This document shows positions 1 to 64,000 of a stretch of 64,000 nucleotides of DNA, piece after piece (the first letter of the stretch is position 1; every line of letters begins with the position of its first letter). Location of the stretch: positions 62,001 through 126,000 of the forward strand of contig NZ_JXZC01000005.1 in NCBI RefSeq assembly GCF_000935355.1, written 5' to 3'. The DNA comes from Rossellomorea aquimaris (GTDB lineage Bacteria; Bacillota; Bacilli; Bacillales; Bacillaceae_B). Below the pieces are notes generated by a model. The model was given only the letters and a program-made list of their open reading frames with translations. It searched no databases and was not told the DNA's origin. A program made the translations under genes and the position numbers.

Positions 1-486
1 TAACCTTGTTTTAATCGTATTCGAGTTCAACCTCAGCAACTCCGTGATTTCCTCAATGGAACATTCCTCATAATAGTAAAGAATGATGACCTCCCGATAC
101 TTCACCGGCAGGTCCAAGACACATCTTGAAAGAAACTCTTCCTCACTTCGTTTCAACAAGCTCATTTCAGGTAACGGTTCCTTTGAAGTGAAAAGAGATA
201 ACAGGCTTGAATTCATTACCACTCTCTTAAACGCGGAACTCTTCAGGACATCCTTCGCTCGATTAATGACTAGTCGATAGATCCACGCTTTGAATGAAAT
301 AATCTCATCTATTTTTTCATAATGCCTGAAGCAGGTGACAAACACATCCTGCACGATATCTTCCGCCTGACTCCAATCTTTGACATAGTTGTAAGCCAAT
401 TTCGTCAACCGTTCGCCGTATTCATCCATGATCGTTTCAAGCCACGCATCCCGGTCTGAATGGTCTTCGTTGTTAACCTTTCTCAC
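1..486 (-). CDS. ECF-type RNA polymerase sigma factor, partial (C-terminus beyond window)
   Basis: I translated the minus strand from a GTG at 486; the frame stays open for 162 codons to the window edge. Region 2 is visible (LAYNYVKDWSQAEDIVQDVF, then FKAWIYRLVINRAKDVL), and so is region 4 (LPVKYREVIILYYYEECSIE followed by EITELL). This is the usual order for a small ECF sigma factor that redirects RNA polymerase. The GTG follows GAGGTGAGG at about 5 nt. Upstream is an ECF-type promoter (TGAAAC-16-CGTC), so the gene is probably autoregulated. A cognate anti-sigma gene would lie before base 1 and is not seen. Confidence 0.88.
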   Translation of the reverse strand, partial: MRKVNNEDHSDRDAWLETIMDEYGERLTKLAYNYVKDWSQAEDIVQDVFVTCFRHYEKIDEIISFKAWIYRLVINRAKDVLKSSAFKRVVMNSSLLSLFTSKEPLPEMSLLKRSEEEFLSRCVLDLPVKYREVIILYYYEECSIEEITELLRLNSNTIKTRL

Positions 487-518
487 ACAAGCCTCACCTC
501 ATTCCCCTTTAGTGCTAA

Positions 519-544
519 GACGAATCAATCAGTGGTTGGTTTCA
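519..544 (-). promoter_or_regulatory. ECF sigma promoter driving the partial sigma gene
   Basis: The minus strand reads TGAAAC, a 16-nt spacer, then CGTC. This is the -35/-10 pair of SigW/SigM/SigX-type promoters, placed about 35 nt before the GTG start. Self-activation is inferred from position. Confidence 0.65.
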
Positions 545-652
545 ATTTTTTAAAAAACTCCCTCTAACTGCTTTCAACACACCTATAGAAGTATCCTTTG
601 AATAATCCAGAAAATAACATATACTTTTAATAGATTAGAAGGAGGGAATGAC

Positions 653-1456
653 GTGACTATTTACCATAAAATCATCGGAGAAGGCTTTCCCATCGTGATG
701 ATCCATGGGTGGACGCTGGACCATCAAGCGATGATGCATGCAATGGAACCGAATTTCAAGAACCGCACTGGATGGAAAAGGATATACATAGACCTGCCGG
801 GAATGGGGTTGTCGGAGTCTCAACCATCCATCAAGAATTCCGACGATATGTTAGAAACCTTGGTTGGTTTATTGGACAAGTTGATTCCCGACCAACCCTT
901 CATTGTTTGCGGGTATTCGTATGGGGGATATATGGCGAGGGGAATCGTTCAGGCAAGACATGAGATGGTCCGAGGGCTAATGCTCCTCGCACCCATGGTC
1001 ATACCCGATACTGAAAATAGAGAACTTCCGCAGCAGATTGTATTGAAAAAGGATCCCCATTTGCTATCGAACCTCTCTTCACTGGAAGCCGAAGCTTTTG
1101 GCTCCATGGGTGTAGTTCAAGGTATGAGGGAATGGGAAAGGTTCCGGGACGACATCCTGCTTCCTTCCACTCAAACGAATGAGGAGTTCGCAAACAGGAT
1201 CCGGGAAAATGGATATGGCTTCACCTTCGATCTCTCACATACACTTGACGATCCGACGCTGATTATAACAGGACGGCAAGACCATGTAGTCGGTTATCAG
1301 GATGCGTGGCGACTGATAGAGAACTATCCACGAGCCACCTTTGCCGTGCTCGATATGGGTGGTCATAATGTGCAGATTGAGCAGAAAGATGTCTTCGATT
1401 CTTTGGTGCAAAACTGGTTGGACAGGTTGAAATCGGAAATGTTGGAACAGTCGTGA
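653..1456 (+). CDS. alpha/beta hydrolase
   Basis: A 267-residue alpha/beta-hydrolase fold protein. The oxyanion segment MIHGWTLDHQAM is near residues 16-27 and the nucleophile elbow is GYSYGGYMAR (Ser about residue 89). A late acid is in TGRQDHVVGYQ and the catalytic His is in DMGGHNVQIEQ. The GTG start follows GAAGGAGGG at about 7 nt. There is no signal peptide, so it is cytoplasmic. The substrate is unknown; such proteins are esterases, lactonases or C-C hydrolases. It is divergent from the sigma gene and appears monocistronic. Confidence 0.85.
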   Translation: MTIYHKIIGEGFPIVMIHGWTLDHQAMMHAMEPNFKNRTGWKRIYIDLPGMGLSESQPSIKNSDDMLETLVGLLDKLIPDQPFIVCGYSYGGYMARGIVQARHEMVRGLMLLAPMVIPDTENRELPQQIVLKKDPHLLSNLSSLEAEAFGSMGVVQGMREWERFRDDILLPSTQTNEEFANRIRENGYGFTFDLSHTLDDPTLIITGRQDHVVGYQDAWRLIENYPRATFAVLDMGGHNVQIEQKDVFDSLVQNWLDRLKSEMLEQS

Positions 1457-1553
1457 GATTGTAAAAAAGACCATTCGTGTAAAGGGAATCTTCAATTAAT
1501 GGAGCAGGTTAGTATATTTACATATTAATAATGAATGATAAGGTGATAAGTCG

Positions 1554-2225
1554 ATGATAGGAGTAAGTATAGCAACGAAGTGGGAATATGAAGCGACGTT
1601 GGAGTATTTCGGCATAAAAGATCATGAACGTTTCGCTTTTCCTTATGGAGAGTATTTCATAAGAACCATTCATGATACTGAACTTGTTTTTTATAGTACC
1701 GGTGTAAGAAAAGTAAATGGCGTTGGCGGTAATCAGTATATGATTTCTACATTTCATTTAACGAAAGTAATCGTTGCTGGAACATGTGCAGGAATAGATG
1801 ATACGTTTAGTAATTTGGATATTTTAGTACCCGATAAAGCCGTTCAATATGATTGCACAGTAAAAGAGATCGAGCCTCTTATTAAACAGTCCTTCATAGT
1901 CGATATTGATCTATCAAACTATGGAGATGATTTTTATACTGGAACAATCGGCACCGCTGATAAAGCAGTAGTAATGTGGAATGACTATCTAGAACTTAAA
2001 GAAAACGAAATAACAATAGCCGATACAGAAGCAGGTGCCATTGCTTATATCTGTAAGAAGAATGATGTTGAATGTATTATTATCAAAGGAATATCTGATT
2101 TCCCAACAGATGAAAGAAACTCTGATAAATTCGAATCAAACATTGAACAAATCAATGTTTATTTAGAAAACACACCCAAAGTCATGAACAAAATATTTGG
2201 CGAATATTTAAAAAGGTTCATCTAA
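1554..2225 (+). CDS. nucleoside phosphorylase / MTA-SAH nucleosidase-like protein
   Basis: 223 residues of the PNP/UDP phosphorylase fold. IVAGTCAGIDDTFSNLDIL matches the glycine-rich strand-loop, DTEAGAIAYICKKN is the helix that carries the ribose-contacting Glu, and IKGISDFPTDE carries the catalytic Asp (compare I-S-D in MTA/SAH nucleosidases). It is close to the length of Pfs (about 230) but diverged, and no genes for methylthioribose salvage are nearby. Cleavage of a nucleoside N-glycosidic bond is the likely chemistry; the exact substrate is not inferable. ATG at 1554 follows AAGGTG. Confidence 0.72.
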   Translation: MIGVSIATKWEYEATLEYFGIKDHERFAFPYGEYFIRTIHDTELVFYSTGVRKVNGVGGNQYMISTFHLTKVIVAGTCAGIDDTFSNLDILVPDKAVQYDCTVKEIEPLIKQSFIVDIDLSNYGDDFYTGTIGTADKAVVMWNDYLELKENEITIADTEAGAIAYICKKNDVECIIIKGISDFPTDERNSDKFESNIEQINVYLENTPKVMNKIFGEYLKRFI

Positions 2226-2253
2226 ATAAATGATTTGAGATAGGTAAACAGAT

Positions 2254-2288
2254 GAGGGACGGACCTTGAAAAACAAGGTCCGTCCCTC
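2254..2288. terminator. bidirectional intrinsic terminator
   Basis: 15-bp perfect stem (GAGGGACGGACCTTG and its complement) around an A5 loop. It lies between convergent genes and can serve both strands. Confidence 0.8.
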
Positions 2289-2291
2289 CTA

Positions 2292-3164
2292 TTACTTTTT
2301 CTTCACTGGAATCCAAATCTCACTTCTATACTTTGGATCCCCTGTCTGGTTGCTCTCATTCCAGAGAATTTCAGGACCTTCAACTGCTTCATAGCCTGAA
2401 GCCGGAAACCATTCCGAGTAGATCCTCCCCCACACATTTTGAAGTGTTTCCGGGAATGGTCCAATCGATTCGAATACCGCCCAGGTACTGGCTTTTATTT
2501 TTAGTTCATTAAATTCTCCTATGTCATCACTTGAAGTTGCCACCCCGATGTAATGATCTACCTCTCCCTTCTCTTCCATTCTACCTTCAGAGAAATTAGT
2601 TGAAGCGCTGATCATGCCTGTTGGTTCTACGTTAGAAAGTGCTTTTAATTGTTTAATAACCTCAGGCGTTAATAACTCATACATTTTAGCAATCTCTGGA
2701 TTCACTCCATTGAAGATGATGGGAACCCTCTTCTTAAAGCCCACTAACTTAAACGGTTCCTTTTCTACAATACGATAATTCATTTCGCATCCTCCTCTTA
2801 TTGTGAGTTGGAAGGTCATTTTAGGATAAGCTTTTAATGGTGTATTCTCACTTCTTGCTTCAGAAGGGAGAAAGCCATGCATCGAATGAAAGGCACGGGT
2901 GAATGAATCAGCTGAACGATAACCGTATTTAACAGCAATATCGATTATTCTCAAATCGCTATCTTTCAAATCAAGGGCAGCAAGCGTCAGTCTTCTCCTT
3001 CGAATGTATTCTGATAAGCTTATACCTGATAAAAAAGAAAACATCCGTTTAAAATGATACTCTGAACAGTAAGCAATTCTTGATAGTTCGCTATAGTCAA
3101 TATCCTCCGTCAGGTGCTCTTCAATATAAGCAAGTGCATCATTCATACTGCTTAAAGAATCCAT
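2292..3164 (-). CDS. AraC-family regulator with GyrI-like effector domain
   Basis: 290 residues from the ATG at 3164, preceded by AAAGGAGGT at 6 nt; a longer upstream reading has no such site. The N-terminus is the AraC/XylS double helix-turn-helix ([20 protein letters not shown], then [20 protein letters not shown]). From about residue 120 a GyrI-like/SoxS effector-binding domain follows ([20 protein letters not shown] to WIPVKKK). Such fusions (Rob/BltR-like) respond to small amphipathic ligands. No obvious target pump is adjacent; the RND pump at 4245 is the nearest candidate. Confidence 0.88.
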
Positions 3165-3326
3165 CAAATAACCTCCTTTCACCAACAATATTAATAAAGA
3201 ATGCGTACATCCATCCGACAATTCGTGCACAATATAGTCGGCATCTTTTAAACATTCTATTTCTTATGGTATCCCGTCTCAAAATAGCCACAAGTATTTT
3301 AACGGACTACTGCTATATAAACCTGC

Positions 3327-3716
3327 TCATAACCCTGTAACAATATCAAAAGGTGCAGGTTCCCCATCCACCAGCACATGGATTACGTCTGTTCCCGGGT
3401 CTCTTGTCAGATAATATACTTTTTGTTCCACAGTATCACCTTGTAAACCTGAGGTACTGAACTTTATCGTGACCGTATCGCCTATTGCTTCTACATCCGT
3501 TTCTATTTCTCCACTTGATTGAAGTACTATATATGAACCTTTTTCTCCTTCATCCATCAGTTGAAGTCTAACATTCGGGTCAATTTTGTTTTGTACATAA
3601 TGAGGTACGTTTTTAATCTCACTAAAACTTAATGTTGATGAATCATCTGAAGAGGCTGCGTTACATGCGTTTAAAATCGAGAGCATTAAAATGGCTAATC
3701 CTATTAATTTCTTCAT
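3327..3716 (-). CDS. small secreted lipoprotein, unknown function
   Basis: 129 residues with a type II signal peptide: MKK, a hydrophobic stretch, then the lipobox L-N-A-C with Cys near residue 18, so the mature protein should be anchored outside the membrane. The mature part is beta-rich and acidic, with phrases such as YIVLQSSGEIETDVEAIGDT. No family recognised. The start codon overlaps by four bases the stop of an upstream 50-codon frame (ATGA). Confidence 0.75.
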   Translation of the reverse strand: MKKLIGLAILMLSILNACNAASSDDSSTLSFSEIKNVPHYVQNKIDPNVRLQLMDEGEKGSYIVLQSSGEIETDVEAIGDTVTIKFSTSGLQGDTVEQKVYYLTRDPGTDVIHVLVDGEPAPFDIVTGL

Positions 3717-3865
3717 TTCTCCCCTCCTAAAGCCTTAATCCTTGGTACGGTTTCAGACATATGCTTCGATTCCTCTAGATACTCTTCTTGGATCACAGCT
3801 AACCACTCAATTCCAATTATTTCAAAATTTCTTTCATTAGGCAATCCGCTTGTAATATTTTCATC
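3713..3865 (-). pseudogene. possible gene remnant, 50 codons without a good start
   Basis: An open frame runs from after two consecutive TAA codons down to a TGA that overlaps the lipoprotein ATG. The product looks protein-like (NFEIIGIEWLAVIQEEYLEE, then SKHMSETVPRIK). There is no ATG or GTG with a ribosome binding site; the only early candidate is a TTG at codon 8. It could be the tail of a lost gene that was translationally coupled to the lipoprotein. Confidence 0.3.
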
Positions 3866-4244
3866 TTATTATGTCTTGTACCGCAAACGGTAAGCTCATA
3901 TAATGTAATGCTTCCTTCTTCTTTTTATATTTTAGAAAAATTTAGCAATTATCTATTTCCACTTCTTACCACTCGTACTATAATACTATATTGTAACAGG
4001 AATACTTTCACACTAGGGAAGTAGTACAGTAGGGAATCTTACATAAATTTTACACGTTTTTAAGAATACCTGGCCCTGCTCCACAGTAAAATGAATTTTG
4101 TGGCCAACAGTTAGGAAAGAAAGATGAACTACGCCTCAAGACCTAGTTGAAAATTAGCCTGGAGGAGGCTGTGATGCAGTCCGCAATCAAGTATCTTTAA
4201 AAAGAAAGGAAAACTCATCCAATTCAGTATTAGGGGGGAAACAC
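3866..4244. other. intergenic region upstream of the RND pump
   Basis: About 380 AT-rich bases with no convincing gene or riboswitch. The last 20 bases hold the pump's ribosome binding site (AGGGGGGAAACAC before ATG). A local inverted repeat, TGGCC near 4070 against GGCCA near 4101, is the only structure I noticed. Confidence 0.4.
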
Positions 4245-7200
4245 ATGCAAGCTTTAATAAACTGGGGTTTTCGCAATAAAGCGGCCATGGGTCTTTTTGT
4301 CATCATCACTTTGCTTATCGGCGTCATTAGTTATTTCCGTCTGCCTATGGAATTCTTGCCTGAAGCGGATAATCCACAAGTCACAGTGGTCACCCTGGGG
4401 CAGGGGTATGACGCAGGCTCCATGACAACGAACATCACAGAGCCCGTGGAACAGGCTGTCACATCCATTTCAGGAAAAACATCGATCCTTTCCACGACCG
4501 GGGAGGGATATTCCCAGGTGACCATCAACTTCGATTCCAAAACCGACATGAAGGAAGCCAAGAATAAAGTCGAGGATGCCATCAACGGAATCCGGCTTCC
4601 CGAAGGAGTCGGAGAACCGCAAGTCTCTCAGCTGAATACCTCGATGATCCCGATCGGTCAAGTATCGGTGACATTTGATGACGGACTGACGAAAGAGAAC
4701 CTTGATCTCGTCAACGATGAATTCAAACCGCTGTTTGAGAATCAATCCGGACTGTCACAGGCAAGTGTCGTCGGTGAAAACAGCGCCCGGGTCCAGATCA
4801 ACCTTGACCATGATAAGCTGGAGACGTTACAGATCCCGGTCAACGCGGTGATGGGAGTGCTGCAAGGACAAAATGTCTCTGCTTCTGCTGGAAGCACCAC
4901 GATTGACGGACAAAAGAGTACCATCAATGTCACAGACAATTTGACTTCCCTGGAAGCACTGAAGAACTTGACCGTACCGCTGCAAGTCCCGAATGCTCCT
5001 GTCGTCAAACTGAAAGACATCGCAACCGTCGAGACGGTGAAAGATGAAAATACCATCACACGGGTAAACGGTAAAGAAGCCCTTGCAGTCGTCCTGTTCA
5101 AGGAAAGCGATGCCAGTGCCGTTACGGCTGGGGAAGAAGTGAAGGACACAGTCGATAAAATCAATACGGATTATGACGGTGTAGAAGCGAAGGCGTTATT
5201 CACTACGGGTGATATGGTGAAAAACTCGGTAAACACGATGGTCCGAGAAGTGGCACTAGGTGCATTGTTCGCAACGCTCGTCATCCTTCTCTTCTTAAGA
5301 AAGGTCAAGCCGACGCTGATTACCGCCATTTCCATTCCATTATCTCTCTGTATCACGCTTTTCCTTCTCTGGTTATCCGGAGTCACCTTGAACATCCTTA
5401 CGCTGGGAGGGGTGGCAGTTGCGGTCGGACGACTGGTCGATGACAGCATCGTCGTCGTCGAGAATATTTTCCGGCGCAGCCAAAATGAGAAGCTTTCGAA
5501 ACAGACTGTTATACAAGCCACCTTGGAGGTTTCCCGTGCCATCACGTCTTCGACTCTCATCACTGTGGCTGTATTCTTGCCGATGGGACTCGTCAATGGA
5601 TCGTTAAAGGCGTTCTTGCTTCCTTTTGGACTGACGGTTACATATTCCTTGCTCGCTTCTCTTCTTGTAGCCGTGACGGTCGTGCCACTCTTAAGCCGTG
5701 GCATGTTGAAAAATACTATCCTGCCGACTCATCACACGCCGCAACGCTACGTAAATGTGTTGCGATGGTCACTCAATCATAAAGTCGTTCCGATTCTATT
5801 GGCCATTCTTGTATTCGGGGGATCGATTGCCCTTTATATCACTCTGCCGAAAGCAGCGACAAGTGCCAATGATGCCTCTTTTGTAGCTGTCACGATGGAA
5901 TTCCCGAGTGATACGCCGCAAGACACCATAAAGCAGCGGAGCGCAGATTTCGAAAACAAATTATCGGAGTTTGAAGGGTACGATTATTTAATTACCCAGT
6001 ACGGATCAAGTGAAGAAAACGCTCAATACGGAGCCGTGAGTGATCCCGACACCGTTTCCTATACCGTGATCATGAAGGAAGATGCCGATGCTGAATCCTT
6101 CATCGAAAAGGTAAATGAAACGAAAAAAGATGAAAACAACGTGACCATCACTGCGTCACCATCGTCCATCTTTGGAGGGTCATCCAATTCCAGCATTACC
6201 TATGACGTCGTTGGAAATGACACCAACGAACTTCTGGCCACTTCCAAAACAATAATGGATAAGATCGAGAATGTTGATGGAGTGAAGAAAGTTTCAAGCA
6301 ATCAGGAGAAAACGTCACCCGTCTTCACGGTGAAGGTCGACACGGAGAAAGCGAATGCCCAGCAAACCGCCATGCAAATCCGATCATTACTGAATCCGCA
6401 GCCAATCGGGGCAATCAACCTGGATGAAGTAACGACACCAGTCTTTCTGGACGCCGGGGTCAATCCTGATTCGAAGTCAGATCTAAATGACTTGACGATC
6501 GCCACAAGCTCGGGCATCCAGCCACTTACTGAAGTGGCTACCATCACCGAAGAAGAGAAACCAAGCACCATCCTTCACAAAGATGGAGAATTATATGTCC
6601 GGATCACGGCAGAGGTAGAGCCTGAAGAACTTTCGGTCATTTCGAAAAATATCGATACTGAAATCAAGGATATCGAACTTCCAAAAGGCGTATCCCTGGA
6701 TACCGGCGGCGCCGCTGCCCAGCAGGCCGACGACTTTAAAGACCTTGGAATGACCATGCTTGCTTCTATCCTGATCGTCTATCTGATCATGGTCCTGACC
6801 TTTAAGACGTTGAAAGCACCACTGGCCATTTTGATTACGCTGCCGCTCGCTTCAATCGGTGCCGTCCTCGGACTGCTCATTGCACGTGTCCCTGCAGACG
6901 CAACGGCTCTTATCGGAGCATTGATGCTGATCGGTATCGTTGTCACGAACGCAATCGTCTTGATCGACCGTGTCAAGCAGAATGAAGAAACGATGATCAT
7001 TCGTGACGCCATCCTGGAAGCCTGTGGCACGCGCCTTCGTCCTGTCGTCATGACCGCGATTGCCACCATATGTGCCATGCTTCCCCTTCTTTTCGGTCAT
7101 ACGGAAGATGGAAGTCTTGTATCGAAATCCCTTGCTGTTGTCGTCATCGGTGGTCTTGCCGGTGCCACCGTGCTGACCCTCGTTGTCGTACCTGTGTTCT

Positions 7201-7277
7201 ACGAATTGCTGTACTTCAAAAAATCGAAGCGGCAACGTGCTCAGCAATTGGCAAGTGAAGAGAAAGTAGCTCAGTAA
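4245..7277 (+). CDS. RND efflux permease (SwrC/AcrB type)
   Basis: 1010 residues of the HAE1-like RND family: TM1 at about 10-28, a large extracytoplasmic loop, a TM2-6 block at about 330-480, TM7 near 515, a second large loop, and TM8-12 to the end. The proton-relay motif GRLVDDSIVVVENIF (Asp pair near 398-399) is intact. Its size and Gram-positive context match B. subtilis SwrC (YerP), which exports surfactin-like amphiphiles. No membrane-fusion protein gene is adjacent, as is usual for SwrC. Ribosome binding site AGGGGGG, ATG start, strong terminator at 7312. Substrate inferred only by family. Confidence 0.9.
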   Translation: MQALINWGFRNKAAMGLFVIITLLIGVISYFRLPMEFLPEADNPQVTVVTLGQGYDAGSMTTNITEPVEQAVTSISGKTSILSTTGEGYSQVTINFDSKTDMKEAKNKVEDAINGIRLPEGVGEPQVSQLNTSMIPIGQVSVTFDDGLTKENLDLVNDEFKPLFENQSGLSQASVVGENSARVQINLDHDKLETLQIPVNAVMGVLQGQNVSASAGSTTIDGQKSTINVTDNLTSLEALKNLTVPLQVPNAPVVKLKDIATVETVKDENTITRVNGKEALAVVLFKESDASAVTAGEEVKDTVDKINTDYDGVEAKALFTTGDMVKNSVNTMVREVALGALFATLVILLFLRKVKPTLITAISIPLSLCITLFLLWLSGVTLNILTLGGVAVAVGRLVDDSIVVVENIFRRSQNEKLSKQTVIQATLEVSRAITSSTLITVAVFLPMGLVNGSLKAFLLPFGLTVTYSLLASLLVAVTVVPLLSRGMLKNTILPTHHTPQRYVNVLRWSLNHKVVPILLAILVFGGSIALYITLPKAATSANDASFVAVTMEFPSDTPQDTIKQRSADFENKLSEFEGYDYLITQYGSSEENAQYGAVSDPDTVSYTVIMKEDADAESFIEKVNETKKDENNVTITASPSSIFGGSSNSSITYDVVGNDTNELLATSKTIMDKIENVDGVKKVSSNQEKTSPVFTVKVDTEKANAQQTAMQIRSLLNPQPIGAINLDEVTTPVFLDAGVNPDSKSDLNDLTIATSSGIQPLTEVATITEEEKPSTILHKDGELYVRITAEVEPEELSVISKNIDTEIKDIELPKGVSLDTGGAAAQQADDFKDLGMTMLASILIVYLIMVLTFKTLKAPLAILITLPLASIGAVLGLLIARVPADATALIGALMLIGIVVTNAIVLIDRVKQNEETMIIRDAILEACGTRLRPVVMTAIATICAMLPLLFGHTEDGSLVSKSLAVVVIGGLAGATVLTLVVVPVFYELLYFKKSKRQRAQQLASEEKVAQ

Positions 7278-7311
7278 CGACATAAGAATGTCAGTGCTGA
7301 GCGTGATAATG

Positions 7312-7355
7312 AAGAAGGTGCTTATCCTGTTTTGGATAGGCACCTTCTTGTTTCG
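7312..7355 (+). terminator. intrinsic terminator of the RND gene
   Basis: Hairpin with arms AAGAAGGTGC and GCACCTTCTT plus inner pairing TATCC/GGATA, followed by TTGTTTCGTT. Confidence 0.85.
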
Positions 7356-7424
7356 TTGGGGTAAATAATCTCACCTTTGTTCCTGTATGTTTGTATCAGG
7401 TACAAATCGAATCTTTGGTATTCT

Positions 7425-7488
7425 TTCAGCTGCTGAATATCCGCTTGGAATCAGCTGCTGATTTTTCTAATAAATTCAGCAGCCGAAT
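7425..7488. repeat. three spaced TCAGCnGCTGA palindromes
   Basis: TTCAGCTGCTGAA (7425-7437) and ATCAGCTGCTGAT (7450-7462) are palindromic about a central base. ATTCAGCAGCCGAAT (7474-7488) is an imperfect version. Centres lie about 25 bp apart, upstream of the MraY-like gene. They could be operators or just a short repeat. Confidence 0.45.
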
Positions 7489-7612
7489 CCACCCAATCAG
7501 AAAACACACTCATTTTAACGTAATCTCAATTAACATCAAATAGATTAAAGGATATCCACCCTCTTCATAGAACTTATCTATAGATAGTTAATAGAAGAGG
7601 AGAAGATAAGAA

Positions 7613-8569
7613 GTGGTCGATCAACTCATACCAGCATTCATCGCTTTTGTATTAGTCTCGGCTTTGTCCCCATTATTCATTGCACTCTTAAGAAAATTAA
7701 AGCTCCTGCAACCGATAAGAAAAGAACTTCCATCCAACCATCAAATAAAAAAAGGGACGCCGTTAATGTTTGGAATCATTCTTTTTATCGGTATTATTGT
7801 AGCCTTAGTTTTCTCACCTACCCCACTGATGTACTTCCTGGCCACCACCTACATTCTATTCAGCTTCATCGGCTTTTTGGATGATTTTTGGAAAGCATCA
7901 CGCCAAGATCCTGGAGGTGTATCGAGTAGAACCAAGCTTATTTTCCAATTCCTATTTACGGGTGCTTTGCTTTTTTACGTAATGAATGAACTCGGAATTG
8001 ATACTACGATTGGTGTTTATCAAAATCTTTCTATCAATCTTCCAGCTTCGATATATTTCATTGTGATCACCTTATTTGTGGTGGGTTCTGCCAATGCGAT
8101 TAATTTTACAGACGGGTTGGACGGACTTTTAGGCGTGGTGGCGATCCCTACATATTTCTTCTTTTTCATGATTTCAAACAGTAGTGAGGTCCAGCTTTTT
8201 TGTTTAATCATGATTGGCTGCTTACTCGGCTTTCTTATTTATAATATCTTTCCAGCCAAAGCTTTTATGGGGGATACAGGATCATTGGCGATTGGGGGAT
8301 CCCTATCCTTCCTTGCCATTATTGAGAAAGTGGAGATCCTCATTCCAGTGTTGTTCTTTATCTATTTCGCGGAACAGCTTTCAGTCATATTACAAGTGGC
8401 TTCATTTAAATCGACAGGTAAGCGAATCTTCAGGATGACTCCGATTCATTATCACTATGGCTTAAAATATGGGTGGGGTGAAACGACTATTGTCACCGCT
8501 TTTGGGTTTGTTTCGTGGATTTGTACGTTTATCTGTTTTGCTTATTGGAAGTTTGTTCTCCATCCATAA
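7613..8569 (+). CDS. MraY-family phospho-sugar polyprenyl-phosphate transferase (paralogue)
   Basis: 318 residues, about ten membrane helices. Family motifs in order: GFLDDFWKASR (Asp pair near 88), AINFTDGLDGL (near 165-175), KAFMGDTGSLAIGG (near 218), and MTPIHYHYGLKYGW near 276-290. The last replaces the usual MraY triple-His with H-Y-H. MraY attaches phospho-MurNAc-pentapeptide to undecaprenyl phosphate at the inner membrane. This copy stands alone, away from any mur/fts genes, so a second or specialised transferase is likely. GTG start after AGAGGAG. Confidence 0.8.
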   Translation: MVDQLIPAFIAFVLVSALSPLFIALLRKLKLLQPIRKELPSNHQIKKGTPLMFGIILFIGIIVALVFSPTPLMYFLATTYILFSFIGFLDDFWKASRQDPGGVSSRTKLIFQFLFTGALLFYVMNELGIDTTIGVYQNLSINLPASIYFIVITLFVVGSANAINFTDGLDGLLGVVAIPTYFFFFMISNSSEVQLFCLIMIGCLLGFLIYNIFPAKAFMGDTGSLAIGGSLSFLAIIEKVEILIPVLFFIYFAEQLSVILQVASFKSTGKRIFRMTPIHYHYGLKYGWGETTIVTAFGFVSWICTFICFAYWKFVLHP

Positions 8570-8604
8570 AAAAAAGGAGAAACCTCATTATTTGAAGTTC
8601 CTCC
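8568..8604 (-). terminator. terminator of the DinB-like gene
   Basis: Minus-strand stem of 11 pairs (two G-U), GGAGGAACTTC with GAGGTTTCTCC, followed by a run of eight T. Confidence 0.8.
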
Positions 8605-8672
8605 GTTAGATTTCAAACCCGATTACGATAGAAGACCAATTTTATTTCTCGAAAGAGCCATCTCTTACTATT

Positions 8673-9197
8673 TTACTTATCGGTATTCAAATACCGCTCC
8701 CTAATCAACCTCCGATGATGAATCTCATGCCCGGCAATAATGTACGCAATGGCACGGACCGTCACTTCTCCCCCGTTTGCCTTTCCACGCTGGAGCAAGG
8801 CTTCTTCATCCATGCTGTTCAGAAGAAGGATGGTATTCTGGCGGACAAGAGATTGATGGTGTAATAGTTCCTGTAAGGAAAACCTATTGAATCGGCCCCT
8901 TTTCACATACTCATCATCGTTATATCCAGGCAGCATCTCCTGTTCCCCTCTGGCAATGCTGAGTAGTCGGTAGCACATAATCCGCTCGGTATCAGTTATG
9001 TGGCCCAAGACTTCCTTGATTGTCCACTTTTCCGGAGCATAGCGAAACCGGGCTTGTTCATCACTTAGATCTTTTAATAGACTCGTAGTTTCTTTTAGTT
9101 GAACATCTAGAATCTGGAGCAGATCCCCATCTGGTACATTATTGATATAATCTTTATAATATGCAGGATATTCTTCTGTTCCTGGTTTCCTCAGCAT
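8673..9197 (-). CDS. DinB-superfamily protein
   Basis: 174 residues with the four-helix DinB pattern: APEKWTIKEVLGHITDTERI near the first metal-ligand His (about 66) and AGHEIHHRRLIRERY near the C-terminus with the other His residues. These proteins bind a metal and several are thiol S-transferases (bacillithiol transferase type). A substrate is not inferable. The gene ends about 70 nt before its terminator and is followed upstream by the TmrB-like kinase gene. Confidence 0.85.
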   Translation of the reverse strand: MLRKPGTEEYPAYYKDYINNVPDGDLLQILDVQLKETTSLLKDLSDEQARFRYAPEKWTIKEVLGHITDTERIMCYRLLSIARGEQEMLPGYNDDEYVKRGRFNRFSLQELLHHQSLVRQNTILLLNSMDEEALLQRGKANGGEVTVRAIAYIIAGHEIHHRRLIRERYLNTDK

Positions 9198-9218
9198 GGC
9201 TTCTCCCCCATTAATCTG

Positions 9219-9779
9219 TCATTCACTTCTATTCATCAACAAACCCATCTCATCAATGTTTAACTTCTCCTTTATCTTGCCTACAACTTCTCCAACACTG
9301 ACATTTTCAGTATCTATGTATTCCCCAAAGTTATTTTCTTGAAATGCTTTCAAACATTTATCTGTTTGCTGAAAACACCAATTCCCTTCTTCCTCACCGC
9401 GTGCTTTCAACCTTTTGTAGATTGTTTCCTTACTGGCTGTTAGGCAGAAGTGGTGAGTATCTTCATCTATTTCTTCAAATCCACTCTTAATAACATCGAA
9501 ATAGTCCATTTTCCTGATCGTCATGGGGACGATCAAGTCAACTCTATATTTTCCTACTAAGCGCTTTGCAACCTCTACAGTTAAGTCTCTCCATAACTGA
9601 AGATCTTGAAAATCGCCAGTTCCTGCTTCCATTCGTTTCTCTTTCTCGGGGATCACATGTCGTAACATGTACCCCACTACCTCCGGATCATAAATCATAC
9701 TATTCTCCAACTCTTTATGAAGCTCATTTGCAATAGTGGTTTTCCCTGCACCAAAAGCTCCATTTATCATAATAATCAT
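9219..9779 (-). CDS. TmrB-like P-loop ATPase/kinase
   Basis: 186 residues. Walker A GAFGAGKTT is at residues 8-16. The text follows the B. subtilis TmrB pattern closely: N-terminal MIxxINGAFGAGKTT, then YDPEVVGYMLR, LIVPMTI, HHFxLxASKETIYKRLKARG and a Cys-containing QTDKCL helix. TmrB gives tunicamycin resistance, apparently by binding the drug at the membrane. Function here is by resemblance only. Ends 22 nt before the DinB gene, so the two may be cotranscribed. Confidence 0.8.
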   Translation of the reverse strand: MIIMINGAFGAGKTTIANELHKELENSMIYDPEVVGYMLRHVIPEKEKRMEAGTGDFQDLQLWRDLTVEVAKRLVGKYRVDLIVPMTIRKMDYFDVIKSGFEEIDEDTHHFCLTASKETIYKRLKARGEEEGNWCFQQTDKCLKAFQENNFGEYIDTENVSVGEVVGKIKEKLNIDEMGLLMNRSE

Positions 9780-9860
9780 GTTTATCTCCCTATATAGAAT
9801 AATTTTTTGAATGATAATAAAGGCAGTTGCCGTTTTAGAGTGCTTTCATTAAAGATTCGC

Positions 9861-10703
9861 TTAAACCAAACAATGAAAATCCTTCACCATACTGCTGAAT
9901 TTTTCTTTTTCCTCTAAATGAGGCGAATGGTCACTATCCTCGAAAATATAGAATGATGAATTTGGAACAAGATCAAAAATTTCTTCAGAATAAATAAATG
10001 GGCATCGAGAGTCGTGCTTTCCACAAAAAATAATTGTCGGGGTTTGGATTGTTGAAAGGTCTTCCCTGATATCATATGTTGGCAATTCGGAATAAGAGTA
10101 ATAATCCAAACGCTTTTGAACCACTATACCGCTGGTTGGCTTAGAAAAGTACTCCTCGAATCTGCCCGGGTCATACAAGGACATCTCGGTCCATTCCCTG
10201 CTTGCTTGTACCCGTTCTTCTTTTGTTGATTCTTCAGACTTAAGTATGGAAACGATCTCTTTCAATCTATTGTTTTCGGGATGCTTGTCACAATAGATAC
10301 TCTCCTGATGTTCCACATATTCATTTGTAGCTGATGCTCCACCTACAACCAACCGTTTTAAAGAATCAGGATGCTGTGCAGCATAAACCAATCCGAGCAT
10401 CCCTCCAGTCGAGTGGCCGGCAAAGTTCCAATCATCATACCCCAATGCAACCCGGACGGCTTCTAAATCCTTGCATGTTTCAATCATACTTAACTCGCCT
10501 TCATCTCTAACCTCTGTGGAATTCCCGGTTTCTTTAAGATTTACAAGGTACACCTTAAAATCGTCCACAAACCTGTCCGCAAAATGATAGCCACGCTCGT
10601 TAAATTCGTTATATAGATGAGTCACACATAATGGTTCACCATTCCCGGCTTCAAATACTTCAAAAGCCCCTCGTTCTGTTTGAATTAGTTTCTGTACCCA
10701 CAT
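9861..10703 (-). CDS. alpha/beta hydrolase
   Basis: 280 residues. Nucleophile elbow GHSTGGMLGLVYA near 117-129, acid in IIFCGKHDSRCP near 227-238, and catalytic His in FEDSDHSPHLEEK near 262. The fold resembles proline iminopeptidase or non-haem haloperoxidase-like enzymes, but the N-terminal beta strands are unusual (ICVTHLYNEFNERGYHFADR region without an HGGPG motif). ATG at 10703 follows GGGGGAG. No signal peptide; cytoplasmic. Confidence 0.82.
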   Translation of the reverse strand: MWVQKLIQTERGAFEVFEAGNGEPLCVTHLYNEFNERGYHFADRFVDDFKVYLVNLKETGNSTEVRDEGELSMIETCKDLEAVRVALGYDDWNFAGHSTGGMLGLVYAAQHPDSLKRLVVGGASATNEYVEHQESIYCDKHPENNRLKEIVSILKSEESTKEERVQASREWTEMSLYDPGRFEEYFSKPTSGIVVQKRLDYYSYSELPTYDIREDLSTIQTPTIIFCGKHDSRCPFIYSEEIFDLVPNSSFYIFEDSDHSPHLEEKEKFSSMVKDFHCLV

Positions 10704-10842
10704 AATGTCTCCCCCGTTCTTTTCATGGTCGGTTAACTGAATACAACAAAAGATTTTTTTCTAAGACATTTACTTACTACCTATTAGACGTTATTCAAAG
10801 AGTGAAAGTTTCGATTTCTTTCATTAACTTACGAATAGTAAA

Positions 10843-10883
10843 GGGCAATAGCCGCAGATCAAGGTGATCTGCGGCTATTGCCC
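10843..10883 (-). terminator. long perfect hairpin, terminator of the GNAT gene
   Basis: 19-bp perfect arms (GGGCAATAGCCGCAGATCA and its complement) around a 3-nt loop. The minus-strand T tract is weak (TTTACTATT), so it may also protect mRNA ends. Confidence 0.7.
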
Positions 10884-10902
10884 TCTTTATCAAAAGGAGA
10901 GT

Positions 10903-11373
10903 TTATAAATCTATTCCCATCCGCCTCATTTTTGTCTTTAAATTCATAGATTCATAGAATTTTATAGCATCTTCGTTAAACTCCCACACGCCTAATTCTA
11001 ATGAGTCAGCTTCTATCTTCTTTGCGAACTCCACTATTTCCCCAAAGAATCGTTTCCCCAGCCCTTTTCCTCTGCACATACGATCGACACCAAAATCGTC
11101 CATATAGACCACTTTCTTTGGAATGAGAATGGGCCTTTCCGCTGTATGTTTTATCGTAAGGATGGTATAAGCGATGGGTTGGTCTTCTTCCACCAAGAAT
11201 ACCTTCGTGTCTTCTCCATCTATCAAATTGTTGAAATACTCTTTGTCTAACGTGGTATCAGCCAGCCGATAATGGTCCGGTCTTTTCTTTACATGAATTT
11301 CGTGAACTTGTCTTTGTAGCTGATGAACCGCATCATAATCATTCTTGGTGGCTTCTCTCATATGTATATCCAA
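10903..11373 (-). CDS. GNAT-family N-acetyltransferase
   Basis: 156 residues from a TTG at 11373, chosen because AGGGGG stands 7 nt before it. Start MDIHMREATKNDYDAVHQL; acetyl-CoA pyrophosphate loop region DRMCRGKGLGKRFFGEI (the R/Q-x-x-G-x-G/A pattern as CRGKGLGK). The C-terminal LELGVWEFNEDAIKFYESMN is the typical GNAT strand-helix. Acetyl acceptor unknown. Monocistronic, with its own hairpin downstream. Confidence 0.85.
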   Translation of the reverse strand: MDIHMREATKNDYDAVHQLQRQVHEIHVKKRPDHYRLADTTLDKEYFNNLIDGEDTKVFLVEEDQPIAYTILTIKHTAERPILIPKKVVYMDDFGVDRMCRGKGLGKRFFGEIVEFAKKIEADSLELGVWEFNEDAIKFYESMNLKTKMRRMGIDL

Positions 11374-11439
11374 TATATGTCCCCCTGATCGTTGTTGTTT
11401 GAGTTTTTGTGACTGACTTATTAAAGCATACTGGCCCAT

Positions 11440-11773
11440 TGGTATAATAATTTCAACAAAAAAAGCGTTAACCCTTCTTAGATCAACGCCCTTAACTTTA
11501 TATCAACTTTCATCCCTTTTAAAGAAATCACTGCATTACTCATTTTTTCCTCTTATATAGTACGCTGGATGGCTTATACCCCACTACTCAGTATTACCGA
11601 TATTCTGTATTACTTAGTACCGTGTTAAAAAAAGGACTGAATAGTGAAGACGTAAATACCTCATTTGTAACCAACTATTCAGTAGGCATTATCTATTGCA
11701 TTTATTTTTTGAATTGCTTTTGCAAAAGAGGTCCTAGCGTTAAGAAGAGGCGAAAACCCACTGGACCTGATAG
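11440..11773. other. intergenic, no gene seen
   Basis: About 330 AT-rich bases between two minus-strand genes. The only structure noticed is a short GCGTT/AACGC stem near 11465-11490. I see no RNA gene or start with a ribosome binding site. Confidence 0.4.
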
Positions 11774-12112
11774 TTAGTCACGACCAATCGAATCGTTCAA
11801 TTTAGCGCGATGCTTGTCACTCCAAGTTTCCGAACCCTTCACCAGTTCATCACAGAAAGCAGCCACGTCCTCACCTGTGAGGTCAGTCACTTTCCTGCCT
11901 TCCGCTGCACCTTCCTCGAACAGGTCGAGAATGCCATTGAAGATACGGCTGGTGTCCTTCCAGTCGGTGAGACCACTAGTGGTCCACATATATTTTTGGA
12001 TCGCTTTGTAAGCGTGGAGGTACTCATTTGGAAGAGTCTTCGCACGCGCCTCCATCTCCTTCCATTCCCGCTTATCAGCCAGACTTCCGGTGATTTTTTC
12101 AATAAACTTCAT
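11774..12112 (-). CDS. DUF1048 domain protein
   Basis: 112 residues matching DUF1048: short helical protein with [20 protein letters not shown] and [10 protein letters not shown], then an acidic [20 protein letters not shown] segment. Function unknown. It starts one base after the TAA of the PadR gene (stop and start read TAAAATG), so it is translationally coupled to it. PadR/DUF1048 pairs recur in Bacilli and the DUF1048 protein may act with the regulator. Confidence 0.88.
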
Positions 12113-12113
12113 T

Positions 12114-12452
12114 TTATCCTCTCCTTTTGATTTCTTTCGTTTTGAGTTCGTTCATTTTGCTTGAGACGAAATCCCATTTCCCCCAGAAAACCTCGAGCTT
12201 CTCACGACCTGCTGCGTTGAGTGTGTAAAATTTTCTAGGTGGCCCCACAGTAGATCGCTTTTTTTCAATGTCCACCAGATTGTTTTTCTCAAGGCGCATG
12301 GTGATCGTATACACGGTGCCTTCGACCACATCAGTGAAACCAAGATCTCTCAGCTGTTGCGTGATTTCATAGCCATACGTTTCACCACGGCTGATCATCT
12401 CAAGCACACAACCCTCAAGCACCCCTTTCAGCATTTCTGTGAAGTTTTCCAA
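12114..12452 (-). CDS. PadR-family transcriptional regulator
   Basis: 112 residues from a TTG at 12452 (GGGGGTG 5-6 nt upstream), giving [20 protein letters not shown], the usual N-terminus of this PadR group. The winged helix continues [20 protein letters not shown] and [15 protein letters not shown], with the beta wing at [13 protein letters not shown]. PadR proteins usually repress their own operon until a ligand binds. A promoter (TTGACA-18-TACTAT) and a palindrome at the transcription start support autoregulation. Confidence 0.9.
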
Positions 12453-12523
12453 ACATTCACCCCCATATTTGTATTTCATTATACTTTCGGTACTCTCATC
12501 ACAGTCATTTTCCACCCTGTACT

Positions 12524-12575
12524 TAGTAACACTTACTACTGGTATATAGTATGACAAAGTAGTGTGGTGTGTCAA
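12524..12575 (-). promoter_or_regulatory. SigA promoter and operator for padR-DUF1048
   Basis: Minus-strand TTGACA (12575-12570), 18-nt spacer, TACTAT (12551-12546). The palindrome TAGTAA-CAC-TTACTA (12524-12538) covers the predicted start site, a good repressor position. Confidence 0.6.
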
Positions 12576-12608
12576 CAAATATTTATGATATACAATGCAT
12601 AACAAGCA

Positions 12609-12673
12609 TTGACAGGTTTATATATGCAGTATAAGATACACATATAATAACTATGCATAGATTTACTATGCAT
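12609..12673 (+). promoter_or_regulatory. SigA promoter and operator for the padR-SEDS operon
   Basis: TTGACA (12609-12614), 17-nt spacer, TAAGAT (12632-12637). Just downstream is an inverted repeat ATGCATAG-ATTTA-CTATGCAT (12653-12673), a likely operator for the PadR protein encoded next. Confidence 0.65.
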
Positions 12674-12690
12674 CCGGAGGTAGAGTATCT

Positions 12691-13035
12691 ATGAAGATAA
12701 GTAAAGAGTTGCTTAAAGGGAGTACCACTACTCTTATTTTAAGCTTGCTTCATGCTAAACCAATGTATGGGTATGAAATCATTAAAGAACTGGAGTCGAA
12801 GTCTGACGGGATATTCAGCTTGAAAGAAGGAACGATCTATCCTATCCTTCACACCCTCGAGGAAAAAGGGTTGATTGTCTCTTACTGGGGAGAAGGGACT
12901 GGAAAGAGAAAGAGAAAATATTACAAGTTAAATGACTCCGGAAGAGAATTTATCCAGGAAAAAAAAGAAGAATGGTCCGTTTTCAAAAATGCAGTTGACG
13001 AAGTACTAAATGGAGAGAAAATCATATGGGAGTAG
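12691..13035 (+). CDS. PadR-family transcriptional regulator
   Basis: 114 residues: MKISKELLKGSTTTLILSLL, then YGYEIIKELESKS, EGTIYPILHTLEEKGLI and the wing WGEGTGKRKRKYYKLNDSG. This is the classical short PadR layout (winged HTH plus one dimerisation helix). The ribosome binding site is CCGGAGG. Its 3' end overlaps the SEDS gene start by 10 nt, so it very probably controls that gene. Distinct in sequence from the neighbouring divergent PadR. Confidence 0.92.
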   Translation: MKISKELLKGSTTTLILSLLHAKPMYGYEIIKELESKSDGIFSLKEGTIYPILHTLEEKGLIVSYWGEGTGKRKRKYYKLNDSGREFIQEKKEEWSVFKNAVDEVLNGEKIIWE

Positions 13036-14282
13036 AAAAGAAGTTCGAAGTGTATATTGAAAAATTGTGTAAACGGATCAGGAATAAGGATGTACATGCT
13101 AGTATAAAGCTTGAAATAAACGATCATCTTCATGCACTTAAAGAGGATGCCATGCAGAGAGGTCTCTCTGAAGAAGAAGCCATAGATAAAGCATTGAACC
13201 ATATGGGAGATGCAGAAGTATTGGGGAAGCAGTTAAACAAGACACATAAAGCCCCAATGGATGCTAAAACCATTCTTCCAGTGCTGGCAGCATCCCTATT
13301 TGGGCTGTTTGTCATGTACTATTTACAATTTCATTCAGCTATTATAGAGCTTCATCAAATGAATGTATTTAATAAAAGTCTTGTTTTTTACTTGATCGGC
13401 CTTCTGCTCATGCTAAGCCTGTTTACCTTTGATTACAGAAGATTGCTAAAGTACTCCAATCACTTTTATGTAGGAACTATCCTCATTCTTTTATTGACCG
13501 TTTTAATCGGTGTTAGAGTCGATGGCGTGCCATATTTAAATGTAGGAGTTGCCAGTATTAACTTCACGGAAATCACTCCATTTCTTCTGGTCATTTCTTT
13601 TGCAGGAATCTTTCATTCATGGAATTGGAAAGAGAATCAAAAGTCTTGGGTAGGAACAGGCATCCTTTCCATACCTATCATTTTATTGGCAACGACAGGA
13701 GCCTTTGCAGCTACTTTTATTAGTATTATTGTCTGCACAGTGATCATGCTTGTGTCGAAAGCCACTCTCAAACAAGCTATAACGTTTTCAACAGTAGCTA
13801 CCATATGGCCAATCGTGCATCTGTTCGTTCAAGCTCAAACGTATACACTGACAAGTCCTTATGCTGACCTAAAGTTAGGAGACGCAGATTTTATAGGAAA
13901 AACCCTTCATGACACTCCTAGTTTTATTTCTGAAGTCCATACAGATTTCATCTTTGCTTATACCATCTACTCATTTGGCTGGTTGGCCGCCACCATTGCT
14001 TTCGTGTTGATTGGATATTTCATTTACAGAATCTCCAGTACGGCTAAAAGCGTGAAACATGTGTATGGTAAACTGCTTATAATAGGCTTGGCAGCTACAT
14101 TCACAGTTCAGTTTATATTAAGCATCCTTACAAACCTGGGGTTATCGGTTCTGCCTGGTGTAGCCATGCCATTCATGAGTTTTGGTGGCTCACATATTTT
14201 GCTTGAAATGATTGCCGTAGGGTTAATATTAAGCATCTATAGGAAACGAAAAACAGTTGATCAACCTTTAGCATACAACTAA
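13026..14282 (+). CDS. FtsW/RodA/SpoVE (SEDS)-like membrane protein with permease-prefix domain
   Basis: 418 residues. Residues 1-75 are a soluble prefix (KLEINDHLHALKEDAMQRGL, EEEAIDKALNHMGDAE) like the permease-prefix domains found with PadR-linked membrane proteins. After this come about ten membrane helices. The E-x-H-T-D-F-I-F-A motif near 302-310 and the C-terminal PFMSFGGSHILLEMIAVG are SEDS signatures. SEDS proteins polymerise peptidoglycan glycan strands with a partner class B PBP; no PBP gene is adjacent. Function may be cell-wall synthesis under an inducing stress. The HTD aspartate is kept, so activity is possible. Confidence 0.82.
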   Translation: MGVEKKFEVYIEKLCKRIRNKDVHASIKLEINDHLHALKEDAMQRGLSEEEAIDKALNHMGDAEVLGKQLNKTHKAPMDAKTILPVLAASLFGLFVMYYLQFHSAIIELHQMNVFNKSLVFYLIGLLLMLSLFTFDYRRLLKYSNHFYVGTILILLLTVLIGVRVDGVPYLNVGVASINFTEITPFLLVISFAGIFHSWNWKENQKSWVGTGILSIPIILLATTGAFAATFISIIVCTVIMLVSKATLKQAITFSTVATIWPIVHLFVQAQTYTLTSPYADLKLGDADFIGKTLHDTPSFISEVHTDFIFAYTIYSFGWLAATIAFVLIGYFIYRISSTAKSVKHVYGKLLIIGLAATFTVQFILSILTNLGLSVLPGVAMPFMSFGGSHILLEMIAVGLILSIYRKRKTVDQPLAYN

Positions 14283-14320
14283 ATGAAGAAAATAGATTGT
14301 AATGGGGCTTTTAGCAGCCG

Positions 14321-14344
14321 CAGCAAGTTCTTGCTGTTTTGATT
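14321..14344 (+). terminator. terminator of the padR-SEDS operon
   Basis: Arms CAGCAAG/CTTGCTG followed by TTTTGATT, 39 nt after the stop. Confidence 0.6.
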
Positions 14345-14358
14345 CATATTTTATATAA

Positions 14359-14403
14359 AAGAGACTGGGTAGAGTGATCCGTCCCTATTCTACTTAGTCT
14401 CTT
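14359..14403 (-). terminator. terminator-like hairpin downstream of the methyltransferase
   Basis: 15-bp stem AAGAGACTAAGTAGA with TCTACCCAGTCTCTT (two G-U), then TTATATAAAAT on the minus strand. Confidence 0.55.
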
Positions 14404-14562
14404 GCTCAATATAAAATCAACGCAACTTGGCAATCATCATTAGATTTCCCCGTGCGGTTTGCGTGCCGTCTAAAGTGGCAAACCATCCAGTCAGGCTGAT
14501 GCTCTTTCTCCCACGACCAATTGTATTATTCAAATTAGCTGACTCCAGAAAACTCAATCCAA

Positions 14563-15288
14563 TCACTCATTTTCCAGCCGTTTTTTTGACATAGCCTTTA
14601 CTATAAGAAAGTGAGGACTGGTCATGAGATAGTGATAAGACTTTTCTTTCACTTCTTTCATCTTTTCATGCGGTTGGGGTTCAATCAACTCATCGAGATT
14701 GAAAAATTGAGTGGTTTCATTATTGATACTTTGCATGGGTCTCCTGTAAAAACTTACGTCAATCGTAATATTCGGTTTGTTCCAGGTTTCTGTGAGGAGT
14801 TGGGTTTCAAAATAATCCTTGCAATTATGTCTTGTATAGTCCATGAACGGGTGATGAACCGAAAATAAAAAGGTTCCACCAGCTTTTAGAATGCGGTTGA
14901 ATTCTTGAAATGGTTGGGTCCAATCCTTGAGATAATGAAGCGTAAGTGAGCTTACGATCACATCAAAGGAATCATCTTCAAACGGAAGGGGTTCTTGAAG
15001 ATCATGGCATAGGAATGTCGCTTCTTCACCTAAACGATGCTTCGCTGCTTTCACCATTTCGGAGCTGATATCAATGCCCGTAACTTCCGCCCCTTGAAGC
15101 AATAACTGCGAAGAATACCATCCAGCTGCACAACCGGCATCAAGCACTTTTTTCCCTTTTAATTGTGGCGGCAAAGCCTTCATCATCGCAGGGCGTTCAT
15201 AATATGCGTTATAGGGACTTTTCTCATCGACGTCGTTTTGATATGTATCTGCTAACTTATTATAAATGTCTTTAGTAGGATTTCTCAT
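14563..15288 (-). CDS. class I SAM-dependent methyltransferase
   Basis: 241 residues from ATG at 15288 (GAGGG at 7 nt). Motif I is [16 protein letters not shown], followed by [19 protein letters not shown] (acidic ribose-binding Asp in D-I-S), motif [17 protein letters not shown], and motif [18 protein letters not shown]. The family resembles UbiE/MenG-like small-molecule methyltransferases. Substrate not inferable. Monocistronic; predicted cytoplasmic. Confidence 0.88.
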
Positions 15289-15403
15289 TAAAATTCCCTC
15301 TTTCATTCCTTGTTATAGAAAATCCATTATTAGTAACCTAGTTTCCGATAAAAGGGGTAAGCACCAAAAAGAAAAAACCACCTTGTTGAATAAAAAAATT
15401 TAC

Positions 15404-15838
15404 TTATTCACAATGGTTACGTTCAAAATGTTTCCCATCCCTCGGGAAACTCCCCTCTGGTGGTGTCCATACGCTCTGGCAAATATTTTCTTTATCTACC
15501 ACTGAGTAAGTATACGTCCACCCTTTTTCGTTTTCAAACTCTACACTTAATTGATAAGGGTTGTATTGCCTCCCAGTCCCAGTTTGATGGCGAATTTCCC
15601 ACCCTTGATTGGGATACTTTTCCTCAAGAAAAAGATTCAGTTGTTCTGTCTTCTTGGATACTTGATAATCAACCCAATAGGGTCGAATAACGAAGAATGA
15701 AAGGAATAGTACAGTTATAGAGGACGCGGCAATTAAACTCCTTTTTCTACTCTTTTTAGGCATTAACAATGTGGCTGCAAAGATGATCATGATAAAAGCA
15801 GCTGTCATTGTCATTTCTATTCCTGTTATTGGATGCAC
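15404..15838 (-). CDS. membrane protein of unknown function
   Basis: 144 residues from a GTG at 15838, placed 7 nt after GGAGGAGGG. Two hydrophobic segments (AAFIMIIFAATLLM and SLIAASSITVLFLSFFVI) are followed by an extracytoplasmic-looking soluble tail with KYPNQGWEIRHQTG and WTYTYSVVDKENIC. The tail resembles small Bacillus proteins that monitor the envelope, but I do not recognise a family. Confidence 0.65.
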   Translation of the reverse strand: MHPITGIEMTMTAAFIMIIFAATLLMPKKSRKRSLIAASSITVLFLSFFVIRPYWVDYQVSKKTEQLNLFLEEKYPNQGWEIRHQTGTGRQYNPYQLSVEFENEKGWTYTYSVVDKENICQSVWTPPEGSFPRDGKHFERNHCE

Positions 15839-15955
15839 GAATATCCCTCCTCCCTCATCATTCCCAGCTTTCAACTACCGATAGCTGAATAATGGTAGCC
15901 GTCACTTTTTCTGACTGGACCTCCTGTTATTGCCCCTAAAATTGAATAATGATGC

Positions 15956-16714
15956 TCACTGTTTTAAATATTCATCATAAAGCAACTCCATTGCTTCAAT
16001 AATCTTACTGTCAGCATCCTGACTGTTTAATCTATTAGGTAAGTGAATTGCCCCTAATGCAAAGATATAAGGGTTTTCATTAAAGTCACCAATTATTCCG
16101 ATATCAACAGCAACATTATCTAGTCCACCTGTCATATGGTTTAGATGGTGTGCTGGTATTTGATTTATATCTCCCTTTTGTCTAACCAATCCGTTAATGA
16201 TTGGTGTCCATATGAGAGGATGTGTTTTGTACCCTTGATAGATACGTATCATCAAATCAAGCATTTCGTTTAGCTGAGCCTTATTTTCAAGATCCCTTGG
16301 GTTTTCAGTAACATTTATTGTAGGATAATAAGACTGGATGGACTTATTTAACTTTTTCCAGCCACCACAAAAATGAACTATACATCTAGCAATATAGCTA
16401 TCGTGACAAGCAATCATTACTTCAACCGCCTCCCTCAGAGGAAGACTTTGTCTGTTTTGCAGATGAGGATAAAGTTCTTTGCTGTCTTCTTCTGGATTAA
16501 ATGATACTCCTTCAACAATGGCATCCCAATTAACCAAATCATCCTCTACCCATTTCGCTACACAAAATGCTATCGCTACTTTTGCTGCTGATGCAAGGGG
16601 GATTTTAAGTTCACTATTTAGAGAGGTATTTTCTTTGTTTTCTTTAGTGGAAAATATAGTTATCCCTACCTCTCCAACATCTATTTCTTTAAGTTTTTCT
16701 ATAACTTTACTCAC
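15956..16714 (-). CDS. beta-lactamase-fold serine hydrolase, degenerate motifs, no signal peptide
   Basis: 252 residues. The class A beta-lactamase fold is suggested by PLASAAKVAIAF (S-x-x-K at 42-45) and the C-terminal GGLDNVAVDIGIIGDFNENP strand set. However, the SDN position reads H-D-S (104-106) and the KTG position reads M-T-G (194-196), so the Lys is lost. There is no signal peptide, which argues against a periplasmic or secreted lactamase. Acylation may be possible, but classical beta-lactam hydrolysis is doubtful. Ends near an AT-rich spacer; monocistronic. Confidence 0.72.
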   Translation of the reverse strand: MSKVIEKLKEIDVGEVGITIFSTKENKENTSLNSELKIPLASAAKVAIAFCVAKWVEDDLVNWDAIVEGVSFNPEEDSKELYPHLQNRQSLPLREAVEVMIACHDSYIARCIVHFCGGWKKLNKSIQSYYPTINVTENPRDLENKAQLNEMLDLMIRIYQGYKTHPLIWTPIINGLVRQKGDINQIPAHHLNHMTGGLDNVAVDIGIIGDFNENPYIFALGAIHLPNRLNSQDADSKIIEAMELLYDEYLKQ

Positions 16715-16834
16715 TTTTCTTCACCTGCTTCGTTTTCTTTGCTTCATTCTTGAACACATATTCCATTATTGGGCCCTATATAGGAATTTTTAGCTTCTAC
16801 TAGTGGGTTAACTGATATGGTTTATTAATGGGAA

Positions 16835-17134
16835 TCAGTCAGCTGATTTCCATTTATAAACCCGTTTGCGGAAGATACTATATATTCCCAAGCCAAGGTA
16901 AAAAAGAATACCCACTGCCATTATGATATGTCCCCAAACCATCCACCCCATTCCAGTCCACCCTCTGATATACACAATCCCTATAATAAAGGCGATGTAT
17001 CCGAGAAGTATAACGATGAAGGGAGTGATTACCACTTTTTTAAACTGTGTAAACAAAAAGTGAACAAGAAACAAAATAACAATTACACTCAAGACTTCAA
17101 CAGATGTTACCGCTTTCCAAAAATATTCCCCCAT
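16835..17134 (-). CDS. small integral membrane protein
   Basis: 99 residues with three strong hydrophobic helices (VLSVIVILFLVHFLFT, VVITPFIVILLGYIAFIIG, VWGHIIMAVGILFYLGLG) and a basic tail FRKRVYKWKSAD. Ribosome binding site GGGGGAG before ATG. No family recognised; a short inverted repeat overlaps its stop codon. Confidence 0.65.
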   Translation of the reverse strand: MGEYFWKAVTSVEVLSVIVILFLVHFLFTQFKKVVITPFIVILLGYIAFIIGIVYIRGWTGMGWMVWGHIIMAVGILFYLGLGIYSIFRKRVYKWKSAD

Positions 17135-17241
17135 ACAAAAATCTCCCCCTAAATATTGATCTTTACATTCCGACCTTCAACTTAATACCAATTATTCCAA
17201 AATACAGCAACTTACTCAAGGGGATATCGAAAACTAAATAG

Positions 17242-17267
17242 AGGCTCATCCTGTTCCGGATAAGCCT
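17242..17267 (-). terminator. terminator of the HAD gene
   Basis: Minus-strand AGGCTTATCC/GGATGAGCCT stem (one G-U), then CTATTTAGTTTT. Confidence 0.65.
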
Positions 17268-17285
17268 TCGTTTATTAAGTAAGAT

Positions 17286-18068
17286 CTATGCATGAATTTG
17301 TTTAAATTTTTTTGAAAGAGTAATGATTTTTTCTACAATTTCTTGTTCGCAGTTTGCATTCATTGATATCGTTTCTTTTGCAAAAGGAGCTAAATGTTTG
17401 TGGTGACCAATCATAACCGTATGTAATGCGTTTTCGAACATTGAGATATCATTCGCATCGTTCCCAAAAGCAATATATGTATTTTCTTCTATTCCAAGCT
17501 TCTTTAATGCACTCCATTTATTGATTCCACTTGGGCTGATATCCAGTACATTTTCGTTACCGTGTGTATTTACATAGACATTGAGTTTCGAGAGTTTTAC
17601 TGATAGTTCATCCATATTATTTGAGGTAAGAAACAGAATCTTAACGATCGAATCAAGAGAATCCATACTAACCATTCTGGCTAACTTTGCAGGGTCTACA
17701 TTTTGAAGTATAGGGTGTGAATCTGGCCCAGTATACGCATAGTCCCAATGACCGTCTACTAGATAAGTAGCATTATATTCATGGATAAGTTTTTTTATTT
17801 CTCTCATTTCATCTGTCGAGAACGAGTTGGAATGAATTACTTTTCCTTCTTTTGATAGTAAAGAACCATTCCCACCAATCATTGTATAATGGTGAAATGC
17901 TTCGTCTATGACAGGTAGCATATCTCGGATCGGTCTTGCCGAGGCGAAAATGACTTCTATACCTGATTCTGTCAACTCCGACAATGAATGAAGGATCTTT
18001 CTGGAGATTGGTTGTCCTTTAAAACAAATTGTTCCGTCTAAGTCAAAAACAAATCTCAAAAAACTCAC
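17286..18068 (-). CDS. HAD-superfamily phosphatase, Cof/IIB type
   Basis: 260 residues. Motif I is VFDLDGTICFKGQ (nucleophile and acid Asp near 9-11), motif II is VIFASARPIRDM, the cap lies at about 80-180, and motif IV is IAFGNDANDISMFENA. These Mg2+-dependent enzymes dephosphorylate sugar phosphates, nucleotides or FMN. Cap sequence does not settle the substrate. Overlaps no neighbour; own terminator. Confidence 0.88.
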   Translation of the reverse strand: MSFLRFVFDLDGTICFKGQPISRKILHSLSELTESGIEVIFASARPIRDMLPVIDEAFHHYTMIGGNGSLLSKEGKVIHSNSFSTDEMREIKKLIHEYNATYLVDGHWDYAYTGPDSHPILQNVDPAKLARMVSMDSLDSIVKILFLTSNNMDELSVKLSKLNVYVNTHGNENVLDISPSGINKWSALKKLGIEENTYIAFGNDANDISMFENALHTVMIGHHKHLAPFAKETISMNANCEQEIVEKIITLSKKFKQIHA

Positions 18069-18205
18069 TCACTTCCGCATAGATGATATTCCAAATTATA
18101 GCACAAAAATAATTACTTCATCTAATTCTCCCTAATTAGATACAGTTCACCGTACCGCCTTCATAGGTGATTACTCATGATAATTTTTTGAAATTTCCCT
18201 CCAAG

Positions 18206-18238
18206 CAAAAAGGATCTGAGAGCTTACTTTCAGATCCT
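18206..18238 (-). terminator. terminator of the AlkD-like gene
   Basis: Minus-strand AGGATCTGA/TCAGATCCT stem followed by TTTTTGC. Confidence 0.75.
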
Positions 18239-18292
18239 GTCCATATTGAGCTTTATTTTCCCATCGAACCCTTATGAATTTTTCAGAGGTAC

Positions 18293-18961
18293 CTATTTAT
18301 TCAGTCGCTTGTTAACTTCAATCGTAATAAATTCCGGCAAGTAATTGGGAGTACATCCTTTTGATACCATTTCATCTTTGTAAAGACCCGTTTTCTCACC
18401 AAGCTTCATACAACGTGCTCGATACTTTTCATCATAAACGCCTATCCAGCCTGCGGTAAAATTCATAGCCCATTGCACTTCCGGTTCTTCCTGCGTAATA
18501 GTAGCTTCAATTGCGGATAGTAAGTCTGCGGTGTTATCAGGCGGTGTTTGTCCAGTCCATCTCAATCGCGCTTGAAAATACCAGAAAGCTCGTCTTTGAA
18601 GGGCAGAAGGGCTATTTCCCCATGACTCCATCAATGCAATGTTCTTCTTGTTTTTAGTCAGCTGATTAGCCATTAACCAATCCATTAATTTATTTCGTTC
18701 ATCAAATGTGTGAGTCTGCATATCCTTATCAAGCTCATTTAGTACCTCTTGTGAAAGCAGCTTTTTGTCCATAATTAAGATGGCCAATAGTCTTGGTAAG
18801 AACTCTCCGGTTGACCAAAGTTCCATAGCTAATTCGTGATCTTTTTTAATGTCCTTCGCGATTTTTCGTATGTCGCCTAGCTTCGTATTACTATTGATCT
18901 GAGATAGAATGTTTTCTGCTTTTGATGAGCGTTTTATTTCTGTGCTTTTATTATTAGTCAT
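18293..18961 (-). CDS. DNA alkylation repair (AlkD-like) HEAT-repeat protein
   Basis: 222 residues from ATG at 18961 (AAGGAG upstream). All-helical with the AlkD-type order: LGDIRKIAKDIKKDHELAME, LWSTGEFLPRLLAILIMD, LMDWLMANQL, SPSALQRRAFWYFQARLRW, EPEVQWAMNFTAGWIG. AlkC/AlkD glycosylases excise positively charged alkyl-purines without base flipping. The WxRRA-like and catalytic acid positions were not verified, so it may be a diverged member. Predicted cytoplasmic and monomeric. Confidence 0.8.
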   Translation of the reverse strand: MTNNKSTEIKRSSKAENILSQINSNTKLGDIRKIAKDIKKDHELAMELWSTGEFLPRLLAILIMDKKLLSQEVLNELDKDMQTHTFDERNKLMDWLMANQLTKNKKNIALMESWGNSPSALQRRAFWYFQARLRWTGQTPPDNTADLLSAIEATITQEEPEVQWAMNFTAGWIGVYDEKYRARCMKLGEKTGLYKDEMVSKGCTPNYLPEFITIEVNKRLNK

Positions 18962-19145
18962 TTGACACCACTCCTTGTTCAAGCATGTTTCATAATATAT
19001 TTTGGCGGTATATATCAGTAACTAACTTCCGTTATAAGACTTATTACATATTGTACCATAACAATAAAGGAGGGATTTTGCCGCGAAAAGCTACTAGGGC
19101 TAAACTACATCTTCAACAATCTGGTCCGTTAGCTGAATAAAAAGT

Positions 19146-19589
19146 TCATTCATTTATATGTAAATGCAATACTTCATTTGCATCAGGAGTTTTTAGTATC
19201 AATTGATTGTATTTGGTTAAACATACCCCAATAAACTCTTCCTCATCACTGGTTTCAACTTTCAAATTGAATTCTTCAGGCAAGAACAATAGATAATCAC
19301 CTGCAATTCTTTCTCATAAATCCTTTAAATATTTCAAGTCATTCTGGCTAATGGTTTTTGTATATGGTTTACTTATGTTTTTCCCATTCATGCAGTTTGG
19401 TTCATACCACCAAAGAATAGTGCATTTTTCGGAACCATAAATACTTGTTATGTAGTCAAATAAGCTGATTAACAATTCTGTTTTTGGTTCTGCTAATGGG
19501 AATTCTATCAATACCTTTAAATCAGCTTTTTGTCTGATATCTTGATTTAAAGATATTTGATCTAGAAACCCTTTCCAAGTCACTTCCAT
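19146..19589 (-). pseudogene. gene of unknown function interrupted by an in-frame TGA
   Basis: A 91-codon frame (MEVTWKGFLDQISLN to QNDLKYLKDL) stops at TGA 19316-19314. The same frame then continues 55 codons (ERIAGDYLLFLPEEFNLKVE, then DEEEFIGVCLTKYNQLIL) to the next stop. The second half looks as protein-like as the first, and a TGG-to-TGA change would give W at this spot. Most likely a recent nonsense mutation in a gene of about 147 codons. No family recognised; its alpha/beta look is compatible with a small immunity-like protein. Confidence 0.6.
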
Positions 19590-19709
19590 CTCATCTCCTT
19601 AGCTTGGTAAATAATTTGAAAACCTAATAGAACGATCTCCTCGTTAGAAAAAAAGTGACTTCCCTTATTAAGCAATTGCCTCCAATACATGAATAAATCA
19701 ATTGAAGTA

Positions 19710-19892
19710 TCATAATGACCGAGGAGTGTCAGGCATTGTATTAACAAGAATTAAATATATAAGTACATTAGCTGGTAAGAAAAGAAATAGTAGCCTTACT
19801 CCGAAAGAAGAAATACCGAAATATTCCGCTATCCCTCCACAGACACCGCTTATGGACTTATCTGTTCGCGATTTTTTTAATTTGTTTTTCAA
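19710..19892 (-). CDS. PspC-domain small membrane protein
   Basis: 60 residues from a TTG at 19892 (AGGGGGAG at 5 nt), better supported than an upstream ATG. KKSRTDKSISGVCGGIAEYF is the PspC signature, followed by a membrane helix VRLLFLFLPANVLIYLILV and a short tail. PspC proteins sense envelope stress in proteobacteria; in Bacilli the small versions are uncharacterised or act with PspA/LiaH-like systems. No psp partners nearby. Confidence 0.85.
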   Translation of the reverse strand: MKNKLKKSRTDKSISGVCGGIAEYFGISSFGVRLLFLFLPANVLIYLILVNTMPDTPRSL

Positions 19893-20146
19893 TTCAGCTC
19901 CCCCTACATGACACAAAGCTTTTTATTATATTTTGTTAGACGATAACAGAGTAATTGAAGCTCGAATTATCCCATTAATTTTCCATATAATGAAATACCG
20001 ATAAAGCTTAAGAAAGCAGCTGATAAGAGATTTCATGAAGTTTGTATAGACACAACGAGTTTGACTATATGCCTATTATTTATAAACAGCATATGATGAA
20101 TGACTGTTTCATCTGCATGTATCCTGTGAGTATATCCATCTATTAA

Positions 20147-22120
20147 TCACAGAACCCTAAAATCTTTCATGCTTTCTCCAAGAATATAATGTGAAAACCA
20201 CATCAAATTATGCTTCATAATGGCCGCATTCATAGTTGGCTGGTCAGCACTATAAGCCATTCCTTTAAATATGATTAATTCTGTATCTACTTCCATGTCC
20301 TTTAATCCTTGATGGAGCTCATAGGAATTTGGAGTTGGGACCCTCGCATCCTTTTCTCCATGTTGGATCAAGGTGGGCGTACAGGCTGATTGAATATAGG
20401 TCATGGGTGATGTTTTCGCATAGATCTCTGGATCATTCCACGGGTTATCCCCTAAATACATCTTAATAAAGGAAGGTATATCTGTATTCACATAGTGGTT
20501 GCGCCAGTTCGTAATTCCTCCCCCGACTGAAGCGGCCTTAAATCGATCACTGTATATCGAACAGAAGGCTGATATAAATCCACCTTGGCTCCATCCCATT
20601 ACCCCTACACAATCCTTATCCGCCATCCCTCTTTCTACGAGTGCATCCACCCCGGATATCACATCTTTGTAGTCAACGATTCCCAGGTTTCGATAGTTTG
20701 CTACTAGAAAGTCATTCCCATATCCTGAACTTCCTCTGTAGTTTGGTTCTAACACGATAAAGCCCTTTTCAATAAACTGCTCAACAGGATATTTATCATT
20801 GAAACAACCTGAATGGATCGGGAAGGATGCCCACCCAGGACCACCATGGATGAGTAGCAGCAAGGGATATCGTTTATGGGGATCAAAGTCTGCCGGGGTT
20901 GATAACACCCCTTCTATTTCCAGATTATCACTACTTTCCCATGAGATGACTTCCCTGTTACTTTTGAGTTTCCCCTTAAACATACAATTCTCATTTGTTA
21001 TTCTTTTATCGTCGAAATAGATTTCAAAGGTTTCATTGGTTGTGGCCTTACTATAGGCGAGATGTTCCCCATCCTCTGTTATAGAAACATCCTGTATAAA
21101 GCAGTCCTTTGTTTCACTAACCATGCTTAGCTTACCATCCTCAGATAACAGCCCAATAAGGTAATTCGTTTTATCCTGCCATTTTAAGAGAATCCCTTTA
21201 GCTGTCCACCGAATGGGCATGACCGTACTATCAAAATCGGTTAAAGGCTGGTTGTGCTCTCCACTAATAAGATCATAGATCTCCAGTGTATGGTCTCTTA
21301 TATGTGTCTTATAATGAGCCTTCTCTCTTGTGCTTGCTGTATAAACTATTTTGGTGCAGTGAGGAGAAAAGCAAACGCTCCCTCCCAATAACTTATTTCC
21401 ACTCACCTTATGTAACTTTCTAGATTTCTTATCTAGTATGTATAAATCTTTATTCTGATCATCTTCCCCGTCCGGACTTGGTGTAGCCATAAATACAACC
21501 TTTTCCCCATCACTTGAGATATCAAATTCGCTGATATGAAAATCCTTATCGTCAGTTAGTTGATACGTAATGCTGCTTTCGATTTTTTCCTGACACTCAC
21601 TGCTAGAATCGTTTATTTCTATGTAATATAAACTATGATTCTGGTATTCCTTGCCTATATGATGGTAATTTCCATAAATCTCCTTACGTTTCTTGATTTC
21701 CTCAGGTTCCTTTGACGGTGCAACATAATAAAAGCCCTTGCCAGAAGGGTCCCACTTGAATTGACTGATTCCTTCTTTCTCGTCCGTCATCTGAAAACTA
21801 CTATAACTATCCAATGACTCAACAAAGATCTGATTTTTCTTCTCACCCCCGTCACCAACTGAACGAAGGTATGCAACCTGTCGGGAATCAGGGGACCATA
21901 AGGGAGATGAACCCTCTATATCACTGGTTGTTAATGCATAGCATCCTCCCTTATTTTTTTCATATAGCCATATGTCATTCCGATATGTATTCTCTTCCCA
22001 ATCAGCTGTCCGTTTGACAAATGCTGCGTTTTTACCGTCATCACTTATATGTATGTCTGATAAGGTTGGGAATGAAAGGAGCTCTTCTATGGTTAGGTAC
22101 GTATTTTCGTAATGATTCAT
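20147..22120 (-). CDS. S9-family peptidase (prolyl oligopeptidase-like)
   Basis: 657 residues from ATG at 22120 (AAAGGGG at 6 nt); an upstream ATG at 22219 lacks a site. The N-terminal two thirds is a WD40-like beta-propeller (repeats such as GSSPLWSPDSRQVAYLR and ISEFDISSDGEKVVFMA). The C-terminal hydrolase has LLLIHGGPGWA, the nucleophile GWSQGG and the acid in HGEKDARVPTPNS. Where the catalytic His normally follows (a G-M-x-H segment) the sequence reads GMAYSADQP. Cleaves short peptides if active. No signal peptide. Confidence 0.85.
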   Translation of the reverse strand: MNHYENTYLTIEELLSFPTLSDIHISDDGKNAAFVKRTADWEENTYRNDIWLYEKNKGGCYALTTSDIEGSSPLWSPDSRQVAYLRSVGDGGEKKNQIFVESLDSYSSFQMTDEKEGISQFKWDPSGKGFYYVAPSKEPEEIKKRKEIYGNYHHIGKEYQNHSLYYIEINDSSSECQEKIESSITYQLTDDKDFHISEFDISSDGEKVVFMATPSPDGEDDQNKDLYILDKKSRKLHKVSGNKLLGGSVCFSPHCTKIVYTASTREKAHYKTHIRDHTLEIYDLISGEHNQPLTDFDSTVMPIRWTAKGILLKWQDKTNYLIGLLSEDGKLSMVSETKDCFIQDVSITEDGEHLAYSKATTNETFEIYFDDKRITNENCMFKGKLKSNREVISWESSDNLEIEGVLSTPADFDPHKRYPLLLLIHGGPGWASFPIHSGCFNDKYPVEQFIEKGFIVLEPNYRGSSGYGNDFLVANYRNLGIVDYKDVISGVDALVERGMADKDCVGVMGWSQGGFISAFCSIYSDRFKAASVGGGITNWRNHYVNTDIPSFIKMYLGDNPWNDPEIYAKTSPMTYIQSACTPTLIQHGEKDARVPTPNSYELHQGLKDMEVDTELIIFKGMAYSADQPTMNAAIMKHNLMWFSHYILGESMKDFRVL

Positions 22121-22317
22121 TGTAAGCCCCTTTATTTTTTTAGAAAAATTTGTTATTTCAATTATTTCAAACTCCTTCAGGTTGTACAATCCCCTATTAA
22201 ATAATTTAGGTGCATTCATTACCTAAGGAAGAAACGCTGCTTGTTTGCCCGATAATTGAAGAGGGCATTACGGAGATTATCCTTTGAATTTCCGTTTTTT
22301 CTCAGATGACAAAGTAT

Positions 22318-22347
22318 AAAAAAATAGCCCCCTCTCAAAAGGGGACT
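22318..22347 (-). terminator. terminator of the sigma/DUF4179 operon
   Basis: Minus-strand AGTCCCCT/AGGGGGCT stem followed by ATTTTTTTAT. Confidence 0.75.
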
Positions 22348-22360
22348 ACTGCTCTCCATC

Positions 22361-23827
22361 TTATCTTTGATTCAAATAAATCGGAATGAAAGAGAATCCA
22401 TTTTCTTCCCTTATTTTTTTAGCTGTTTCTGAATCCTGAGCCTCACTCCTACTAAGCACACCAGATTGTTCGGATATGCTGATTTCTAGAATTTTCGAGT
22501 TTTCATGACCTTTTAGCTTCCCAATAGCTTTTCTCTTAATGGAAAGTTCTTTTGGAAATGCCTCCAGATATTGATTGATTTTTTTCTCTTCTTCTATTGT
22601 CAGTGGCACTAATGTATATCCACTTTCAGCTAACAATGCATTTATTTCAGATTGTTCATCCTCTACTTTTTTTTGTAAGACCTTTCCGGATTTATTCAGA
22701 GGTATCTCTACAGCGTCACCTACTTCAAGAATACAGTCCTTTTGATTCTTAACCGGGGCAAACGTCATAATGTATTCGTCATTTTCTCCTTCCACTTCGC
22801 CTTTACTAAAAATCGGTTCCACTTTTTTGCCGCCTGATTTTATAAACACTCCTGATTTCTTTTCGTTGACACTATACCCGTATTCTTTACTGTTTTTCCT
22901 TGCATTGAGGAATTGTCGTTCCAGTTTACTCATCACGTCGTATCCCATACCATTTTCATCTGTCAGGCTCCTTGTGTCGGACCCCGTAACCACTACCCTT
23001 GTTTCAAGCTTTGAGAACTCTACCCGGGTAACGGTATAGGTTTCCCTTTTGTAAGTGAATGTTTTATTGACCTCTACGGTTCTTCTTTCTGATACCGCAG
23101 CCGGCTTGATGGTGAAATGTAATGGCCAGGTTGTTTCCACGCTATCACGACCGCTATCTTTATAAATCGTTAATCGATCAATTTCCAGCCGGATGTCCTT
23201 TCCCTTATAATCCTTTATTGATTCAAACGAAAGGGCTGATACTACTTTGTTTTCCTTACTGTCATAATATCTGCTTCCCCAGCCTACATTTTTCAATTTT
23301 CTTTTTTCATTTCCAACGATTAAATTGATGGAGCTCACACCTTCGAATAGATCAATATAATAGTCCTCTAAATCGGTCTTTTCACTTTGATAGGTAAGAA
23401 GGAGTTTTGTTTCCTTATCATCCGTCAACACACGGTCGAAATGGACAGTGATGTCATGTTCTTCATCAATATATGTTTGATCAAGAATTTGTCCATCTCC
23501 TGATATGACGGCATTCCTCACCCCTGAATCATCAATATGCTTACTTGAGAATATTTTGTCATATACTTCTTGAATGGCCGCTATCACTGGTGTGAATGTT
23601 AACGTAGATGCAATTAGTAAAAGTGCAGCTGCAATGATAGAAAGTCTTTTATAAAGGGACTTTTTGCGCAATGGAGAGCGTCCTGGACTGAGTTTGTTCT
23701 CCTTTGCAGGGGTATGACTCTCCTCATTGAATTCCGCCTTTGCTTTCTCGACGCCTAATCTTGCCCTACTATGTAAGTCATCAGGAATATCAATTTTTTC
23801 TAGTTCACGTCTAATATGGTTACTCAT
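22361..23827 (-). CDS. DUF4179 membrane protein, predicted anti-sigma factor
   Basis: 488 residues from ATG at 23827. The cytoplasmic N-terminus (about 1-55) is followed by one membrane helix (LSIIAAALLLIASTLTFTPV) and a large extracytoplasmic DUF4179 region. The start overlaps the sigma gene stop by 8 nt (ATGAGTAA), so it is translationally coupled. In Bacilli such pairs are ECF sigma/anti-sigma modules: the anti-sigma holds the sigma factor at the membrane until an envelope signal leads to release. The signal is unknown. Confidence 0.85.
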   Translation of the reverse strand: MSNHIRRELEKIDIPDDLHSRARLGVEKAKAEFNEESHTPAKENKLSPGRSPLRKKSLYKRLSIIAAALLLIASTLTFTPVIAAIQEVYDKIFSSKHIDDSGVRNAVISGDGQILDQTYIDEEHDITVHFDRVLTDDKETKLLLTYQSEKTDLEDYYIDLFEGVSSINLIVGNEKRKLKNVGWGSRYYDSKENKVVSALSFESIKDYKGKDIRLEIDRLTIYKDSGRDSVETTWPLHFTIKPAAVSERRTVEVNKTFTYKRETYTVTRVEFSKLETRVVVTGSDTRSLTDENGMGYDVMSKLERQFLNARKNSKEYGYSVNEKKSGVFIKSGGKKVEPIFSKGEVEGENDEYIMTFAPVKNQKDCILEVGDAVEIPLNKSGKVLQKKVEDEQSEINALLAESGYTLVPLTIEEEKKINQYLEAFPKELSIKRKAIGKLKGHENSKILEISISEQSGVLSRSEAQDSETAKKIREENGFSFIPIYLNQR

Positions 23828-24347
23828 ACATATCAACCCTCCTGACCTGTTTTCGGAGTTTTGCCAGCGCCCGATATAAAACAGACTTTACTGTACCCAA
23901 TGGTGACTCCTCGATTTCTGAAATCTCCTTAAGGGTATATCCGTGATAAAACTTCCAGAGTATGATGTTTTTTTCACTTTCATTTAATGTGTTAATCAAA
24001 TCATGCAGGGATAATGAAAGAGGAATATCATTGTCTTCCAAATTGATAGGATGAGCATACTCCGGATTCAAATGAATGATTTTCTTTTTATGTCTCAGCA
24101 TATCCGTTGCGCAGGTTATGGTAATCTTTATTAACCATGTTTTGAAATAGGCAGGGTTCCTTAGTGTGCCTATCTTTTTGAATGAGCGATACGCCGTTTC
24201 TTGAACGACATCAAGGGCATCCTCCTGATTTTTCACGTAGACATATGCCATTCGATAGATATCTTTCTCGTATTCTTGAAACATTGTCAGAAAAGCCTCT
24301 TCGTCGCCTTCCTGGGCTTTGTGAACTAATTCAATAATTGAACTCAC
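23820..24347 (-). CDS. ECF-type RNA polymerase sigma factor
   Basis: 175 residues. Region 2: EKDIYRMAYVYVKNQEDALD, VVQETAYRSFKKI and FKTWLIKITITCATDMLR. Region 4: LNESEKNIILWKFYHGYTLK and EISEIEESPLGTVKSVLYRA. No extra domains, so it is a minimal ECF sigma (SigV/SigM-like). Its promoter region has TGAAGC-17-CGTCTA, an ECF-type element, so it probably activates its own operon once released from the coupled DUF4179 protein. Confidence 0.92.
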   Translation of the reverse strand: MSSIIELVHKAQEGDEEAFLTMFQEYEKDIYRMAYVYVKNQEDALDVVQETAYRSFKKIGTLRNPAYFKTWLIKITITCATDMLRHKKKIIHLNPEYAHPINLEDNDIPLSLSLHDLINTLNESEKNIILWKFYHGYTLKEISEIEESPLGTVKSVLYRALAKLRKQVRRVDMYE

Positions 24348-24378
24348 CTTCTTTTCCTTTGTGTATGACTATGTATTA

Positions 24379-24405
24379 GACGGACGTGTGCATGTTTTGG
24401 CTTCA
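24379..24405 (-). promoter_or_regulatory. ECF-type autoregulatory promoter
   Basis: Minus-strand TGAAGC (24405-24400), 17-nt spacer, CGTC (24382-24379), about 32 nt before the sigma gene start. Confidence 0.6.
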
Positions 24406-24424
24406 ATAATTTTTAACACTACGT

Positions 24425-24454
24425 AAAAAAAGACCAAGGTGATTCCTTGGTCTT
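24425..24454 (-). terminator. terminator of the CGNR gene
   Basis: Perfect AAGACCAAGG/CCTTGGTCTT stem, then TTTTTTTACG on the minus strand. Confidence 0.85.
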
Positions 24455-24515
24455 GATTTTTTATAGAAGAGAACAACATGATTTTAGATCCCAGAGGGAA
24501 ATTGATCCCATGTAG

Positions 24516-25127
24516 TCACTTCTCTTTTTGATAAAACCTCCGCACCTTCGCCCGATTCCCGCAATCAGCCATGGAACACCAGCGCCTGCTTCGATTCCGG
24601 CTCGTATCAAAGAATAACCAGCCACAAGGGTCCCCTTCACATTGCTTAACCCGTTCCAATTCATTTTTTGAAACGAGTAAATCCACAGCGGATTGCAGAA
24701 TGGGAGGCAGCATAGCGTCCAGGTTTTTCTCTGGGTGGTTGAACTTCAACGTGAATTGATCCTCATCTGGGATGACTTGCAACGATCGATAGAAAGTGCT
24801 CACATATTCATTGAAGCGTTTCAGATCCTCCTCGTTCGGCGAGTTTTTTTGGGAAATGCTCTTGAATATTCGATACATGACTTCCCGCAGTTCGATTGCC
24901 TGCTTCAGGGTCTCTTCTGCTTGAGAAGGGTTTTCACCTGCTTCAATAAGAAGATTCTGTGACTGTTGGGCAGTCAACACTTCGGCATGGACGGACCAGT
25001 CAACCAATTCAGGGTAACTCGTAAACCAATCCCGCCTTTTCTCAGCGCTTTCCCGCCAGCTGACGGTATTGATGAAATCCATACACAGCCGTTCACCGAC
25101 CATCATATAAGGGTTTGTTTCCGACAT
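24516..25127 (-). CDS. ABATE/CGNR zinc-finger protein, putative regulator
   Basis: 203 residues from ATG at 25127 (AAAGGAG at about 8 nt). The N-terminal ABATE domain starts GERLCMDFINTVSWRE. The C-terminal CGNR finger is C-x4-C-GWLFFDTSRNRSRRWCSM-A-DC-GNRAKVRRFY, with four cysteines for zinc and the basic helix. CGNR proteins are thought to be stress-linked transcription regulators. Divergent from the DinB gene at 25248, which may be its target. Confidence 0.88.
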   Translation of the reverse strand: MSETNPYMMVGERLCMDFINTVSWRESAEKRRDWFTSYPELVDWSVHAEVLTAQQSQNLLIEAGENPSQAEETLKQAIELREVMYRIFKSISQKNSPNEEDLKRFNEYVSTFYRSLQVIPDEDQFTLKFNHPEKNLDAMLPPILQSAVDLLVSKNELERVKQCEGDPCGWLFFDTSRNRSRRWCSMADCGNRAKVRRFYQKEK

Positions 25128-25247
25128 GATCATGACTCCTTTACTCTAACCATCATAATACATATTGACAGTTAGAAACAACCGGAGTAAACTTATAACC
25201 ACCTAAATTTATTTTGATGGTTAAATCTAATTTCAGGAGGTACTACA

Positions 25248-25709
25248 ATGGAGAATCCGATGTTGGCAGCTGTTAAGACGATGTTGAAGGAAACATTTGA
25301 AGGACCTGAAGGAAACGGAAGCTGGTACACAGAATCGAAACCTGGAAGTGGCTTGTTTGGAACTCTCGAAAGATTATCGGCAGAAGATGCTTCGACACCG
25401 GTCAACGGAACGACCATCGCCGCTCAAACCGATCACACACGCTATTATATATGGGTGGCAAGATCCTATTTGAATGGAGAAGTACCCGACAAGGACTGGG
25501 AAGCTTCCTGGAAGATCACGAGCGTAGACACCAATACCTGGACACAATTCACCTCTGAACTTCAACAAGATTACACCGCCCTGCTGACAACGATTGATTC
25601 CGTGACCTCTTTAGATGAACAGACTTTATCAGGTATGCTTGGAGCGATCGCCCACTCCGCCTATCATCTTGGCTCCATACGACAAATGGTCAAAGCGAGC
25701 CAGTCATAA
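25248..25709 (+). CDS. DinB-like metal-binding protein
   Basis: 153 residues. AAQTDHTRYYIWVARSYLNG gives the first His-containing helix, and MLGAIAHSAYHLGSIRQMVK gives the H-x3-H helix near the C-terminus, as in DinB/YfiT-like proteins. Ribosome binding site CAGGAGG, ATG start, own terminator. Its divergent arrangement with the CGNR gene suggests coordinated control. Substrate unknown. Confidence 0.82.
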   Translation: MENPMLAAVKTMLKETFEGPEGNGSWYTESKPGSGLFGTLERLSAEDASTPVNGTTIAAQTDHTRYYIWVARSYLNGEVPDKDWEASWKITSVDTNTWTQFTSELQQDYTALLTTIDSVTSLDEQTLSGMLGAIAHSAYHLGSIRQMVKASQS

Positions 25710-25748
25710 TGTTGAAAAGGGCTTCTGGAAAACCGTTTTAAATAGAAG

Positions 25749-25785
25749 AACCCGCCGTGTAGTTAGATTTGGCGGGTTTCTTTAT
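25749..25785 (+). terminator. terminator of the DinB-like gene
   Basis: AACCCGCC/GGCGGGTT stem followed by TCTTTATT. Confidence 0.8.
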
Positions 25786-25795
25786 TAGGAATATT

Positions 25796-25990
25796 AAAAT
25801 AAGCGGAGATTTTCCGGTTACATTCAGAATGGAACATGTATTTAGGGTAAATAAGGGGAGATTTTCCGCTTATGCACAGAAAAATTGCTTATAATTGGCT
25901 CTATTGAGTCAGTAAGCGGAATTCTTCCCTCTATTTCAGCCTTTTTCAATCGTAATGACTAATTAAGCGGAATTTCTCCGGCTATTTATC
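25796..25990 (+). repeat. AAGCGGA intergenic repeat, copy 1
   Basis: About 195 nt that align along their length to 34923-35110. Built of short units such as AAGCGGAGATTTTCC and AAGCGGAATTTCTCC separated by AT-rich linkers; some units are inverted repeats (GCGGA...TCCGC). Non-coding, between the DinB and VOC genes. Confidence 0.8.
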
Positions 25991-26062
25991 AGCTCTCGAG
26001 CTCAACCTGATCTCCCAACCGACATAAGGCTATAAAAAAAGGTATTCTTTCTGCATGACCTG

Positions 26063-26434
26063 TTACCAGTGTGCTTGCAGCTTATTGCCATCTGGATCAT
26101 AAAAGTGGAAAAATGCATGTCCGTGATCTTCTTTAATCTCATCGACCTTTACCCGGTGATCCATTAAGTGTTGATGAAATTCAACCAGCTCGGGACTTGT
26201 AAAACCAATGCTGAATTCCTGTTCCTGATTCACTGTAAAATGGGCAAAGGTTTCATCTTCTGTTGGGATTAGGATCAGTAAGAAAGGTCCGTCATTTACT
26301 TTGATAGCTGCAAGTTCCTCTGTCATGTTTACTAACTGGAGTCCTAATACATCTCTGTACCAGTGTGCAGAACGTTCTACATCTTTAACAGGAATTCTAA
26401 TATAGTGTACTTGTTCAATGAATGATTTACTCAA
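26063..26434 (-). CDS. VOC-family (glyoxalase/bleomycin-resistance-like) protein
   Basis: 123 residues, one VOC beta-alpha-beta-beta-beta module pair. IRIPVKDVERSAHWYRDVLG opens the first module, and HFYDPDGNKLQAHW closes with the typical D-P-D-G-N. TTG start after AAGGA. A metal-dependent dimeric dioxygenase, isomerase or resistance function cannot be chosen. Single gene. Confidence 0.88.
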   Translation of the reverse strand: MSKSFIEQVHYIRIPVKDVERSAHWYRDVLGLQLVNMTEELAAIKVNDGPFLLILIPTEDETFAHFTVNQEQEFSIGFTSPELVEFHQHLMDHRVKVDEIKEDHGHAFFHFYDPDGNKLQAHW

Positions 26435-26543
26435 ATCCTTCTCTCCTTTTTACTGGTCTATCAAATAGTTCGCTTTCTATCTACTTTTCCCCTTCAAATT
26501 CCCAATATAATTCCAGATTGTTGTTAATGTATAATATGAAATG

Positions 26544-26750
26544 TTAATCTCTTAGTCTATCCTTGTTATCATTCTCTTCTTCAAGATCTCTCACTTTGCC
26601 GTCCAGGATATCGTCTAAAGGGGTGTAATGATTACTGGGGAGTTTCTTTCTTCTAATAGCTTTAAAGATAATAAGTGCTGGTATGGCAAGGTAAACTACA
26701 AATGCAAGCCCCATTGATAAAACCTCTTGTATGCTATTGATGATTTCCAC
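26544..26750 (-). CDS. small membrane protein, DUF3951-like
   Basis: 68 residues from GTG at 26750. One membrane helix (LAFVVYLAIPALIIFKAI) and a charged tail with YTPLDDILDGK and an acidic EEENDNKD end. The helix plus Y-T-P-x-D-D pattern recalls DUF3951 proteins. It follows 26768-27112 closely, so the two are probably cotranscribed. Function unknown. Confidence 0.55.
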   Translation of the reverse strand: MEIINSIQEVLSMGLAFVVYLAIPALIIFKAIRRKKLPSNHYTPLDDILDGKVRDLEEENDNKDRLRD

Positions 26751-26767
26751 CTTACCCTTTCCCTCCC

Positions 26768-27112
26768 TTAAAGTATGAGAATGTGAACCGCTCCCACAAT
26801 ATGCATATACAATCCTGTGAGAGATAGAACCGTCCCCAGGAGAAATGTCCAAGTGTTGTCTTCTGTTTCCTTATCAAAGGTCCAGATTGTCAATAAAGCC
26901 ACTGTCAACGTTACGACAGGGAAAATGACATATTGGGGTCCAAATGCAAATGAAATCCCACCAAAGATCAGTACAAAAATTCCATAGGGATTGGCTTTCT
27001 TGATAGTATCAATGTATTCTTTCTCAGCACTCGAAAAACCTTCATCATCATAATGATAAAAAACTTGCTTAAATCCATTAAGGAGATTGACGATCTTTTT
27101 TAATCCGCCCAT
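26768..27112 (-). CDS. membrane protein of unknown function
   Basis: 114 residues. A soluble N-terminus (VFYHYDDEGFSSAEKEYIDT) is followed by three hydrophobic segments (YGIFVLIFGGISFAFG, FPVVTLTVALLTIWTF, FLLGTVLSLTGLYMHIVGAV). Start ATG after AAGGAAGGG. Forms a likely operon with the small protein at 26544. No family recognised. Confidence 0.6.
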   Translation of the reverse strand: MGGLKKIVNLLNGFKQVFYHYDDEGFSSAEKEYIDTIKKANPYGIFVLIFGGISFAFGPQYVIFPVVTLTVALLTIWTFDKETEDNTWTFLLGTVLSLTGLYMHIVGAVHILIL

Positions 27113-27167
27113 ATGATCTCAATCCCTTCCTTTCTGCCCTGATTCTTGGAATGAAAAATGTCTCCCA

Positions 27168-28069
27168 TCACAGCTCATACTCTTTTTTTTTCCGATAGAT
27201 CTTCATACTTAAATGACCCCAGTCCCCTTTTAAATCATCACCATGCAAAACACTCCACGCATTAAAAAAGGTCTGCCCACGTTTGTTAAAGAAGAACTGA
27301 CCGTCTATGCAGTAAGAAGCGTGTTGAATGATTCCGTCTGCATTTCCCCACGTCACCACATCCCCTGCCCTCAACCCTTTAGACGGGATGACATGATAAT
27401 CTTCAAGTGCTAAACGTTGAAGAAACGTTTGAGGGTGGACCCATTCATGGACGATCCACTCCTGTTGGGTGATGGCGAGGAGAGTTGCCGATAAACAATT
27501 ACTTCCCGCTCTGATTGGAAAGGTGTTGGCATACGGTAATAGGTGCGGAGGGGTTAAGGTCGGAGGATCATAACAAGTCCAATCCTCCCATTCTTGGGCA
27601 ATGTCTGTTATGAGGTCTTCCTTGCATCGATAAGAAAGTACTTCCCACATCGCTTTATGAAGGACAGCATACTCCTCTCCCTTCACTTCGACAACACTGT
27701 TTCGAAGGGATGATGCGTCTCCAGAAAAGTCAGAGATGGGATGAATCAAGCCCCTTCCCACTTCCACTTGAATATAAAAAAGCTCGTTTCTCTTTTCAAC
27801 TGGTAGATGATTCACCCAGCCGGAAGGTGTCACAAGTACAAAGGCAACATCCTTTGACAGATTCCAATACTCATAGCTGTTCGCAAGTTGTACTGTTTAT
27901 AAGATGAATGGTTTTGGAACTCTTCGTGGGGGATGACCAGGACATTCGTGAGGTATTCTTTAAAACGAGCAAGGTCCGTCCCTCGGATAAAAAACAAGTC
28001 TTTATCTGGTACATATGTCTTTATCCATTCTTGTAATATGTCTGGTGTTGGCTGGAGCTTTCTTTTCAA
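27168..28069 (-). pseudogene. NlpC/P60-like protein gene broken by one-base frameshift
   Basis: Two frames make one gene. 28069 down to about 27900 encodes MKRKLQPTPDILQEWIKTYV through HEEFQNHSSYK; a second frame takes over with TVQLANSYEYWNLSKDVAFV and runs to 27168. One extra A in the AAA run at 27898-27896 would join them as a protein of about 300 residues. The C-terminal part has RAGSNCLSATLLAI (candidate Cys), GDVVTWGNADGIIQHASYCI (candidate His) and FFNKRGQT, an order seen in papain-like NlpC/P60 amidases. Frameshift could be real decay or an assembly error. Confidence 0.65.
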
Positions 28070-28089
28070 TTCATTTCACCTCTATCGTT

Positions 28090-28527
28090 TCATCTCATTT
28101 CCTCCGCCAGCTCTAAAATAATCCCCTCTGGACCACGGACATAGCATAACTTATATTTGTCTTCATATTGCTGGATTTCACTAAAGAGCACCGTACCTTT
28201 CCTTTTCAAATGGGCAACCATGGTGTCAAGATCCTCAACAGCAAAGCAAATGTGGCGGATACCCAATGTGTTGGGAAATGTTTGCTGAATACCGTTTTCA
28301 TCAGACGGTGTACGGTACTTGACGAGTTCTATCCATGTCTGACCGTCCGGCACCCCCATCCCTACACATGACGTTTTCACATCCTTAAGGCCAACGACCT
28401 TGTCCAACAGTTCTCCATCCATTTCCCATTCAGCTTTCACCTCAAGTCCTAAATCAATAAAAAACTCTTTAGCCTTTGGTAGATCGTTTACGTTTATACT
28501 GATATGATCCATTCTGGTGATTTTCAT
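28090..28527 (-). CDS. VOC-family protein
   Basis: 145 residues. RMDHISINVNDLPKAKEFFI opens module 1, IRHICFAVEDLDTMVAHL opens module 2, and VRGPEGIILELAEEM ends with the Glu ligand. Metal ligands H (near 8), H (near 90) and E (near 140) are in place, as in glyoxalase I-like or methylmalonyl-CoA epimerase-like enzymes. Substrate unknown. Confidence 0.88.
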   Translation of the reverse strand: MKITRMDHISINVNDLPKAKEFFIDLGLEVKAEWEMDGELLDKVVGLKDVKTSCVGMGVPDGQTWIELVKYRTPSDENGIQQTFPNTLGIRHICFAVEDLDTMVAHLKRKGTVLFSEIQQYEDKYKLCYVRGPEGIILELAEEMR

Positions 28528-28574
28528 GTTTTGACCTCTTCCACAATTAGATTATATAAAAGTTCAAGGGAACC

Positions 28575-28627
28575 AAGGGGACAGGCACCGCGGCCCCTAT
28601 CCAAAGAGCCAATGGACCTGTCCCCTT
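28575..28627. repeat. GGGGACAGG hairpin repeat, copy A
   Basis: Outer arms AAGGGGACAGG/CCTGTCCCCTT with an interior holding GGCCCCTATCC and AGAGCC. Same layout as copies at 33074 and 36835. Confidence 0.8.
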
Positions 28628-28636
28628 ACCAATAAA

Positions 28637-28972
28637 CTAACTAACATATTGGAGAACCAGCCGATATAATGCTATGCAAAGTCCTAAAATACTTGCTTTC
28701 ATTTTGGATGGATGGTTTCTCTTACTTAGCAACAAGTAAAGGAAAACAACTACAAATCCCAAAGGAAACCATAGCTCGAAGAAACCTTCCTTTGTATCCC
28801 TGGAAAAGATTGGACCGATGTGGGTGCTAATCAGAAAGTAAATAAAAACGGTATAACGACGTGTTTCTAATTGCTTACTCCACCTTACTAAAAAGAAAAT
28901 AATAATCATTGCAATGATTGTAATGTGGAAAGGCGGGAGAACAATGGAAAAGTCACCAAGTTTGAGTTCCAA
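28637..28972 (-). CDS. small membrane protein
   Basis: 111 residues, three to four hydrophobic segments (FHITIIAMIIIFFLVRWS, YTVFIYFLISTHIGPIF, FPLGFVVVFLYLLLS, ILGLCIALYRLVLQYV). No clear ribosome binding site and no family recognised. Hydrophobic pattern and length are typical of uncharacterised Bacillus inner-membrane proteins. Confidence 0.6.
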   Translation of the reverse strand: MELKLGDFSIVLPPFHITIIAMIIIFFLVRWSKQLETRRYTVFIYFLISTHIGPIFSRDTKEGFFELWFPLGFVVVFLYLLLSKRNHPSKMKASILGLCIALYRLVLQYVS

Positions 28973-29101
28973 CCTATACAGCCCCTTTTTTATATGTATG
29001 AAGTCTTACATGCACAATTACGGGAAACTGCTATCTTAAGCAATCACCCGTTACCTAGATTTTGACTAGTCTATGAAAATACAAAAAATATACAGGCTCA
29101 C

Positions 29102-29956
29102 TCAAAAGACTTTCGCTAGTGTTTCTTCAATCTTCTTCTGAAGCGGTAATAGTTTAGGTTGATCGTTGATTTTAAAGTGGAAACTTTTTAAAAATGATTT
29201 AATATTAAAAACCAGGAACCAATACTTTTCATTCTCGATTTTTGCCTTTTGGATTTTTAATTGATTAGGTATCTCTTGGAGGAATTGTTCTATTTCTTTT
29301 ACATTTAACCCTCTTTCTATCATTTCAAGAATCGGGGTTAATAACCGTTCATCCTCATCGTGAACATACACACTATCGGAAATAAGGACTTTGCTACACA
29401 ATACTCTTACTATCACTGGATAATCTTCTTTATCAAGCTTTGGATTTTTCACCAACTCTTCAAATGTGTCAGCTACGTGGGCGATACTATGAGCCCACCC
29501 TTTACCAGGGACGTACCCTCTTAAGTCTTCCTCAAGCTCAATGTACGTAATCAACTTTTCTTTAACCGTATCAATTAGGTTTTGGGGTAGAAAATCCGCT
29601 TGATTATCTCTGTATAATATTAATGCTATTAACAGGGTAGTGAACGCTCTTGTAAATACGGTGTCGCTATCCTTTTCACCAATTCCTTTAAACATTCGTT
29701 CATTCATACAAGCATCTAAGAGTACAGTTAAGAGTTCAGCTTCAATTTGATTGCTTTCAACAATTAATCTATAAAAAGAGGTATAAATCAACTGATCACG
29801 GAGTTCACCATCCGTTGAACCAATATGCTCCATCATAGATTGTAATACCAACGTTTTATCTACCTCTTGCCAATTGCATCTTTCATTTTTATATTCAGTT
29901 AAAATGGACTTCAGTTCACTTTCGCCCAATAACTTGTTTCTCAAGGATATATCCAT
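29102..29956 (-). CDS. DUF2785 domain protein
   Basis: About 284 residues; ATG at 29956 preferred over an in-frame TTG nine bases upstream that sits too close to AAAAGGAG. Helical repeat protein with the DUF2785 hallmark DTVFTRAFTTLLIALILYRD and LRGYVPGKGWAHSIAHVADT. Function unknown. The GKGWxHxxAHxAD segment has several conserved His/Asp residues that could bind metal or a ligand. Confidence 0.85.
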   Translation of the reverse strand: MDISLRNKLLGESELKSILTEYKNERCNWQEVDKTLVLQSMMEHIGSTDGELRDQLIYTSFYRLIVESNQIEAELLTVLLDACMNERMFKGIGEKDSDTVFTRAFTTLLIALILYRDNQADFLPQNLIDTVKEKLITYIELEEDLRGYVPGKGWAHSIAHVADTFEELVKNPKLDKEDYPVIVRVLCSKVLISDSVYVHDEDERLLTPILEMIERGLNVKEIEQFLQEIPNQLKIQKAKIENEKYWFLVFNIKSFLKSFHFKINDQPKLLPLQKKIEETLAKVF

Positions 29957-30075
29957 CGAATTCAATTTCTCCTTTTGTTATATAAACTGTTAATGGCGTT
30001 TCGATAAAGCTGAAGGATCGATCATTACTAGCTATTGCCACGGCTAATTAAAGTGTTATTTTTCACAACCTGACT

Positions 30076-30801
30076 TCAAACCCTGTCTATCAATTTTTTC
30101 ACAGCACCTACTACCACTTCCGGTTCATCATTTTGTATGTAGTGAGCACTGTTTTCAGCTATCACCAATTCACCTATAGAGGATATTTCAAGTATCTCTC
30201 TCTGCATATCATTCCATAATTCTTGTGATTCCTCCGAATAATGAGCTTTTTTTCCAGCTGAAAGAACCATTAGCGGGACATTTAATTTACGTCTGGTGTC
30301 TTTCAACTGCTTTAAACTCTCCATAAATTCGTCATAATTTCCTTCATGAATGAATTGCTTGTTGTATGCTTGTTGAAAGTCCTCTGACATTGTCGGGAGA
30401 AATCTTTCTCTATAATCTTCAGGCGTAGAATCAACCAAGACAAGTCCACACACTTCATTCTGATATTCAGTTGCAAACATTCTCAAGTTTACTCCACCAA
30501 ATGAGTGCCCTACTAATAGATATGGAGGTTTAATCTGGGCCTCAATAAGAAGTTCCTTCAATTCTTTTACCATCTCACTGCTGGTTCTGGGATTAGAACT
30601 TGTTTCACTTTTCCCAAGTCCCGCCCTATCATAAATGAGAACATTAGAGAGCATTGTAAGATCTTCGATTACTGAATCCCAAGCCTTGGAATAATCACCA
30701 TATCCAGCATCCATTACAACAGTTGGTTTTCCATCATTTTCTCCCACCAATTTCGCATATAGTTTACAACCATTTACTTGGACTAACATTTCTTTCATCA
30801 T
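30076..30801 (-). CDS. alpha/beta hydrolase
   Basis: About 241 residues from ATG at 30801 (GAGGGG upstream; nearby ATGs are alternatives). Classic fold: VMDAGYGDYSKAWDSVIEDL, VLIYDRAGLGKSE, nucleophile GHSFGGVNLRMFA, acid and His near the end in AENSAHYIQNDEPEVV. The D-R-x-G-x-G-x-S segment is typical of haloalkane dehalogenase/epoxide hydrolase-like members. No signal peptide. Confidence 0.85.
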   Translation of the reverse strand: MMKEMLVQVNGCKLYAKLVGENDGKPTVVMDAGYGDYSKAWDSVIEDLTMLSNVLIYDRAGLGKSETSSNPRTSSEMVKELKELLIEAQIKPPYLLVGHSFGGVNLRMFATEYQNEVCGLVLVDSTPEDYRERFLPTMSEDFQQAYNKQFIHEGNYDEFMESLKQLKDTRRKLNVPLMVLSAGKKAHYSEESQELWNDMQREILEISSIGELVIAENSAHYIQNDEPEVVVGAVKKLIDRV

Positions 30802-30906
30802 TTCATCTATCCCCTCATTCGGCCAACTATCAAATATAAGCTTACTTCTTCTGCTGAACTGCACGATAATCGAAAATAAAAAAGCTGACTACATACAGCG
30901 TTTCTC

Positions 30907-31773
30907 TTACCCGAATACCTGAGCAGCAATTCCAAATAATTCACCATTTCTCTGGGGCATCTTAGTGGAATTAAACATCATAATGGGTGGATTACTCACA
31001 TTTACAAACCCGCATTTCTCAACGGCTTCCATAAATACTTCATTTCCTGATGGCATATCGATCCTTAATTTGCCTTGATGTCCTATAGCCAGCTTATCTA
31101 AAATCATAGATGCAACCCTAGCATCCGGTGCCACAATGGGACCTATTATAAGATTGACAGGTCCTACTATGGATAATCCAAAACCTATGATATCCCCAAT
31201 TTTATCTTTTACGACTAAACATGCCTCGGATTGATTGATTCTATGTTTAAGGAAATTGCTTCTTTTATCCCCAAAAGCCGCTTCATCCAACTCAATTATC
31301 TTATGTAAGTCGCTTTCATTAAAATGTTCAATGGTAACTGTTGTATTGGTTAGATTAGAAGGTGAATAAGTATCGCATATGTACTTGTGCACACGGTCAA
31401 CAATTTGAAACCCCATTTTTTCATAGAGAGGCTTTCCGTCTTCAGTCGAAATGAGCATGATCGCAACGTCGCTTGAAAGGGAATTCATACATTGTTGCGT
31501 CGCTTCTTTTCCTAATCCCAATCCTCTATGTTCTTCCTTGACTATGACCATACCAATAGAGGCAAAACTCGTTTCATAAGGGACTATGGCTGCACTTGAA
31601 ACAATTTCACCCTCAGTATTCTTATGGCCGAATACTTTGCCTGAAGACATCACTGTACCAATCTCGTGTAGATCATAATCCCATCCAACTGATTTAGACA
31701 GTTCAATTAAACCTGGGATGTCTTTCTTTTCAAACTGAACTAAGTGTAACTTTGACATCTTTCTTGTAATCAT
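30907..31773 (-). CDS. GNAT acetyltransferase with second acetyltransferase-like domain
   Basis: 288 residues. Domain 1 (about 1-130) has the acetyl-CoA loop HRGLGLGKEATQQC and IMLISTEDGKPLYEKMGF. Domain 2 (about 150-288) is a GNAT-like half of the YitH/Acetyltransf_18 type, ending DMPSGNEVFMEAVEKCGF. Start ATG after TAAGGAG. Acetyl acceptor unknown. Confidence 0.85.
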   Translation of the reverse strand: MITRKMSKLHLVQFEKKDIPGLIELSKSVGWDYDLHEIGTVMSSGKVFGHKNTEGEIVSSAAIVPYETSFASIGMVIVKEEHRGLGLGKEATQQCMNSLSSDVAIMLISTEDGKPLYEKMGFQIVDRVHKYICDTYSPSNLTNTTVTIEHFNESDLHKIIELDEAAFGDKRSNFLKHRINQSEACLVVKDKIGDIIGFGLSIVGPVNLIIGPIVAPDARVASMILDKLAIGHQGKLRIDMPSGNEVFMEAVEKCGFVNVSNPPIMMFNSTKMPQRNGELFGIAAQVFG

Positions 31774-31904
31774 TAAATTTTCTCCTTAATCGATTCATTA
31801 AAACCTCACTTTTAATTTACATTTATGAGTCTGTTCTCCATTACTACACACGTGGTCCCTTCTTCAAATAACCTACCCCTTTACTGGGATAGGTGAATGG
31901 GATT

Positions 31905-32120
31905 TCATCTCCCGAATATTTCTGGTACCGACACACCCATATCAAACAACATACTCATGATAAAAAAGATGAGGAACACAATAAGGCATATGGTTACAAC
32001 GATGCTTCCAATGGTTCCAATCTTGTATTCTTTAACTTCTGTTTTTTCGCGCCTCTTCTTTCTGTACACTCCTTGCACCTTTTTGAGCTGTTGATTTTTA
32101 TTTTGTTTGTTAGGGTACAT
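31905..32120 (-). CDS. small single-pass membrane protein
   Basis: 71 residues from ATG at 32120 (TAGGAG at 8 nt). A very basic N-terminal half (KKVQGVYRKKRREKTEVKEY) precedes one long hydrophobic helix (GSIVVTICLIVFLIFFIMSML). Predicted N-in. No family recognised; small basic membrane proteins like this are common in Bacillus stress regulons. Confidence 0.55.
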   Translation of the reverse strand: MYPNKQNKNQQLKKVQGVYRKKRREKTEVKEYKIGTIGSIVVTICLIVFLIFFIMSMLFDMGVSVPEIFGR

Positions 32121-32129
32121 TGGCATCAC

Positions 32130-32544
32130 TCCTATTCCCGATTGCTGAATAAAAATAGCTGGTCGGACTGTCCCGGCTGGATCTACAGTTTTTGCCTCCT
32201 TATAGAATAAGAGTTACATTTTTTCTTAGTAATTGAACATTGACTATAAATAGTCTGCGTGACCTCTTATTGGTTCAACACCGTCTCAATTCCAATTATT
32301 TCAAATCCACGAAACTTACTCAAGGAAAACTTCAGATAAAAAAAGCCCATCCGCTTCTGGATAAGCTCATTTACTATCAACTCAACTAACAAATTCACTG
32401 AGAGTTTCCTATTTTACTATCCGGATAATATACGCCAGTGAAAAACTGACAATGAATAACATCTAAAACAAGGACTTTCCTCCGGATTTCTTCAAATGAA
32501 GATCGCTCCGTTCCATATTAAAGGAGCGACGGGAAAAGGTTTTA
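32130..32544. other. intergenic region with a terminator and repeat
   Basis: About 415 bases. 32344-32367 is a minus-strand terminator (AGCTTATCC/GGATGGGCT, then T7). The stretch 32290-32367 resembles 17190-17267 (shared AATTATT-C-AAA, AACTTACTCAAGG and the same terminator design). No gene seen. Confidence 0.5.
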
Positions 32545-33006
32545 TCATATCACCGGCCCCTCATACGGAGCTTTCGGCATTCGATGGAAATCGTACGTCG
32601 CCAGTTCTTCCACCTTCGTAAAGTAAGCGTGTAAACTATCAGCCATCATTAAATTCATGACTGAATTTTTTTCATTAATCAGTAGGATCGGCTTTTGCAG
32701 GGAGTAGGCGTACCCGATTTCAAATGCTGTTCCGCTGTCCACATACTTGCCTTCGTAATCGCGGATTCCCACCAGGACATCGGAACGCCTTAAATTTCTT
32801 AGATCGTTTCGGAACACTTTCCGCCTCCATTCTTTTGATCCAAATTCAAGATGTTCGTATTGATGAAATCGTGCGGAGAAGATTTCTGATACATATGGAT
32901 TCTGCATGAGAGATTGTTCAAGCCTTTGTACCCGGTCGACTTGTTCCTTACTGAAAAAGGGACTTGCGATAAACACTCTGACATTCCTTATGATTGTGTT
33001 CTCCAT
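32545..33006 (-). CDS. nucleoside 2-deoxyribosyltransferase family protein
   Basis: 153 residues. FIASPFFSKEQVDRVQRLEQ is the N-terminal strand and loop, SDVLVGIRDYEGKYVDSGTA and FEIGYAYSLQKPILLI carry the D-x-G-T-x-F-E-I-G-Y-A signature with the nucleophilic Glu. These enzymes move deoxyribose between bases, and relatives hydrolyse nucleotides. Salvage or nucleotide hygiene role inferred. ATG start after GGGGGAG. Confidence 0.88.
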   Translation of the reverse strand: MENTIIRNVRVFIASPFFSKEQVDRVQRLEQSLMQNPYVSEIFSARFHQYEHLEFGSKEWRRKVFRNDLRNLRRSDVLVGIRDYEGKYVDSGTAFEIGYAYSLQKPILLINEKNSVMNLMMADSLHAYFTKVEELATYDFHRMPKAPYEGPVI

Positions 33007-33073
33007 GTGACCTCCCCCTGAAATGTACTCATACTATATCTTATTAGGGGTATCACTGGTTCATGTATGAAAG

Positions 33074-33128
33074 CCACGGGTACAGGTAACGACTCCTACT
33101 CAAGGAGCCAATGGACCTGTCCCCGTGG
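33074..33128. repeat. GGGGACAGG hairpin repeat, copy B
   Basis: Outer arms CCACGGG-ACAGGT / ACCTGTCCCCGTGG (one mismatch), interior GACTCCT...GGAGCC. Directly downstream of the 5'-nucleotidase terminator in map order. Confidence 0.8.
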
Positions 33129-33137
33129 CACCAAAAT

Positions 33138-33178
33138 AAAAACAGTAGAGCGCGACCTGTTCCCGCTCTACTGTTTTT
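33138..33178 (-). terminator. terminator of the 5'-nucleotidase gene
   Basis: Arms AAAAACAGTAGAGCG/CGCTCTACTGTTTTT, usable on both strands. Confidence 0.85.
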
Positions 33179-33181
33179 CAT

Positions 33182-34762
33182 CTACTGTACCTTGATCCGA
33201 TCTGTCTCAGGCGGTGCTATGCTTCCGCCAGATTCAATGATATAGGTAATGAAGGAGTCCAATGTCGGCGGACCTTCTACAGAATCCTTGCCTTTTTTAA
33301 AAGCAGTGAACCCGTCTCCGCCGGTTGCAAGATAATTGGTGAGGGCTACGGTATATGTCTGGTCCGGCTGAATGGCGTTTCCATCTCTATCGGTCATGGC
33401 AACGACTTTTTGGCCAGGTGGTGCGTCTTTATCGTAGGTGTAGTCGAGCCCCGATGTCTGCATGATGGTTTGAAAATCCCCTGTCCACTGCTGTTCCAGT
33501 GCTTCTTTTATCTCGGCGCCGGTCAATGATAGTTTGACCAGGTTGGTGCCAAACGGAAGCATGGTGTATAGTTCTCCCCACGTAAGTTCACCCTCTTCCA
33601 GGTTCGCCCGGATTCCACCCGGATTCATGAATGCGATGTCGGCATTCATATTCTCCCGGTGTGAATCTGCGATAAGATTTCCAATCGACCGCTCCCCGCT
33701 GGCGGTTTTTTCCTTCGTGATGGAGGCTTCAGCCTGACCCATTTTCTGGCCCAGCATCATCTGTTTGTCTGCGGAATAAGAATCGACCATCCTTTTAATT
33801 TTTTTATCTGGCTCGATTCCATCGTGATATGTGGATTGGATGGATGCTTGCTTATTGACAATTTCCTTCGTCTCACGGTCGATCAGGAGATCTACGTCAG
33901 AAAAGGCTGTTCCATATGAGTACGATTGAACAATCAATTTCCCATCAACTGACGCATTGGCAAAGCCGTGACTGTGTCCGCCGAAGATGATGTCTACTTC
34001 ATCATCGATGCGGGGGGCAAATTCAGCGGCGTCTTGGGCAGGATTTGTTCCGTCTTCGTTTGAAGAGGCGGAAACATGCCCGAGGACGACGATGGACCGA
34101 ACTCCTTTTGCCTTCAATTCTTTTACGCTTTGATTGATGGCAGTGACTTCATCCGTGAATTTAATACCTTCAATCCCGCTTGGCAGGACGATATCTTTCG
34201 TTTCTGTCGTAACAACTCCGATAAACCCGATGGGCACCCCATCGACTTCTTTGATCAAATATGGTGGTAAAATGGATTTCCCTGTCTTTTTATCGATGAC
34301 ATTGGCAGCTGTGTAAGGAAAAGCCGCCCCTTCAAAGTTGCCCGTTTTCTCATGTTTGCCGCCATCAAGGAGCCTGAACATCTCCTCCGTTCCTTCATCG
34401 AACTCATGATTTCCTAAAGTCCCGATGTCAAATCCGACTTCGTTCATCCATTCGACGGCAGGTTCATCCTGCATAAGAGATGACACAGGTGAGCTTGCAC
34501 CAACCATGTCACCTGAATGGACCAACAGGGTATTTTCGTTTTCCTGCCGTTGCTTTTTTAAATAGGCAGCCAAGTATTCAGCACCGCCTACCTGCTTTCC
34601 ATTCCTTGTTCGAACCGTTTCCAGCTGGCCATGAAAATCATTGACTCCCAGAAGCTGCACAGAAATATACTCTCCAGGGTCGGTGGAAGATGACGCAAAT
34701 GATGATCCGATGAAGAAAACCCCAGCTGCAATTGCTGCCAACATCAATTTACTTAAAGACAT
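33182..34762 (-). CDS. secreted 5'-nucleotidase/metallophosphatase
   Basis: 526 residues. Signal peptide 1-24 ending near SSFASS. Metallophosphatase motifs in order: LLGVNDFHGQLE (D-x-H), VHSGDMVGAS, GTLGNHEFDEG, VLGHVSAS, IIFGGHSHGFA. C-terminal 5'-nucleotidase domain from about 330 (NADIAFMNPGGIRANLEEGE). Hydrolyses nucleotides or cyclic nucleotides outside the cell for phosphate and nucleoside use. No LPxTG anchor, so probably released. Similar in kind to B. subtilis YfkN but shorter. Confidence 0.9.
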   Translation of the reverse strand: MSLSKLMLAAIAAGVFFIGSSFASSSTDPGEYISVQLLGVNDFHGQLETVRTRNGKQVGGAEYLAAYLKKQRQENENTLLVHSGDMVGASSPVSSLMQDEPAVEWMNEVGFDIGTLGNHEFDEGTEEMFRLLDGGKHEKTGNFEGAAFPYTAANVIDKKTGKSILPPYLIKEVDGVPIGFIGVVTTETKDIVLPSGIEGIKFTDEVTAINQSVKELKAKGVRSIVVLGHVSASSNEDGTNPAQDAAEFAPRIDDEVDIIFGGHSHGFANASVDGKLIVQSYSYGTAFSDVDLLIDRETKEIVNKQASIQSTYHDGIEPDKKIKRMVDSYSADKQMMLGQKMGQAEASITKEKTASGERSIGNLIADSHRENMNADIAFMNPGGIRANLEEGELTWGELYTMLPFGTNLVKLSLTGAEIKEALEQQWTGDFQTIMQTSGLDYTYDKDAPPGQKVVAMTDRDGNAIQPDQTYTVALTNYLATGGDGFTAFKKGKDSVEGPPTLDSFITYIIESGGSIAPPETDRIKVQ

Positions 34763-34922
34763 GGAAAACCTCCCTGTGCTTTTGTCATCTTCAAGGTAGC
34801 ACAGCAGTTTTGACCCATTTTTAATAGAAAGTTATTGTTTTGTAAAGACGTGAAAGCTACAAACCACAAACTGATCATCAACTAAACGCTATGGGCACAG
34901 GTACAAGCCGTTTCGAAAAAGT

Positions 34923-35110
34923 AAAATAAGCGGAGATTTTCCGCTTACATTCAGAATGAAAGTTGTTTTAGGGTAAATAAGCGGAGGTTTTCCGCTTAAG
35001 CATAGAAAAATCATCCGTTATTGTATTTTTTGGATCAATAGGCGGAATTTTTCCTTCTATTTCAGCTTTTTAATCTTATAATGACGAATTAAGCGGAATT
35101 TTTCCGTGTA
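34923..35110 (+). repeat. AAGCGGA intergenic repeat, copy 2
   Basis: Four units start at 34928, 34979, 35040 and 35091 (spacing 51, 61, 51). The first two are near-perfect inverted repeats (AAGCGGAGATTTTCCGCTTA form). Same order and linkers as copy 1 at 25796. Confidence 0.8.
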
Positions 35111-35247
35111 TCCCATGAAGACATTAACCATATGCTGACCTCTTTAAAAAAATTGAGAGCAGAATGAAAAGCGGTAATATACGTTTAAATCAGGATACTG
35201 GGTACGGTTCTCATCCTGGCCCCCGTTTTCCAATAAAAATAAAAAAG

Positions 35248-35272
35248 TAGAGCGGGAACCGTCCCCGCTCTA
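35248..35272 (-). terminator. terminator (second of two) after the HEAT protein gene
   Basis: Minus-strand TAGAGCGGG/CCCGCTCTA stem, then CTTTTTTATTTTTATT. Confidence 0.75.
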
Positions 35273-35290
35273 TCACACATTAATAAATTA

Positions 35291-35319
35291 AAAGCTGAAG
35301 ACACTCCTATCTTCAGCTT
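35291..35319 (-). terminator. terminator (first of two) after the HEAT protein gene
   Basis: Minus-strand AAGCTGAAGA/TCTTCAGCTT stem, then TTAATTTATT. Confidence 0.65.
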
Positions 35320-35340
35320 CAAAACCTTGAAATAGTTTGA

Positions 35341-35886
35341 CTACTTCCATATAGCCATATATTTTTTTTCGTACTTTTTGTCATCAACCGTATCGATCAA
35401 TTCTAAAGCCGTTTGTTTGATGCTCTCAGCATTAAAATGGTCATATAAATTTTTCATGTTTTGAAGGATGTCATTACGAATTAAAGTGAAATTTTTTTCG
35501 TCTGTTCCATTTTTAAAACGTTCAGCCATATGTTCCATCACCATTTCTTTTTGCGGTGTACCAGCAGCTCCCACCTTCCAAATTGATTGGAGGCTGTGTC
35601 TGGCTGTAACAAACTTTTCATCTTTTGTTACTTCCCACAACCTAGGGAAATCTTCCATCATTCTCATCTCTGGATCGCTTTTAGCTAGATTAGCCAAGTA
35701 TTGTGCAGCCCGGGAACGTTGATGGTTATCCTTATGGGTTAAATCCTCTACTAGTTGATCCCATACTTCATAGGCCCAATCCACTTTTTGATCCGTTACA
35801 GCTAGAATCTTTTGATAAGCTTCATAACGCTCATCTTTATCGCCTGATTTTGATTTTTCAAATTCCAACTTGATTTGATTATCCAT
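35341..35886 (-). CDS. HEAT-like helical repeat protein
   Basis: 181 residues from ATG at 35886 (AGGTGGG at 6 nt). All-helical with repeat-like blocks: DERYEAYQKILAVTDQKVDW, HQRSRAAQYLANLAKSDPEM, FVTARHSLQSIWKVGAAGTP. Resembles Bacillus HEAT-repeat proteins of unknown role; no AlkD active-site features seen. Monocistronic with tandem terminators. Confidence 0.72.
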   Translation of the reverse strand: MDNQIKLEFEKSKSGDKDERYEAYQKILAVTDQKVDWAYEVWDQLVEDLTHKDNHQRSRAAQYLANLAKSDPEMRMMEDFPRLWEVTKDEKFVTARHSLQSIWKVGAAGTPQKEMVMEHMAERFKNGTDEKNFTLIRNDILQNMKNLYDHFNAESIKQTALELIDTVDDKKYEKKYMAIWK

Positions 35887-36006
35887 TTTCATCCCACCTA
35901 ACGAGTCACATAAAGAATATTTTTCGTGAATATCTTTGCGAAGAGACCTCAATTGATCATTTACCGAACAAATTTCTCTTTCATTTCAGTTGCATGGTTG
36001 CCCATA

Positions 36007-36390
36007 TTACTGCTGAATGATCTGAATAAGGTTGCCGCAAGTATCGTTGAAAACGGCTATTGTGATTTCGCCCATTTTTGTTGGTTCCATAGTGAACTGC
36101 ACGTCTTTTTCAACTAATCGTTTATACTCTTTGTGAATATCCGAAACGCCAAACATTGTGACGGGTATGCCGTCCTCAAATAACTTTTGTTGATACTCTT
36201 TTGCCGCCGGGTGTTCATTCGGTTCGAGTAAAAGCTCAGTTCCCTCTTGTTCATCTGGAGAAACAAGCGTTATCCATCTGTGTTCTCCTGTAGGGACGTC
36301 ATGCTTTTTCACAAAACCTAACGTTTCCGAATAAAACTCTAATGCCTTATCTTGATCTTCTACGAATATACTTGTAACGATGATTCTCAT
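36007..36390 (-). CDS. VOC-family protein
   Basis: 127 residues: TSIFVEDQDKALEFYSETLG, then HRWITLVSPDEQEGTELLLE, and an end FNDTCGNLIQIIQ. The group is close to Bacillus glyoxalase-like proteins that sit beside ArsR regulators. It lies 95 nt downstream of the ArsR gene in the same direction, so the regulator probably controls it. Confidence 0.88.
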   Translation of the reverse strand: MRIIVTSIFVEDQDKALEFYSETLGFVKKHDVPTGEHRWITLVSPDEQEGTELLLEPNEHPAAKEYQQKLFEDGIPVTMFGVSDIHKEYKRLVEKDVQFTMEPTKMGEITIAVFNDTCGNLIQIIQQ

Positions 36391-36485
36391 ATTTTCCCCT
36401 CCTATGTTATCTGCAACTCATCATGCTTTGCTAACAATCAGAAAGCATTTCATCCATCTCTAATCCCGGTTAAGGTACTTTAAAA

Positions 36486-36764
36486 TTATTCTACCCAACC
36501 TTTCAGTAAGTTTCTCAGTGGTTCGTTATGAAAGATAAGTACTCGATATTTCCCCTTTCTTTTTGATGTGACAAGCCCCGCCTCTTCCAAAGCAGAAAGG
36601 TGTTTAGCTATCGCTTGTCGTGAAATGGAGAGGTTGTGCTTCATAATGAGGCGTGCCGTAAGCTCATATAACGTCAGCTCGTTACGTTCGGATAGCTCGT
36701 CCAATATAAGCCGTCGGGTAGAATCGCTAAGTGCTTTAAATATTGCGTCTTTGTCCCAATTCAT
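36486..36764 (-). CDS. ArsR-family HTH regulator
   Basis: 92 residues from ATG at 36764: MNWDKDAIFKALSDSTRRLI, then LTLYELTARLIMKHNLSISR, QAIAKHLSALEEAGLVTSKR and KGKYRVLIFHNEPL. No obvious Cys metal site; the SdpR/SmtB-like winged helix is complete. The -10 TATAAT lies only 6 nt before the ATG, so the mRNA is probably leaderless, and inverted repeats cover the promoter. Likely autorepressor that also controls the VOC gene. Confidence 0.88.
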   Translation of the reverse strand: MNWDKDAIFKALSDSTRRLILDELSERNELTLYELTARLIMKHNLSISRQAIAKHLSALEEAGLVTSKRKGKYRVLIFHNEPLRNLLKGWVE

Positions 36765-36770
36765 ATATTG

Positions 36771-36822
36771 ATTATATGCAACTATGGGGTTGCACGTCAA
36801 ATATACGCAACTAAAAAGTTGC
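36771..36822 (-). promoter_or_regulatory. SigA promoter with two ArsR operators; leaderless start
   Basis: TTGACG (36800-36795), 18-nt spacer, TATAAT (36776-36771), ATG at 36764. The spacer itself is the palindrome TGCAAC-CCCATA-GTTGCA, and GCAACT-AAAA-AGTTGC lies at 36807-36822. Confidence 0.7.
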
Positions 36823-36834
36823 TTATCATAAGAA

Positions 36835-36891
36835 CCACGGGGACAGGTACCGCGGCTCCTATTTAAAGAGCCAATGTACCTGTCCCCGTGG
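36835..36891. repeat. GGGGACAGG hairpin repeat, copy C
   Basis: Arms CCACGGGGACAGGTAC/GTACCTGTCCCCGTGG are perfect; inner stem GGCTC/GAGCC. Best-formed copy; could also end the TOMM operon transcript, whose last stop is at 36908. Confidence 0.82.
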
Positions 36892-36907
36892 CTGCCCTTA
36901 ATCATTT

Positions 36908-38479
36908 TTAACTCAACAAACTCCCCTTCATCCAAGCCTTCTCCCGATAAGGTCCGATCGGGATCTGAATCAAGGTAGTCCTGTCCTCTGAATCCAGTTT
37001 GTAAATTTCATCCGTCAATTTCGTATCAAACCCAAGCAGGGGATGTCCGCCAAACCCGGCGGCTGACGTTGCCAATAGCAGGCGCTGTACAAGCATTCCC
37101 GCTTCCATTTGCATGATCCTGTAGCCTCTGTATCCAAGGGCGTCCTGATAGTGATTTTTGTTTCCGATGATGTGAAGGCATAGGGGCACCTGAAGCAGAT
37201 TGACGTTATCCAGTGACAGCCCTGATTGCAGCTGGAGGCGATAATCCCCTGTTCCGATTTCCCGCAAGGAATGACGGTCACTGTCATAGGCGTATGCCCC
37301 ATTTGGAATGCCTTCTACATTATACAAACAGCCATAAATCGAAACACGGTTTTCTTTGCCGACATAGACGTTCTCTATGTCACTTCTGAATGCGTATGAA
37401 TGGGTAGCCAGTTTGAGTAAGGTAGATAACCGTTCCTGACTGACTCTCTCCATGACAAAATCCATTTCAGGTGAATGGCGATTTTTGCATGCTTCAACAA
37501 AATCATACGTATAGGACTCGATCTCCGGCAGATGGATTTCTTTTTCACCGGTTCTAAAATCCGGTTGTTTTCCAAGTACATGAAAATCACCTGTTGAATG
37601 TATTTTGGAAGCTTCATTCACTGCTAGTAACCTAGGAAACTCCCTAACCTTTTCAGATCTTTCGTAGTGTTCTACAGGTAGTGCGGGCAGCTCGCCGCAT
37701 AATTCCTCATCGGTGACTGTCCTTCCCATCCCGGTTCCAGCCCAATTCGTTGCTGTAACGGAAAGCGGGATGACGGCATAGACGTTTTCCTCTTCCTCAC
37801 TCAGTCCAAGCAAACGGTTGACTGCTGAATCGAGGAATTGAACATACACCCCAGACTCGAATCCGAACCGTTTGGCCGTTTCCAAGAGCTGCCCCGTTAC
37901 GACACCGGCATCCAGTCCCTGCAGCCGGTAGGAAAAGTTGTTGTATTTAAAAAAGTTTTTCCAAAACCTTGTGGAGACGAAGGCCGTAGCAAAACATGAT
38001 GAGATATCGCAGCGATTGCCGAGTGCCCGTTCTAAGTACGAATCGAAATTCCCTTCCCGGAGTAGGACGAGGCGGTGGTGGGCGGCGTCATAATGGTAGA
38101 TTCCATGGGGCAAATCGTTGAGCTTTAAATAGAGATATAATTCATTCGGATACAATGCCCCTCCGGATGGAGCAAACCGCCGATACGAGTGGATGGGGTA
38201 ATCCTCCTCTTCCTGATATTCATCGGGATGTACCGACTGACTTACCCCGGTGATGCCGTAGACGTACCAGAGAAAATGACCGATCCTTTCCAAAGGGGGT
38301 TGTAAGGGCGGCTGTCCCTCGGGGAGTGACAGCGGTACTTCTGTAGACAATGGTACCGCCTGCAATCCCCGGTACAACTTATAGGGAAGGGGGGCATCGT
38401 CCCAGTCCACTTCCCAGCTAGGCTGATTGGCCCGATTGATATCAAATTGCAGATTGTGCAGAAACTCTTCCAGACTCAT
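36908..38479 (-). CDS. SagB/ThcOx-family dehydrogenase, tandem nitroreductase domains (TOMM)
   Basis: 523 residues from ATG at 38479 (GAGGAGG 8 nt before). Two nitroreductase-like halves: the first with FAPSGGALYPNELYLYLKLN and PHGIYHYDAAHHRLVLL, the second from about residue 330 with SDIENVYVGKENRVSIYGCL, NGAYAYDSDRHSLREIG and YRIMQMEAGMLVQRLLLAT. SagB-type FMN dehydrogenases oxidise azolines to thiazoles or oxazoles in TOMM peptides. It is the last gene of the bacteriocin operon, starting 21 nt after the YcaO gene. Confidence 0.9.
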   Translation of the reverse strand: MSLEEFLHNLQFDINRANQPSWEVDWDDAPLPYKLYRGLQAVPLSTEVPLSLPEGQPPLQPPLERIGHFLWYVYGITGVSQSVHPDEYQEEEDYPIHSYRRFAPSGGALYPNELYLYLKLNDLPHGIYHYDAAHHRLVLLREGNFDSYLERALGNRCDISSCFATAFVSTRFWKNFFKYNNFSYRLQGLDAGVVTGQLLETAKRFGFESGVYVQFLDSAVNRLLGLSEEEENVYAVIPLSVTATNWAGTGMGRTVTDEELCGELPALPVEHYERSEKVREFPRLLAVNEASKIHSTGDFHVLGKQPDFRTGEKEIHLPEIESYTYDFVEACKNRHSPEMDFVMERVSQERLSTLLKLATHSYAFRSDIENVYVGKENRVSIYGCLYNVEGIPNGAYAYDSDRHSLREIGTGDYRLQLQSGLSLDNVNLLQVPLCLHIIGNKNHYQDALGYRGYRIMQMEAGMLVQRLLLATSAAGFGGHPLLGFDTKLTDEIYKLDSEDRTTLIQIPIGPYREKAWMKGSLLS

Positions 38480-38499
38480 CCTCCTCACCTCCTCGTACC

Positions 38500-40446
38500 T
38501 TAAGGAAACGGATGCGGTTTTTGATTGAGCTCATCAAATGTCAATGGCCGGTCCCTATATCCCAGTTCCGCCGGGACGTTCAGGACCCTTTCCAATCCTG
38601 TCAGTCGGGTAAGGTGATGCCCGAATGTCATGGGAAGCATGCCCGGAATCAGGACTTTTACGCAGTGTAGTCCGTTCTTTTCAAGTTCTGGTGCGGTTTG
38701 ATCGACGACAATGACGTCAAGGTCCCGGCTTCGGAATCTTTCAAGGATGTCCTTCAGGTCATCCGTCAGATCGCTGTGTTCAGATCTCCAATCGAATTCT
38801 TCCTGGAAACTTCGCAGGGACCGGCTGTCATCCTGTAAAAATGTGAATCGTTCTTCAGCCTGTGGTAATCCGTACAGCATGCCGTGATCATCCATCTGCC
38901 TTACAAGGGAATCATCGTAAAGCATTTTTTCATATTTCCCCTTGTTCTTCTCCAATTTCTCATCGAGATTCAGCATCATCCCGGCTAGCTCCTGAATCGC
39001 GCTTTTCGCCGCTCTCACCGGATCCAGATGGGCACCTGCAGCGAGGATCAGGTTCAATCCTTCATCCTTTCGGTTCTTTGCCATCGCAAAGACGCTTGGA
39101 ATGCCGTGCTCCATGGTGGAGTTATACAAATAGAGATCATATCCTGCGACCGCCCGCATCCGTTCGATCATTAACTGCAGCTCTTCGTCCCCTGATGTAG
39201 GGAGATCAAGACGAGGCAGGTTGAGCTCTGCATACCAGGTCATAAGGAATGAATCCCGTTCGACTACCTCCATGATTCCGTAGAAAATCGCTTCCTCCCT
39301 GCTCCCGCCAAGGGCACAGCCATTGGACGTTTCATAAACAAAACCGGATGAGCCGCAACCAAGACTGTAATAGGCAAGGAGCTCAGGTACGAGAATCGGC
39401 CGCTCTTCCATGAGTGAATATCCCCACACCCAGTCAATCTCCCTGTCAGGGTCGAACTTTTCAAATGGGAAACCTGGCGTTGCGTACTGTTCGTCGGTGT
39501 GCACGCCGACCTTTAGGGGATCAAGTGCATGATCCTCCACGTTCCGGTAGCAGTCATGGATGACGGTCCGTTTGCCCCGGGGCTCCAACCCGCAGTGGCG
39601 CTCCAAGCCTTCAAGAATCGCGGTCAGCTCGCTGTCTGAATAGACTTGGGTCCTTCCCGCCGTCCCCTCATCACCGGAGAACATTGGCATATTGACGCTC
39701 GCATCGGCAAATGGCGTCACCAAGTCATACATTTTACTGTTAAAAAGTCCGGTCCGATTATCTAGATAATCGTTTATCAGCACATTTTTCAGCTCATCCA
39801 GGGGTGTACAGCGGAAACTGTCTGCACGGATTTTCGGGCTGGGCCTGAGGGAAACATGAGCTAACTCCGGCGAATCGTCTGGGATCTCGCTGCAAACCGG
39901 GCATAACGAGTCTGGAACGAAGGAGTGCCAGGAGCTGTTCAACGTTCTCAAATCGGTATGACATACCCGTCCTTTTGAATGTGCCTCGCCACCCTCAAGG
40001 ATCCTGACAGCTTCTGACGTGATGATGTGAGCCATGTGCAAGATACCGGTTTTCGAAGCCCACGGATCTTTCGTCATTCCACCGTCTTCCGCGAGTTTCC
40101 TTTGGACTTCACGCATCTCATGTCGTTCCTTTCCGCCAAGGAGACGTCTCACATCTACACATTGTGAGCATCCCGGTGTATCGGGCTGTACCAGTGGTCC
40201 GATGACTCCTTCTCCAAAGGAAACGAAGCCTCTCAGCCACGGAACCTGAGCCCCCCTCATTACTTCTTCTGCCATCTGGTGAACGCCTGGATTCCATGTA
40301 TCATCCAGTGTCAGCACCAAATCGGTATTGGCGGGGATGCTTTTTTCTACGTTTTTTTGCCTGAAAACGGGGTACCGGGCTGAAATTTGCGCACATACAC
40401 GGTCCGAAAGCATTCCCTCCCCCACAATGACCACGAACGAACTCAT
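38500..40446 (-). CDS. TOMM cyclodehydratase: ThiF-like leader-binding domain fused to YcaO
   Basis: 648 residues. N-terminus (about 1-220) is E1/ocin-ThiF-like with zinc cysteines C93-x2-C96 and C182-x2-C185. From about 230 the YcaO domain follows: LEGLERHCGLEPRG, NGCALGGSREEAIFYGIMEV and VERDSFLMTWYAE supply the ATP-binding acidic residues. The protein ends in PHPFP, the proline-rich C-terminus of azoline-forming YcaO enzymes. It phosphorylates backbone amides to cyclise Cys/Ser/Thr. Start overlaps the preceding stop (ATGA). Confidence 0.92.
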   Translation of the reverse strand: MSSFVVIVGEGMLSDRVCAQISARYPVFRQKNVEKSIPANTDLVLTLDDTWNPGVHQMAEEVMRGAQVPWLRGFVSFGEGVIGPLVQPDTPGCSQCVDVRRLLGGKERHEMREVQRKLAEDGGMTKDPWASKTGILHMAHIITSEAVRILEGGEAHSKGRVCHTDLRTLNSSWHSFVPDSLCPVCSEIPDDSPELAHVSLRPSPKIRADSFRCTPLDELKNVLINDYLDNRTGLFNSKMYDLVTPFADASVNMPMFSGDEGTAGRTQVYSDSELTAILEGLERHCGLEPRGKRTVIHDCYRNVEDHALDPLKVGVHTDEQYATPGFPFEKFDPDREIDWVWGYSLMEERPILVPELLAYYSLGCGSSGFVYETSNGCALGGSREEAIFYGIMEVVERDSFLMTWYAELNLPRLDLPTSGDEELQLMIERMRAVAGYDLYLYNSTMEHGIPSVFAMAKNRKDEGLNLILAAGAHLDPVRAAKSAIQELAGMMLNLDEKLEKNKGKYEKMLYDDSLVRQMDDHGMLYGLPQAEERFTFLQDDSRSLRSFQEEFDWRSEHSDLTDDLKDILERFRSRDLDVIVVDQTAPELEKNGLHCVKVLIPGMLPMTFGHHLTRLTGLERVLNVPAELGYRDRPLTFDELNQKPHPFP

Positions 40447-42350
40447 TGCACTTCCTCCTCTCGCAGCAGCACACCAAACACACCTGCGAGCTCCTGTTTA
40501 AAAGCAAGTTCCATACTCAGTTCGTACACTACTATCTGCTTTTGATTCCGCTTTAAGGTGTTGATTGCTTCTTTCAGGTTTTCAGGCTGGATCCTGTCTT
40601 CACCGGCTGGGATCGTTATTCTTTGCACATTATGTTCATCTAAAGTAACTAAAACTGGGTTTGCGTCCACAGCATCCGTACCGTTCTGAGCTTGAAAGAG
40701 TGCATGTTGCAGAGAGTTCCTCAGCGCCATGGTGATGGTAAAACCGGTATTCCCATACCAGCCTTTCTTACCCCGGACATAGACGACGGGAAATCCAGCC
40801 ACATCCTCCCCTACACCGATTTCCGGTTGTCCTTCCATGGTGGTCAATGCTTTTACATAAAAACGGCATGTTTCATCTTCCATCGTATCTAATGCAAGAC
40901 GGGTAATGGTGCTTTTTTGAACCGATTCTCTTTTTCGCAGCACATCATTCAGGCACTGATGAAGCCCGCGTCCCACACATTCTGCAAACGTCGCTCCAGC
41001 TCCGATGCCCATATAATCACCTGTCTGAGGAACGATCAAACTGCCAAGCCTTGAAGCGTATGCCTCAATTCCTTTTAGTCCGGCTTCGCGACGTGCATCT
41101 GCATGGGTCAAGCCACTGCAGATCACCTCATCAAGCCTTTCTGCCGGACCCTCAGACAGTCCATCGACGGGCTGGACACGGCATTGAGCGAGTGGCAGCT
41201 GCTTCGTATCCCCTTCCTCCCACACATGAAAAACCCCAGTCTCTTTTGAAGTCAGCAGACTGAAGAAATACAGCATTTTTTCAGGATCAGACCTTTCCGA
41301 CCCCTGTTCCAGCCGCGTCTCCAGGCCATGAACAGCTTCAGCTGCTAAACGTCCTGTCTCCAGCGGATGTGGTAAAAAGGAATGCCAGCTTCCTTCGAGA
41401 GTCTCTTTATCCAGGAGAAAGACCCGATTTCGCTGATCGGCTTTTGCCACTCCTGTTATCTCTTTGAATAATTCAAAGACGATCATGTTCGCAAGCATGG
41501 CTCCTGGGATCGCCGACTCTGCAAATAACCCTTCATCTTTCCGCAAGGCCGTTGTGTGGATGCGCCTCCATGCAGATTCCCACCCTGCCTCAGTATCAGG
41601 ATGGATGATGGGTCCGGCCATTCCTTTCTCCTTGTGACAAATGGCCGGAATAAACAGCTTGTGATCCGTCCTGCAAATCGCATGGAGGAGGTCGAGTTCC
41701 TCATGGTTTTCTTTTTCACTTACATATAAAATCGATTCGAAAGGCTCCACGGTCTCCCGCCACCCGCCTTCACTGAATCGGACTTCCGTGAGCTCTAATT
41801 CCGGATCCGTTTTACGGGCATGGTCCACAAGCTCGATCAGCCGGCGTCTGTTCGTAGGTACCTCGTCGGTCACGAGTACCTGCAGCTTTGCCAATCCCGA
41901 TTCGATGAGGGATGAAACCAAAGAAGTCAGAAAAGGACCAGATCCCACCGCCAGGACATTGGCCCCGCGGTACGTTTCAAACCTCGCAGCCCCTGAATCA
42001 ACCAAGCTATCGACAAATTCGATTTGTGAGGCGAATTTGTCCACTGCATGCCGGGGCAGCTGGTGTGGCAGATCCCTGCTTACATCCCGGACAAATCCAT
42101 TCCCATGCAGTACCTCTGCTATTTCCATGACCCTGTTTTGATAAGGTCCAGGCAACCCATTCGTTAAATACTCAAGGGAGTACTCCCCGTTGAACATCGG
42201 CAGCAGCTTCTCAACCCATTGATCAATCCCGTTTCCTTCCATACGGAAAGAGCATAGATTATTCCTGAAGTAAACACCGCTGTTCGGTTCGGGGAGGTAA
42301 AACGTATCCCTTTTCACTTTTAAACGCATAGAAGGGTCCAATTTTCCCAT
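40443..42350 (-). CDS. thiazole-containing bacteriocin maturation protein (ThiF-like)
   Basis: 635 residues typical of the large partner in heterocycloanthracin-type clusters. N-terminal PqqD/leader-recognition-like part (NNLCSFRMEGNGIDQWVEKL, EYLTNGLPGPYQNR), a Rossmann-like ThiF segment (GANVLAVGSGPFLTSLVSSL) near 145-165, and a C-terminal region with the same overall layout as the YcaO partner (GIGAGATFAECVGRGLHQCL) but without its key ATP-site pattern. Likely binds the precursor leader and activates the YcaO enzyme. First enzyme gene after the precursor. Confidence 0.88.
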   Translation of the reverse strand: MGKLDPSMRLKVKRDTFYLPEPNSGVYFRNNLCSFRMEGNGIDQWVEKLLPMFNGEYSLEYLTNGLPGPYQNRVMEIAEVLHGNGFVRDVSRDLPHQLPRHAVDKFASQIEFVDSLVDSGAARFETYRGANVLAVGSGPFLTSLVSSLIESGLAKLQVLVTDEVPTNRRRLIELVDHARKTDPELELTEVRFSEGGWRETVEPFESILYVSEKENHEELDLLHAICRTDHKLFIPAICHKEKGMAGPIIHPDTEAGWESAWRRIHTTALRKDEGLFAESAIPGAMLANMIVFELFKEITGVAKADQRNRVFLLDKETLEGSWHSFLPHPLETGRLAAEAVHGLETRLEQGSERSDPEKMLYFFSLLTSKETGVFHVWEEGDTKQLPLAQCRVQPVDGLSEGPAERLDEVICSGLTHADARREAGLKGIEAYASRLGSLIVPQTGDYMGIGAGATFAECVGRGLHQCLNDVLRKRESVQKSTITRLALDTMEDETCRFYVKALTTMEGQPEIGVGEDVAGFPVVYVRGKKGWYGNTGFTITMALRNSLQHALFQAQNGTDAVDANPVLVTLDEHNVQRITIPAGEDRIQPENLKEAINTLKRNQKQIVVYELSMELAFKQELAGVFGVLLREEEVQ

Positions 42351-42443
42351 AGTGCTCCTCCTTACCCCCGCTAATCTCTTGTATTTTGGCTGTCATTACC
42401 ATCGTATGAGTCTCAATTTGTCCCTTATGTATAAAAGAAAGAA

Positions 42444-42465
42444 CCCTGCATGAACTCATACAGGG
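42444..42465 (-). terminator. hairpin between bacteriocin precursor and enzyme genes
   Basis: Minus-strand CCCTGTATGA/TCATGCAGGG stem followed by TTCTTTCTTTTAT. Probably a partial terminator that keeps precursor mRNA more abundant than enzyme mRNA. Confidence 0.65.
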
Positions 42466-42497
42466 ATCCATTTTGAAAACGATATTCTAAAAGCTGA

Positions 42498-42758
42498 TTA
42501 ACGACCGCAGCGTCCACATCTGCCGCAACCGCCACACCGGCCACATCCGCCACATCTTCCGCAGCCTCCGCAACGGAAGCATCCGCCGCAGCCAAAACAG
42601 CTAAAGAAACATGAGAAACCAAAGCCAAAACAGCCTCCAAATCCTAGGAAAAGCCGTTCGTCATTCGGATCATACATGTTTTGATCCCAGGAAACGGGCT
42701 GTGTCGCCTGGAAATCACCTACATTCAAATGTTGAAGTTCATTATGAAAATTATTCAT
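42498..42758 (-). CDS. heterocycloanthracin/sonorensin-type TOMM bacteriocin precursor
   Basis: 86 residues from ATG at 42758; an ATG three codons earlier lies only 1-2 nt from AGGAGG. Leader MNNFHNELQHLNVGDFQATQ resembles the conserved N-terminus of this family. The core has 13 Cys, eleven of them in an unbroken C-x-x-C register (CGGCFRCGGCGRC and so on), with Gly, Phe and Arg between and two Ser. These Cys are the substrates for thiazole formation by the YcaO and SagB enzymes. No dedicated transporter or protease gene is adjacent. Confidence 0.92.
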   Translation of the reverse strand: MNNFHNELQHLNVGDFQATQPVSWDQNMYDPNDERLFLGFGGCFGFGFSCFFSCFGCGGCFRCGGCGRCGGCGRCGGCGRCGRCGR

Positions 42759-42850
42759 CTTCTTCATTACCTCCTAAAAAAGTTACCCACAGTCTCTCCC
42801 GACTAAAAACAATTGAGCTCTCTAAGAAAAATTTCTGTCATATAGGTTCA

Positions 42851-42867
42851 TTCACTATAAATGTGAA
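42851..42867 (-). promoter_or_regulatory. inverted repeat upstream of the bacteriocin precursor
   Basis: TTCAC-TATAAAT-GTGAA, about 95 nt before the precursor start. On the minus strand its spacer contains TTTATA followed by GT, which could be a -10 (TATAGT). Candidate operator; no regulator gene in the cluster. Confidence 0.4.
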
Positions 42868-42967
42868 CACTCCCAAACAATTTATGTCATTTTGCTGGGT
42901 ATTGTTACTGATGCATAAGCCTATTTTCAGATGGAGGTTTCCTATCTGCTCGATTCAGTGAATGAAA

Positions 42968-42991
42968 AAGAGCCGGCATCCGCCGGCTCTT
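42968..42991. terminator. bidirectional hairpin
   Basis: AAGAGCCGGC-ATCC-GCCGGCTCTT, perfect 10-bp arms; downstream of the broken methyltransferase gene on the minus strand. Shares its core with the hairpin at 43722. Confidence 0.75.
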
Positions 42992-43073
42992 ACTACTTAT
43001 TTATTCAGGTATTACAATCTACGGGACATCTTCCGTTCACCTGATGTTCGTTCCCTTATATAAAGATGTTGAA

Positions 43074-43632
43074 TTATTTTATACTACTCGATAAAAACAT
43101 CGAGGCATCCTCATTCATAAAGATGCGATGTCCATGATGGAATGTCTTGATTTCAGTCGACTTAAATCCCGCATCAGATAGTCTCTCTTTCAGTTCTTCA
43201 TGGTCAAACCCGTTGTGAACCTTCGGATGGTAGACACGGTCGTTTTTGTCAAAATCAACAATAATGAGCTTGCCGCCATCATTCAGGATGTTGTACAGCT
43301 CTTGTAAGATGTTTTTTATATCTGGAATATGAAGAAGGACGAGTGACATTAACACGATGTCTACCTTAAGTTCATGAGTTCCTTGTGTAAAATCGGAATA
43401 AAGGACATCAGCGTTGGTGATCCCTTTTTGAGAGATTTTCGCTTTCGCAACATCCAACATAGTCTGGCAATGCTAAGCTGACTAGCCCGGTACCACTTCC
43501 GTAGTCGATCAGAGATTTTGATTTACTATCTTGTAATTCCTGTTTTACTTCCTTAACGATTACTTTAGCTAATTCAATTCTATCTTCTGTATCGTATCTT
43601 TTAGCCATCTCTTCAAATACGTTATGTTCCAT
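43074..43632 (-). pseudogene. SAM methyltransferase gene with internal deletion
   Basis: Two overlapping frames: 43632-43408 encodes MEHNVFEEMAKRYDTEDRIE to SLIDYGSGTGLVSLALPD (motif I intact), and another frame from 43460 encodes MLDVAKAKISQKGITNADVL to the end at 43074 (motif IV DIVLMSLVLLHIPD, GGKLIIVDF). The stretch between motif I and the MLDVA helix, which would hold the acidic ribose-binding motif II, is missing. A deletion of some 45 nt that is not a multiple of three explains both loss and frameshift. Confidence 0.72.
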
Positions 43633-43721
43633 CTGTCACTCTCCTCTTCGTAAACATTCAAGCTATGTGGTGGTCATGATTTCAATATACATCAAACTAA
43701 CTCATTTACCCAAAACAGAAG

Positions 43722-43743
43722 AAGCCGGCATCCGCCGGCTCCA
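43722..43743 (-). terminator. terminator of nrnA
   Basis: Minus-strand GGAGCCGGC/GCCGGCTTC stem around GGAT, then TTCTGTTTTGG. Confidence 0.75.
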
Positions 43744-43750
43744 CCAAAAC

Positions 43751-44692
43751 TTACCTATGATTTCTGCACACGTCTCTCAAATCGCTCATCACTTTTTCTT
43801 TCTCTTCCCATGAATAAATCGAAGCTCCTGCTGCCAGTGGATGCCCGCCGCCGTTGTATTTTTTGGCGATGGTGTTGATGACTGGTCCTTTTGAACGCAG
43901 ACGGACCCTGATTTGATCACTTTCTTCAATGAAGAAAACCCACGCTTTGATGCCTTTTACGTTCCCCAATGTGCTGACCAGTAAAGAAGCTTCTGAAGGA
44001 ATGACCTGGTGCTCTTCCAGTATTTCTTTCGTCATGACCATGCTTGCACAGCCGTCCCCATCCATTTCAAAGTTCTGAAGGACGAATCCGTGCAGCTTGA
44101 TGACATTGGCATCGATCTCGTACATTTTGTTGAATAGTTCATTACGGTCAAAATCGAAGCGAATCAATTCGCCTGCGATATCAAACGTATTCTGGGTTGT
44201 ACTTGGATAAAGGAATCTTCCTGTATCTCCGACAATCCCGGCAAATAAAAGTCTTGCGCCTTCATCAGACAGTGTTAATCCTTTATCCTTACCGAACAAG
44301 TAAAATTCATAGATCATTTCGCTTACTGAGCTTGCAGATGTATCGATCCATAAATAGTCTCCGTATGCATCTTCATTGGGGTGATGATCAATTTTCACGA
44401 GCTTATCCCCTAACTTATAACGACTGTCACAGATCCGTTCTTCATTCGCCGTATCGCAAACGATGATTAACGCTCCTTCGAACACATGGTCATCAATGAC
44501 ATCCAGGCGTTTTAAATAATGAAGGCTTGCATCTTCTTTCCCGACGGCATAGATCTTTTTATCCGGAAAGGACGTTTTCAGCATTTCCACAAGTCCCCCT
44601 TGGGATCCGTATGCATCAGGATCCGGGCGGACATGTCTTTGTACAATGATCGTTTCATATTGTTTGATGAGGTCCAGTATTTGTTCTTTCAT
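43751..44692 (-). CDS. nrnA: DHH-family oligoribonuclease / pAp phosphatase
   Basis: 313 residues from ATG at 44692 (AAAGGAG at 6 nt). DHH motifs: RHVRPDPDAYGSQGG, IIVCDTANEERI and KIDHHPNEDAYGD; the DHHA1 end has RVRLRSKGPVI and YNGGGHPLAAGASIY. NrnA degrades 2-5 nt RNA and dephosphorylates 3'-phosphoadenosine 5'-phosphate. Its divergent neighbour ytpI and the ytoI-like gene beyond are in the same relation as in B. subtilis, which supports the name (also called ytqI). Confidence 0.92.
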   Translation of the reverse strand: MKEQILDLIKQYETIIVQRHVRPDPDAYGSQGGLVEMLKTSFPDKKIYAVGKEDASLHYLKRLDVIDDHVFEGALIIVCDTANEERICDSRYKLGDKLVKIDHHPNEDAYGDYLWIDTSASSVSEMIYEFYLFGKDKGLTLSDEGARLLFAGIVGDTGRFLYPSTTQNTFDIAGELIRFDFDRNELFNKMYEIDANVIKLHGFVLQNFEMDGDGCASMVMTKEILEEHQVIPSEASLLVSTLGNVKGIKAWVFFIEESDQIRVRLRSKGPVINTIAKKYNGGGHPLAAGASIYSWEEKEKVMSDLRDVCRNHR

Positions 44693-44785
44693 GGGAATCT
44701 CCTTTGTAGTGGATTTTTTATTTGGCATTCTGTCCTGATATCTGTAAAATAGTAGCGAGAGAAGTCAACGATGGAGGACAAAACT

Positions 44786-45091
44786 ATGTATTTTCTCGCA
44801 CTACTGATTGTCGTAGCATTCACCTTTTATGTCTTTTATAAAATCAGACAGGTCCGGACGAATCGACCAATGGAAAAGAAATGGCTATCGGCTAAGGCAA
44901 GCATCGCACTCGGGCTATTTGTTGCCCTGTTTGGGATCAATCAGCTATTTTTATTTCCTGGAACGCTGACGTATTTCATCGGCGGTCTTTTTATCCTGAT
45001 TGGACTTGGGAGCTGCTGGGCTGGGTATAAGCTGTACAAGCACGTGCTTCCTTATGCTCAAAGGGAAGCGAAGGAATTGGATAAGCAATAA
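44786..45091 (+). CDS. ytpI: YtpI-like membrane protein
   Basis: 101 residues from ATG at 44786 (GGAGG at 8 nt). Three membrane helices around the soluble RTNRPMEKKWLSAKASIALG turn, and LFGINQLFLFPGTLTY. These phrases recall B. subtilis YtpI. Function unknown. Divergent from nrnA with a short shared promoter region; ends in a strong terminator. Confidence 0.82.
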   Translation: MYFLALLIVVAFTFYVFYKIRQVRTNRPMEKKWLSAKASIALGLFVALFGINQLFLFPGTLTYFIGGLFILIGLGSCWAGYKLYKHVLPYAQREAKELDKQ

Positions 45092-45097
45092 TGCGAC

Positions 45098-45129
45098 AAA
45101 AGACTGGATGTTCATCCGGTCTTTTTTTT
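45098..45129 (+). terminator. terminator of ytpI
   Basis: AAAGAC-GGATG/CATCC-GTCTTT hairpin with T8. Confidence 0.88.
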
Positions 45130-45162
45130 GATTACATAGCTTTTGTTTATCCAAAAACTCCC

Positions 45163-46482
45163 TTAATGTCGATCAATCAGCTGGCAAATCATCAGGGATT
45201 TCCCGACCATTACGCCTTCACAATATACTTCTACATCCACTTTACCAAATTTCCTTCCGACGTCGAGCACTTTCGGGTGAATTTCGAGCATGCTCTCCAT
45301 TTGGACGGGCTTGATGAAATAGATAGTCATGTTTTCGATGACGATATCACCTTTTTTGTAGGGCTTCAACGCTCTATTGGCCGCTTCGGTCATTAATGTA
45401 GTGAAAACCCCATATGAGATCGTCCCGATACCCGTCGTCATCTGAGGCGTCACGGCGAATTGGTAGACCTCTTTATCGCCCTTCTTTTCAGCTGCAGCTT
45501 CCACTGCGTTACTGATCAGATCATCGATCGTTTCCCCAACCTGTGGCTGCCTTTGGATCATTTGCAGTGCCTTCAATACGTCCTGACGGCTGATGATCCC
45601 CTGGAGCCTGTTCTGTTCATTGACGACGGGAAGTAATTCGATCCCTTCCCAGATCATAATATGAGCGGCTGAGGCTACGCTTGTATTGGGGCTGACGGTG
45701 ATCGGCTGCTTCGTCATGATCTTATCGATCCCCGTATACTTCTCCTGCCCCATGACGTCTTTCGAGGTGACCATCCCATGCACTTTCAGGTTGTTATCTA
45801 CAACCGGGAAACGGCTGTGGAACGTATACTGATTCTTTTCGTACCATTCTTCCAACGTATCATTGATATGCAGGTAAGCCGTGTCATCCGCTTTTGTTAA
45901 AATATCTTCTACTAATATGATTTCCTTTTTGATGAGCTGATCATAGATGGCCCTGTTGATCATGGTGGCCACTGTAAAGGTGTCGTAGGAAGTGGAGATG
46001 ATTGGAAGTTCCAGTTCGTCTGCGAGCTTCTTGACATGATCTTCTGTATCGAATCCACCGGTGATCAGTACGGCAGCCCCGGCTCTCAGTGCATGTTCAT
46101 GGGCCTGGGTCCTGTTCCCGATGATCAACAGATTCCCCGCTTCCGTGTATCTCATCATGGCTTCAAGCTTCATTGCTCCAATGACGAACTTATTGAGCAT
46201 TTTATGTAATCCCGTTCTTCCACCCAATACTTGTCCATCAATGATGTTGACCACTTCTGCATAGGTGAGCTTTTCGATATTATCTTTCTTCTTTTGTTCG
46301 ATCCGGATCGTCCCGACGCGCTCGATGGTGCTGACGTATCCTTTGGTTTCGGCATCCTTGATCGCTCTGTATGCCGTTCCTTCGCTTACTGTCAATGCTT
46401 TTGCAATTTGGCGGACGGAGATTTTTTCACCGACTGGTAAGGTATCTATGTAGTCTAGTATTTGTTCGTGTTTAGTAGCCAA
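45163..46482 (-). CDS. ytoI: YtoI-like HTH/DRTGG/CBS/hotdog protein
   Basis: 439 residues, TTG start. Order: winged HTH (ISVRQIAKALTVSEGTAYRA), DRTGG domain (near 70-180, VLGGRTGLHKML, LIIGNRTQAHEHAL), two CBS modules (about 190-315, VHGMVTSKDVMGQEKY and LQGIISRQDVLKALQM), and a C-terminal hotdog thioesterase-like domain (GTISYGVFTTLMTEAANRAL). Probably an adenylyl-nucleotide-sensing regulator; the target is unknown. Adjacent to ytpI/nrnA as in B. subtilis. Confidence 0.88.
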   Translation of the reverse strand: MATKHEQILDYIDTLPVGEKISVRQIAKALTVSEGTAYRAIKDAETKGYVSTIERVGTIRIEQKKKDNIEKLTYAEVVNIIDGQVLGGRTGLHKMLNKFVIGAMKLEAMMRYTEAGNLLIIGNRTQAHEHALRAGAAVLITGGFDTEDHVKKLADELELPIISTSYDTFTVATMINRAIYDQLIKKEIILVEDILTKADDTAYLHINDTLEEWYEKNQYTFHSRFPVVDNNLKVHGMVTSKDVMGQEKYTGIDKIMTKQPITVSPNTSVASAAHIMIWEGIELLPVVNEQNRLQGIISRQDVLKALQMIQRQPQVGETIDDLISNAVEAAAEKKGDKEVYQFAVTPQMTTGIGTISYGVFTTLMTEAANRALKPYKKGDIVIENMTIYFIKPVQMESMLEIHPKVLDVGRKFGKVDVEVYCEGVMVGKSLMICQLIDRH

Positions 46483-46558
46483 TGCTTTTCACCCTTCTTT
46501 ATAACGTCCTGGTTTATATGTTTATTATAATGTGAAAAGCGTGGTGTTTCAATTTAAT

Positions 46559-46584
46559 CGGGGCTTACTTTGGTGTAAGCCCCG
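46559..46584 (-). terminator. terminator of the gene at 46699
   Basis: Perfect CGGGGCTTAC/GTAAGCCCCG stem, then ATTAAATT on the minus strand. Confidence 0.65.
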
Positions 46585-46698
46585 TTAATTTAGTGAACTT
46601 TGTCTCTTCTAAAGTAGAAAGTGCTGGTTGATTTCCGCTCCAATCAACTTAGCGGTTCGCTTCTAAAGAACCATTAACAAACTAACCTTTATAAAAAC

Positions 46699-46941
46699 TT
46701 ATCCAAATGATCTCGATCTCACTTTCCGTACCGGCTTCGATTTCAACTTCTTACCCTTACTTGTTCCTTTAGGTGTATAAAGCAGGGCTGCGAGATTTCC
46801 TGCTGCGACGAATGTGGCGAGGATGAGCCAGCCTATGGCAAAGGTGCCTTGAAGGCCTTCAGCGAAAATGGACATGCGGGGAGCTCCGTAGTAGATGAGT
46901 GCTCCTGTTACGAGTAAGCATAGGATATATCGTTGTTTCAT
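46699..46941 (-). CDS. small membrane protein
   Basis: 80 residues. Two hydrophobic segments (YILCLLVTGALIYYG and TFAIGWLILATFVAAGNLAALL) and a strongly basic tail (KGTSKGKKLKSKPVRKVRSR). Positive-inside rule puts the C-terminus in the cytoplasm. No family recognised. Between ytoI and ytkL. Confidence 0.65.
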   Translation of the reverse strand: MKQRYILCLLVTGALIYYGAPRMSIFAEGLQGTFAIGWLILATFVAAGNLAALLYTPKGTSKGKKLKSKPVRKVRSRSFG

Positions 46942-47046
46942 GCGTTCTTCCTCCTCTCTGGGCTTGTATCATGTATATGCGAGGGAGTGGAGGATATTGT
47001 GTAAACATGAGAAAAAGGGTGATGCAAATGCACCATCCTTTTCTTA

Positions 47047-47727
47047 TTAGTATTCGATTACGTCTCCGGCCTTCATGACCTGTCCTTCAGAATCCTCGAG
47101 CATGTCGATGAATTTATGCGGATCCTGCTTGATCGGCGGGAATGTGTCATAGTGGATCGGCACGACTTTCTTCGCTTTTAAGAAGCTTGCTGCCGTCGCC
47201 GCGTCCTCTGGTCCCATTGTGAAGTTATCCCCGATTGGAAGGAAGGCAAGGTCAATCGGATGACGTTCCCCTATTAGTTTCATGTCGGAAAATAATCCGG
47301 TATCCCCTGCATGGAAGATGGTTTTTCCTTCAATCATTAAGAGAACGCCTGCTGGCATACCCATGTAGATGATTTCATTGCCGTCTGTGATCAGACCGGA
47401 TCCGTGGAACGCCTGAGTTAGTTTCACTTTCCCGAAGTCAAACTCATAAGCTCCTCCGACATGCATCGGATGAGTTTTCACTAGTTGCCAGCTTAGGTAA
47501 GTAGCCAGTTCGTGGTTGGCGATAACTAATGAATCGTTTTTCTTCGCTAACTCGACGGTGTCACCTACGTGATCATTGTGACCGTGTGTAAGGATGATGA
47601 CATCAGGTTTCTCGTCATCGACTTTAAGATCTGTCAGTTCGTTTCCGTTGATGAACGGATCAATCAGGATCGTTTTACCGTTTGTTTCAATTTTCACTAC
47701 TGAATGTCCATGATATGAAATCTTCAT
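47047..47727 (-). CDS. ytkL: UPF0173 metal-dependent hydrolase (YtkL-like)
   Basis: 226 residues, metallo-beta-lactamase fold. [17 protein letters not shown] carries H-x-H-x-D-H, [18 protein letters not shown] the later His/Asp, and [16 protein letters not shown] the C-terminal His. Length and text fit UPF0173 proteins of Bacilli. Substrate uncharacterised. The start ATG follows GGAG; located as in the B. subtilis ytoI-ytkL neighbourhood. Confidence 0.9.
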
Positions 47728-47895
47728 TTTGCATCTCCTCCAAATAAACTTATCTATTTTTCTTACTCTCGTATGCTATTTTATGTTATACCCTAATTTT
47801 ATAAAAATAAGCGAGTAGTAGCAATTAAGTTGTTGTCTCTACTCATATAAAACAGTAAAAAAAAACCAAGGTTAACCCTTGGTTAGAAAGACTAT

Positions 47896-48261
47896 CTATT
47901 TTACCGCTGATTGATCATCCGTTTCCTTTTCCAGTATATTCTCGACATAATCTTTGCCCCATTCATACATACCCTCTAAGATTGGCAACAGTCTTTCCCC
48001 ATGCTCGGTGAGTGAGTATTCGACTTTAGGCGGGACGACAGGATACACTTCCCGGTGCACGATTAAATGATCTTCAAGTTCTCTTAATTGGTTGACAAGC
48101 ATTCTTTGAGTGATACCCGGCATAAGAGATTTTAATTCTCCAAATCGTTTTGTTCCTTCCTTGCCTAGATGCCATAAAATCAACATTTTCCATTTACCAC
48201 CGATTACGGCGAGGGTTAATTCTTTTTCACAGTTGAAATTTTTTTCTCCTAAATTTGGCAT
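47896..48261 (-). CDS. hxlR: HxlR-family transcriptional activator
   Basis: 121 residues from ATG at 48261. [20 protein letters not shown] is the HxlR start with the redox-relevant Cys, then [40 protein letters not shown] and [18 protein letters not shown]. It is almost word for word the B. subtilis HxlR pattern. HxlR activates hxlAB in response to formaldehyde. Divergent from hxlA, with candidate binding sites between. Confidence 0.92.
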
Positions 48262-48290
48262 TTGCCTCAACTCTCCTTTAATCATCCATT

Positions 48291-48358
48291 AGTATACTTT
48301 TTATCACTATATGCGGTAAATGTGCGTACTTTAAATTCAATTACATACTGAGTATACT
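48291..48358 (+). promoter_or_regulatory. two AGTATACT palindromes in the hxlR-hxlA intergenic region
   Basis: AGTATACT occurs at 48291-48298 and again at 48351-48358, exactly 60 bp apart, with mirrored flanks (TT- before the first, -AA after the second). Candidate HxlR sites upstream of hxlA. Confidence 0.5.
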
Positions 48359-48456
48359 AAACAGCATGCTAGTGAGTAAATAACTTTTAATATAGAAACA
48401 TTTACAACTAACCACTTAGCACAACCAATAAAATTCTCTAGAAGGAGCGAATATAA

Positions 48457-49089
48457 ATGAAATTACAATTAGCATTAGATCTTGTGGATATTCCAGGAGC
48501 CATTGCATTAGTAAAAGAGGTAGAAGAGTATATTGATGTTGTAGAAATTGGTACACCTGTGGTGATCAATGAAGGCCTTAAAGCAGTGAAAGAAGTAAAA
48601 GCAGCATTCCCTGACTTAACCGTATTAGCGGACTTGAAAATTATGGATGCAGCTGGATATGAAGTAAGCCAAGCCTCTGCTGCAGGTGCTGACATCATTA
48701 CGATTCTTGGAACGGCAGAAGACGAGTCAATCAAAGGCGCAGTAGAAGAAGCCCGAAAACAAGGTAAACAAATCCTTGTTGATATGATCGCCGTGAAAGA
48801 CGTTGCCGCCCGTGCGAAGGAATTGGACGAACTTGGTGCCGATTATATCTGTGTACACACAGGTTATGATCTGCAAGCTGTAGGAAAAAATTCCTTTGAA
48901 GATCTACACACGATCAAAAGCGTTGTGAAAAATGCCAAAACGGCAATTGCCGGTGGAATCAAATTAGAAACACTACCTGAAGTTATTAAAGAACAGCCTG
49001 ACCTCATCATTGTAGGTGGCGGGATTACAAGCAAAGAAGATAAACGAGCGACTGCACGTGAAATGCAGGAATTAATTCACCAAGGGTAA
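48457..49089 (+). CDS. hxlA: 3-hexulose-6-phosphate synthase
   Basis: 210 residues, orotidine-decarboxylase-like barrel. LALDLVDIPGAIALVKEV, VVEIGTPVVINEGL and VLADLKIMDAAGYEV (D-x-K-x-x-D active site) are in place, and the end has IVGGGITSKEDKRATAREM. Condenses formaldehyde with ribulose 5-phosphate to hexulose 6-phosphate. RBS GAAGGAG. Seven bases before hxlB, so cotranscribed. Confidence 0.95.
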   Translation: MKLQLALDLVDIPGAIALVKEVEEYIDVVEIGTPVVINEGLKAVKEVKAAFPDLTVLADLKIMDAAGYEVSQASAAGADIITILGTAEDESIKGAVEEARKQGKQILVDMIAVKDVAARAKELDELGADYICVHTGYDLQAVGKNSFEDLHTIKSVVKNAKTAIAGGIKLETLPEVIKEQPDLIIVGGGITSKEDKRATAREMQELIHQG

Positions 49090-49096
49090 TGAAACG

Positions 49097-49654
49097 ATGA
49101 AGTCTACTCAATATTTAGCCAAAGTCGTTGAAGAATTAAGACAAACAGTGCACTTAATCTCTGATGAAGAGGCAGAGAAATTAGTAAACCTGATTCTAGA
49201 ATCCAAGAAAATCTTTGTGGCTGGTGCGGGCAGATCTGGATTGATGGGGAAATCTTTTGTGATGCGTATGATGCACATGGGGATTGATGCCTATGTCGTT
49301 GGGGAAACAGTAACAGCCAACTTAGAAAAGGATGATCTATTAATCATTGGATCAGGCTCAGGAGAAACCAAAACGTTAGTGGCCATTGCTGAAAAAGCAA
49401 AAAGCTTGGGAGGTACCGTCGCAGCAATAACCATATCTTCTGATTCAACCATTGGAGAATTAGCTGATCTGACCGTTACATTACCAGGAGTAACGAAAGA
49501 CCAGTCCGAAGGTGATTACAAAACGATCCAACCAATGGGCTCTCTTTTTGAGCAAACGATGTTGTTATTTTATGATGCCATCATTCTGCGCTTCATGGAG
49601 AAAAAGGGATTGGATTCTACTAAAATGTATGGGAAACATGCTAATCTCGAATAG
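49097..49654 (+). CDS. hxlB: 6-phospho-3-hexuloisomerase
   Basis: 185 residues, one SIS domain: IFVAGAGRSGLMGKSFVMRM, LIIGSGSGETKTLVAIAEKA, AITISSDSTIGELADLTVTL and a C-terminal MEKKGLDSTKMYGKHANLE. Converts hexulose 6-phosphate to fructose 6-phosphate, completing formaldehyde assimilation. Together with HxlR this is a formaldehyde detoxification unit rather than a methylotrophy operon, since no methanol dehydrogenase is present. Confidence 0.95.
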   Translation: MKSTQYLAKVVEELRQTVHLISDEEAEKLVNLILESKKIFVAGAGRSGLMGKSFVMRMMHMGIDAYVVGETVTANLEKDDLLIIGSGSGETKTLVAIAEKAKSLGGTVAAITISSDSTIGELADLTVTLPGVTKDQSEGDYKTIQPMGSLFEQTMLLFYDAIILRFMEKKGLDSTKMYGKHANLE

Positions 49655-49663
49655 AATAAAAAA

Positions 49664-49703
49664 TACAGAAAAGGCCACATTTTAGGATGTGGCTTTTTCT
49701 GTA
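49664..49703 (+). terminator. terminator of hxlAB
   Basis: GGCCACAT/ATGTGGC stem extended by AAAA/TTTT and TACAG/CTGTA. Confidence 0.85.
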
Positions 49704-49794
49704 TACTTCTATTTTTAATGTAAAGTTTTGCACTCCAATCACCATAAGTACATAACACGGAGGCCTTCATAATCTCTCCTATATTTACATAAGA

Positions 49795-49818
49795 AAGCCG
49801 ACTGCATGCAGTCGGCTT
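49795..49818 (-). terminator. perfect palindrome, terminator of ald
   Basis: AAGCCGACTGCA/TGCAGTCGGCTT, a 24-nt perfect palindrome, then TCTTATG on the minus strand. Confidence 0.75.
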
Positions 49819-49825
49819 CGTGGTG

Positions 49826-50944
49826 TTATTGTTGCTCTAATTGTGTTCTTGTATCTGAGTAGTCTACAGCGTGTGCTTCAGCTACTGCTTGGTAAGTAAC
49901 ATATCCATTCAATGTGTTAATACCTTTTAATAAAGCTTCGTTGTCTAAGCACGCTTTTTTGTAGCCTTTGTTTGCGATTTGAACCGCGTAAGGTACTGTT
50001 ACGTTTGTCAGTGCGATGGTAGACGTACGAGGTACGGCACCAGGCATGTTGGCAACGGCATAGTGTACAACGCCATGCTTCACGTAAGTTGGATCGTCAT
50101 GAGTCGTGATGCGGTCCGTTGTTTCGAAGATTCCACCTTGGTCGATGGCGATATCGACTACAACTGAACCAGGCGTCATCGCTTTGATCATGTCTTCTGT
50201 TACCAATTTAGGTGCTTTCGCTCCCGGAATCAGAACAGCTCCGATGACAAGGTCCGCTTCTCTTACAGCTTGTTCGATATTCAGCGGGTTAGACATAAGC
50301 GTCGTTACGTCGCTACCGAAGATATCATCAAGCTGACGAAGGCGATCCGGGTTAAGATCAAGGATGGTTACGTTGGCACCAAGTCCGACAGCCATTTTCG
50401 CTGCGTTCGTACCGGCAACTCCTCCACCGATGATCGTTACTTTACTGCGGCGAACCCCTGGTACACCTGAAAGTAATACACCTTTACCACCGTGGATCTT
50501 CTCTAAGAACTGTGCACCGATTTGAGTCGCCATACGTCCAGCCACTTCACTCATCGGAGTCAATAATGGAAGGGCACGATTCAGTTCAACCGTTTCGTAC
50601 GCGATTCCGATCACTTTATTATCGATTAACGCTTTCGTTAATTCAGGTTCTGGAGCAAGATGTAAATATGTAAATAAGATAAGTCCCTCACGGAAATAAG
50701 AGTACTCACTTGGAAGTGGCTCTTTAACTTTCATGACCATTTCCATGGACCATGCTTCCGCTGCAGAATCAACGATGTGTCCACCTGCTGCTACGTAATC
50801 TTCGTCTGTAAATCCTGAGCCTAATCCAGCTCCTGATTCGATGTAAACCTCATGTCCAAAAAGAACCAGATTCACAACACCTGCGGGAGTCATAGCCACC
50901 CGATTTTCATTATTTTTAATTTCCGTTGGTACACCAATACGCAT
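49826..50944 (-). CDS. ald: alanine dehydrogenase
   Basis: 372 residues from ATG at 50944 (TTAGGAGG 10 nt before). [20 protein letters not shown] is the standard start, [20 protein letters not shown] follows, the active-site His is in [12 protein letters not shown], and the NAD-binding stretch is [20 protein letters not shown]. Interconverts L-alanine with pyruvate and ammonia. Length agrees with B. subtilis Ald (378). Confidence 0.95.
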
Positions 50945-51186
50945 ACTAAGCCAACCTCCTAAATGCACTATTGCTCCTTGGAGCATTTACTTCCTAAATA
51001 TAACACTATTCATATATAATAGCGAAGGGCAATTACTCACCCCTGTAAGCACTTACATTCTAACAAATAAATAAGGAAATATCTCTATTTTTCTTTAAAA
51101 AATATAATGATTATTTCTTCGCTTTTTTCCAAAAATTCTTTAAAATAGAAACCATGCATCTTAGTATACCCAAAGGAGACTTTTTC

Positions 51187-52515
51187 ATGAAACAACCCAT
51201 GATCGAAAGACTCGGACTTGAAAAGGTCCCTGCTGAATTAAAATCCACCACATGGATCGAATACTTCATCATACAGCTCGCCTTCTCCGTAAACGCAGGA
51301 AACTTCCTCATCCCGGCTCTGGCCGTCCTTGAAGGCGGACTATCCTTTCAGGCAGCGTTCCTTGCCACCGTACTCGGAGCAAGCGTCGCCTTCCTATTCG
51401 TATCATTCCTGTCACTACCGGGCTCCCGCTACGGCCTGCCCGCTCAATACGTCCTGCGGTCCATCATCGGAACCCGGCTGTCGATGCTCATCGCATCCCC
51501 CATCCGGTCACTGACGTCCCTCTACTGGTTCAGCGTCCAAACTATCGGAGGAACCTTCGTCATCATCTCCATGGTGGAAAAAGTAACACCCTACACCATA
51601 CCATTCATCCCGGTCGCCATCGGACTCGCCATCATCATGACCCTTCTAGCCCTCATCGGCTTCGAAGCCGTCAAAAAAGCGACCAAACTATTCATCCCGA
51701 TCCTCGTGATCGGCCAGGGAATTATCCTTTACCTGTTCCTAACAAAAGGTGCCGATTCCCTTACAACACTAAGCCAAGGCCAGGAACCATTCTCCATCGG
51801 TACGTTCCTATTCTACTCAAGCCTCGTCTTCGTCCAATACATCTCAGGCGTCAGCGCGTCATCCGACATCACCCGCTACAGCAAAAGCGACCGCCACGGA
51901 TTCTGGGGACTATACGGAGGAAACGTCGTCGGATTCATGATGACCGCCCTCCTTGGAGGATTGAGTGCCAGCTTGTTCAAAGATCTGAATCCATTCGTGG
52001 CAGCTGGGCAGCTTACTGATTCAAGCCTGTTTCTATTGGTGATAACGGCTTGTGCGATGGTTTCGATGATTTCGATTAATCTTAGTAATGCGTATACAGG
52101 GGGATATAGTTTGCTTAATGCACTGCCTTCCCTTTCACGGATTCAAAGTGCACTATTGTTCAGTGTTGCTGGAATCATTTTAAGTTCGTTTCCGCAGCTG
52201 GTTTATAATGCGCAGGAGTATATTTCTTATCTTGGGATCCTGATCATTCCGATATCGGCTATTGTGGTGGCTGATTATTTGGTTATTCGGAAAGGAAGAA
52301 TTTCTGAGAGTGCGCTTGTTCGGCTGGCGAGTGGGCAGTCGAATTTTAATCGGGAGGCGTTGTACGTTTTAGTGATTGGTATGGTGATTTATTTGGGGAT
52401 TCCGGATGGGTGGTCGCCGGGGTTTAGTTGTTTTATAATGACCTCTATTATATATGTTCTTAGTAAAATAAGGGGTAGGATGGAAGCACAGCATCCTATT
52501 CAAAAACTTGGTTAA
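51187..52515 (+). CDS. NCS1-family purine/cytosine-type permease
   Basis: 442 residues from ATG at 51187 (GGAG at 8 nt). Twelve membrane helices; the NCS1 start WIEYFIIQLAFSVNAGNFLI, IASPIRSLTSLYWFSVQTIG and QYISGVSASSDITRYSKSDR match the family. Nucleobase or related uptake is probable. Codon usage is odd: up to about 51,960 almost every wobble base is C or G/A of a GC-rich style, then T-ending codons dominate abruptly, as if the gene were a recombinant. Confidence 0.88.
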   Translation: MKQPMIERLGLEKVPAELKSTTWIEYFIIQLAFSVNAGNFLIPALAVLEGGLSFQAAFLATVLGASVAFLFVSFLSLPGSRYGLPAQYVLRSIIGTRLSMLIASPIRSLTSLYWFSVQTIGGTFVIISMVEKVTPYTIPFIPVAIGLAIIMTLLALIGFEAVKKATKLFIPILVIGQGIILYLFLTKGADSLTTLSQGQEPFSIGTFLFYSSLVFVQYISGVSASSDITRYSKSDRHGFWGLYGGNVVGFMMTALLGGLSASLFKDLNPFVAAGQLTDSSLFLLVITACAMVSMISINLSNAYTGGYSLLNALPSLSRIQSALLFSVAGIILSSFPQLVYNAQEYISYLGILIIPISAIVVADYLVIRKGRISESALVRLASGQSNFNREALYVLVIGMVIYLGIPDGWSPGFSCFIMTSIIYVLSKIRGRMEAQHPIQKLG

Positions 52516-52519
52516 GGAA

Positions 52520-52557
52520 AAAGAGTGAACCTGTTTGTTAGGTTCACTCTTTCTTGT
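52520..52557 (+). terminator. terminator of the permease gene
   Basis: AAGAGTGAACCT/AGGTTCACTCTT stem then TCTTGTT. Confidence 0.85.
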
Positions 52558-52594
52558 TCAATAATATCCAAGAAGTAGACATTGTAAATACTTC

Positions 52595-52999
52595 TTATGC
52601 AGAATCTCTATCATCATAATGAAAGTTTGCTTTCAGATATTTGATAATTAATCTTACTTTTACATCCATTTCATCTCTATATTTTTCACTTATATTGATC
52701 TTCACAGGTAGTTCACGAATACTCACTTTAGAATTAATATTCTTTAGTTTTTCATAAACAATTTCAAATGAGTTCTGCAGGTCTTGTTCTGCAAAATAAT
52801 AGCATAATTCTATATAGAGTATTATTTTGCTAACTGGTTTAGTTGCCATAGGTTCAACCTCATATTTCGTTTTACCTGCAGCACCATCCCTAGTATAGCC
52901 ACTGTCGATACATTCTTGATAAATATCAGCTACCAAGTATTTAAATTTTCGATAGTCTTCATCATTTTGATCTCGATCACCATAAAAATTAATTATCAT
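52595..52999 (-). CDS. predicted partner (immunity-like) of the deaminase
   Basis: 134 residues from ATG at 52999, preceded by AAAGGTGG; it overlaps the end of the deaminase gene by 11 nt. Alpha/beta, soluble and lysine-rich: DYRKFKYLVADIYQECIDSG, FAEQDLQNSFEIVYEKL, KINISEKYRDEMDVKVRLII. No family recognised. Overlap and size fit a toxin/immunity or effector/regulator pair; this is inferred from context only. Confidence 0.6.
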   Translation of the reverse strand: MIINFYGDRDQNDEDYRKFKYLVADIYQECIDSGYTRDGAAGKTKYEVEPMATKPVSKIILYIELCYYFAEQDLQNSFEIVYEKLKNINSKVSIRELPVKINISEKYRDEMDVKVRLIIKYLKANFHYDDRDSA

Positions 53000-53567
53000 C
53001 GCAGCCACCACCTTTATCGCAGGGATTATTATTATATCTCTTTTCATAATAGACTGTTATATCGACGTTATATTTTTTCTCAAACTCGATAATAACACAT
53101 CTACAACTTGGACAGGGATACCTCTTAGTCCAAAGAATAATTGAATGGTTAAATTCCTCTGTGTTTTCAAAAGATATTTGTTCTAATATTTTTGATTCAG
53201 TGTCATCCCATCGATTCCAGTTTTCAGAACTTTCACTACAAATATCATTTAAGACTTTTGTTTTAAAGGCATTTGTACGACCAATAAGCTCGGGACGATA
53301 CCCAATTATATATTTATCTTTAAATATATCTAGATACTTGAATTTGTCTTTTCGGTTAAATCCACTATGAGCAATATACTTTTTAGCTTCGTTATTAGTA
53401 ATATAATAAGCGCATGCAAAATTCCCACCATTTATTGCGCGTGCGTAATTAAATCTATCATCCTCATTGATATTTTGGTCTTCGGATAGCTTTTGAAGCC
53501 TTAAATTATATTCATTAATAATTTCATTAATGACTAGATCATTTTGATTGTATTCTTGAACATTCAT
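52989..53567 (-). CDS. predicted cytidine-deaminase-fold protein (toxin-deaminase type)
   Basis: 192 residues from ATG at 53567 (GGGAG at 8 nt). GNFACAYYITNNEAKKYIAH supplies the first strands, WDDTESKILEQI a D-x-E (122-124) on the zinc-site helix, and KRYPCPSCRCVIIEFEKKYN a C-x-x-C (152, 155) on the next, then a strand VDITVYY. The [H/C/D]xE...CxxC order is that of bacterial toxin deaminases. No N-terminal secretion or trafficking domain, so it would act inside its own cell or is a freed toxin tip. Followed at once by a small overlapping gene. Confidence 0.7.
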   Translation of the reverse strand: MNVQEYNQNDLVINEIINEYNLRLQKLSEDQNINEDDRFNYARAINGGNFACAYYITNNEAKKYIAHSGFNRKDKFKYLDIFKDKYIIGYRPELIGRTNAFKTKVLNDICSESSENWNRWDDTESKILEQISFENTEEFNHSIILWTKRYPCPSCRCVIIEFEKKYNVDITVYYEKRYNNNPCDKGGGCDDN

Positions 53568-53702
53568 TTTAATATCTCCCAATAAATGACTTTATTCACT
53601 CTCTAAGTAACTTATTAATGTTAACTTTAATTTACTGTTTTACAGGATATTGATATGTATAAATATTTTATAGTGCATTTTCACTATTAAAACATCCGAA
53701 AA

Positions 53703-53751
53703 TTACACCTCTCTCACCATATAGCCCCTCCTCATTAAGTATCACTTAATT
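53703..53751 (-). promoter_or_regulatory. palindrome and mini-ORF upstream of the deaminase
   Basis: TTAAGT-ATC-ACTTAA (53735-53749). Downstream on the minus strand, GAGGAGGGG leads to ATG (53720) for a five-codon frame, MVREV, ending TAA (53703). May be an operator and a leader peptide or chance. Confidence 0.3.
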
Positions 53752-53863
53752 TTATTTTTTTCCATAAACTCTCTAAAAATTAATAATCTGTATACCACTC
53801 TATTATCCTAATATTTACGAGCTATTTAGACGTAAAACGGGATTCTTAGGTTAATTCTTTTGG

Positions 53864-56044
53864 CTAAGCCAATTCTACGAGTAAATCAAAGTCAATATGG
53901 GCCTCAATATAAATAGGAGGAGTATCTAAGGGAAATGCTTTAACTTTAAAGGCAATACCATTTTTATCAAATTCAGCTTCTTCAATTGTAAATTTAGCTT
54001 CTTCATGACCTACTATCTTTTTTATTGAAGGCTCAATGTGTGATCCAAGTAAATCTTCAGCTGCATAGTTAGCGTTTTTACCTATTAAATTTTCAGGCAT
54101 TATTTTACTCCAATGCCAAGGTATTAACTTACGGCCTTTTCTCCACCTTTCAACAAGGTGAACATTATCGAGTCCTTCGACTACACTTTGTCCAGCATGC
54201 TCACTAACAATAACTTGAAGAGCACCATTTGTTCTTTCTATACCTGAAGATAAGGCTTTGAAGACTTTATTTACAGCTTGCAATTCTTCTTTTTCCGAAT
54301 CTTTTTCTGTATTATCTGGAAAATGAGTCTGGCTTGGTTGATCAATGACTAATAGACTAGGAACATAAGGGATATTTTGACTTATAAAAAGCTCATGTAA
54401 TGCTAACATAGTCGCTATATGATATCCAAGCCAGTTGGCACCACTTCCAATTTCTCTAAGCCACACAGTATCACCTTTTTCATTGATAACACGAATAGTT
54501 AATTTATTGGTATCAAGTTGGATTAGGTCGTCACCTGTCTCTAAATCTAAGATTGAACCATAATGACCTGCAAACCTTGTAAACTTATATAGCGCTGCTT
54601 CTTTCCTTTGCACAAAAGTTTCAAAGTCTACAGTGGAAACTAACTCTTCCTCTTCTGCTTTTAATTGAGAAATATCATTAGCTAATTCTCCTTCATCAGT
54701 GAGGGAATCGTGAAGATTAATAAACTCGGCAGTCCTACCAACGAACATTGCAATTTGCTCTCTTGTTGCTTTCATCTCTTCAGTTTCCACTTGTAAATAA
54801 TCACGTTCAGATCTAACTTGTTTAATTTCTAACTCTTTGTTGGTGATTTGTTTTCGAATGTCTACTTCTTCTGCGTCTAGCATCGGTGGAACAAGTGTAA
54901 TAGACTTCCACTGCGCTTCTACTTTTTGAGTGGATTCAATCAGATTTTTAAGTTCATTGGTTGGATTTTCACTACTACTTCCACATAAAGGACAAGAATG
55001 GTTTTGACTTATTCTCTCAGTTAACCAAGACGTAGATGAAAGCCGATCTCTTTTCCTGGCAATATTTACTTCTGAATTCCCTCTTGCGAGTGAAAGCTCC
55101 TTTAACTGAGTTAGTCTAACTCTTAATGTTGTAAGCTCTGAGTGAAGATGAATTTCTCTTTCACGAAGCCATGAAAGTCTACCAGCATTCAAATTTTCAT
55201 TATCTTCATTCATATAAAACGAGCTCTTTTTCCAAGAGATTATTATATCTTTGAGTCTTTCAAACAAGATTTTTGTGTCTGTTTCTTCAACACGTATTGA
55301 GGGCAATAAACCATATTGTATCCCCACCAAATATCTAGCCCGTACTTCTCCCGAAAAATTTTCAATACTTATTTTTAAAGATTCCAATTGCCTTTGTTTC
55401 CGATCAATTAAACGTCTAACCTCTCGTAATCTATGCTGTTTGATGAGGGTTTCAGAATTAACCACTCCTAATACTAAGGGGAATATTTCTCTTAATTTTC
55501 TTGCATGCTCTTCAATATCCCCTTCGAAAAACATAGTTTCATTGTTAGCAACTATTCTCTGAGGTTGAAAAATAAAAGCTGTCATATCTGAAATAGAAGC
55601 TCTGCCCTTGAACCCACTACCTGTGTTATCAAAGTCCGAATCAGATTGAGGTAACCTTGCCAATCTTTCTAATATGCTCTTAGCAAAATCGCGGTTTGCA
55701 TTTTTTTGGGGACTTTCTGGAATACCAACTTTTATCCCTTCATTTATCATATAGTCACCAGTTGATTTTTGTTTGCCTGGGTCTCTACGTGCAAATAGCT
55801 TTTCTCCCTCATCCGTGCTGATTAATATCCCATACCAAGAAGAATTATTTCTAATAGGTCCGATCTTGGGAATAGAACAACCACCTGACCCTAAGCAATA
55901 ATCAATAATTTCGATGATCGCCGATTTACCACTACGACTCGAACCTGTTATATAATTTATTGCACCTTCCTTGAAGTTAAGGAGACGAACATTTTTATTA
56001 CTATCCTTTGGCCAAATAATAATCTTCAATATTGTAAAATTCAT
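53864..56044 (-). CDS. ABC-3C system ATPase, DUF3732 type
   Basis: 726 residues, SMC/Rad50-like layout. Walker A GSSRSGKS at 34-41; coiled coils on both sides of a C-P-L-C zinc-hook-like motif near 353; a signature-like [20 protein letters not shown] near 545; and a Walker [15 protein letters not shown] near 566, where Gln replaces the usual catalytic Glu of D-E-P. DUF3732 proteins are the ATPase of ABC three-component systems, predicted nucleic-acid-sensing conflict modules. Start overlaps the preceding stop (ATGA). Confidence 0.85.
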
Positions 56045-56553
56045 TTATTAGGCTCCACTCCTAATATAGTCAAATATTCAAAAATGGACATATTTCCTGC
56101 CCAAATTCCTAGTTTATTTGCTGCCTTTAATACAGCTTTAGTCTCCGCTTGAACATTTTTTGGAAGCTTGAAGTTACTTCTAGAGGTGAAGTTCCCATTC
56201 TCAAGTGTGACTAGATTACAAGCTATAGCCAGATTTAGAGAACGAAGAGTTCTTTTCTCCATTGACATTATACGATTTTCAAGATTAAATATAGCTTCAT
56301 TTTGTGCTAATGAAATAGAGGGTTCACGGTCAAGTATAGAGCGAAGCCCAGACGACTCCCGCCTCTTTATTATTACTTTTCGGCTGGTGCCATGAAATAC
56401 TAAAGGAAGTATAGTAAATATGTGCCACAATGTTAAATGCTCATGCTTCTCTTGTGGATAGGATATGAAACCCTGAGCAAATGCCCAAATTGCATTAGCT
56501 CCAATTGCAGGATTTTGCATTATTTCGTATTCTTGTAAAAGCGACCCGCTCAT
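56041..56553 (-). CDS. ABC-3C middle component
   Basis: 170 residues, mostly helical: [40 protein letters not shown], then [20 protein letters not shown] and [20 protein letters not shown]. The N-P-A-x-G-A-x-x-I-W-x-F start and the ILPLVFH-x(2)-S/T segment are typical of the middle components of three-gene ABC systems. Thought to connect the ATPase and the effector protein. Tightly packed: 2 nt from the upstream gene, 4-nt overlap with the ATPase. Confidence 0.78.
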
Positions 56554-56555
56554 AG

Positions 56556-57722
56556 TTAAGACTTTCCTTTCGATAGCGACTTAAAGCTAGGGTGCCAACC
56601 TATAACTGGTTCTTTTTCCATACTAAAATGTGCCAATGCATGGAAATTTCCACTTGAAATTGACTTTGGCAAAATTTCATTATGAATATAAGTGTTATTT
56701 TCTATTGTTAGATCCAAACACTCTTGCCCTTTTATTTCTAAAGAAGAAAATGGTTGCCTATTTGCTCTTCTTCTTGCAGTTTCCCAACATCTTTTCAAAT
56801 CGTTTTCATAGAGTAAAAGAGTTGTCTCAGAAACTGTATCATTATCTGACCATTTCATACGAGTGTCTTGTGCATGCAAATAATCTAAAATTGACTCTCT
56901 AATTAATTCTTCATCTGCATTAATCCAATCTAACTGTTTTACAAACCCATATGAGTCATACTTATTAATATCAACATGAATATCAAATGGCTCAATTAAT
57001 GCGGTCAACCGAGCAACATTCACTTTCCTGAATAGCCCTTTTAACTCCTTATCAAAGTCCTTTCTGGTAATTCTCGGACGTTGCTTATTTTCAACCGAAT
57101 ACCTAATGTTCCTAGTTACCCAACCTTTCATTTGATCAAATATACCAACTTTCATGTTTGTCTCAAAAACCCTAAGAGCTTGTATATTTTCCAGGTCACC
57201 ACCAAATTCAGAACTCATTTTATCAAATATTGAAATTTTTATGATCAGATTTTTCAGTTGCTCTTCACTTATACTCAAAAGAGTATTACCATATCCAATT
57301 AAATCCTCCCTTAAAGTAGGAATAATTTCCTTTAGTTCATTACAAATTATTTCTGCTGACTCAATCTCTTTTACATTATTTATTCTTTTGGCAAGACACT
57401 TAGATGAAATTGATCCATTTGTAACAAGGTGGAACTCTGTATTTAATAGAATTGTTGGGTCTCTCTTAATTGTCTCCGCCCAAATATGTAATGTCTTCCA
57501 TAATGCAACACTTCTATCAGAAAGAGGCGAATTGGACTTTACGGTCGATTTATCCTGTTCTCTAATTTCTTTTCCGTTATGATAATGTACACTCACGTCA
57601 TCAATATCCTCAATCCCTATTTCAACAACGTCAACTGAAGACTGAAAGAGATTATAAGTTGCACGATCAAACTGGTATACATATCCTAATGCTGGGCCAG
57701 AAGCAGAATGATCTGTACTCAT
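56556..57722 (-). CDS. ABC-3C effector/C-terminal-domain protein, nuclease-like N-terminus
   Basis: 388 residues from ATG at 57722 (GGAGGGG at 6-7 nt). The start GPALGYVYQFDRATYNLFQS, followed by an acidic strand (EIGIEDIDDV) and EIREQDKSTV, recalls the Cap4/DUF4297-type dsDNA nuclease fold (G-x-x-Y-Q, D-D, Q-x-K). A helical remainder contains LSDRSVALWKTLHIWAETI and ends with an ABC-3C C-terminal-domain-like part. First gene of the three-gene operon. Nuclease activity is inferred from this short pattern only. Confidence 0.72.
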   Translation of the reverse strand: MSTDHSASGPALGYVYQFDRATYNLFQSSVDVVEIGIEDIDDVSVHYHNGKEIREQDKSTVKSNSPLSDRSVALWKTLHIWAETIKRDPTILLNTEFHLVTNGSISSKCLAKRINNVKEIESAEIICNELKEIIPTLREDLIGYGNTLLSISEEQLKNLIIKISIFDKMSSEFGGDLENIQALRVFETNMKVGIFDQMKGWVTRNIRYSVENKQRPRITRKDFDKELKGLFRKVNVARLTALIEPFDIHVDINKYDSYGFVKQLDWINADEELIRESILDYLHAQDTRMKWSDNDTVSETTLLLYENDLKRCWETARRRANRQPFSSLEIKGQECLDLTIENNTYIHNEILPKSISSGNFHALAHFSMEKEPVIGWHPSFKSLSKGKS

Positions 57723-57948
57723 GGTACTCCCCTCCAAATAATTAGAAATCATTGTTATCTATTCGACAATTTTCTTACATTTCCTTCCTATTAATAAAAA
57801 TTAATAAACTCATATTTTTTCTAAAAAAACTAATAATATTTGATTTTCTTTAGAATTAGTAAGCTTAACAAGTGATTACTCCCTAACCAAATAACAAATT
57901 TTGTTTAATATGGTAAAATAGATAACAAACTATTATGGAGGTATCATA
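57723..57948. promoter_or_regulatory. divergent promoter region of the ABC-3C operon and helicase gene
   Basis: 226 very AT-rich bases between the two starts. For the helicase an extended -10, TGGTAAAAT (57911-57919), lies 30 nt before the GTG; no clear -35. Shared region suggests joint control of both transcripts. Confidence 0.4.
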
Positions 57949-60492
57949 GTGACTTTTGACTTTAGTAAATTCCTTGATCAGTCTGAAAAATCTAAAGAAG
58001 TAAATCCAATTAAAATTTACGATGGTCTGCCAAAAGGCAAAGTAAATGATTTATGGCGTGGTCAATACCTAGCTCTTGAAGAACTCTCTAATGAAAGAGA
58101 ACACAATAACATTGCAGTGAATTTAAATACTGGAGGTGGAAAAACAGTAATAGGTTTACTCTATGGTCAGTCATTAGTAAACGAGTTAGAGGACAGAGTT
58201 TTTTATTTGTGCGGATCTAACCAGCTTATTAAACAAACGAGTGATGCTGCTGAGAGCCTTGGGTTAAAAGTAGCAACATATTTTAATAGAGAAATGAAAT
58301 ATGAACGTGAGTTTAACCTAGGTGATGTTCAATGCTTGACAAACTATCAAACCTTATTTAACGGGAAAAACCGTAGATTCCGCAATGATATTAAAGGAAT
58401 TATATTTGACGATTCCCATGTAGCTTCTCATATTGTGAGGGAAAACTTCACACTTAAAATTTCAGAGGATGAATTTCCTAAAACATACGCATCTTTAGTT
58501 GGATTAGTTCGCCCTTATTTTAATAGTACATACCGTTTACAAGAATTTGATCAGGTTGTAACATATAAAAATGATCCATCAGTTCTCTTTATTCCTTTGT
58601 TTGTTTGGAGCAAGATATTTGGAAAAGTTGTCGAGACATTAACAAATGAGAAAGTTACCGAAAAAATGTCTACAATGTTTTCTTGGGAACATTTAAGAAA
58701 CAATTTAGATTTATGTTCAGTCTTTCTTACTTCTAACTCAATAGAAATAACACCTTTTTTACCACCTGTCCAAGAGCTTAGTTTTATGTCTGAACAAACT
58801 AGAAAGGTATTTCTTTCAGCAACAGTACAAGATAAACCTGAATTCATCCGTACATTTGGATTCCTCCCTGATATTCATATTGATCCAAAAACGAGTGCTG
58901 GTGAATCTGAAAGATTAATTGTGACCCCTTACATGAATCCAAATATTAAAGAAGAAATGTTTGAATTTATTATTAATTTAAGTAGAAAAGAAAAGGTTTT
59001 AATTATCCCAAAGAGTGAATATCAGGCACGAAAGTGGCGTGATTACGAAATATCATTTTCATCGGATGACTTCTCAGATAAAGTAGACGAATTTAAAAAT
59101 GCCTCCCATGGAATATTGGTTGCCCCTGCACGATTTGAAGGTATGGATTTTCCAGGTGATACTTGTAGATTACTGATTATAGATGGTCTTCCTTCAGGTA
59201 CAGGATTAATGGAAAAGTTTTTATGGAGTAATTTAGGTGAAAATAAGTTCTTACAAGGAACTGTAGCATCCCGGGTAGTTCAGTCTATGGGTCGAATATC
59301 TCGTGGAACCGACGATTATGGAGCTGTATTTTTACTTGGGGATGATATGGCAGATTGGATTACCCGTAAAACTAATCGTAATGTGCTATCACCTTTTACA
59401 AAAGCCCAATTAGAATTGGGTGAAGAATTAACTAAGGAATTAAAATCAATTGATGACCTTGCTGGGTTGGTCTCTACTGTAATAAACTCCAACCGTAATA
59501 AAGGATGGACAAATTTACACAAGACTCGTGTTCAACAATTCTCTGTAACCTCCCAAGTTGAAAGTAAAGTTGAAGTCGAAGAAACACACCAAACCAAAGT
59601 GGCTAGAGCTGAACGTCTCTTTCTCAAAAATTTATGGAACAGAAATTATGCACGTGCAGCTCGCTCATTAGAAGAGACTCTTGAAGAACTCTATGTGAAT
59701 GATAAAGCTCAGGCTGCTTGGCATGCACACTGGATAGGATATGCTTATCAATTAAGTGAAAATTATTCAGCTGCGGAGAGATATTTCAATAGATCTGGAG
59801 GTACTTATAGAGCCCTTGGGAGGTTAAACCTAGAACCTGCACCTACTCCTTCTTTACCAGTCATAGCTACTGGTGATTCCCAACCAGAGAGAATTGCAAA
59901 AGTGTTAAGTGAGAGAGGTGACTTTAACTATGGATCATTTAGTGAAATGGATGGGCGACTAGCACCTATTTTTTCATTAAAAAGCTCATCTAACCAGTAT
60001 GAAACAGCTCTTTATTGGCTAGGACGTTATCTAGGATTTGAATCAAGCCGCCCAGACCAGTTGAGTAACATAGGTCGTGGACCTGATGTATTTTGGGCTT
60101 CACCTGAATTTGACATTTTACTAGAAAGCAAAGAGGACAAAGTTGATACCTCCCAATATTCAAAAAAAGATGTTGGGCAGTCTCACAACCATAATATTTG
60201 GTACGAAGAAGAGTTTCCAAAATCTCATCGTTTTAGAAAATTAATGATAGTTGGTCCAATTGTTGCAGCTAATCCCGCTGCTAGCCCAGGTAACGAAATG
60301 CATATTTGGACACCAGAAGAAATAATAGAGTTGGCAAAACGAACAAAAGCAATATTGTATGATTCATATACAACATCAGAGAGTGCAACATTCGTACTAA
60401 CTCTCAGAAGAAAATTAGAAGAATCAAATCTTAGTTTCCAAGGTATATTTGAAAGTCTTCCTGATCGGCCTATTAAGAGAAAGGAAAGTTAA
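57949..60492 (+). CDS. SF2 helicase (DinG/XPD-like) with C-terminal PD-(D/E)xK-like nuclease motif
   Basis: 847 residues from GTG (GGAGG at 7 nt). Helicase motifs: TGGGKT (61-66), FDDSH (153-157, DEAH variant), KVFLSATVQDK, and a Rad3-like end APARFEGMDFPGD with QSMGRISRGTDDYG. From about 540 a TPR-like helical part (ARAARSLEETLEELYVND, AAWHAHWIGYAYQLSENYSA). Near 707-735, GRGPDVFWASPEFDILLESK shows G-P-D and E-x-K in PD-(D/E)xK spacing, with a following Q-S-H. Probably unwinds and cleaves foreign DNA. Divergent from the ABC-3C operon. Confidence 0.8.
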   Translation: MTFDFSKFLDQSEKSKEVNPIKIYDGLPKGKVNDLWRGQYLALEELSNEREHNNIAVNLNTGGGKTVIGLLYGQSLVNELEDRVFYLCGSNQLIKQTSDAAESLGLKVATYFNREMKYEREFNLGDVQCLTNYQTLFNGKNRRFRNDIKGIIFDDSHVASHIVRENFTLKISEDEFPKTYASLVGLVRPYFNSTYRLQEFDQVVTYKNDPSVLFIPLFVWSKIFGKVVETLTNEKVTEKMSTMFSWEHLRNNLDLCSVFLTSNSIEITPFLPPVQELSFMSEQTRKVFLSATVQDKPEFIRTFGFLPDIHIDPKTSAGESERLIVTPYMNPNIKEEMFEFIINLSRKEKVLIIPKSEYQARKWRDYEISFSSDDFSDKVDEFKNASHGILVAPARFEGMDFPGDTCRLLIIDGLPSGTGLMEKFLWSNLGENKFLQGTVASRVVQSMGRISRGTDDYGAVFLLGDDMADWITRKTNRNVLSPFTKAQLELGEELTKELKSIDDLAGLVSTVINSNRNKGWTNLHKTRVQQFSVTSQVESKVEVEETHQTKVARAERLFLKNLWNRNYARAARSLEETLEELYVNDKAQAAWHAHWIGYAYQLSENYSAAERYFNRSGGTYRALGRLNLEPAPTPSLPVIATGDSQPERIAKVLSERGDFNYGSFSEMDGRLAPIFSLKSSSNQYETALYWLGRYLGFESSRPDQLSNIGRGPDVFWASPEFDILLESKEDKVDTSQYSKKDVGQSHNHNIWYEEEFPKSHRFRKLMIVGPIVAANPAASPGNEMHIWTPEEIIELAKRTKAILYDSYTTSESATFVLTLRRKLEESNLSFQGIFESLPDRPIKRKES

Positions 60493-60628
60493 AATAGAAC
60501 TCTTAATAGGTTTAATCGATTTTATTATCTCCCATTAGTAAATGTTTCTACACTCTAAGAATTTTTACGTGCTCGATAAAAATCTAACTTGTACAAAGAT
60601 CTGCACCAGGAGGGTACTTTGAAAAATC

Positions 60629-60680
60629 GGGGTCTGACCCCCAGTACATTAATGCTTCATCGTACAGAGGGTCAGACCCC
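60629..60680. repeat. GGGGTCTGACCCC hairpin repeat
   Basis: GGGGTCTGACCC (60629-60640) pairs perfectly with GGGTCAGACCCC (60669-60680) around a 28-nt loop. A single palindromic half-unit TGGGGTCAGACCCCA occurs at 61022-61036. Confidence 0.8.
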
Positions 60681-61021
60681 AATATTATACATAAATACTA
60701 TAAATAGATTAGTTCCATGAATATCCCAACGCGTTAACTTTTTCACCTTAGTCATACGGGTTAGTAAGTAACTGGCGTTGGAGCAGTGATGTGTCATTAG
60801 AGAAGATTGACGAGGATAAGCTTTTACAGCTTCAGCCTTTTAATACAATAATGCAAAAAAAGTTGTATACAGCGAACCACTGTAAAACACAGAATCTCTC
60901 AAAATTTCAAGATTGACCGAATATAGCACCTTTTACCAAACATATACCTGAGTCCCATCCTCATTCATGGTATTCAACAGAATCCACATATAGAGGTGAA
61001 GATCCTCCAGGTGAAATAAAA

Positions 61022-61036
61022 TGGGGTCAGACCCCA
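61022..61036. repeat. GGGGTCAGACCCC palindrome
   Basis: TGGGGTC-A-GACCCCA, perfect 7-bp arms; related to the repeat at 60629. Confidence 0.75.
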
Positions 61037-61046
61037 AAGATAAACA

Positions 61047-61071
61047 AATAAGGAGCTTCATGCTCCTTATT
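61047..61071 (-). terminator. terminator overlapping the end of the zinc-ribbon gene
   Basis: Minus-strand AATAAGGAGC/GCTCCTTATT around 5 nt, then TGTTTATC. Confidence 0.7.
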
Positions 61072-61243
61072 CTTTTCTAAGTTTTTCTCCAAAACATTCA
61101 TCACATATAAGCGAACCATGAGGGCTTATAAATAATTTTGTGCATTCAACGCACTCTGTATATCCTTTAATTTCCTTAAGATAATTTATCTTCCTGGCCT
61201 GCGCTGCTTCTCTTTCTTCCATATCACGTTTAGCTCTCCCCAT
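61067..61243 (-). CDS. 58-residue zinc-ribbon protein
   Basis: Found by translating the minus strand: ATG at 61243 with GGGGGG 6 nt before it, TAA at 61067. A basic helical N-terminus (MGRAKRDMEEREAAQARKIN) precedes a C-x-x-C (CVEC) and a second C-x-x-C (CDEC) about 14 residues later, a four-Cys zinc ribbon. Possibly a nucleic-acid-binding accessory protein of the neighbouring island. No family recognised. Confidence 0.7.
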   Translation of the reverse strand: MGRAKRDMEEREAAQARKINYLKEIKGYTECVECTKLFISPHGSLICDECFGEKLRKE

Positions 61244-61430
61244 CTTGGACCCCCCTTAGAGTTTAGACTTCTTACACTTCAGTATAGGTATAAGAGTCTC
61301 ATTTTATACTATATAAAGTGAATAATAGTTTTTAATATTCTTTATTTATAAAGGGGAATATTAATCTATTACAAAAATCAATATTTTATTAAACAAAATA
61401 AACAAGACCAAAGGAGATCTTTTTATCAAT

Positions 61431-61769
61431 TTAGTCTAGAACTGGTACATCGGCTTGTATATGGATGAACTTGAATCCCTTAGACTCATTCTGAGTAGGT
61501 GTTGTTTCTGATCCTAATCCATTATTTAAAGCATATAGAAGAGGTGGACACCTTAAGGTACACTTGAATGTTTTACCATTTTCCTTTACATAATTTCCAA
61601 CTGATTTAATAGCACTACCCCAATGTCCTTGTAATTCTCTACCATGGGAAAATTGTAATAAACCTACTAGTTCTCTCTCCAAATAATTATCACGCATGTT
61701 GGCTTTCAATCCCTGTGTAGGTGTTACAGTTGATGCAAATTCTGGTTTTTTTGTATTATCATCTAACAT
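61431..61769 (-). CDS. protein of unknown function
   Basis: 112 residues: DDNTKKPEFASTVTPTQGLK, NYLERELVGLLQFSHGRELQ, GHWGSAIKSVGNYVKENGKT, and a beta-rich end GFKFIHIQADVPVLD. AAAAGG upstream of ATG. No family recognised; soluble, no signal peptide. Lies between the island and the rbs operon. Confidence 0.6.
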   Translation of the reverse strand: MLDDNTKKPEFASTVTPTQGLKANMRDNYLERELVGLLQFSHGRELQGHWGSAIKSVGNYVKENGKTFKCTLRCPPLLYALNNGLGSETTPTQNESKGFKFIHIQADVPVLD

Positions 61770-61813
61770 TAAATATCTACCTTTTCTCCACTACTTTTAG
61801 CAATAAAGGAAAA

Positions 61814-61847
61814 AAACCTCATTCGTACAAATGCACGAATGAGGTTT
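61814..61847 (-). terminator. terminator of the rbs operon
   Basis: AAACCTCATTCGT/ACGAATGAGGTTT stem, then TTTTCC on the minus strand. Confidence 0.85.
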
Positions 61848-61858
61848 ACCACTACAAT

Positions 61859-62797
61859 TTATTCTGAAGAATCTTCTATATTCTCCTCCGTCACCAACTT
61901 CAACGGCACCGGAATCTTCTTGTCTACCTTCTTCCCTGACAACACATCAGCCCCAGCCTGAACGGCCAACGAACCAATCTTCTCAGGTTGCTGAGCAACA
62001 GTCGCAGACAGGTTACCATTACGAATGCTAGTCATCGCATCTTCATTTCCATCAAATCCAACGACTAAAACGTCACGACCAGAACTCTGGATCGCCTGCA
62101 GTGCACCCAACGCCATTTCATCGTTATGAGCGAACACCGCTTTGATATCTGGATTCCCCTGAATCAGGTTTTCCATCGTATTTAATCCTTCGGTACGATC
62201 AAAGTTCGCCGTCTGTTTGGCTACTACATCGAGCTTTTCATCCGCGATGTTATGGAACCCGGCTCCCCGCTCACGGGTGGCGGATGCTCCAGGGACACCT
62301 TCCAGTTCTGCAACCTTTGCTCCTTCACCAAGCTGCTCAACGAGGTATTCTCCGGCCATTTCTCCTCCCTTTTCGTTATCGGAGCTGACGAGTGTGGCGA
62401 CGTCTCCTTTTTCCGCTGAACGGTCAAGGGTGACGACGGGAATGCCCAGGCTGTTGGCCGACTGGACGGCAGTAGAGATGGCCGCTGAGTCCGTCGGGTT
62501 GATGAGTAAGACGTTGACACCCTGCTGGATAAGGTCTTCTACGTCATTGATCTGTTTTGCAGCATCATTCTGGGCATCAACGACGACGACTTCCATGCCT
62601 TGTTTCTTCGCTTCGTCTTCTACCCCGTTTTTCATGGAGACGAAGAATGGGTTATTAAGTGTTGAAACGGATAGTCCGATTTTAATGTCTTCCGGGTTTG
62701 AGCTTTTATTTGGCTTGGCCCATTCCGGCGGCTGCAGGGAGCAGGCGCCGAGGAATAGGAGTGACAAACTGATTAGTAGTAACCATGCTTTTTTCAT
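61859..62797 (-). CDS. rbsB: D-ribose ABC transporter substrate-binding lipoprotein
   Basis: 312 residues from ATG at 62797 (GGAGG at 6 nt). Lipobox L-G-A-C near 19 after LLLISLSLLF. Periplasmic-binding fold: IKIGLSVSTLNNPFFVSMKN, VVDAQNDAAKQINDVEDLIQ, TLDRSAEKGDVATLVSSDNE and DVLVVGFDGNEDAMTSIRNG. The sugar-binding R and D/N residues are in their usual places. Delivers ribose to RbsAC. Confidence 0.93.
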   Translation of the reverse strand: MKKAWLLLISLSLLFLGACSLQPPEWAKPNKSSNPEDIKIGLSVSTLNNPFFVSMKNGVEDEAKKQGMEVVVVDAQNDAAKQINDVEDLIQQGVNVLLINPTDSAAISTAVQSANSLGIPVVTLDRSAEKGDVATLVSSDNEKGGEMAGEYLVEQLGEGAKVAELEGVPGASATRERGAGFHNIADEKLDVVAKQTANFDRTEGLNTMENLIQGNPDIKAVFAHNDEMALGALQAIQSSGRDVLVVGFDGNEDAMTSIRNGNLSATVAQQPEKIGSLAVQAGADVLSGKKVDKKIPVPLKLVTEENIEDSSE

Positions 62798-62807
62798 AGT
62801 ATCCCTC

Positions 62808-63761
62808 CTACGCTGCTTTCTTTCGGTCGATGAGAACCGCGATGATGATGACGACACCCTTTACGACCATTTGGAAGAAGGATGAGACGCCGAGCAGGTT
62901 CAGACCGTTGTTTAACGTTCCGATGATGAGTGCACCGATCAGTGTTCCGACGATCAGTCCGCGTCCGCCTGACAGGCTTGTCCCGCCAAGGACGACGGCG
63001 GCGATGGCATCTAGTTCATAGGATGTACCGGCAGTCGGCTGGGCTGAATTCAGGCGTGACGTCAGAATTGCTCCTGCGAGTGCTGCCAGTAAGCCGGTCA
63101 GGGAGTAGATCATCACTTTGATGCGTGGTACTTTGATTCCTGAGATAAGTGCTGCTTTTTCATTTCCACCGATGGCATACGTTTTTCGGCCGAACGGGGT
63201 TTTATGCAGGATCACCCAAAGGATCGCAAACGTCAGGATCATCGTGACGGCAGGTACCGGGATTCCAAGGAAGTATCCTCTTCCGAACAGTTGGAATGCA
63301 TAGCTGTCACCGAGTCCCGTGATTGGATTTCCGTCTGTGTATACAAGCGTTAAACCACGGAACATCGTCATTGTTGCAAGTGTTGCGATGAATGGTGCCA
63401 TTTTTCCTTTTGTGATCAATAATCCGTTGACCATTCCCATCACGGCTCCGAGGATACAGCCGATCAAGATCGCAAGGATCGGGTCGATTCCCGATACCAT
63501 CATCCCTGCCATGAGGGCACTGGATAAGGCGAGGATCGAGCCGACGGATAAGTCAATTCCCCCGGTCAAAATGACGAAGGTCATCCCGTAGGCAATCAGG
63601 GCGTTGATCGCAACCTGTCGTAATAGATTCAATAAGTTCAAGGGTTCTAGAAAACTAGGGTTGATGATGGATACGGTCGCAATCAGCACAAACAGTCCGA
63701 GGAGTGGACCGAGCTTTTGCATCAGATTGCCGACGTGATTCGTTTTGAGTGCGTTATTCAT
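62808..63761 (-). CDS. rbsC: ribose ABC transporter permease
   Basis: 317 residues, eight to ten membrane helices. [60 protein letters not shown] and [20 protein letters not shown] are hallmark RbsC/AraH-family segments, the third being the ATPase-contacting loop. Overlaps rbsA by 8 nt and is followed 10 nt later by rbsB. Confidence 0.94.
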
Positions 63762-64000
63762 GTGCGTGACCTCCTGTCGCCAATGTCATGATTTTTTCCT
63801 GTGTTGCGTCTTCCTTTGATAGCTCTCCTGCGATGGTCCCTTCATGGACGACGAGGATGCGGTCGCTCATTCCTAGTACTTCCGGCAGCTCGGATGATAC
63901 CATCACGATCGCGACGCCCCGGTCGGTGAGCTCGTTCATCAGTTGATAGATCTCCCGTTTCGCCCCGACATCGACTCCCCTTGTTGGTTCGTCGAGGATG
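63754..64000 (-). CDS. rbsA: ribose ABC transporter ATP-binding protein, C-terminal part
   Basis: The frame is open to the window edge. The readable part starts [20 protein letters not shown] (second-copy Walker B and D-loop), then [20 protein letters not shown] (H-loop position occupied by Ser/Glu, as in the second NBD of these fused ATPases) and ends [11 protein letters not shown]. Energises ribose import with RbsC. The remainder of rbsA lies beyond 64,000. Confidence 0.92.

Follow-up and report, generated by a model that had tools for sequence, protein, structure and literature searches.

Within a defense hotspot, the 64-kb stretch of Bacillales DNA analyzed here (the window) most likely carries two adjacent and complete anti-phage modules, both belonging to types known to act independently, a reading to which we give a probability of about 0.85. 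One is a three-gene operon assigned to Lamassu (LmuA-LmuC-LmuB, carrying CTD7, MC3, and DUF3732), and the other a divergent gene whose helicase-nuclease product is assigned by homology to Hna, a known abortive-infection system that consists of one protein and whose structure has been solved (Table 1). The proteins are identifiable, their motifs are intact, the interval that holds them is a hotspot, and their pairing recurs in other bacteria; their mechanisms are carried over from papers on homologues, and this copy is presumably functional in its host. By that analogy, the Rad50-like LmuB, with its Walker B glutamine, would recognize ends or hairpins in phage or plasmid DNA undergoing replication and so activate the LmuA nuclease (end or hairpin sensing and the Walker B substitution are described in excerpts of PMC10586767 and PMC12904381). 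Hna, a 3'-5' single-strand DNA exonuclease in the S. meliloti work (PMC13381803, in part), would be kept by ATP in an autoinhibited dimer and released by phage SSB.

Table 1. Features of the locus and its surroundings, in window coordinates
Feature	Coordinates	Strand	Description
lmuB	53864..56044	-	726 aa, SMC/Rad50-like ATPase, DUF3732
lmuC	56041..56553	-	170 aa, middle component MC3
lmuA	56556..57722	-	388 aa, effector, CTD7 at C terminus
Divergent intergenic region	57723..57948		226 bp, 23% G+C
hna	57949..60492	+	847 aa, SF2 helicase-like domains and predicted C-terminal PD-(D/E)XK nuclease
Variable interval (defense hotspot)	52516..61858		permease gene on one side, rbs genes on the other

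Lamassu operon and Hna protein

The original prediction had described a tight operon sharing a 226-bp divergent region with a helicase gene, and the coordinates bear this out: lmuA, lmuC, and lmuB follow one another with a 2-nt gap (lmuA/lmuC) and a 4-nt overlap (lmuC/lmuB), as read from the ORF list and the sequence. The ORF list starts lmuA at 57752; the ATG at 57722 has a ribosome-binding-like GGAGGGG upstream, picked out by eye, and hna starts with a GTG preceded by GGAGG. The G+C content of 53864-60492 is 35%, versus 41% for the window. Classification as an ABC-3C module likewise holds, the middle gene matching MC3 and the ATPase DUF3732. LmuB, SMC/Rad50-like as expected of Lamassu, matches PADLOC LmuB (E 1e-142), Pfam PF12532 (DUF3732; E 4e-53), and PDB 9hqu_A (E 5e-116), and carries a Walker A GSSRSGKS at residue 34, a CPLCG hook at 351, and a Walker B LVIDQP at 565, in which Q replaces E. 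The small middle protein LmuC matches Pfam PF20131 (MC3; E 6e-33) and PADLOC LmuC (E 8e-15), and LmuA matches PADLOC LmuA (E 7e-49), Pfam PF20283 (CTD7; E 1e-15), and PDB 9nxx (E 1.3e-24). The N-terminal part of LmuA carries E38...D42...EQDK (K58), the lysine of which is alanine in the variant LmuA chain 9ny1 by PDB comparison. The nuclease-like character first ascribed to this gene is supported by a match of nearly full length to LmuA chains of known structure, with EQDK kept, on which the assignment of the N terminus as a probable nuclease rests, but not by Pfam, which (E up to 0.05) gives CTD7 at the C terminus only and no Cap4 match. The operon thus resembles Lamassu of the DUF3732/MC3/CTD7 kind in gene order, the three domains, the zinc-hook motif, the Walker B glutamine, and LmuA and LmuB sequences homologous to chains in solved structures (9nxx, 9ny5, and 9hqu), and nothing was found that sets it apart except its Hna neighbor.

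The divergent protein matches PADLOC PDC-S28 (E 2e-303) and PDB 10UJ (E 1.5e-59 over residues 4-778 of 847), the latter being an Hna monomer according to an excerpt of PMC13381803; the two matches suggest that PDC-S28 is the same family as Hna. On PDC-S28, the part of PMC11811056 consulted says only that DefenseFinder uses another name. The protein resembles S. meliloti Hna (PDB 10UJ/9YKJ) in length (847 versus 845 aa), near end-to-end homology, SF2 helicase motifs (GGGKT 62-66, DDSH 154-157, SAT 290-292, and Q445/G448/R449/R452), and PD-(D/E)XK residues but shares 28% identity with L087, its homologue in S. meliloti 1021, and adjoins Lamassu. As had been read from this DinG/XPD-like sequence, it ends in a G-P-D...E-x-K pattern (G711-P712-D713...E726-S727-K728); E685, P712, D713, E726, and K728 are invariant among nine aligned homologues, and the motif equates K728 with S. 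meliloti K729, the pairwise alignments being offset by a single residue at that point. Together with homology to the solved nuclease, these residues argue for the PD-(D/E)XK fold that had been predicted for the C terminus. Identification of the helicase as the DinG of a type IV CRISPR system, or as an ordinary repair helicase of the DinG/YoaA type, is highly improbable: the protein has a Helicase_C_2 domain and matches typeIV_DinG (E 2e-15), but over the helicase part only, whereas the PDC-S28 and Hna matches are full-length, a C-terminal nuclease appears to be present, the NCBIfam DinG and YoaA models fall far under their cut-offs, and the six neighboring proteins scanned gave no Cas family beyond the helicase models on Hna itself. 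The anti-phage role originally thought likely gains support from the assignments to Lamassu and Hna, the latter of which overturns the view that the helicase-nuclease fits no named system.

Intergenic region and surrounding interval

The divergent intergenic region contains a 12-nt exact inverted pair (57752-57763 and 57917-57928), one copy ahead of each divergent gene. A repeat of this length was reached in nine of 500 shuffles, and the 12-nt sequence has three exact copies genome-wide, two of them in this region. A common operator was considered, for which the pair is suggestive only; it is absent upstream in the relatives looked at. Derivation of the region from a repeat element was also rejected, with no second full copy and only short weak matches in 36 genomes of the genus.

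The permease-rbs interval is a variable defense hotspot. In 12 of 35 sister genomes, the permease gene and rbsC share a contig and are separated by 4.2-25.5 kb, and when 20 chosen ORFs from nine of these 12 were scanned against PADLOC, each of the nine had at least one match, to other defense families. The interval is thus a place to seek new systems, even without any synergy between Lamassu and Hna.

Adjacency of Hna and Lamassu

Lamassu and Hna, two modules that act on DNA ends or single-stranded DNA, are found together repeatedly. The flanks of Hna could be used in 21 further genomes; Lamassu adjoins Hna in three of these (G851, G981, and G566), and a fourth has a Lamassu-like pair; the pairing is also found on plasmids (L076 and L077) and spans several lineages. 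Hna lies within 6 kb in two of 18 DUF3732 plasmid loci, one of the two having been picked knowingly. The census was probed with PF12532 because PDLC03859, the PADLOC LmuB family, matches 13 of 14 control genomes. Not counted as adjacent were G255, with the two systems on two contigs, G205, with Hna and Lamassu on different large contigs, and G080, with an LmuB-type gene lacking DUF3732 and far from Hna; G1153 and G207 (in which the contig carrying Hna measures 3.6 and 3.5 kb, respectively) and G1019 (an Hna fragment) were left out. The two contigs of G255 start with a nearly identical transposase-like stretch, which we take to be IS110-like, and its Lamassu is bordered by about 4 kb of other genes on one flank and by restriction genes, recognized by eye, on the opposite one.

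Most Hna loci examined have no adjacent Lamassu, and most Lamassu loci examined have no Hna. Lamassu is missing next to the closest Hna relative (L024, 73% identity to the window protein, flanks of 10 kb examined), next to L025 (66%, an Hna without its first 81 residues), L012 and L013 (56%), and L026 (54%), and at 12 of 13 plasmid Hna loci; conversely, the closest Lamassu relatives (G255 and G385, lmuB 67-68%) have no Hna next door. On rarity of the helicase beside ABC-3C genes, originally named as an argument against the link, the outcome is thus mixed: Lamassu is missing at most Hna loci but present at three of the 21 other genomic ones, with a Lamassu-like pair at one more, and these belong to several lineages. 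Layouts also vary, with Hna last, first, divergent, or convergent; for example, Hna follows lmuB by 30 bp in L062 (Hna 65%) and by about 60 bp in L064. At least six adjacency changes (gains or losses) are required on the Hna tree (38 rows) and at least four on the LmuB tree (34 rows), and L070 and L077 have sister LmuBs but Hnas from distant clades. The pair has been assembled repeatedly, from Hna lineages that are unlike and Lamassu lineages that are unlike. Because most loci are unpaired, adjacency is repeated, layouts differ, and the trees require such changes, we see a recurrent pairing and no fixed four-gene system. An early view of the juxtaposition as chance, drawn from a Bacillales sample in which the window was the one adjacent case among 11 Hna genomes and from close relatives without Lamassu, was dropped because class and phylum samples showed further adjacent pairs. 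Single-protein scans of viral contigs, which reach close relatives only, confirmed neither Hna nor LmuB, and phage records gave one Hna match, in a Salmonella record.

Two modules or a working partnership

That the pair is plain defense-island clustering, one of many mobile-gene juxtapositions with no functional tie, has in our judgment an even chance of being right. Systems found in the hotspot of sister genomes differ in kind, Hna elsewhere has OLD, restriction, Gabija-like, AbiJ-like, and PDC-M34 genes nearby (several recognized by eye), the plasmid Hna loci almost all lack Lamassu, G205 and G080 have an LmuB-type gene but far from Hna, and Hna-adjacency on the LmuB tree is no more clustered than in shuffles (79 of 500 equally low). 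On the other hand, PDLC03859 is the PADLOC family with most members (five; next families three each) among 110 ORFs flanking 23 Hna loci, with four Lamassu or Lamassu-like genes there by our own profile, and a rough model expects about 0.004 DUF3732 neighbors under even placement versus two seen in 21 (P about 0.016 with an assumed 50-fold clustering).

Lamassu and Hna may help each other. It is possible, but rather doubtful, that Hna cooperates functionally with Lamassu in a relay yielding more than the two alone: Hna released by phage SSB would trim 3' single strands to the duplex, leaving ends that LmuB recognizes, or LmuA cuts would be processed to single strands and then destroyed by Hna. 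Equally tentative is a recurrent composite in which the Hna exonuclease and the Rad50-like sensor of Lamassu act as a relay on the same phage DNA ends, assembled several times with interchangeable partners. Such cooperation would fit the recurrence of adjacency in unlike lineages, its operon-like form in L062 and L064, the partner exchange between L070 and L077, and the inverted pair ahead of both genes, as well as reports, each seen in excerpt, that Hna digests 3' overhangs and halts at the duplex (PMC13381803) and that Vibrio Lamassu requires the PriA helicase (PMC10586767). Against it stand the missing partner at most loci of either kind, the unconserved layout, the lack of the inverted pair upstream of relatives, and the protection given by S. 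meliloti Hna as a lone protein (PMC13381803, in part). Precedent comes from Druantia III and Zorya II, which pair a helicase-nuclease with another nuclease system, recur together, and synergize, DruE and ZorE acting via common DNA intermediates (PMC13192584, a preprint, in part); the protein families are unrelated, however, and the link is shown there, whereas here it is a proposal. The portion of that preprint consulted mentions neither Hna nor Lamassu, and the literature searched held no description of their cooperation. In the nuclease-protease pairs of PMC12799240 (in excerpt), the same extra genes are repeatedly acquired by unlike defense systems, but the genes are others; the word Lamassu appears in that paper.

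Two modules side by side remain our preferred reading. If the pairing is functional, two defense systems would be linked via a common DNA intermediate, with Hna creating or eliminating the DNA ends presumed to be read by Lamassu, which would account for a helicase-nuclease known to act alone standing beside Lamassu in unlike bacteria. As a separate observation, the divergent region common to both modules here and the operon-like layouts at L062 and L064 suggest ties closer than independence.

Identity and anatomy of the two modules

The original prediction placed here an ABC-3C operon beside a divergent DinG/XPD-like helicase with a nuclease pattern, and its coordinates and anatomy are borne out: a minus-strand trio with a 2-nt gap and a 4-nt overlap, from which an 847-aa gene diverges across 226 bp. 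Both parts are already known, the operon as Lamassu (lmuA-lmuC-lmuB) and the helicase-nuclease as the abortive-infection system Hna. LmuB matches the solved chains 9hqu and 9ny5, and LmuA matches 9nxx and 9hqu. LmuB carries both Walker motifs, with glutamine in Walker B, and a CPLCG hook; according to a review (PMC10586767), the hook is present in many LmuBs and the Walker B substitution is general. LmuA retains EQDK, the lysine of which is replaced by alanine in the variant chain 9ny1. Residues 4-778 of the helicase match PDB 10uj (E 1.5e-59), deposited as the Hna monomer, and the SF2 motifs together with E685, P712, D713, E726, and K728 are invariant in nine aligned homologues. Because of this homology and the invariant nuclease residues, the C-terminus is predicted to adopt the PD-(D/E)xK nuclease fold, which the original prediction had set as a test. 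The Hna study (PMC13381803), the source of 10uj, describes a 3'-5' ssDNA exonuclease with no measurable unwinding, held as an autoinhibited dimer with ATP bound and released by a phage SSB; its K729A variant is nuclease-dead.

Features of the Lamassu-Hna locus, its flanks, and three fetched loci
Locus	Feature	Coordinates	Strand	Annotation
Window	permease gene	51154-52515		island flank
Window	deaminase gene with overlapping small ORF	52595-53582	minus	BURPS668_1122 family; Pfam PF14424, E 3e-17
Window	lmuB	53864-56044	minus	PADLOC LmuB, E 1e-142; Pfam DUF3732
Window	lmuC	56041-56553	minus	PADLOC LmuC, E 8e-15; Pfam MC3
Window	lmuA	56556-57722	minus	PADLOC LmuA, E 7e-49; Pfam CTD7
Window	hna	57949-60492	divergent from operon	847 aa; full-length PADLOC PDC-S28 match, E 2e-303
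Window	inverted repeat	60623-60686		GGGGTCAGACCCC-type
Window	rbs genes	from 61859		island flank, other side
L067 (G669)	PDC-M22A/B pair	5086-7721		Lamassu-like, after hna
L099 (plasmid)	helicase gene	8929-11382		adjoining/near DUF3732 Lamassu
L102 (plasmid)	helicase gene	1896-3959		adjoining/near DUF3732 Lamassu

The G+C content of the Lamassu-hna stretch is 35% vs 41% window-wide. A 12-nt exact inverted pair, matched by 9 of 500 shuffles, lies upstream of both lmuA and hna and is a possible shared operator; it was not found upstream of the relatives looked at, and a consensus promoter scan of the intergenic region gave no excess (26 sites vs 26.5 in shuffles). Beside lmuB, a deaminase gene is overlapped by a small ORF that Pfam does not match, perhaps its immunity partner.

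Hna beside Lamassu in genomes and on plasmids

Hna was found in 11/397 order, 7/398 phylum, and 12/398 class genomes, 25 distinct genomes including the window. Our adjacency count leaves out G207 (3.5-kb contig), G1153 (3.6-kb contig), and the Hna fragment of G1019; the 22 retained include G255, with flanks of 3.4 and 1.9 kb, two others with 3.6 kb on one side, and G153, in which Hna is split across two frames. Lamassu directly adjoins Hna in 3 of the 21 genomes besides the window (4 with a Lamassu-like pair), and the DUF3732 kind does so in 2. The gene order is lmuA, lmuC, lmuB, hna in G851 (locus L062), with 30 bp between lmuB and hna; hna, lmuA, lmuC, lmuB in G981 (L070); and LmuA with a Pfam Cap4 nuclease, LmuB of another kind, hna in G566 (L064). 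The Lamassu-like pair is PDC-M22A/B of G669; PDC-M22 may be a Lamassu relative, because PDC-M22B is also matched by LmuB models. No Lamassu adjoins Hna at three further contig loci (L024, L025, L026). In the order sample, 18 genomes carry DUF3732, in two cases as broken short matches, and only in the window is Hna adjacent.

On plasmids, 13 Hna loci were fetched of 213 matching records, and Lamassu is present at one, L076 from an Ensifer plasmid (hna, 452 bp, lmuA, lmuC, lmuB), a locus chosen because both lists included its accession; none of the remaining 12 has Lamassu. Hna lies within 6 kb at 2 of 18 fetched plasmid DUF3732 loci (of 63 records), namely L076 and L077, the latter a Peribacillus plasmid in which Hna and Lamassu are convergent with a phospholipase-D-like gene between them. 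The annotated helicases of L099 and L102 are not Hna by profile.

Weighing the pairing

The Hna-Lamassu pairing is not fixed, but it is not plainly random either. Hna and DUF3732 co-occur in the order sample more often than expected (3 vs 0.5, P 0.01), and even placement would make two DUF3732 neighbours among 21 very improbable, with P ~0.016 under an assumed 50-fold clustering, the samples behind these values being small and overlapping. We give plain clustering of defence genes a probability of roughly 0.5 as the explanation. Among flanking ORFs (126 of >=200 aa within 5 kb of Hna at 25 loci, of which 110 at 23 loci were scanned, 16 having been dropped by eye, i.e. all of L069 and L075 plus three more), the PADLOC family with the most matched members is PDLC03859 LmuB (5), followed by mad2, mad3, and AriA with 3 each; our own profile found four Lamassu or Lamassu-like genes vs the five PDLC03859 matches.

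That Hna and Lamassu form a functional pair is a more doubtful reading. It could plausibly work as a relay, in which SSB-released Hna would cut 3' tails back to the duplex, leaving ends, and the Rad50-like LmuB would sense ends or hairpins. A comparable link between Druantia III and Zorya II is reported in a preprint (PMC13192584).

The Hna tree (38 rows, 6 Lamassu-adjacent; L020, L025, L027, and L075 dropped, L010 outside the set) requires at least six changes, and the LmuB tree (34 rows, 5 Hna-adjacent; LmuB kinds without DUF3732, duplicates, and fragments dropped) at least four, each a gain or loss. The LmuBs of L070 and L077 are sisters and their Hnas distant, which points to partner exchange. 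Counting against the pairing, Hna adjacency on the LmuB tree is clustered no more than in shuffles (79 of 500 as low). In a literature search with subscription papers mostly outside its scope, the word Lamassu was absent from the two Hna papers searched, PMC13381803 among them, and one paper, whose title concerns AbpAB, contains both names.

The permease-rbs interval

The interval between the permease and rbs genes (51154-62857 in the window; sister intervals within L046-L060) is a variable, defence-rich site within the genus; of 36 genus genomes, one carries Hna. With the full-length permease taken, 12 of the 35 other genomes have permease and rbsC on the same contig at a distance of 4.2-25.5 kb; in G011, G012, G013, and G023 the best matches, although on one contig, are separated by hundreds of kb or more, and in the remainder they fall on separate contigs or one of the two is absent. 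A tblastn search (E 1e-3) of the 12 sister intervals found no relative of the window LmuA, LmuC, or Hna, and a weak LmuB match in one. A scan of 20 chosen ORFs from 9 of these intervals identified DUF4297-HerA (two genomes), two LmuB-type genes (one with an RT-Toprim retron, the other with PDC-S71), LeoA/LeoBC, OLD, OLD/AriAB-like, a Pycsar cyclase, and PsyrT, 5 of the 20 giving no match. Partial or broken extra rbsB copies lie inside L047, L051, L054, L055, and L060, suggesting that insertions may use the end of rbsB. A 284-aa ORF (320 aa in L057) recurs in L046, L048, L049, L051, L053-L055, L057, L058, and L060; no such ORF is listed for the interval in the window. Stretches similar to the inverted repeat downstream of hna occur in several sister intervals.
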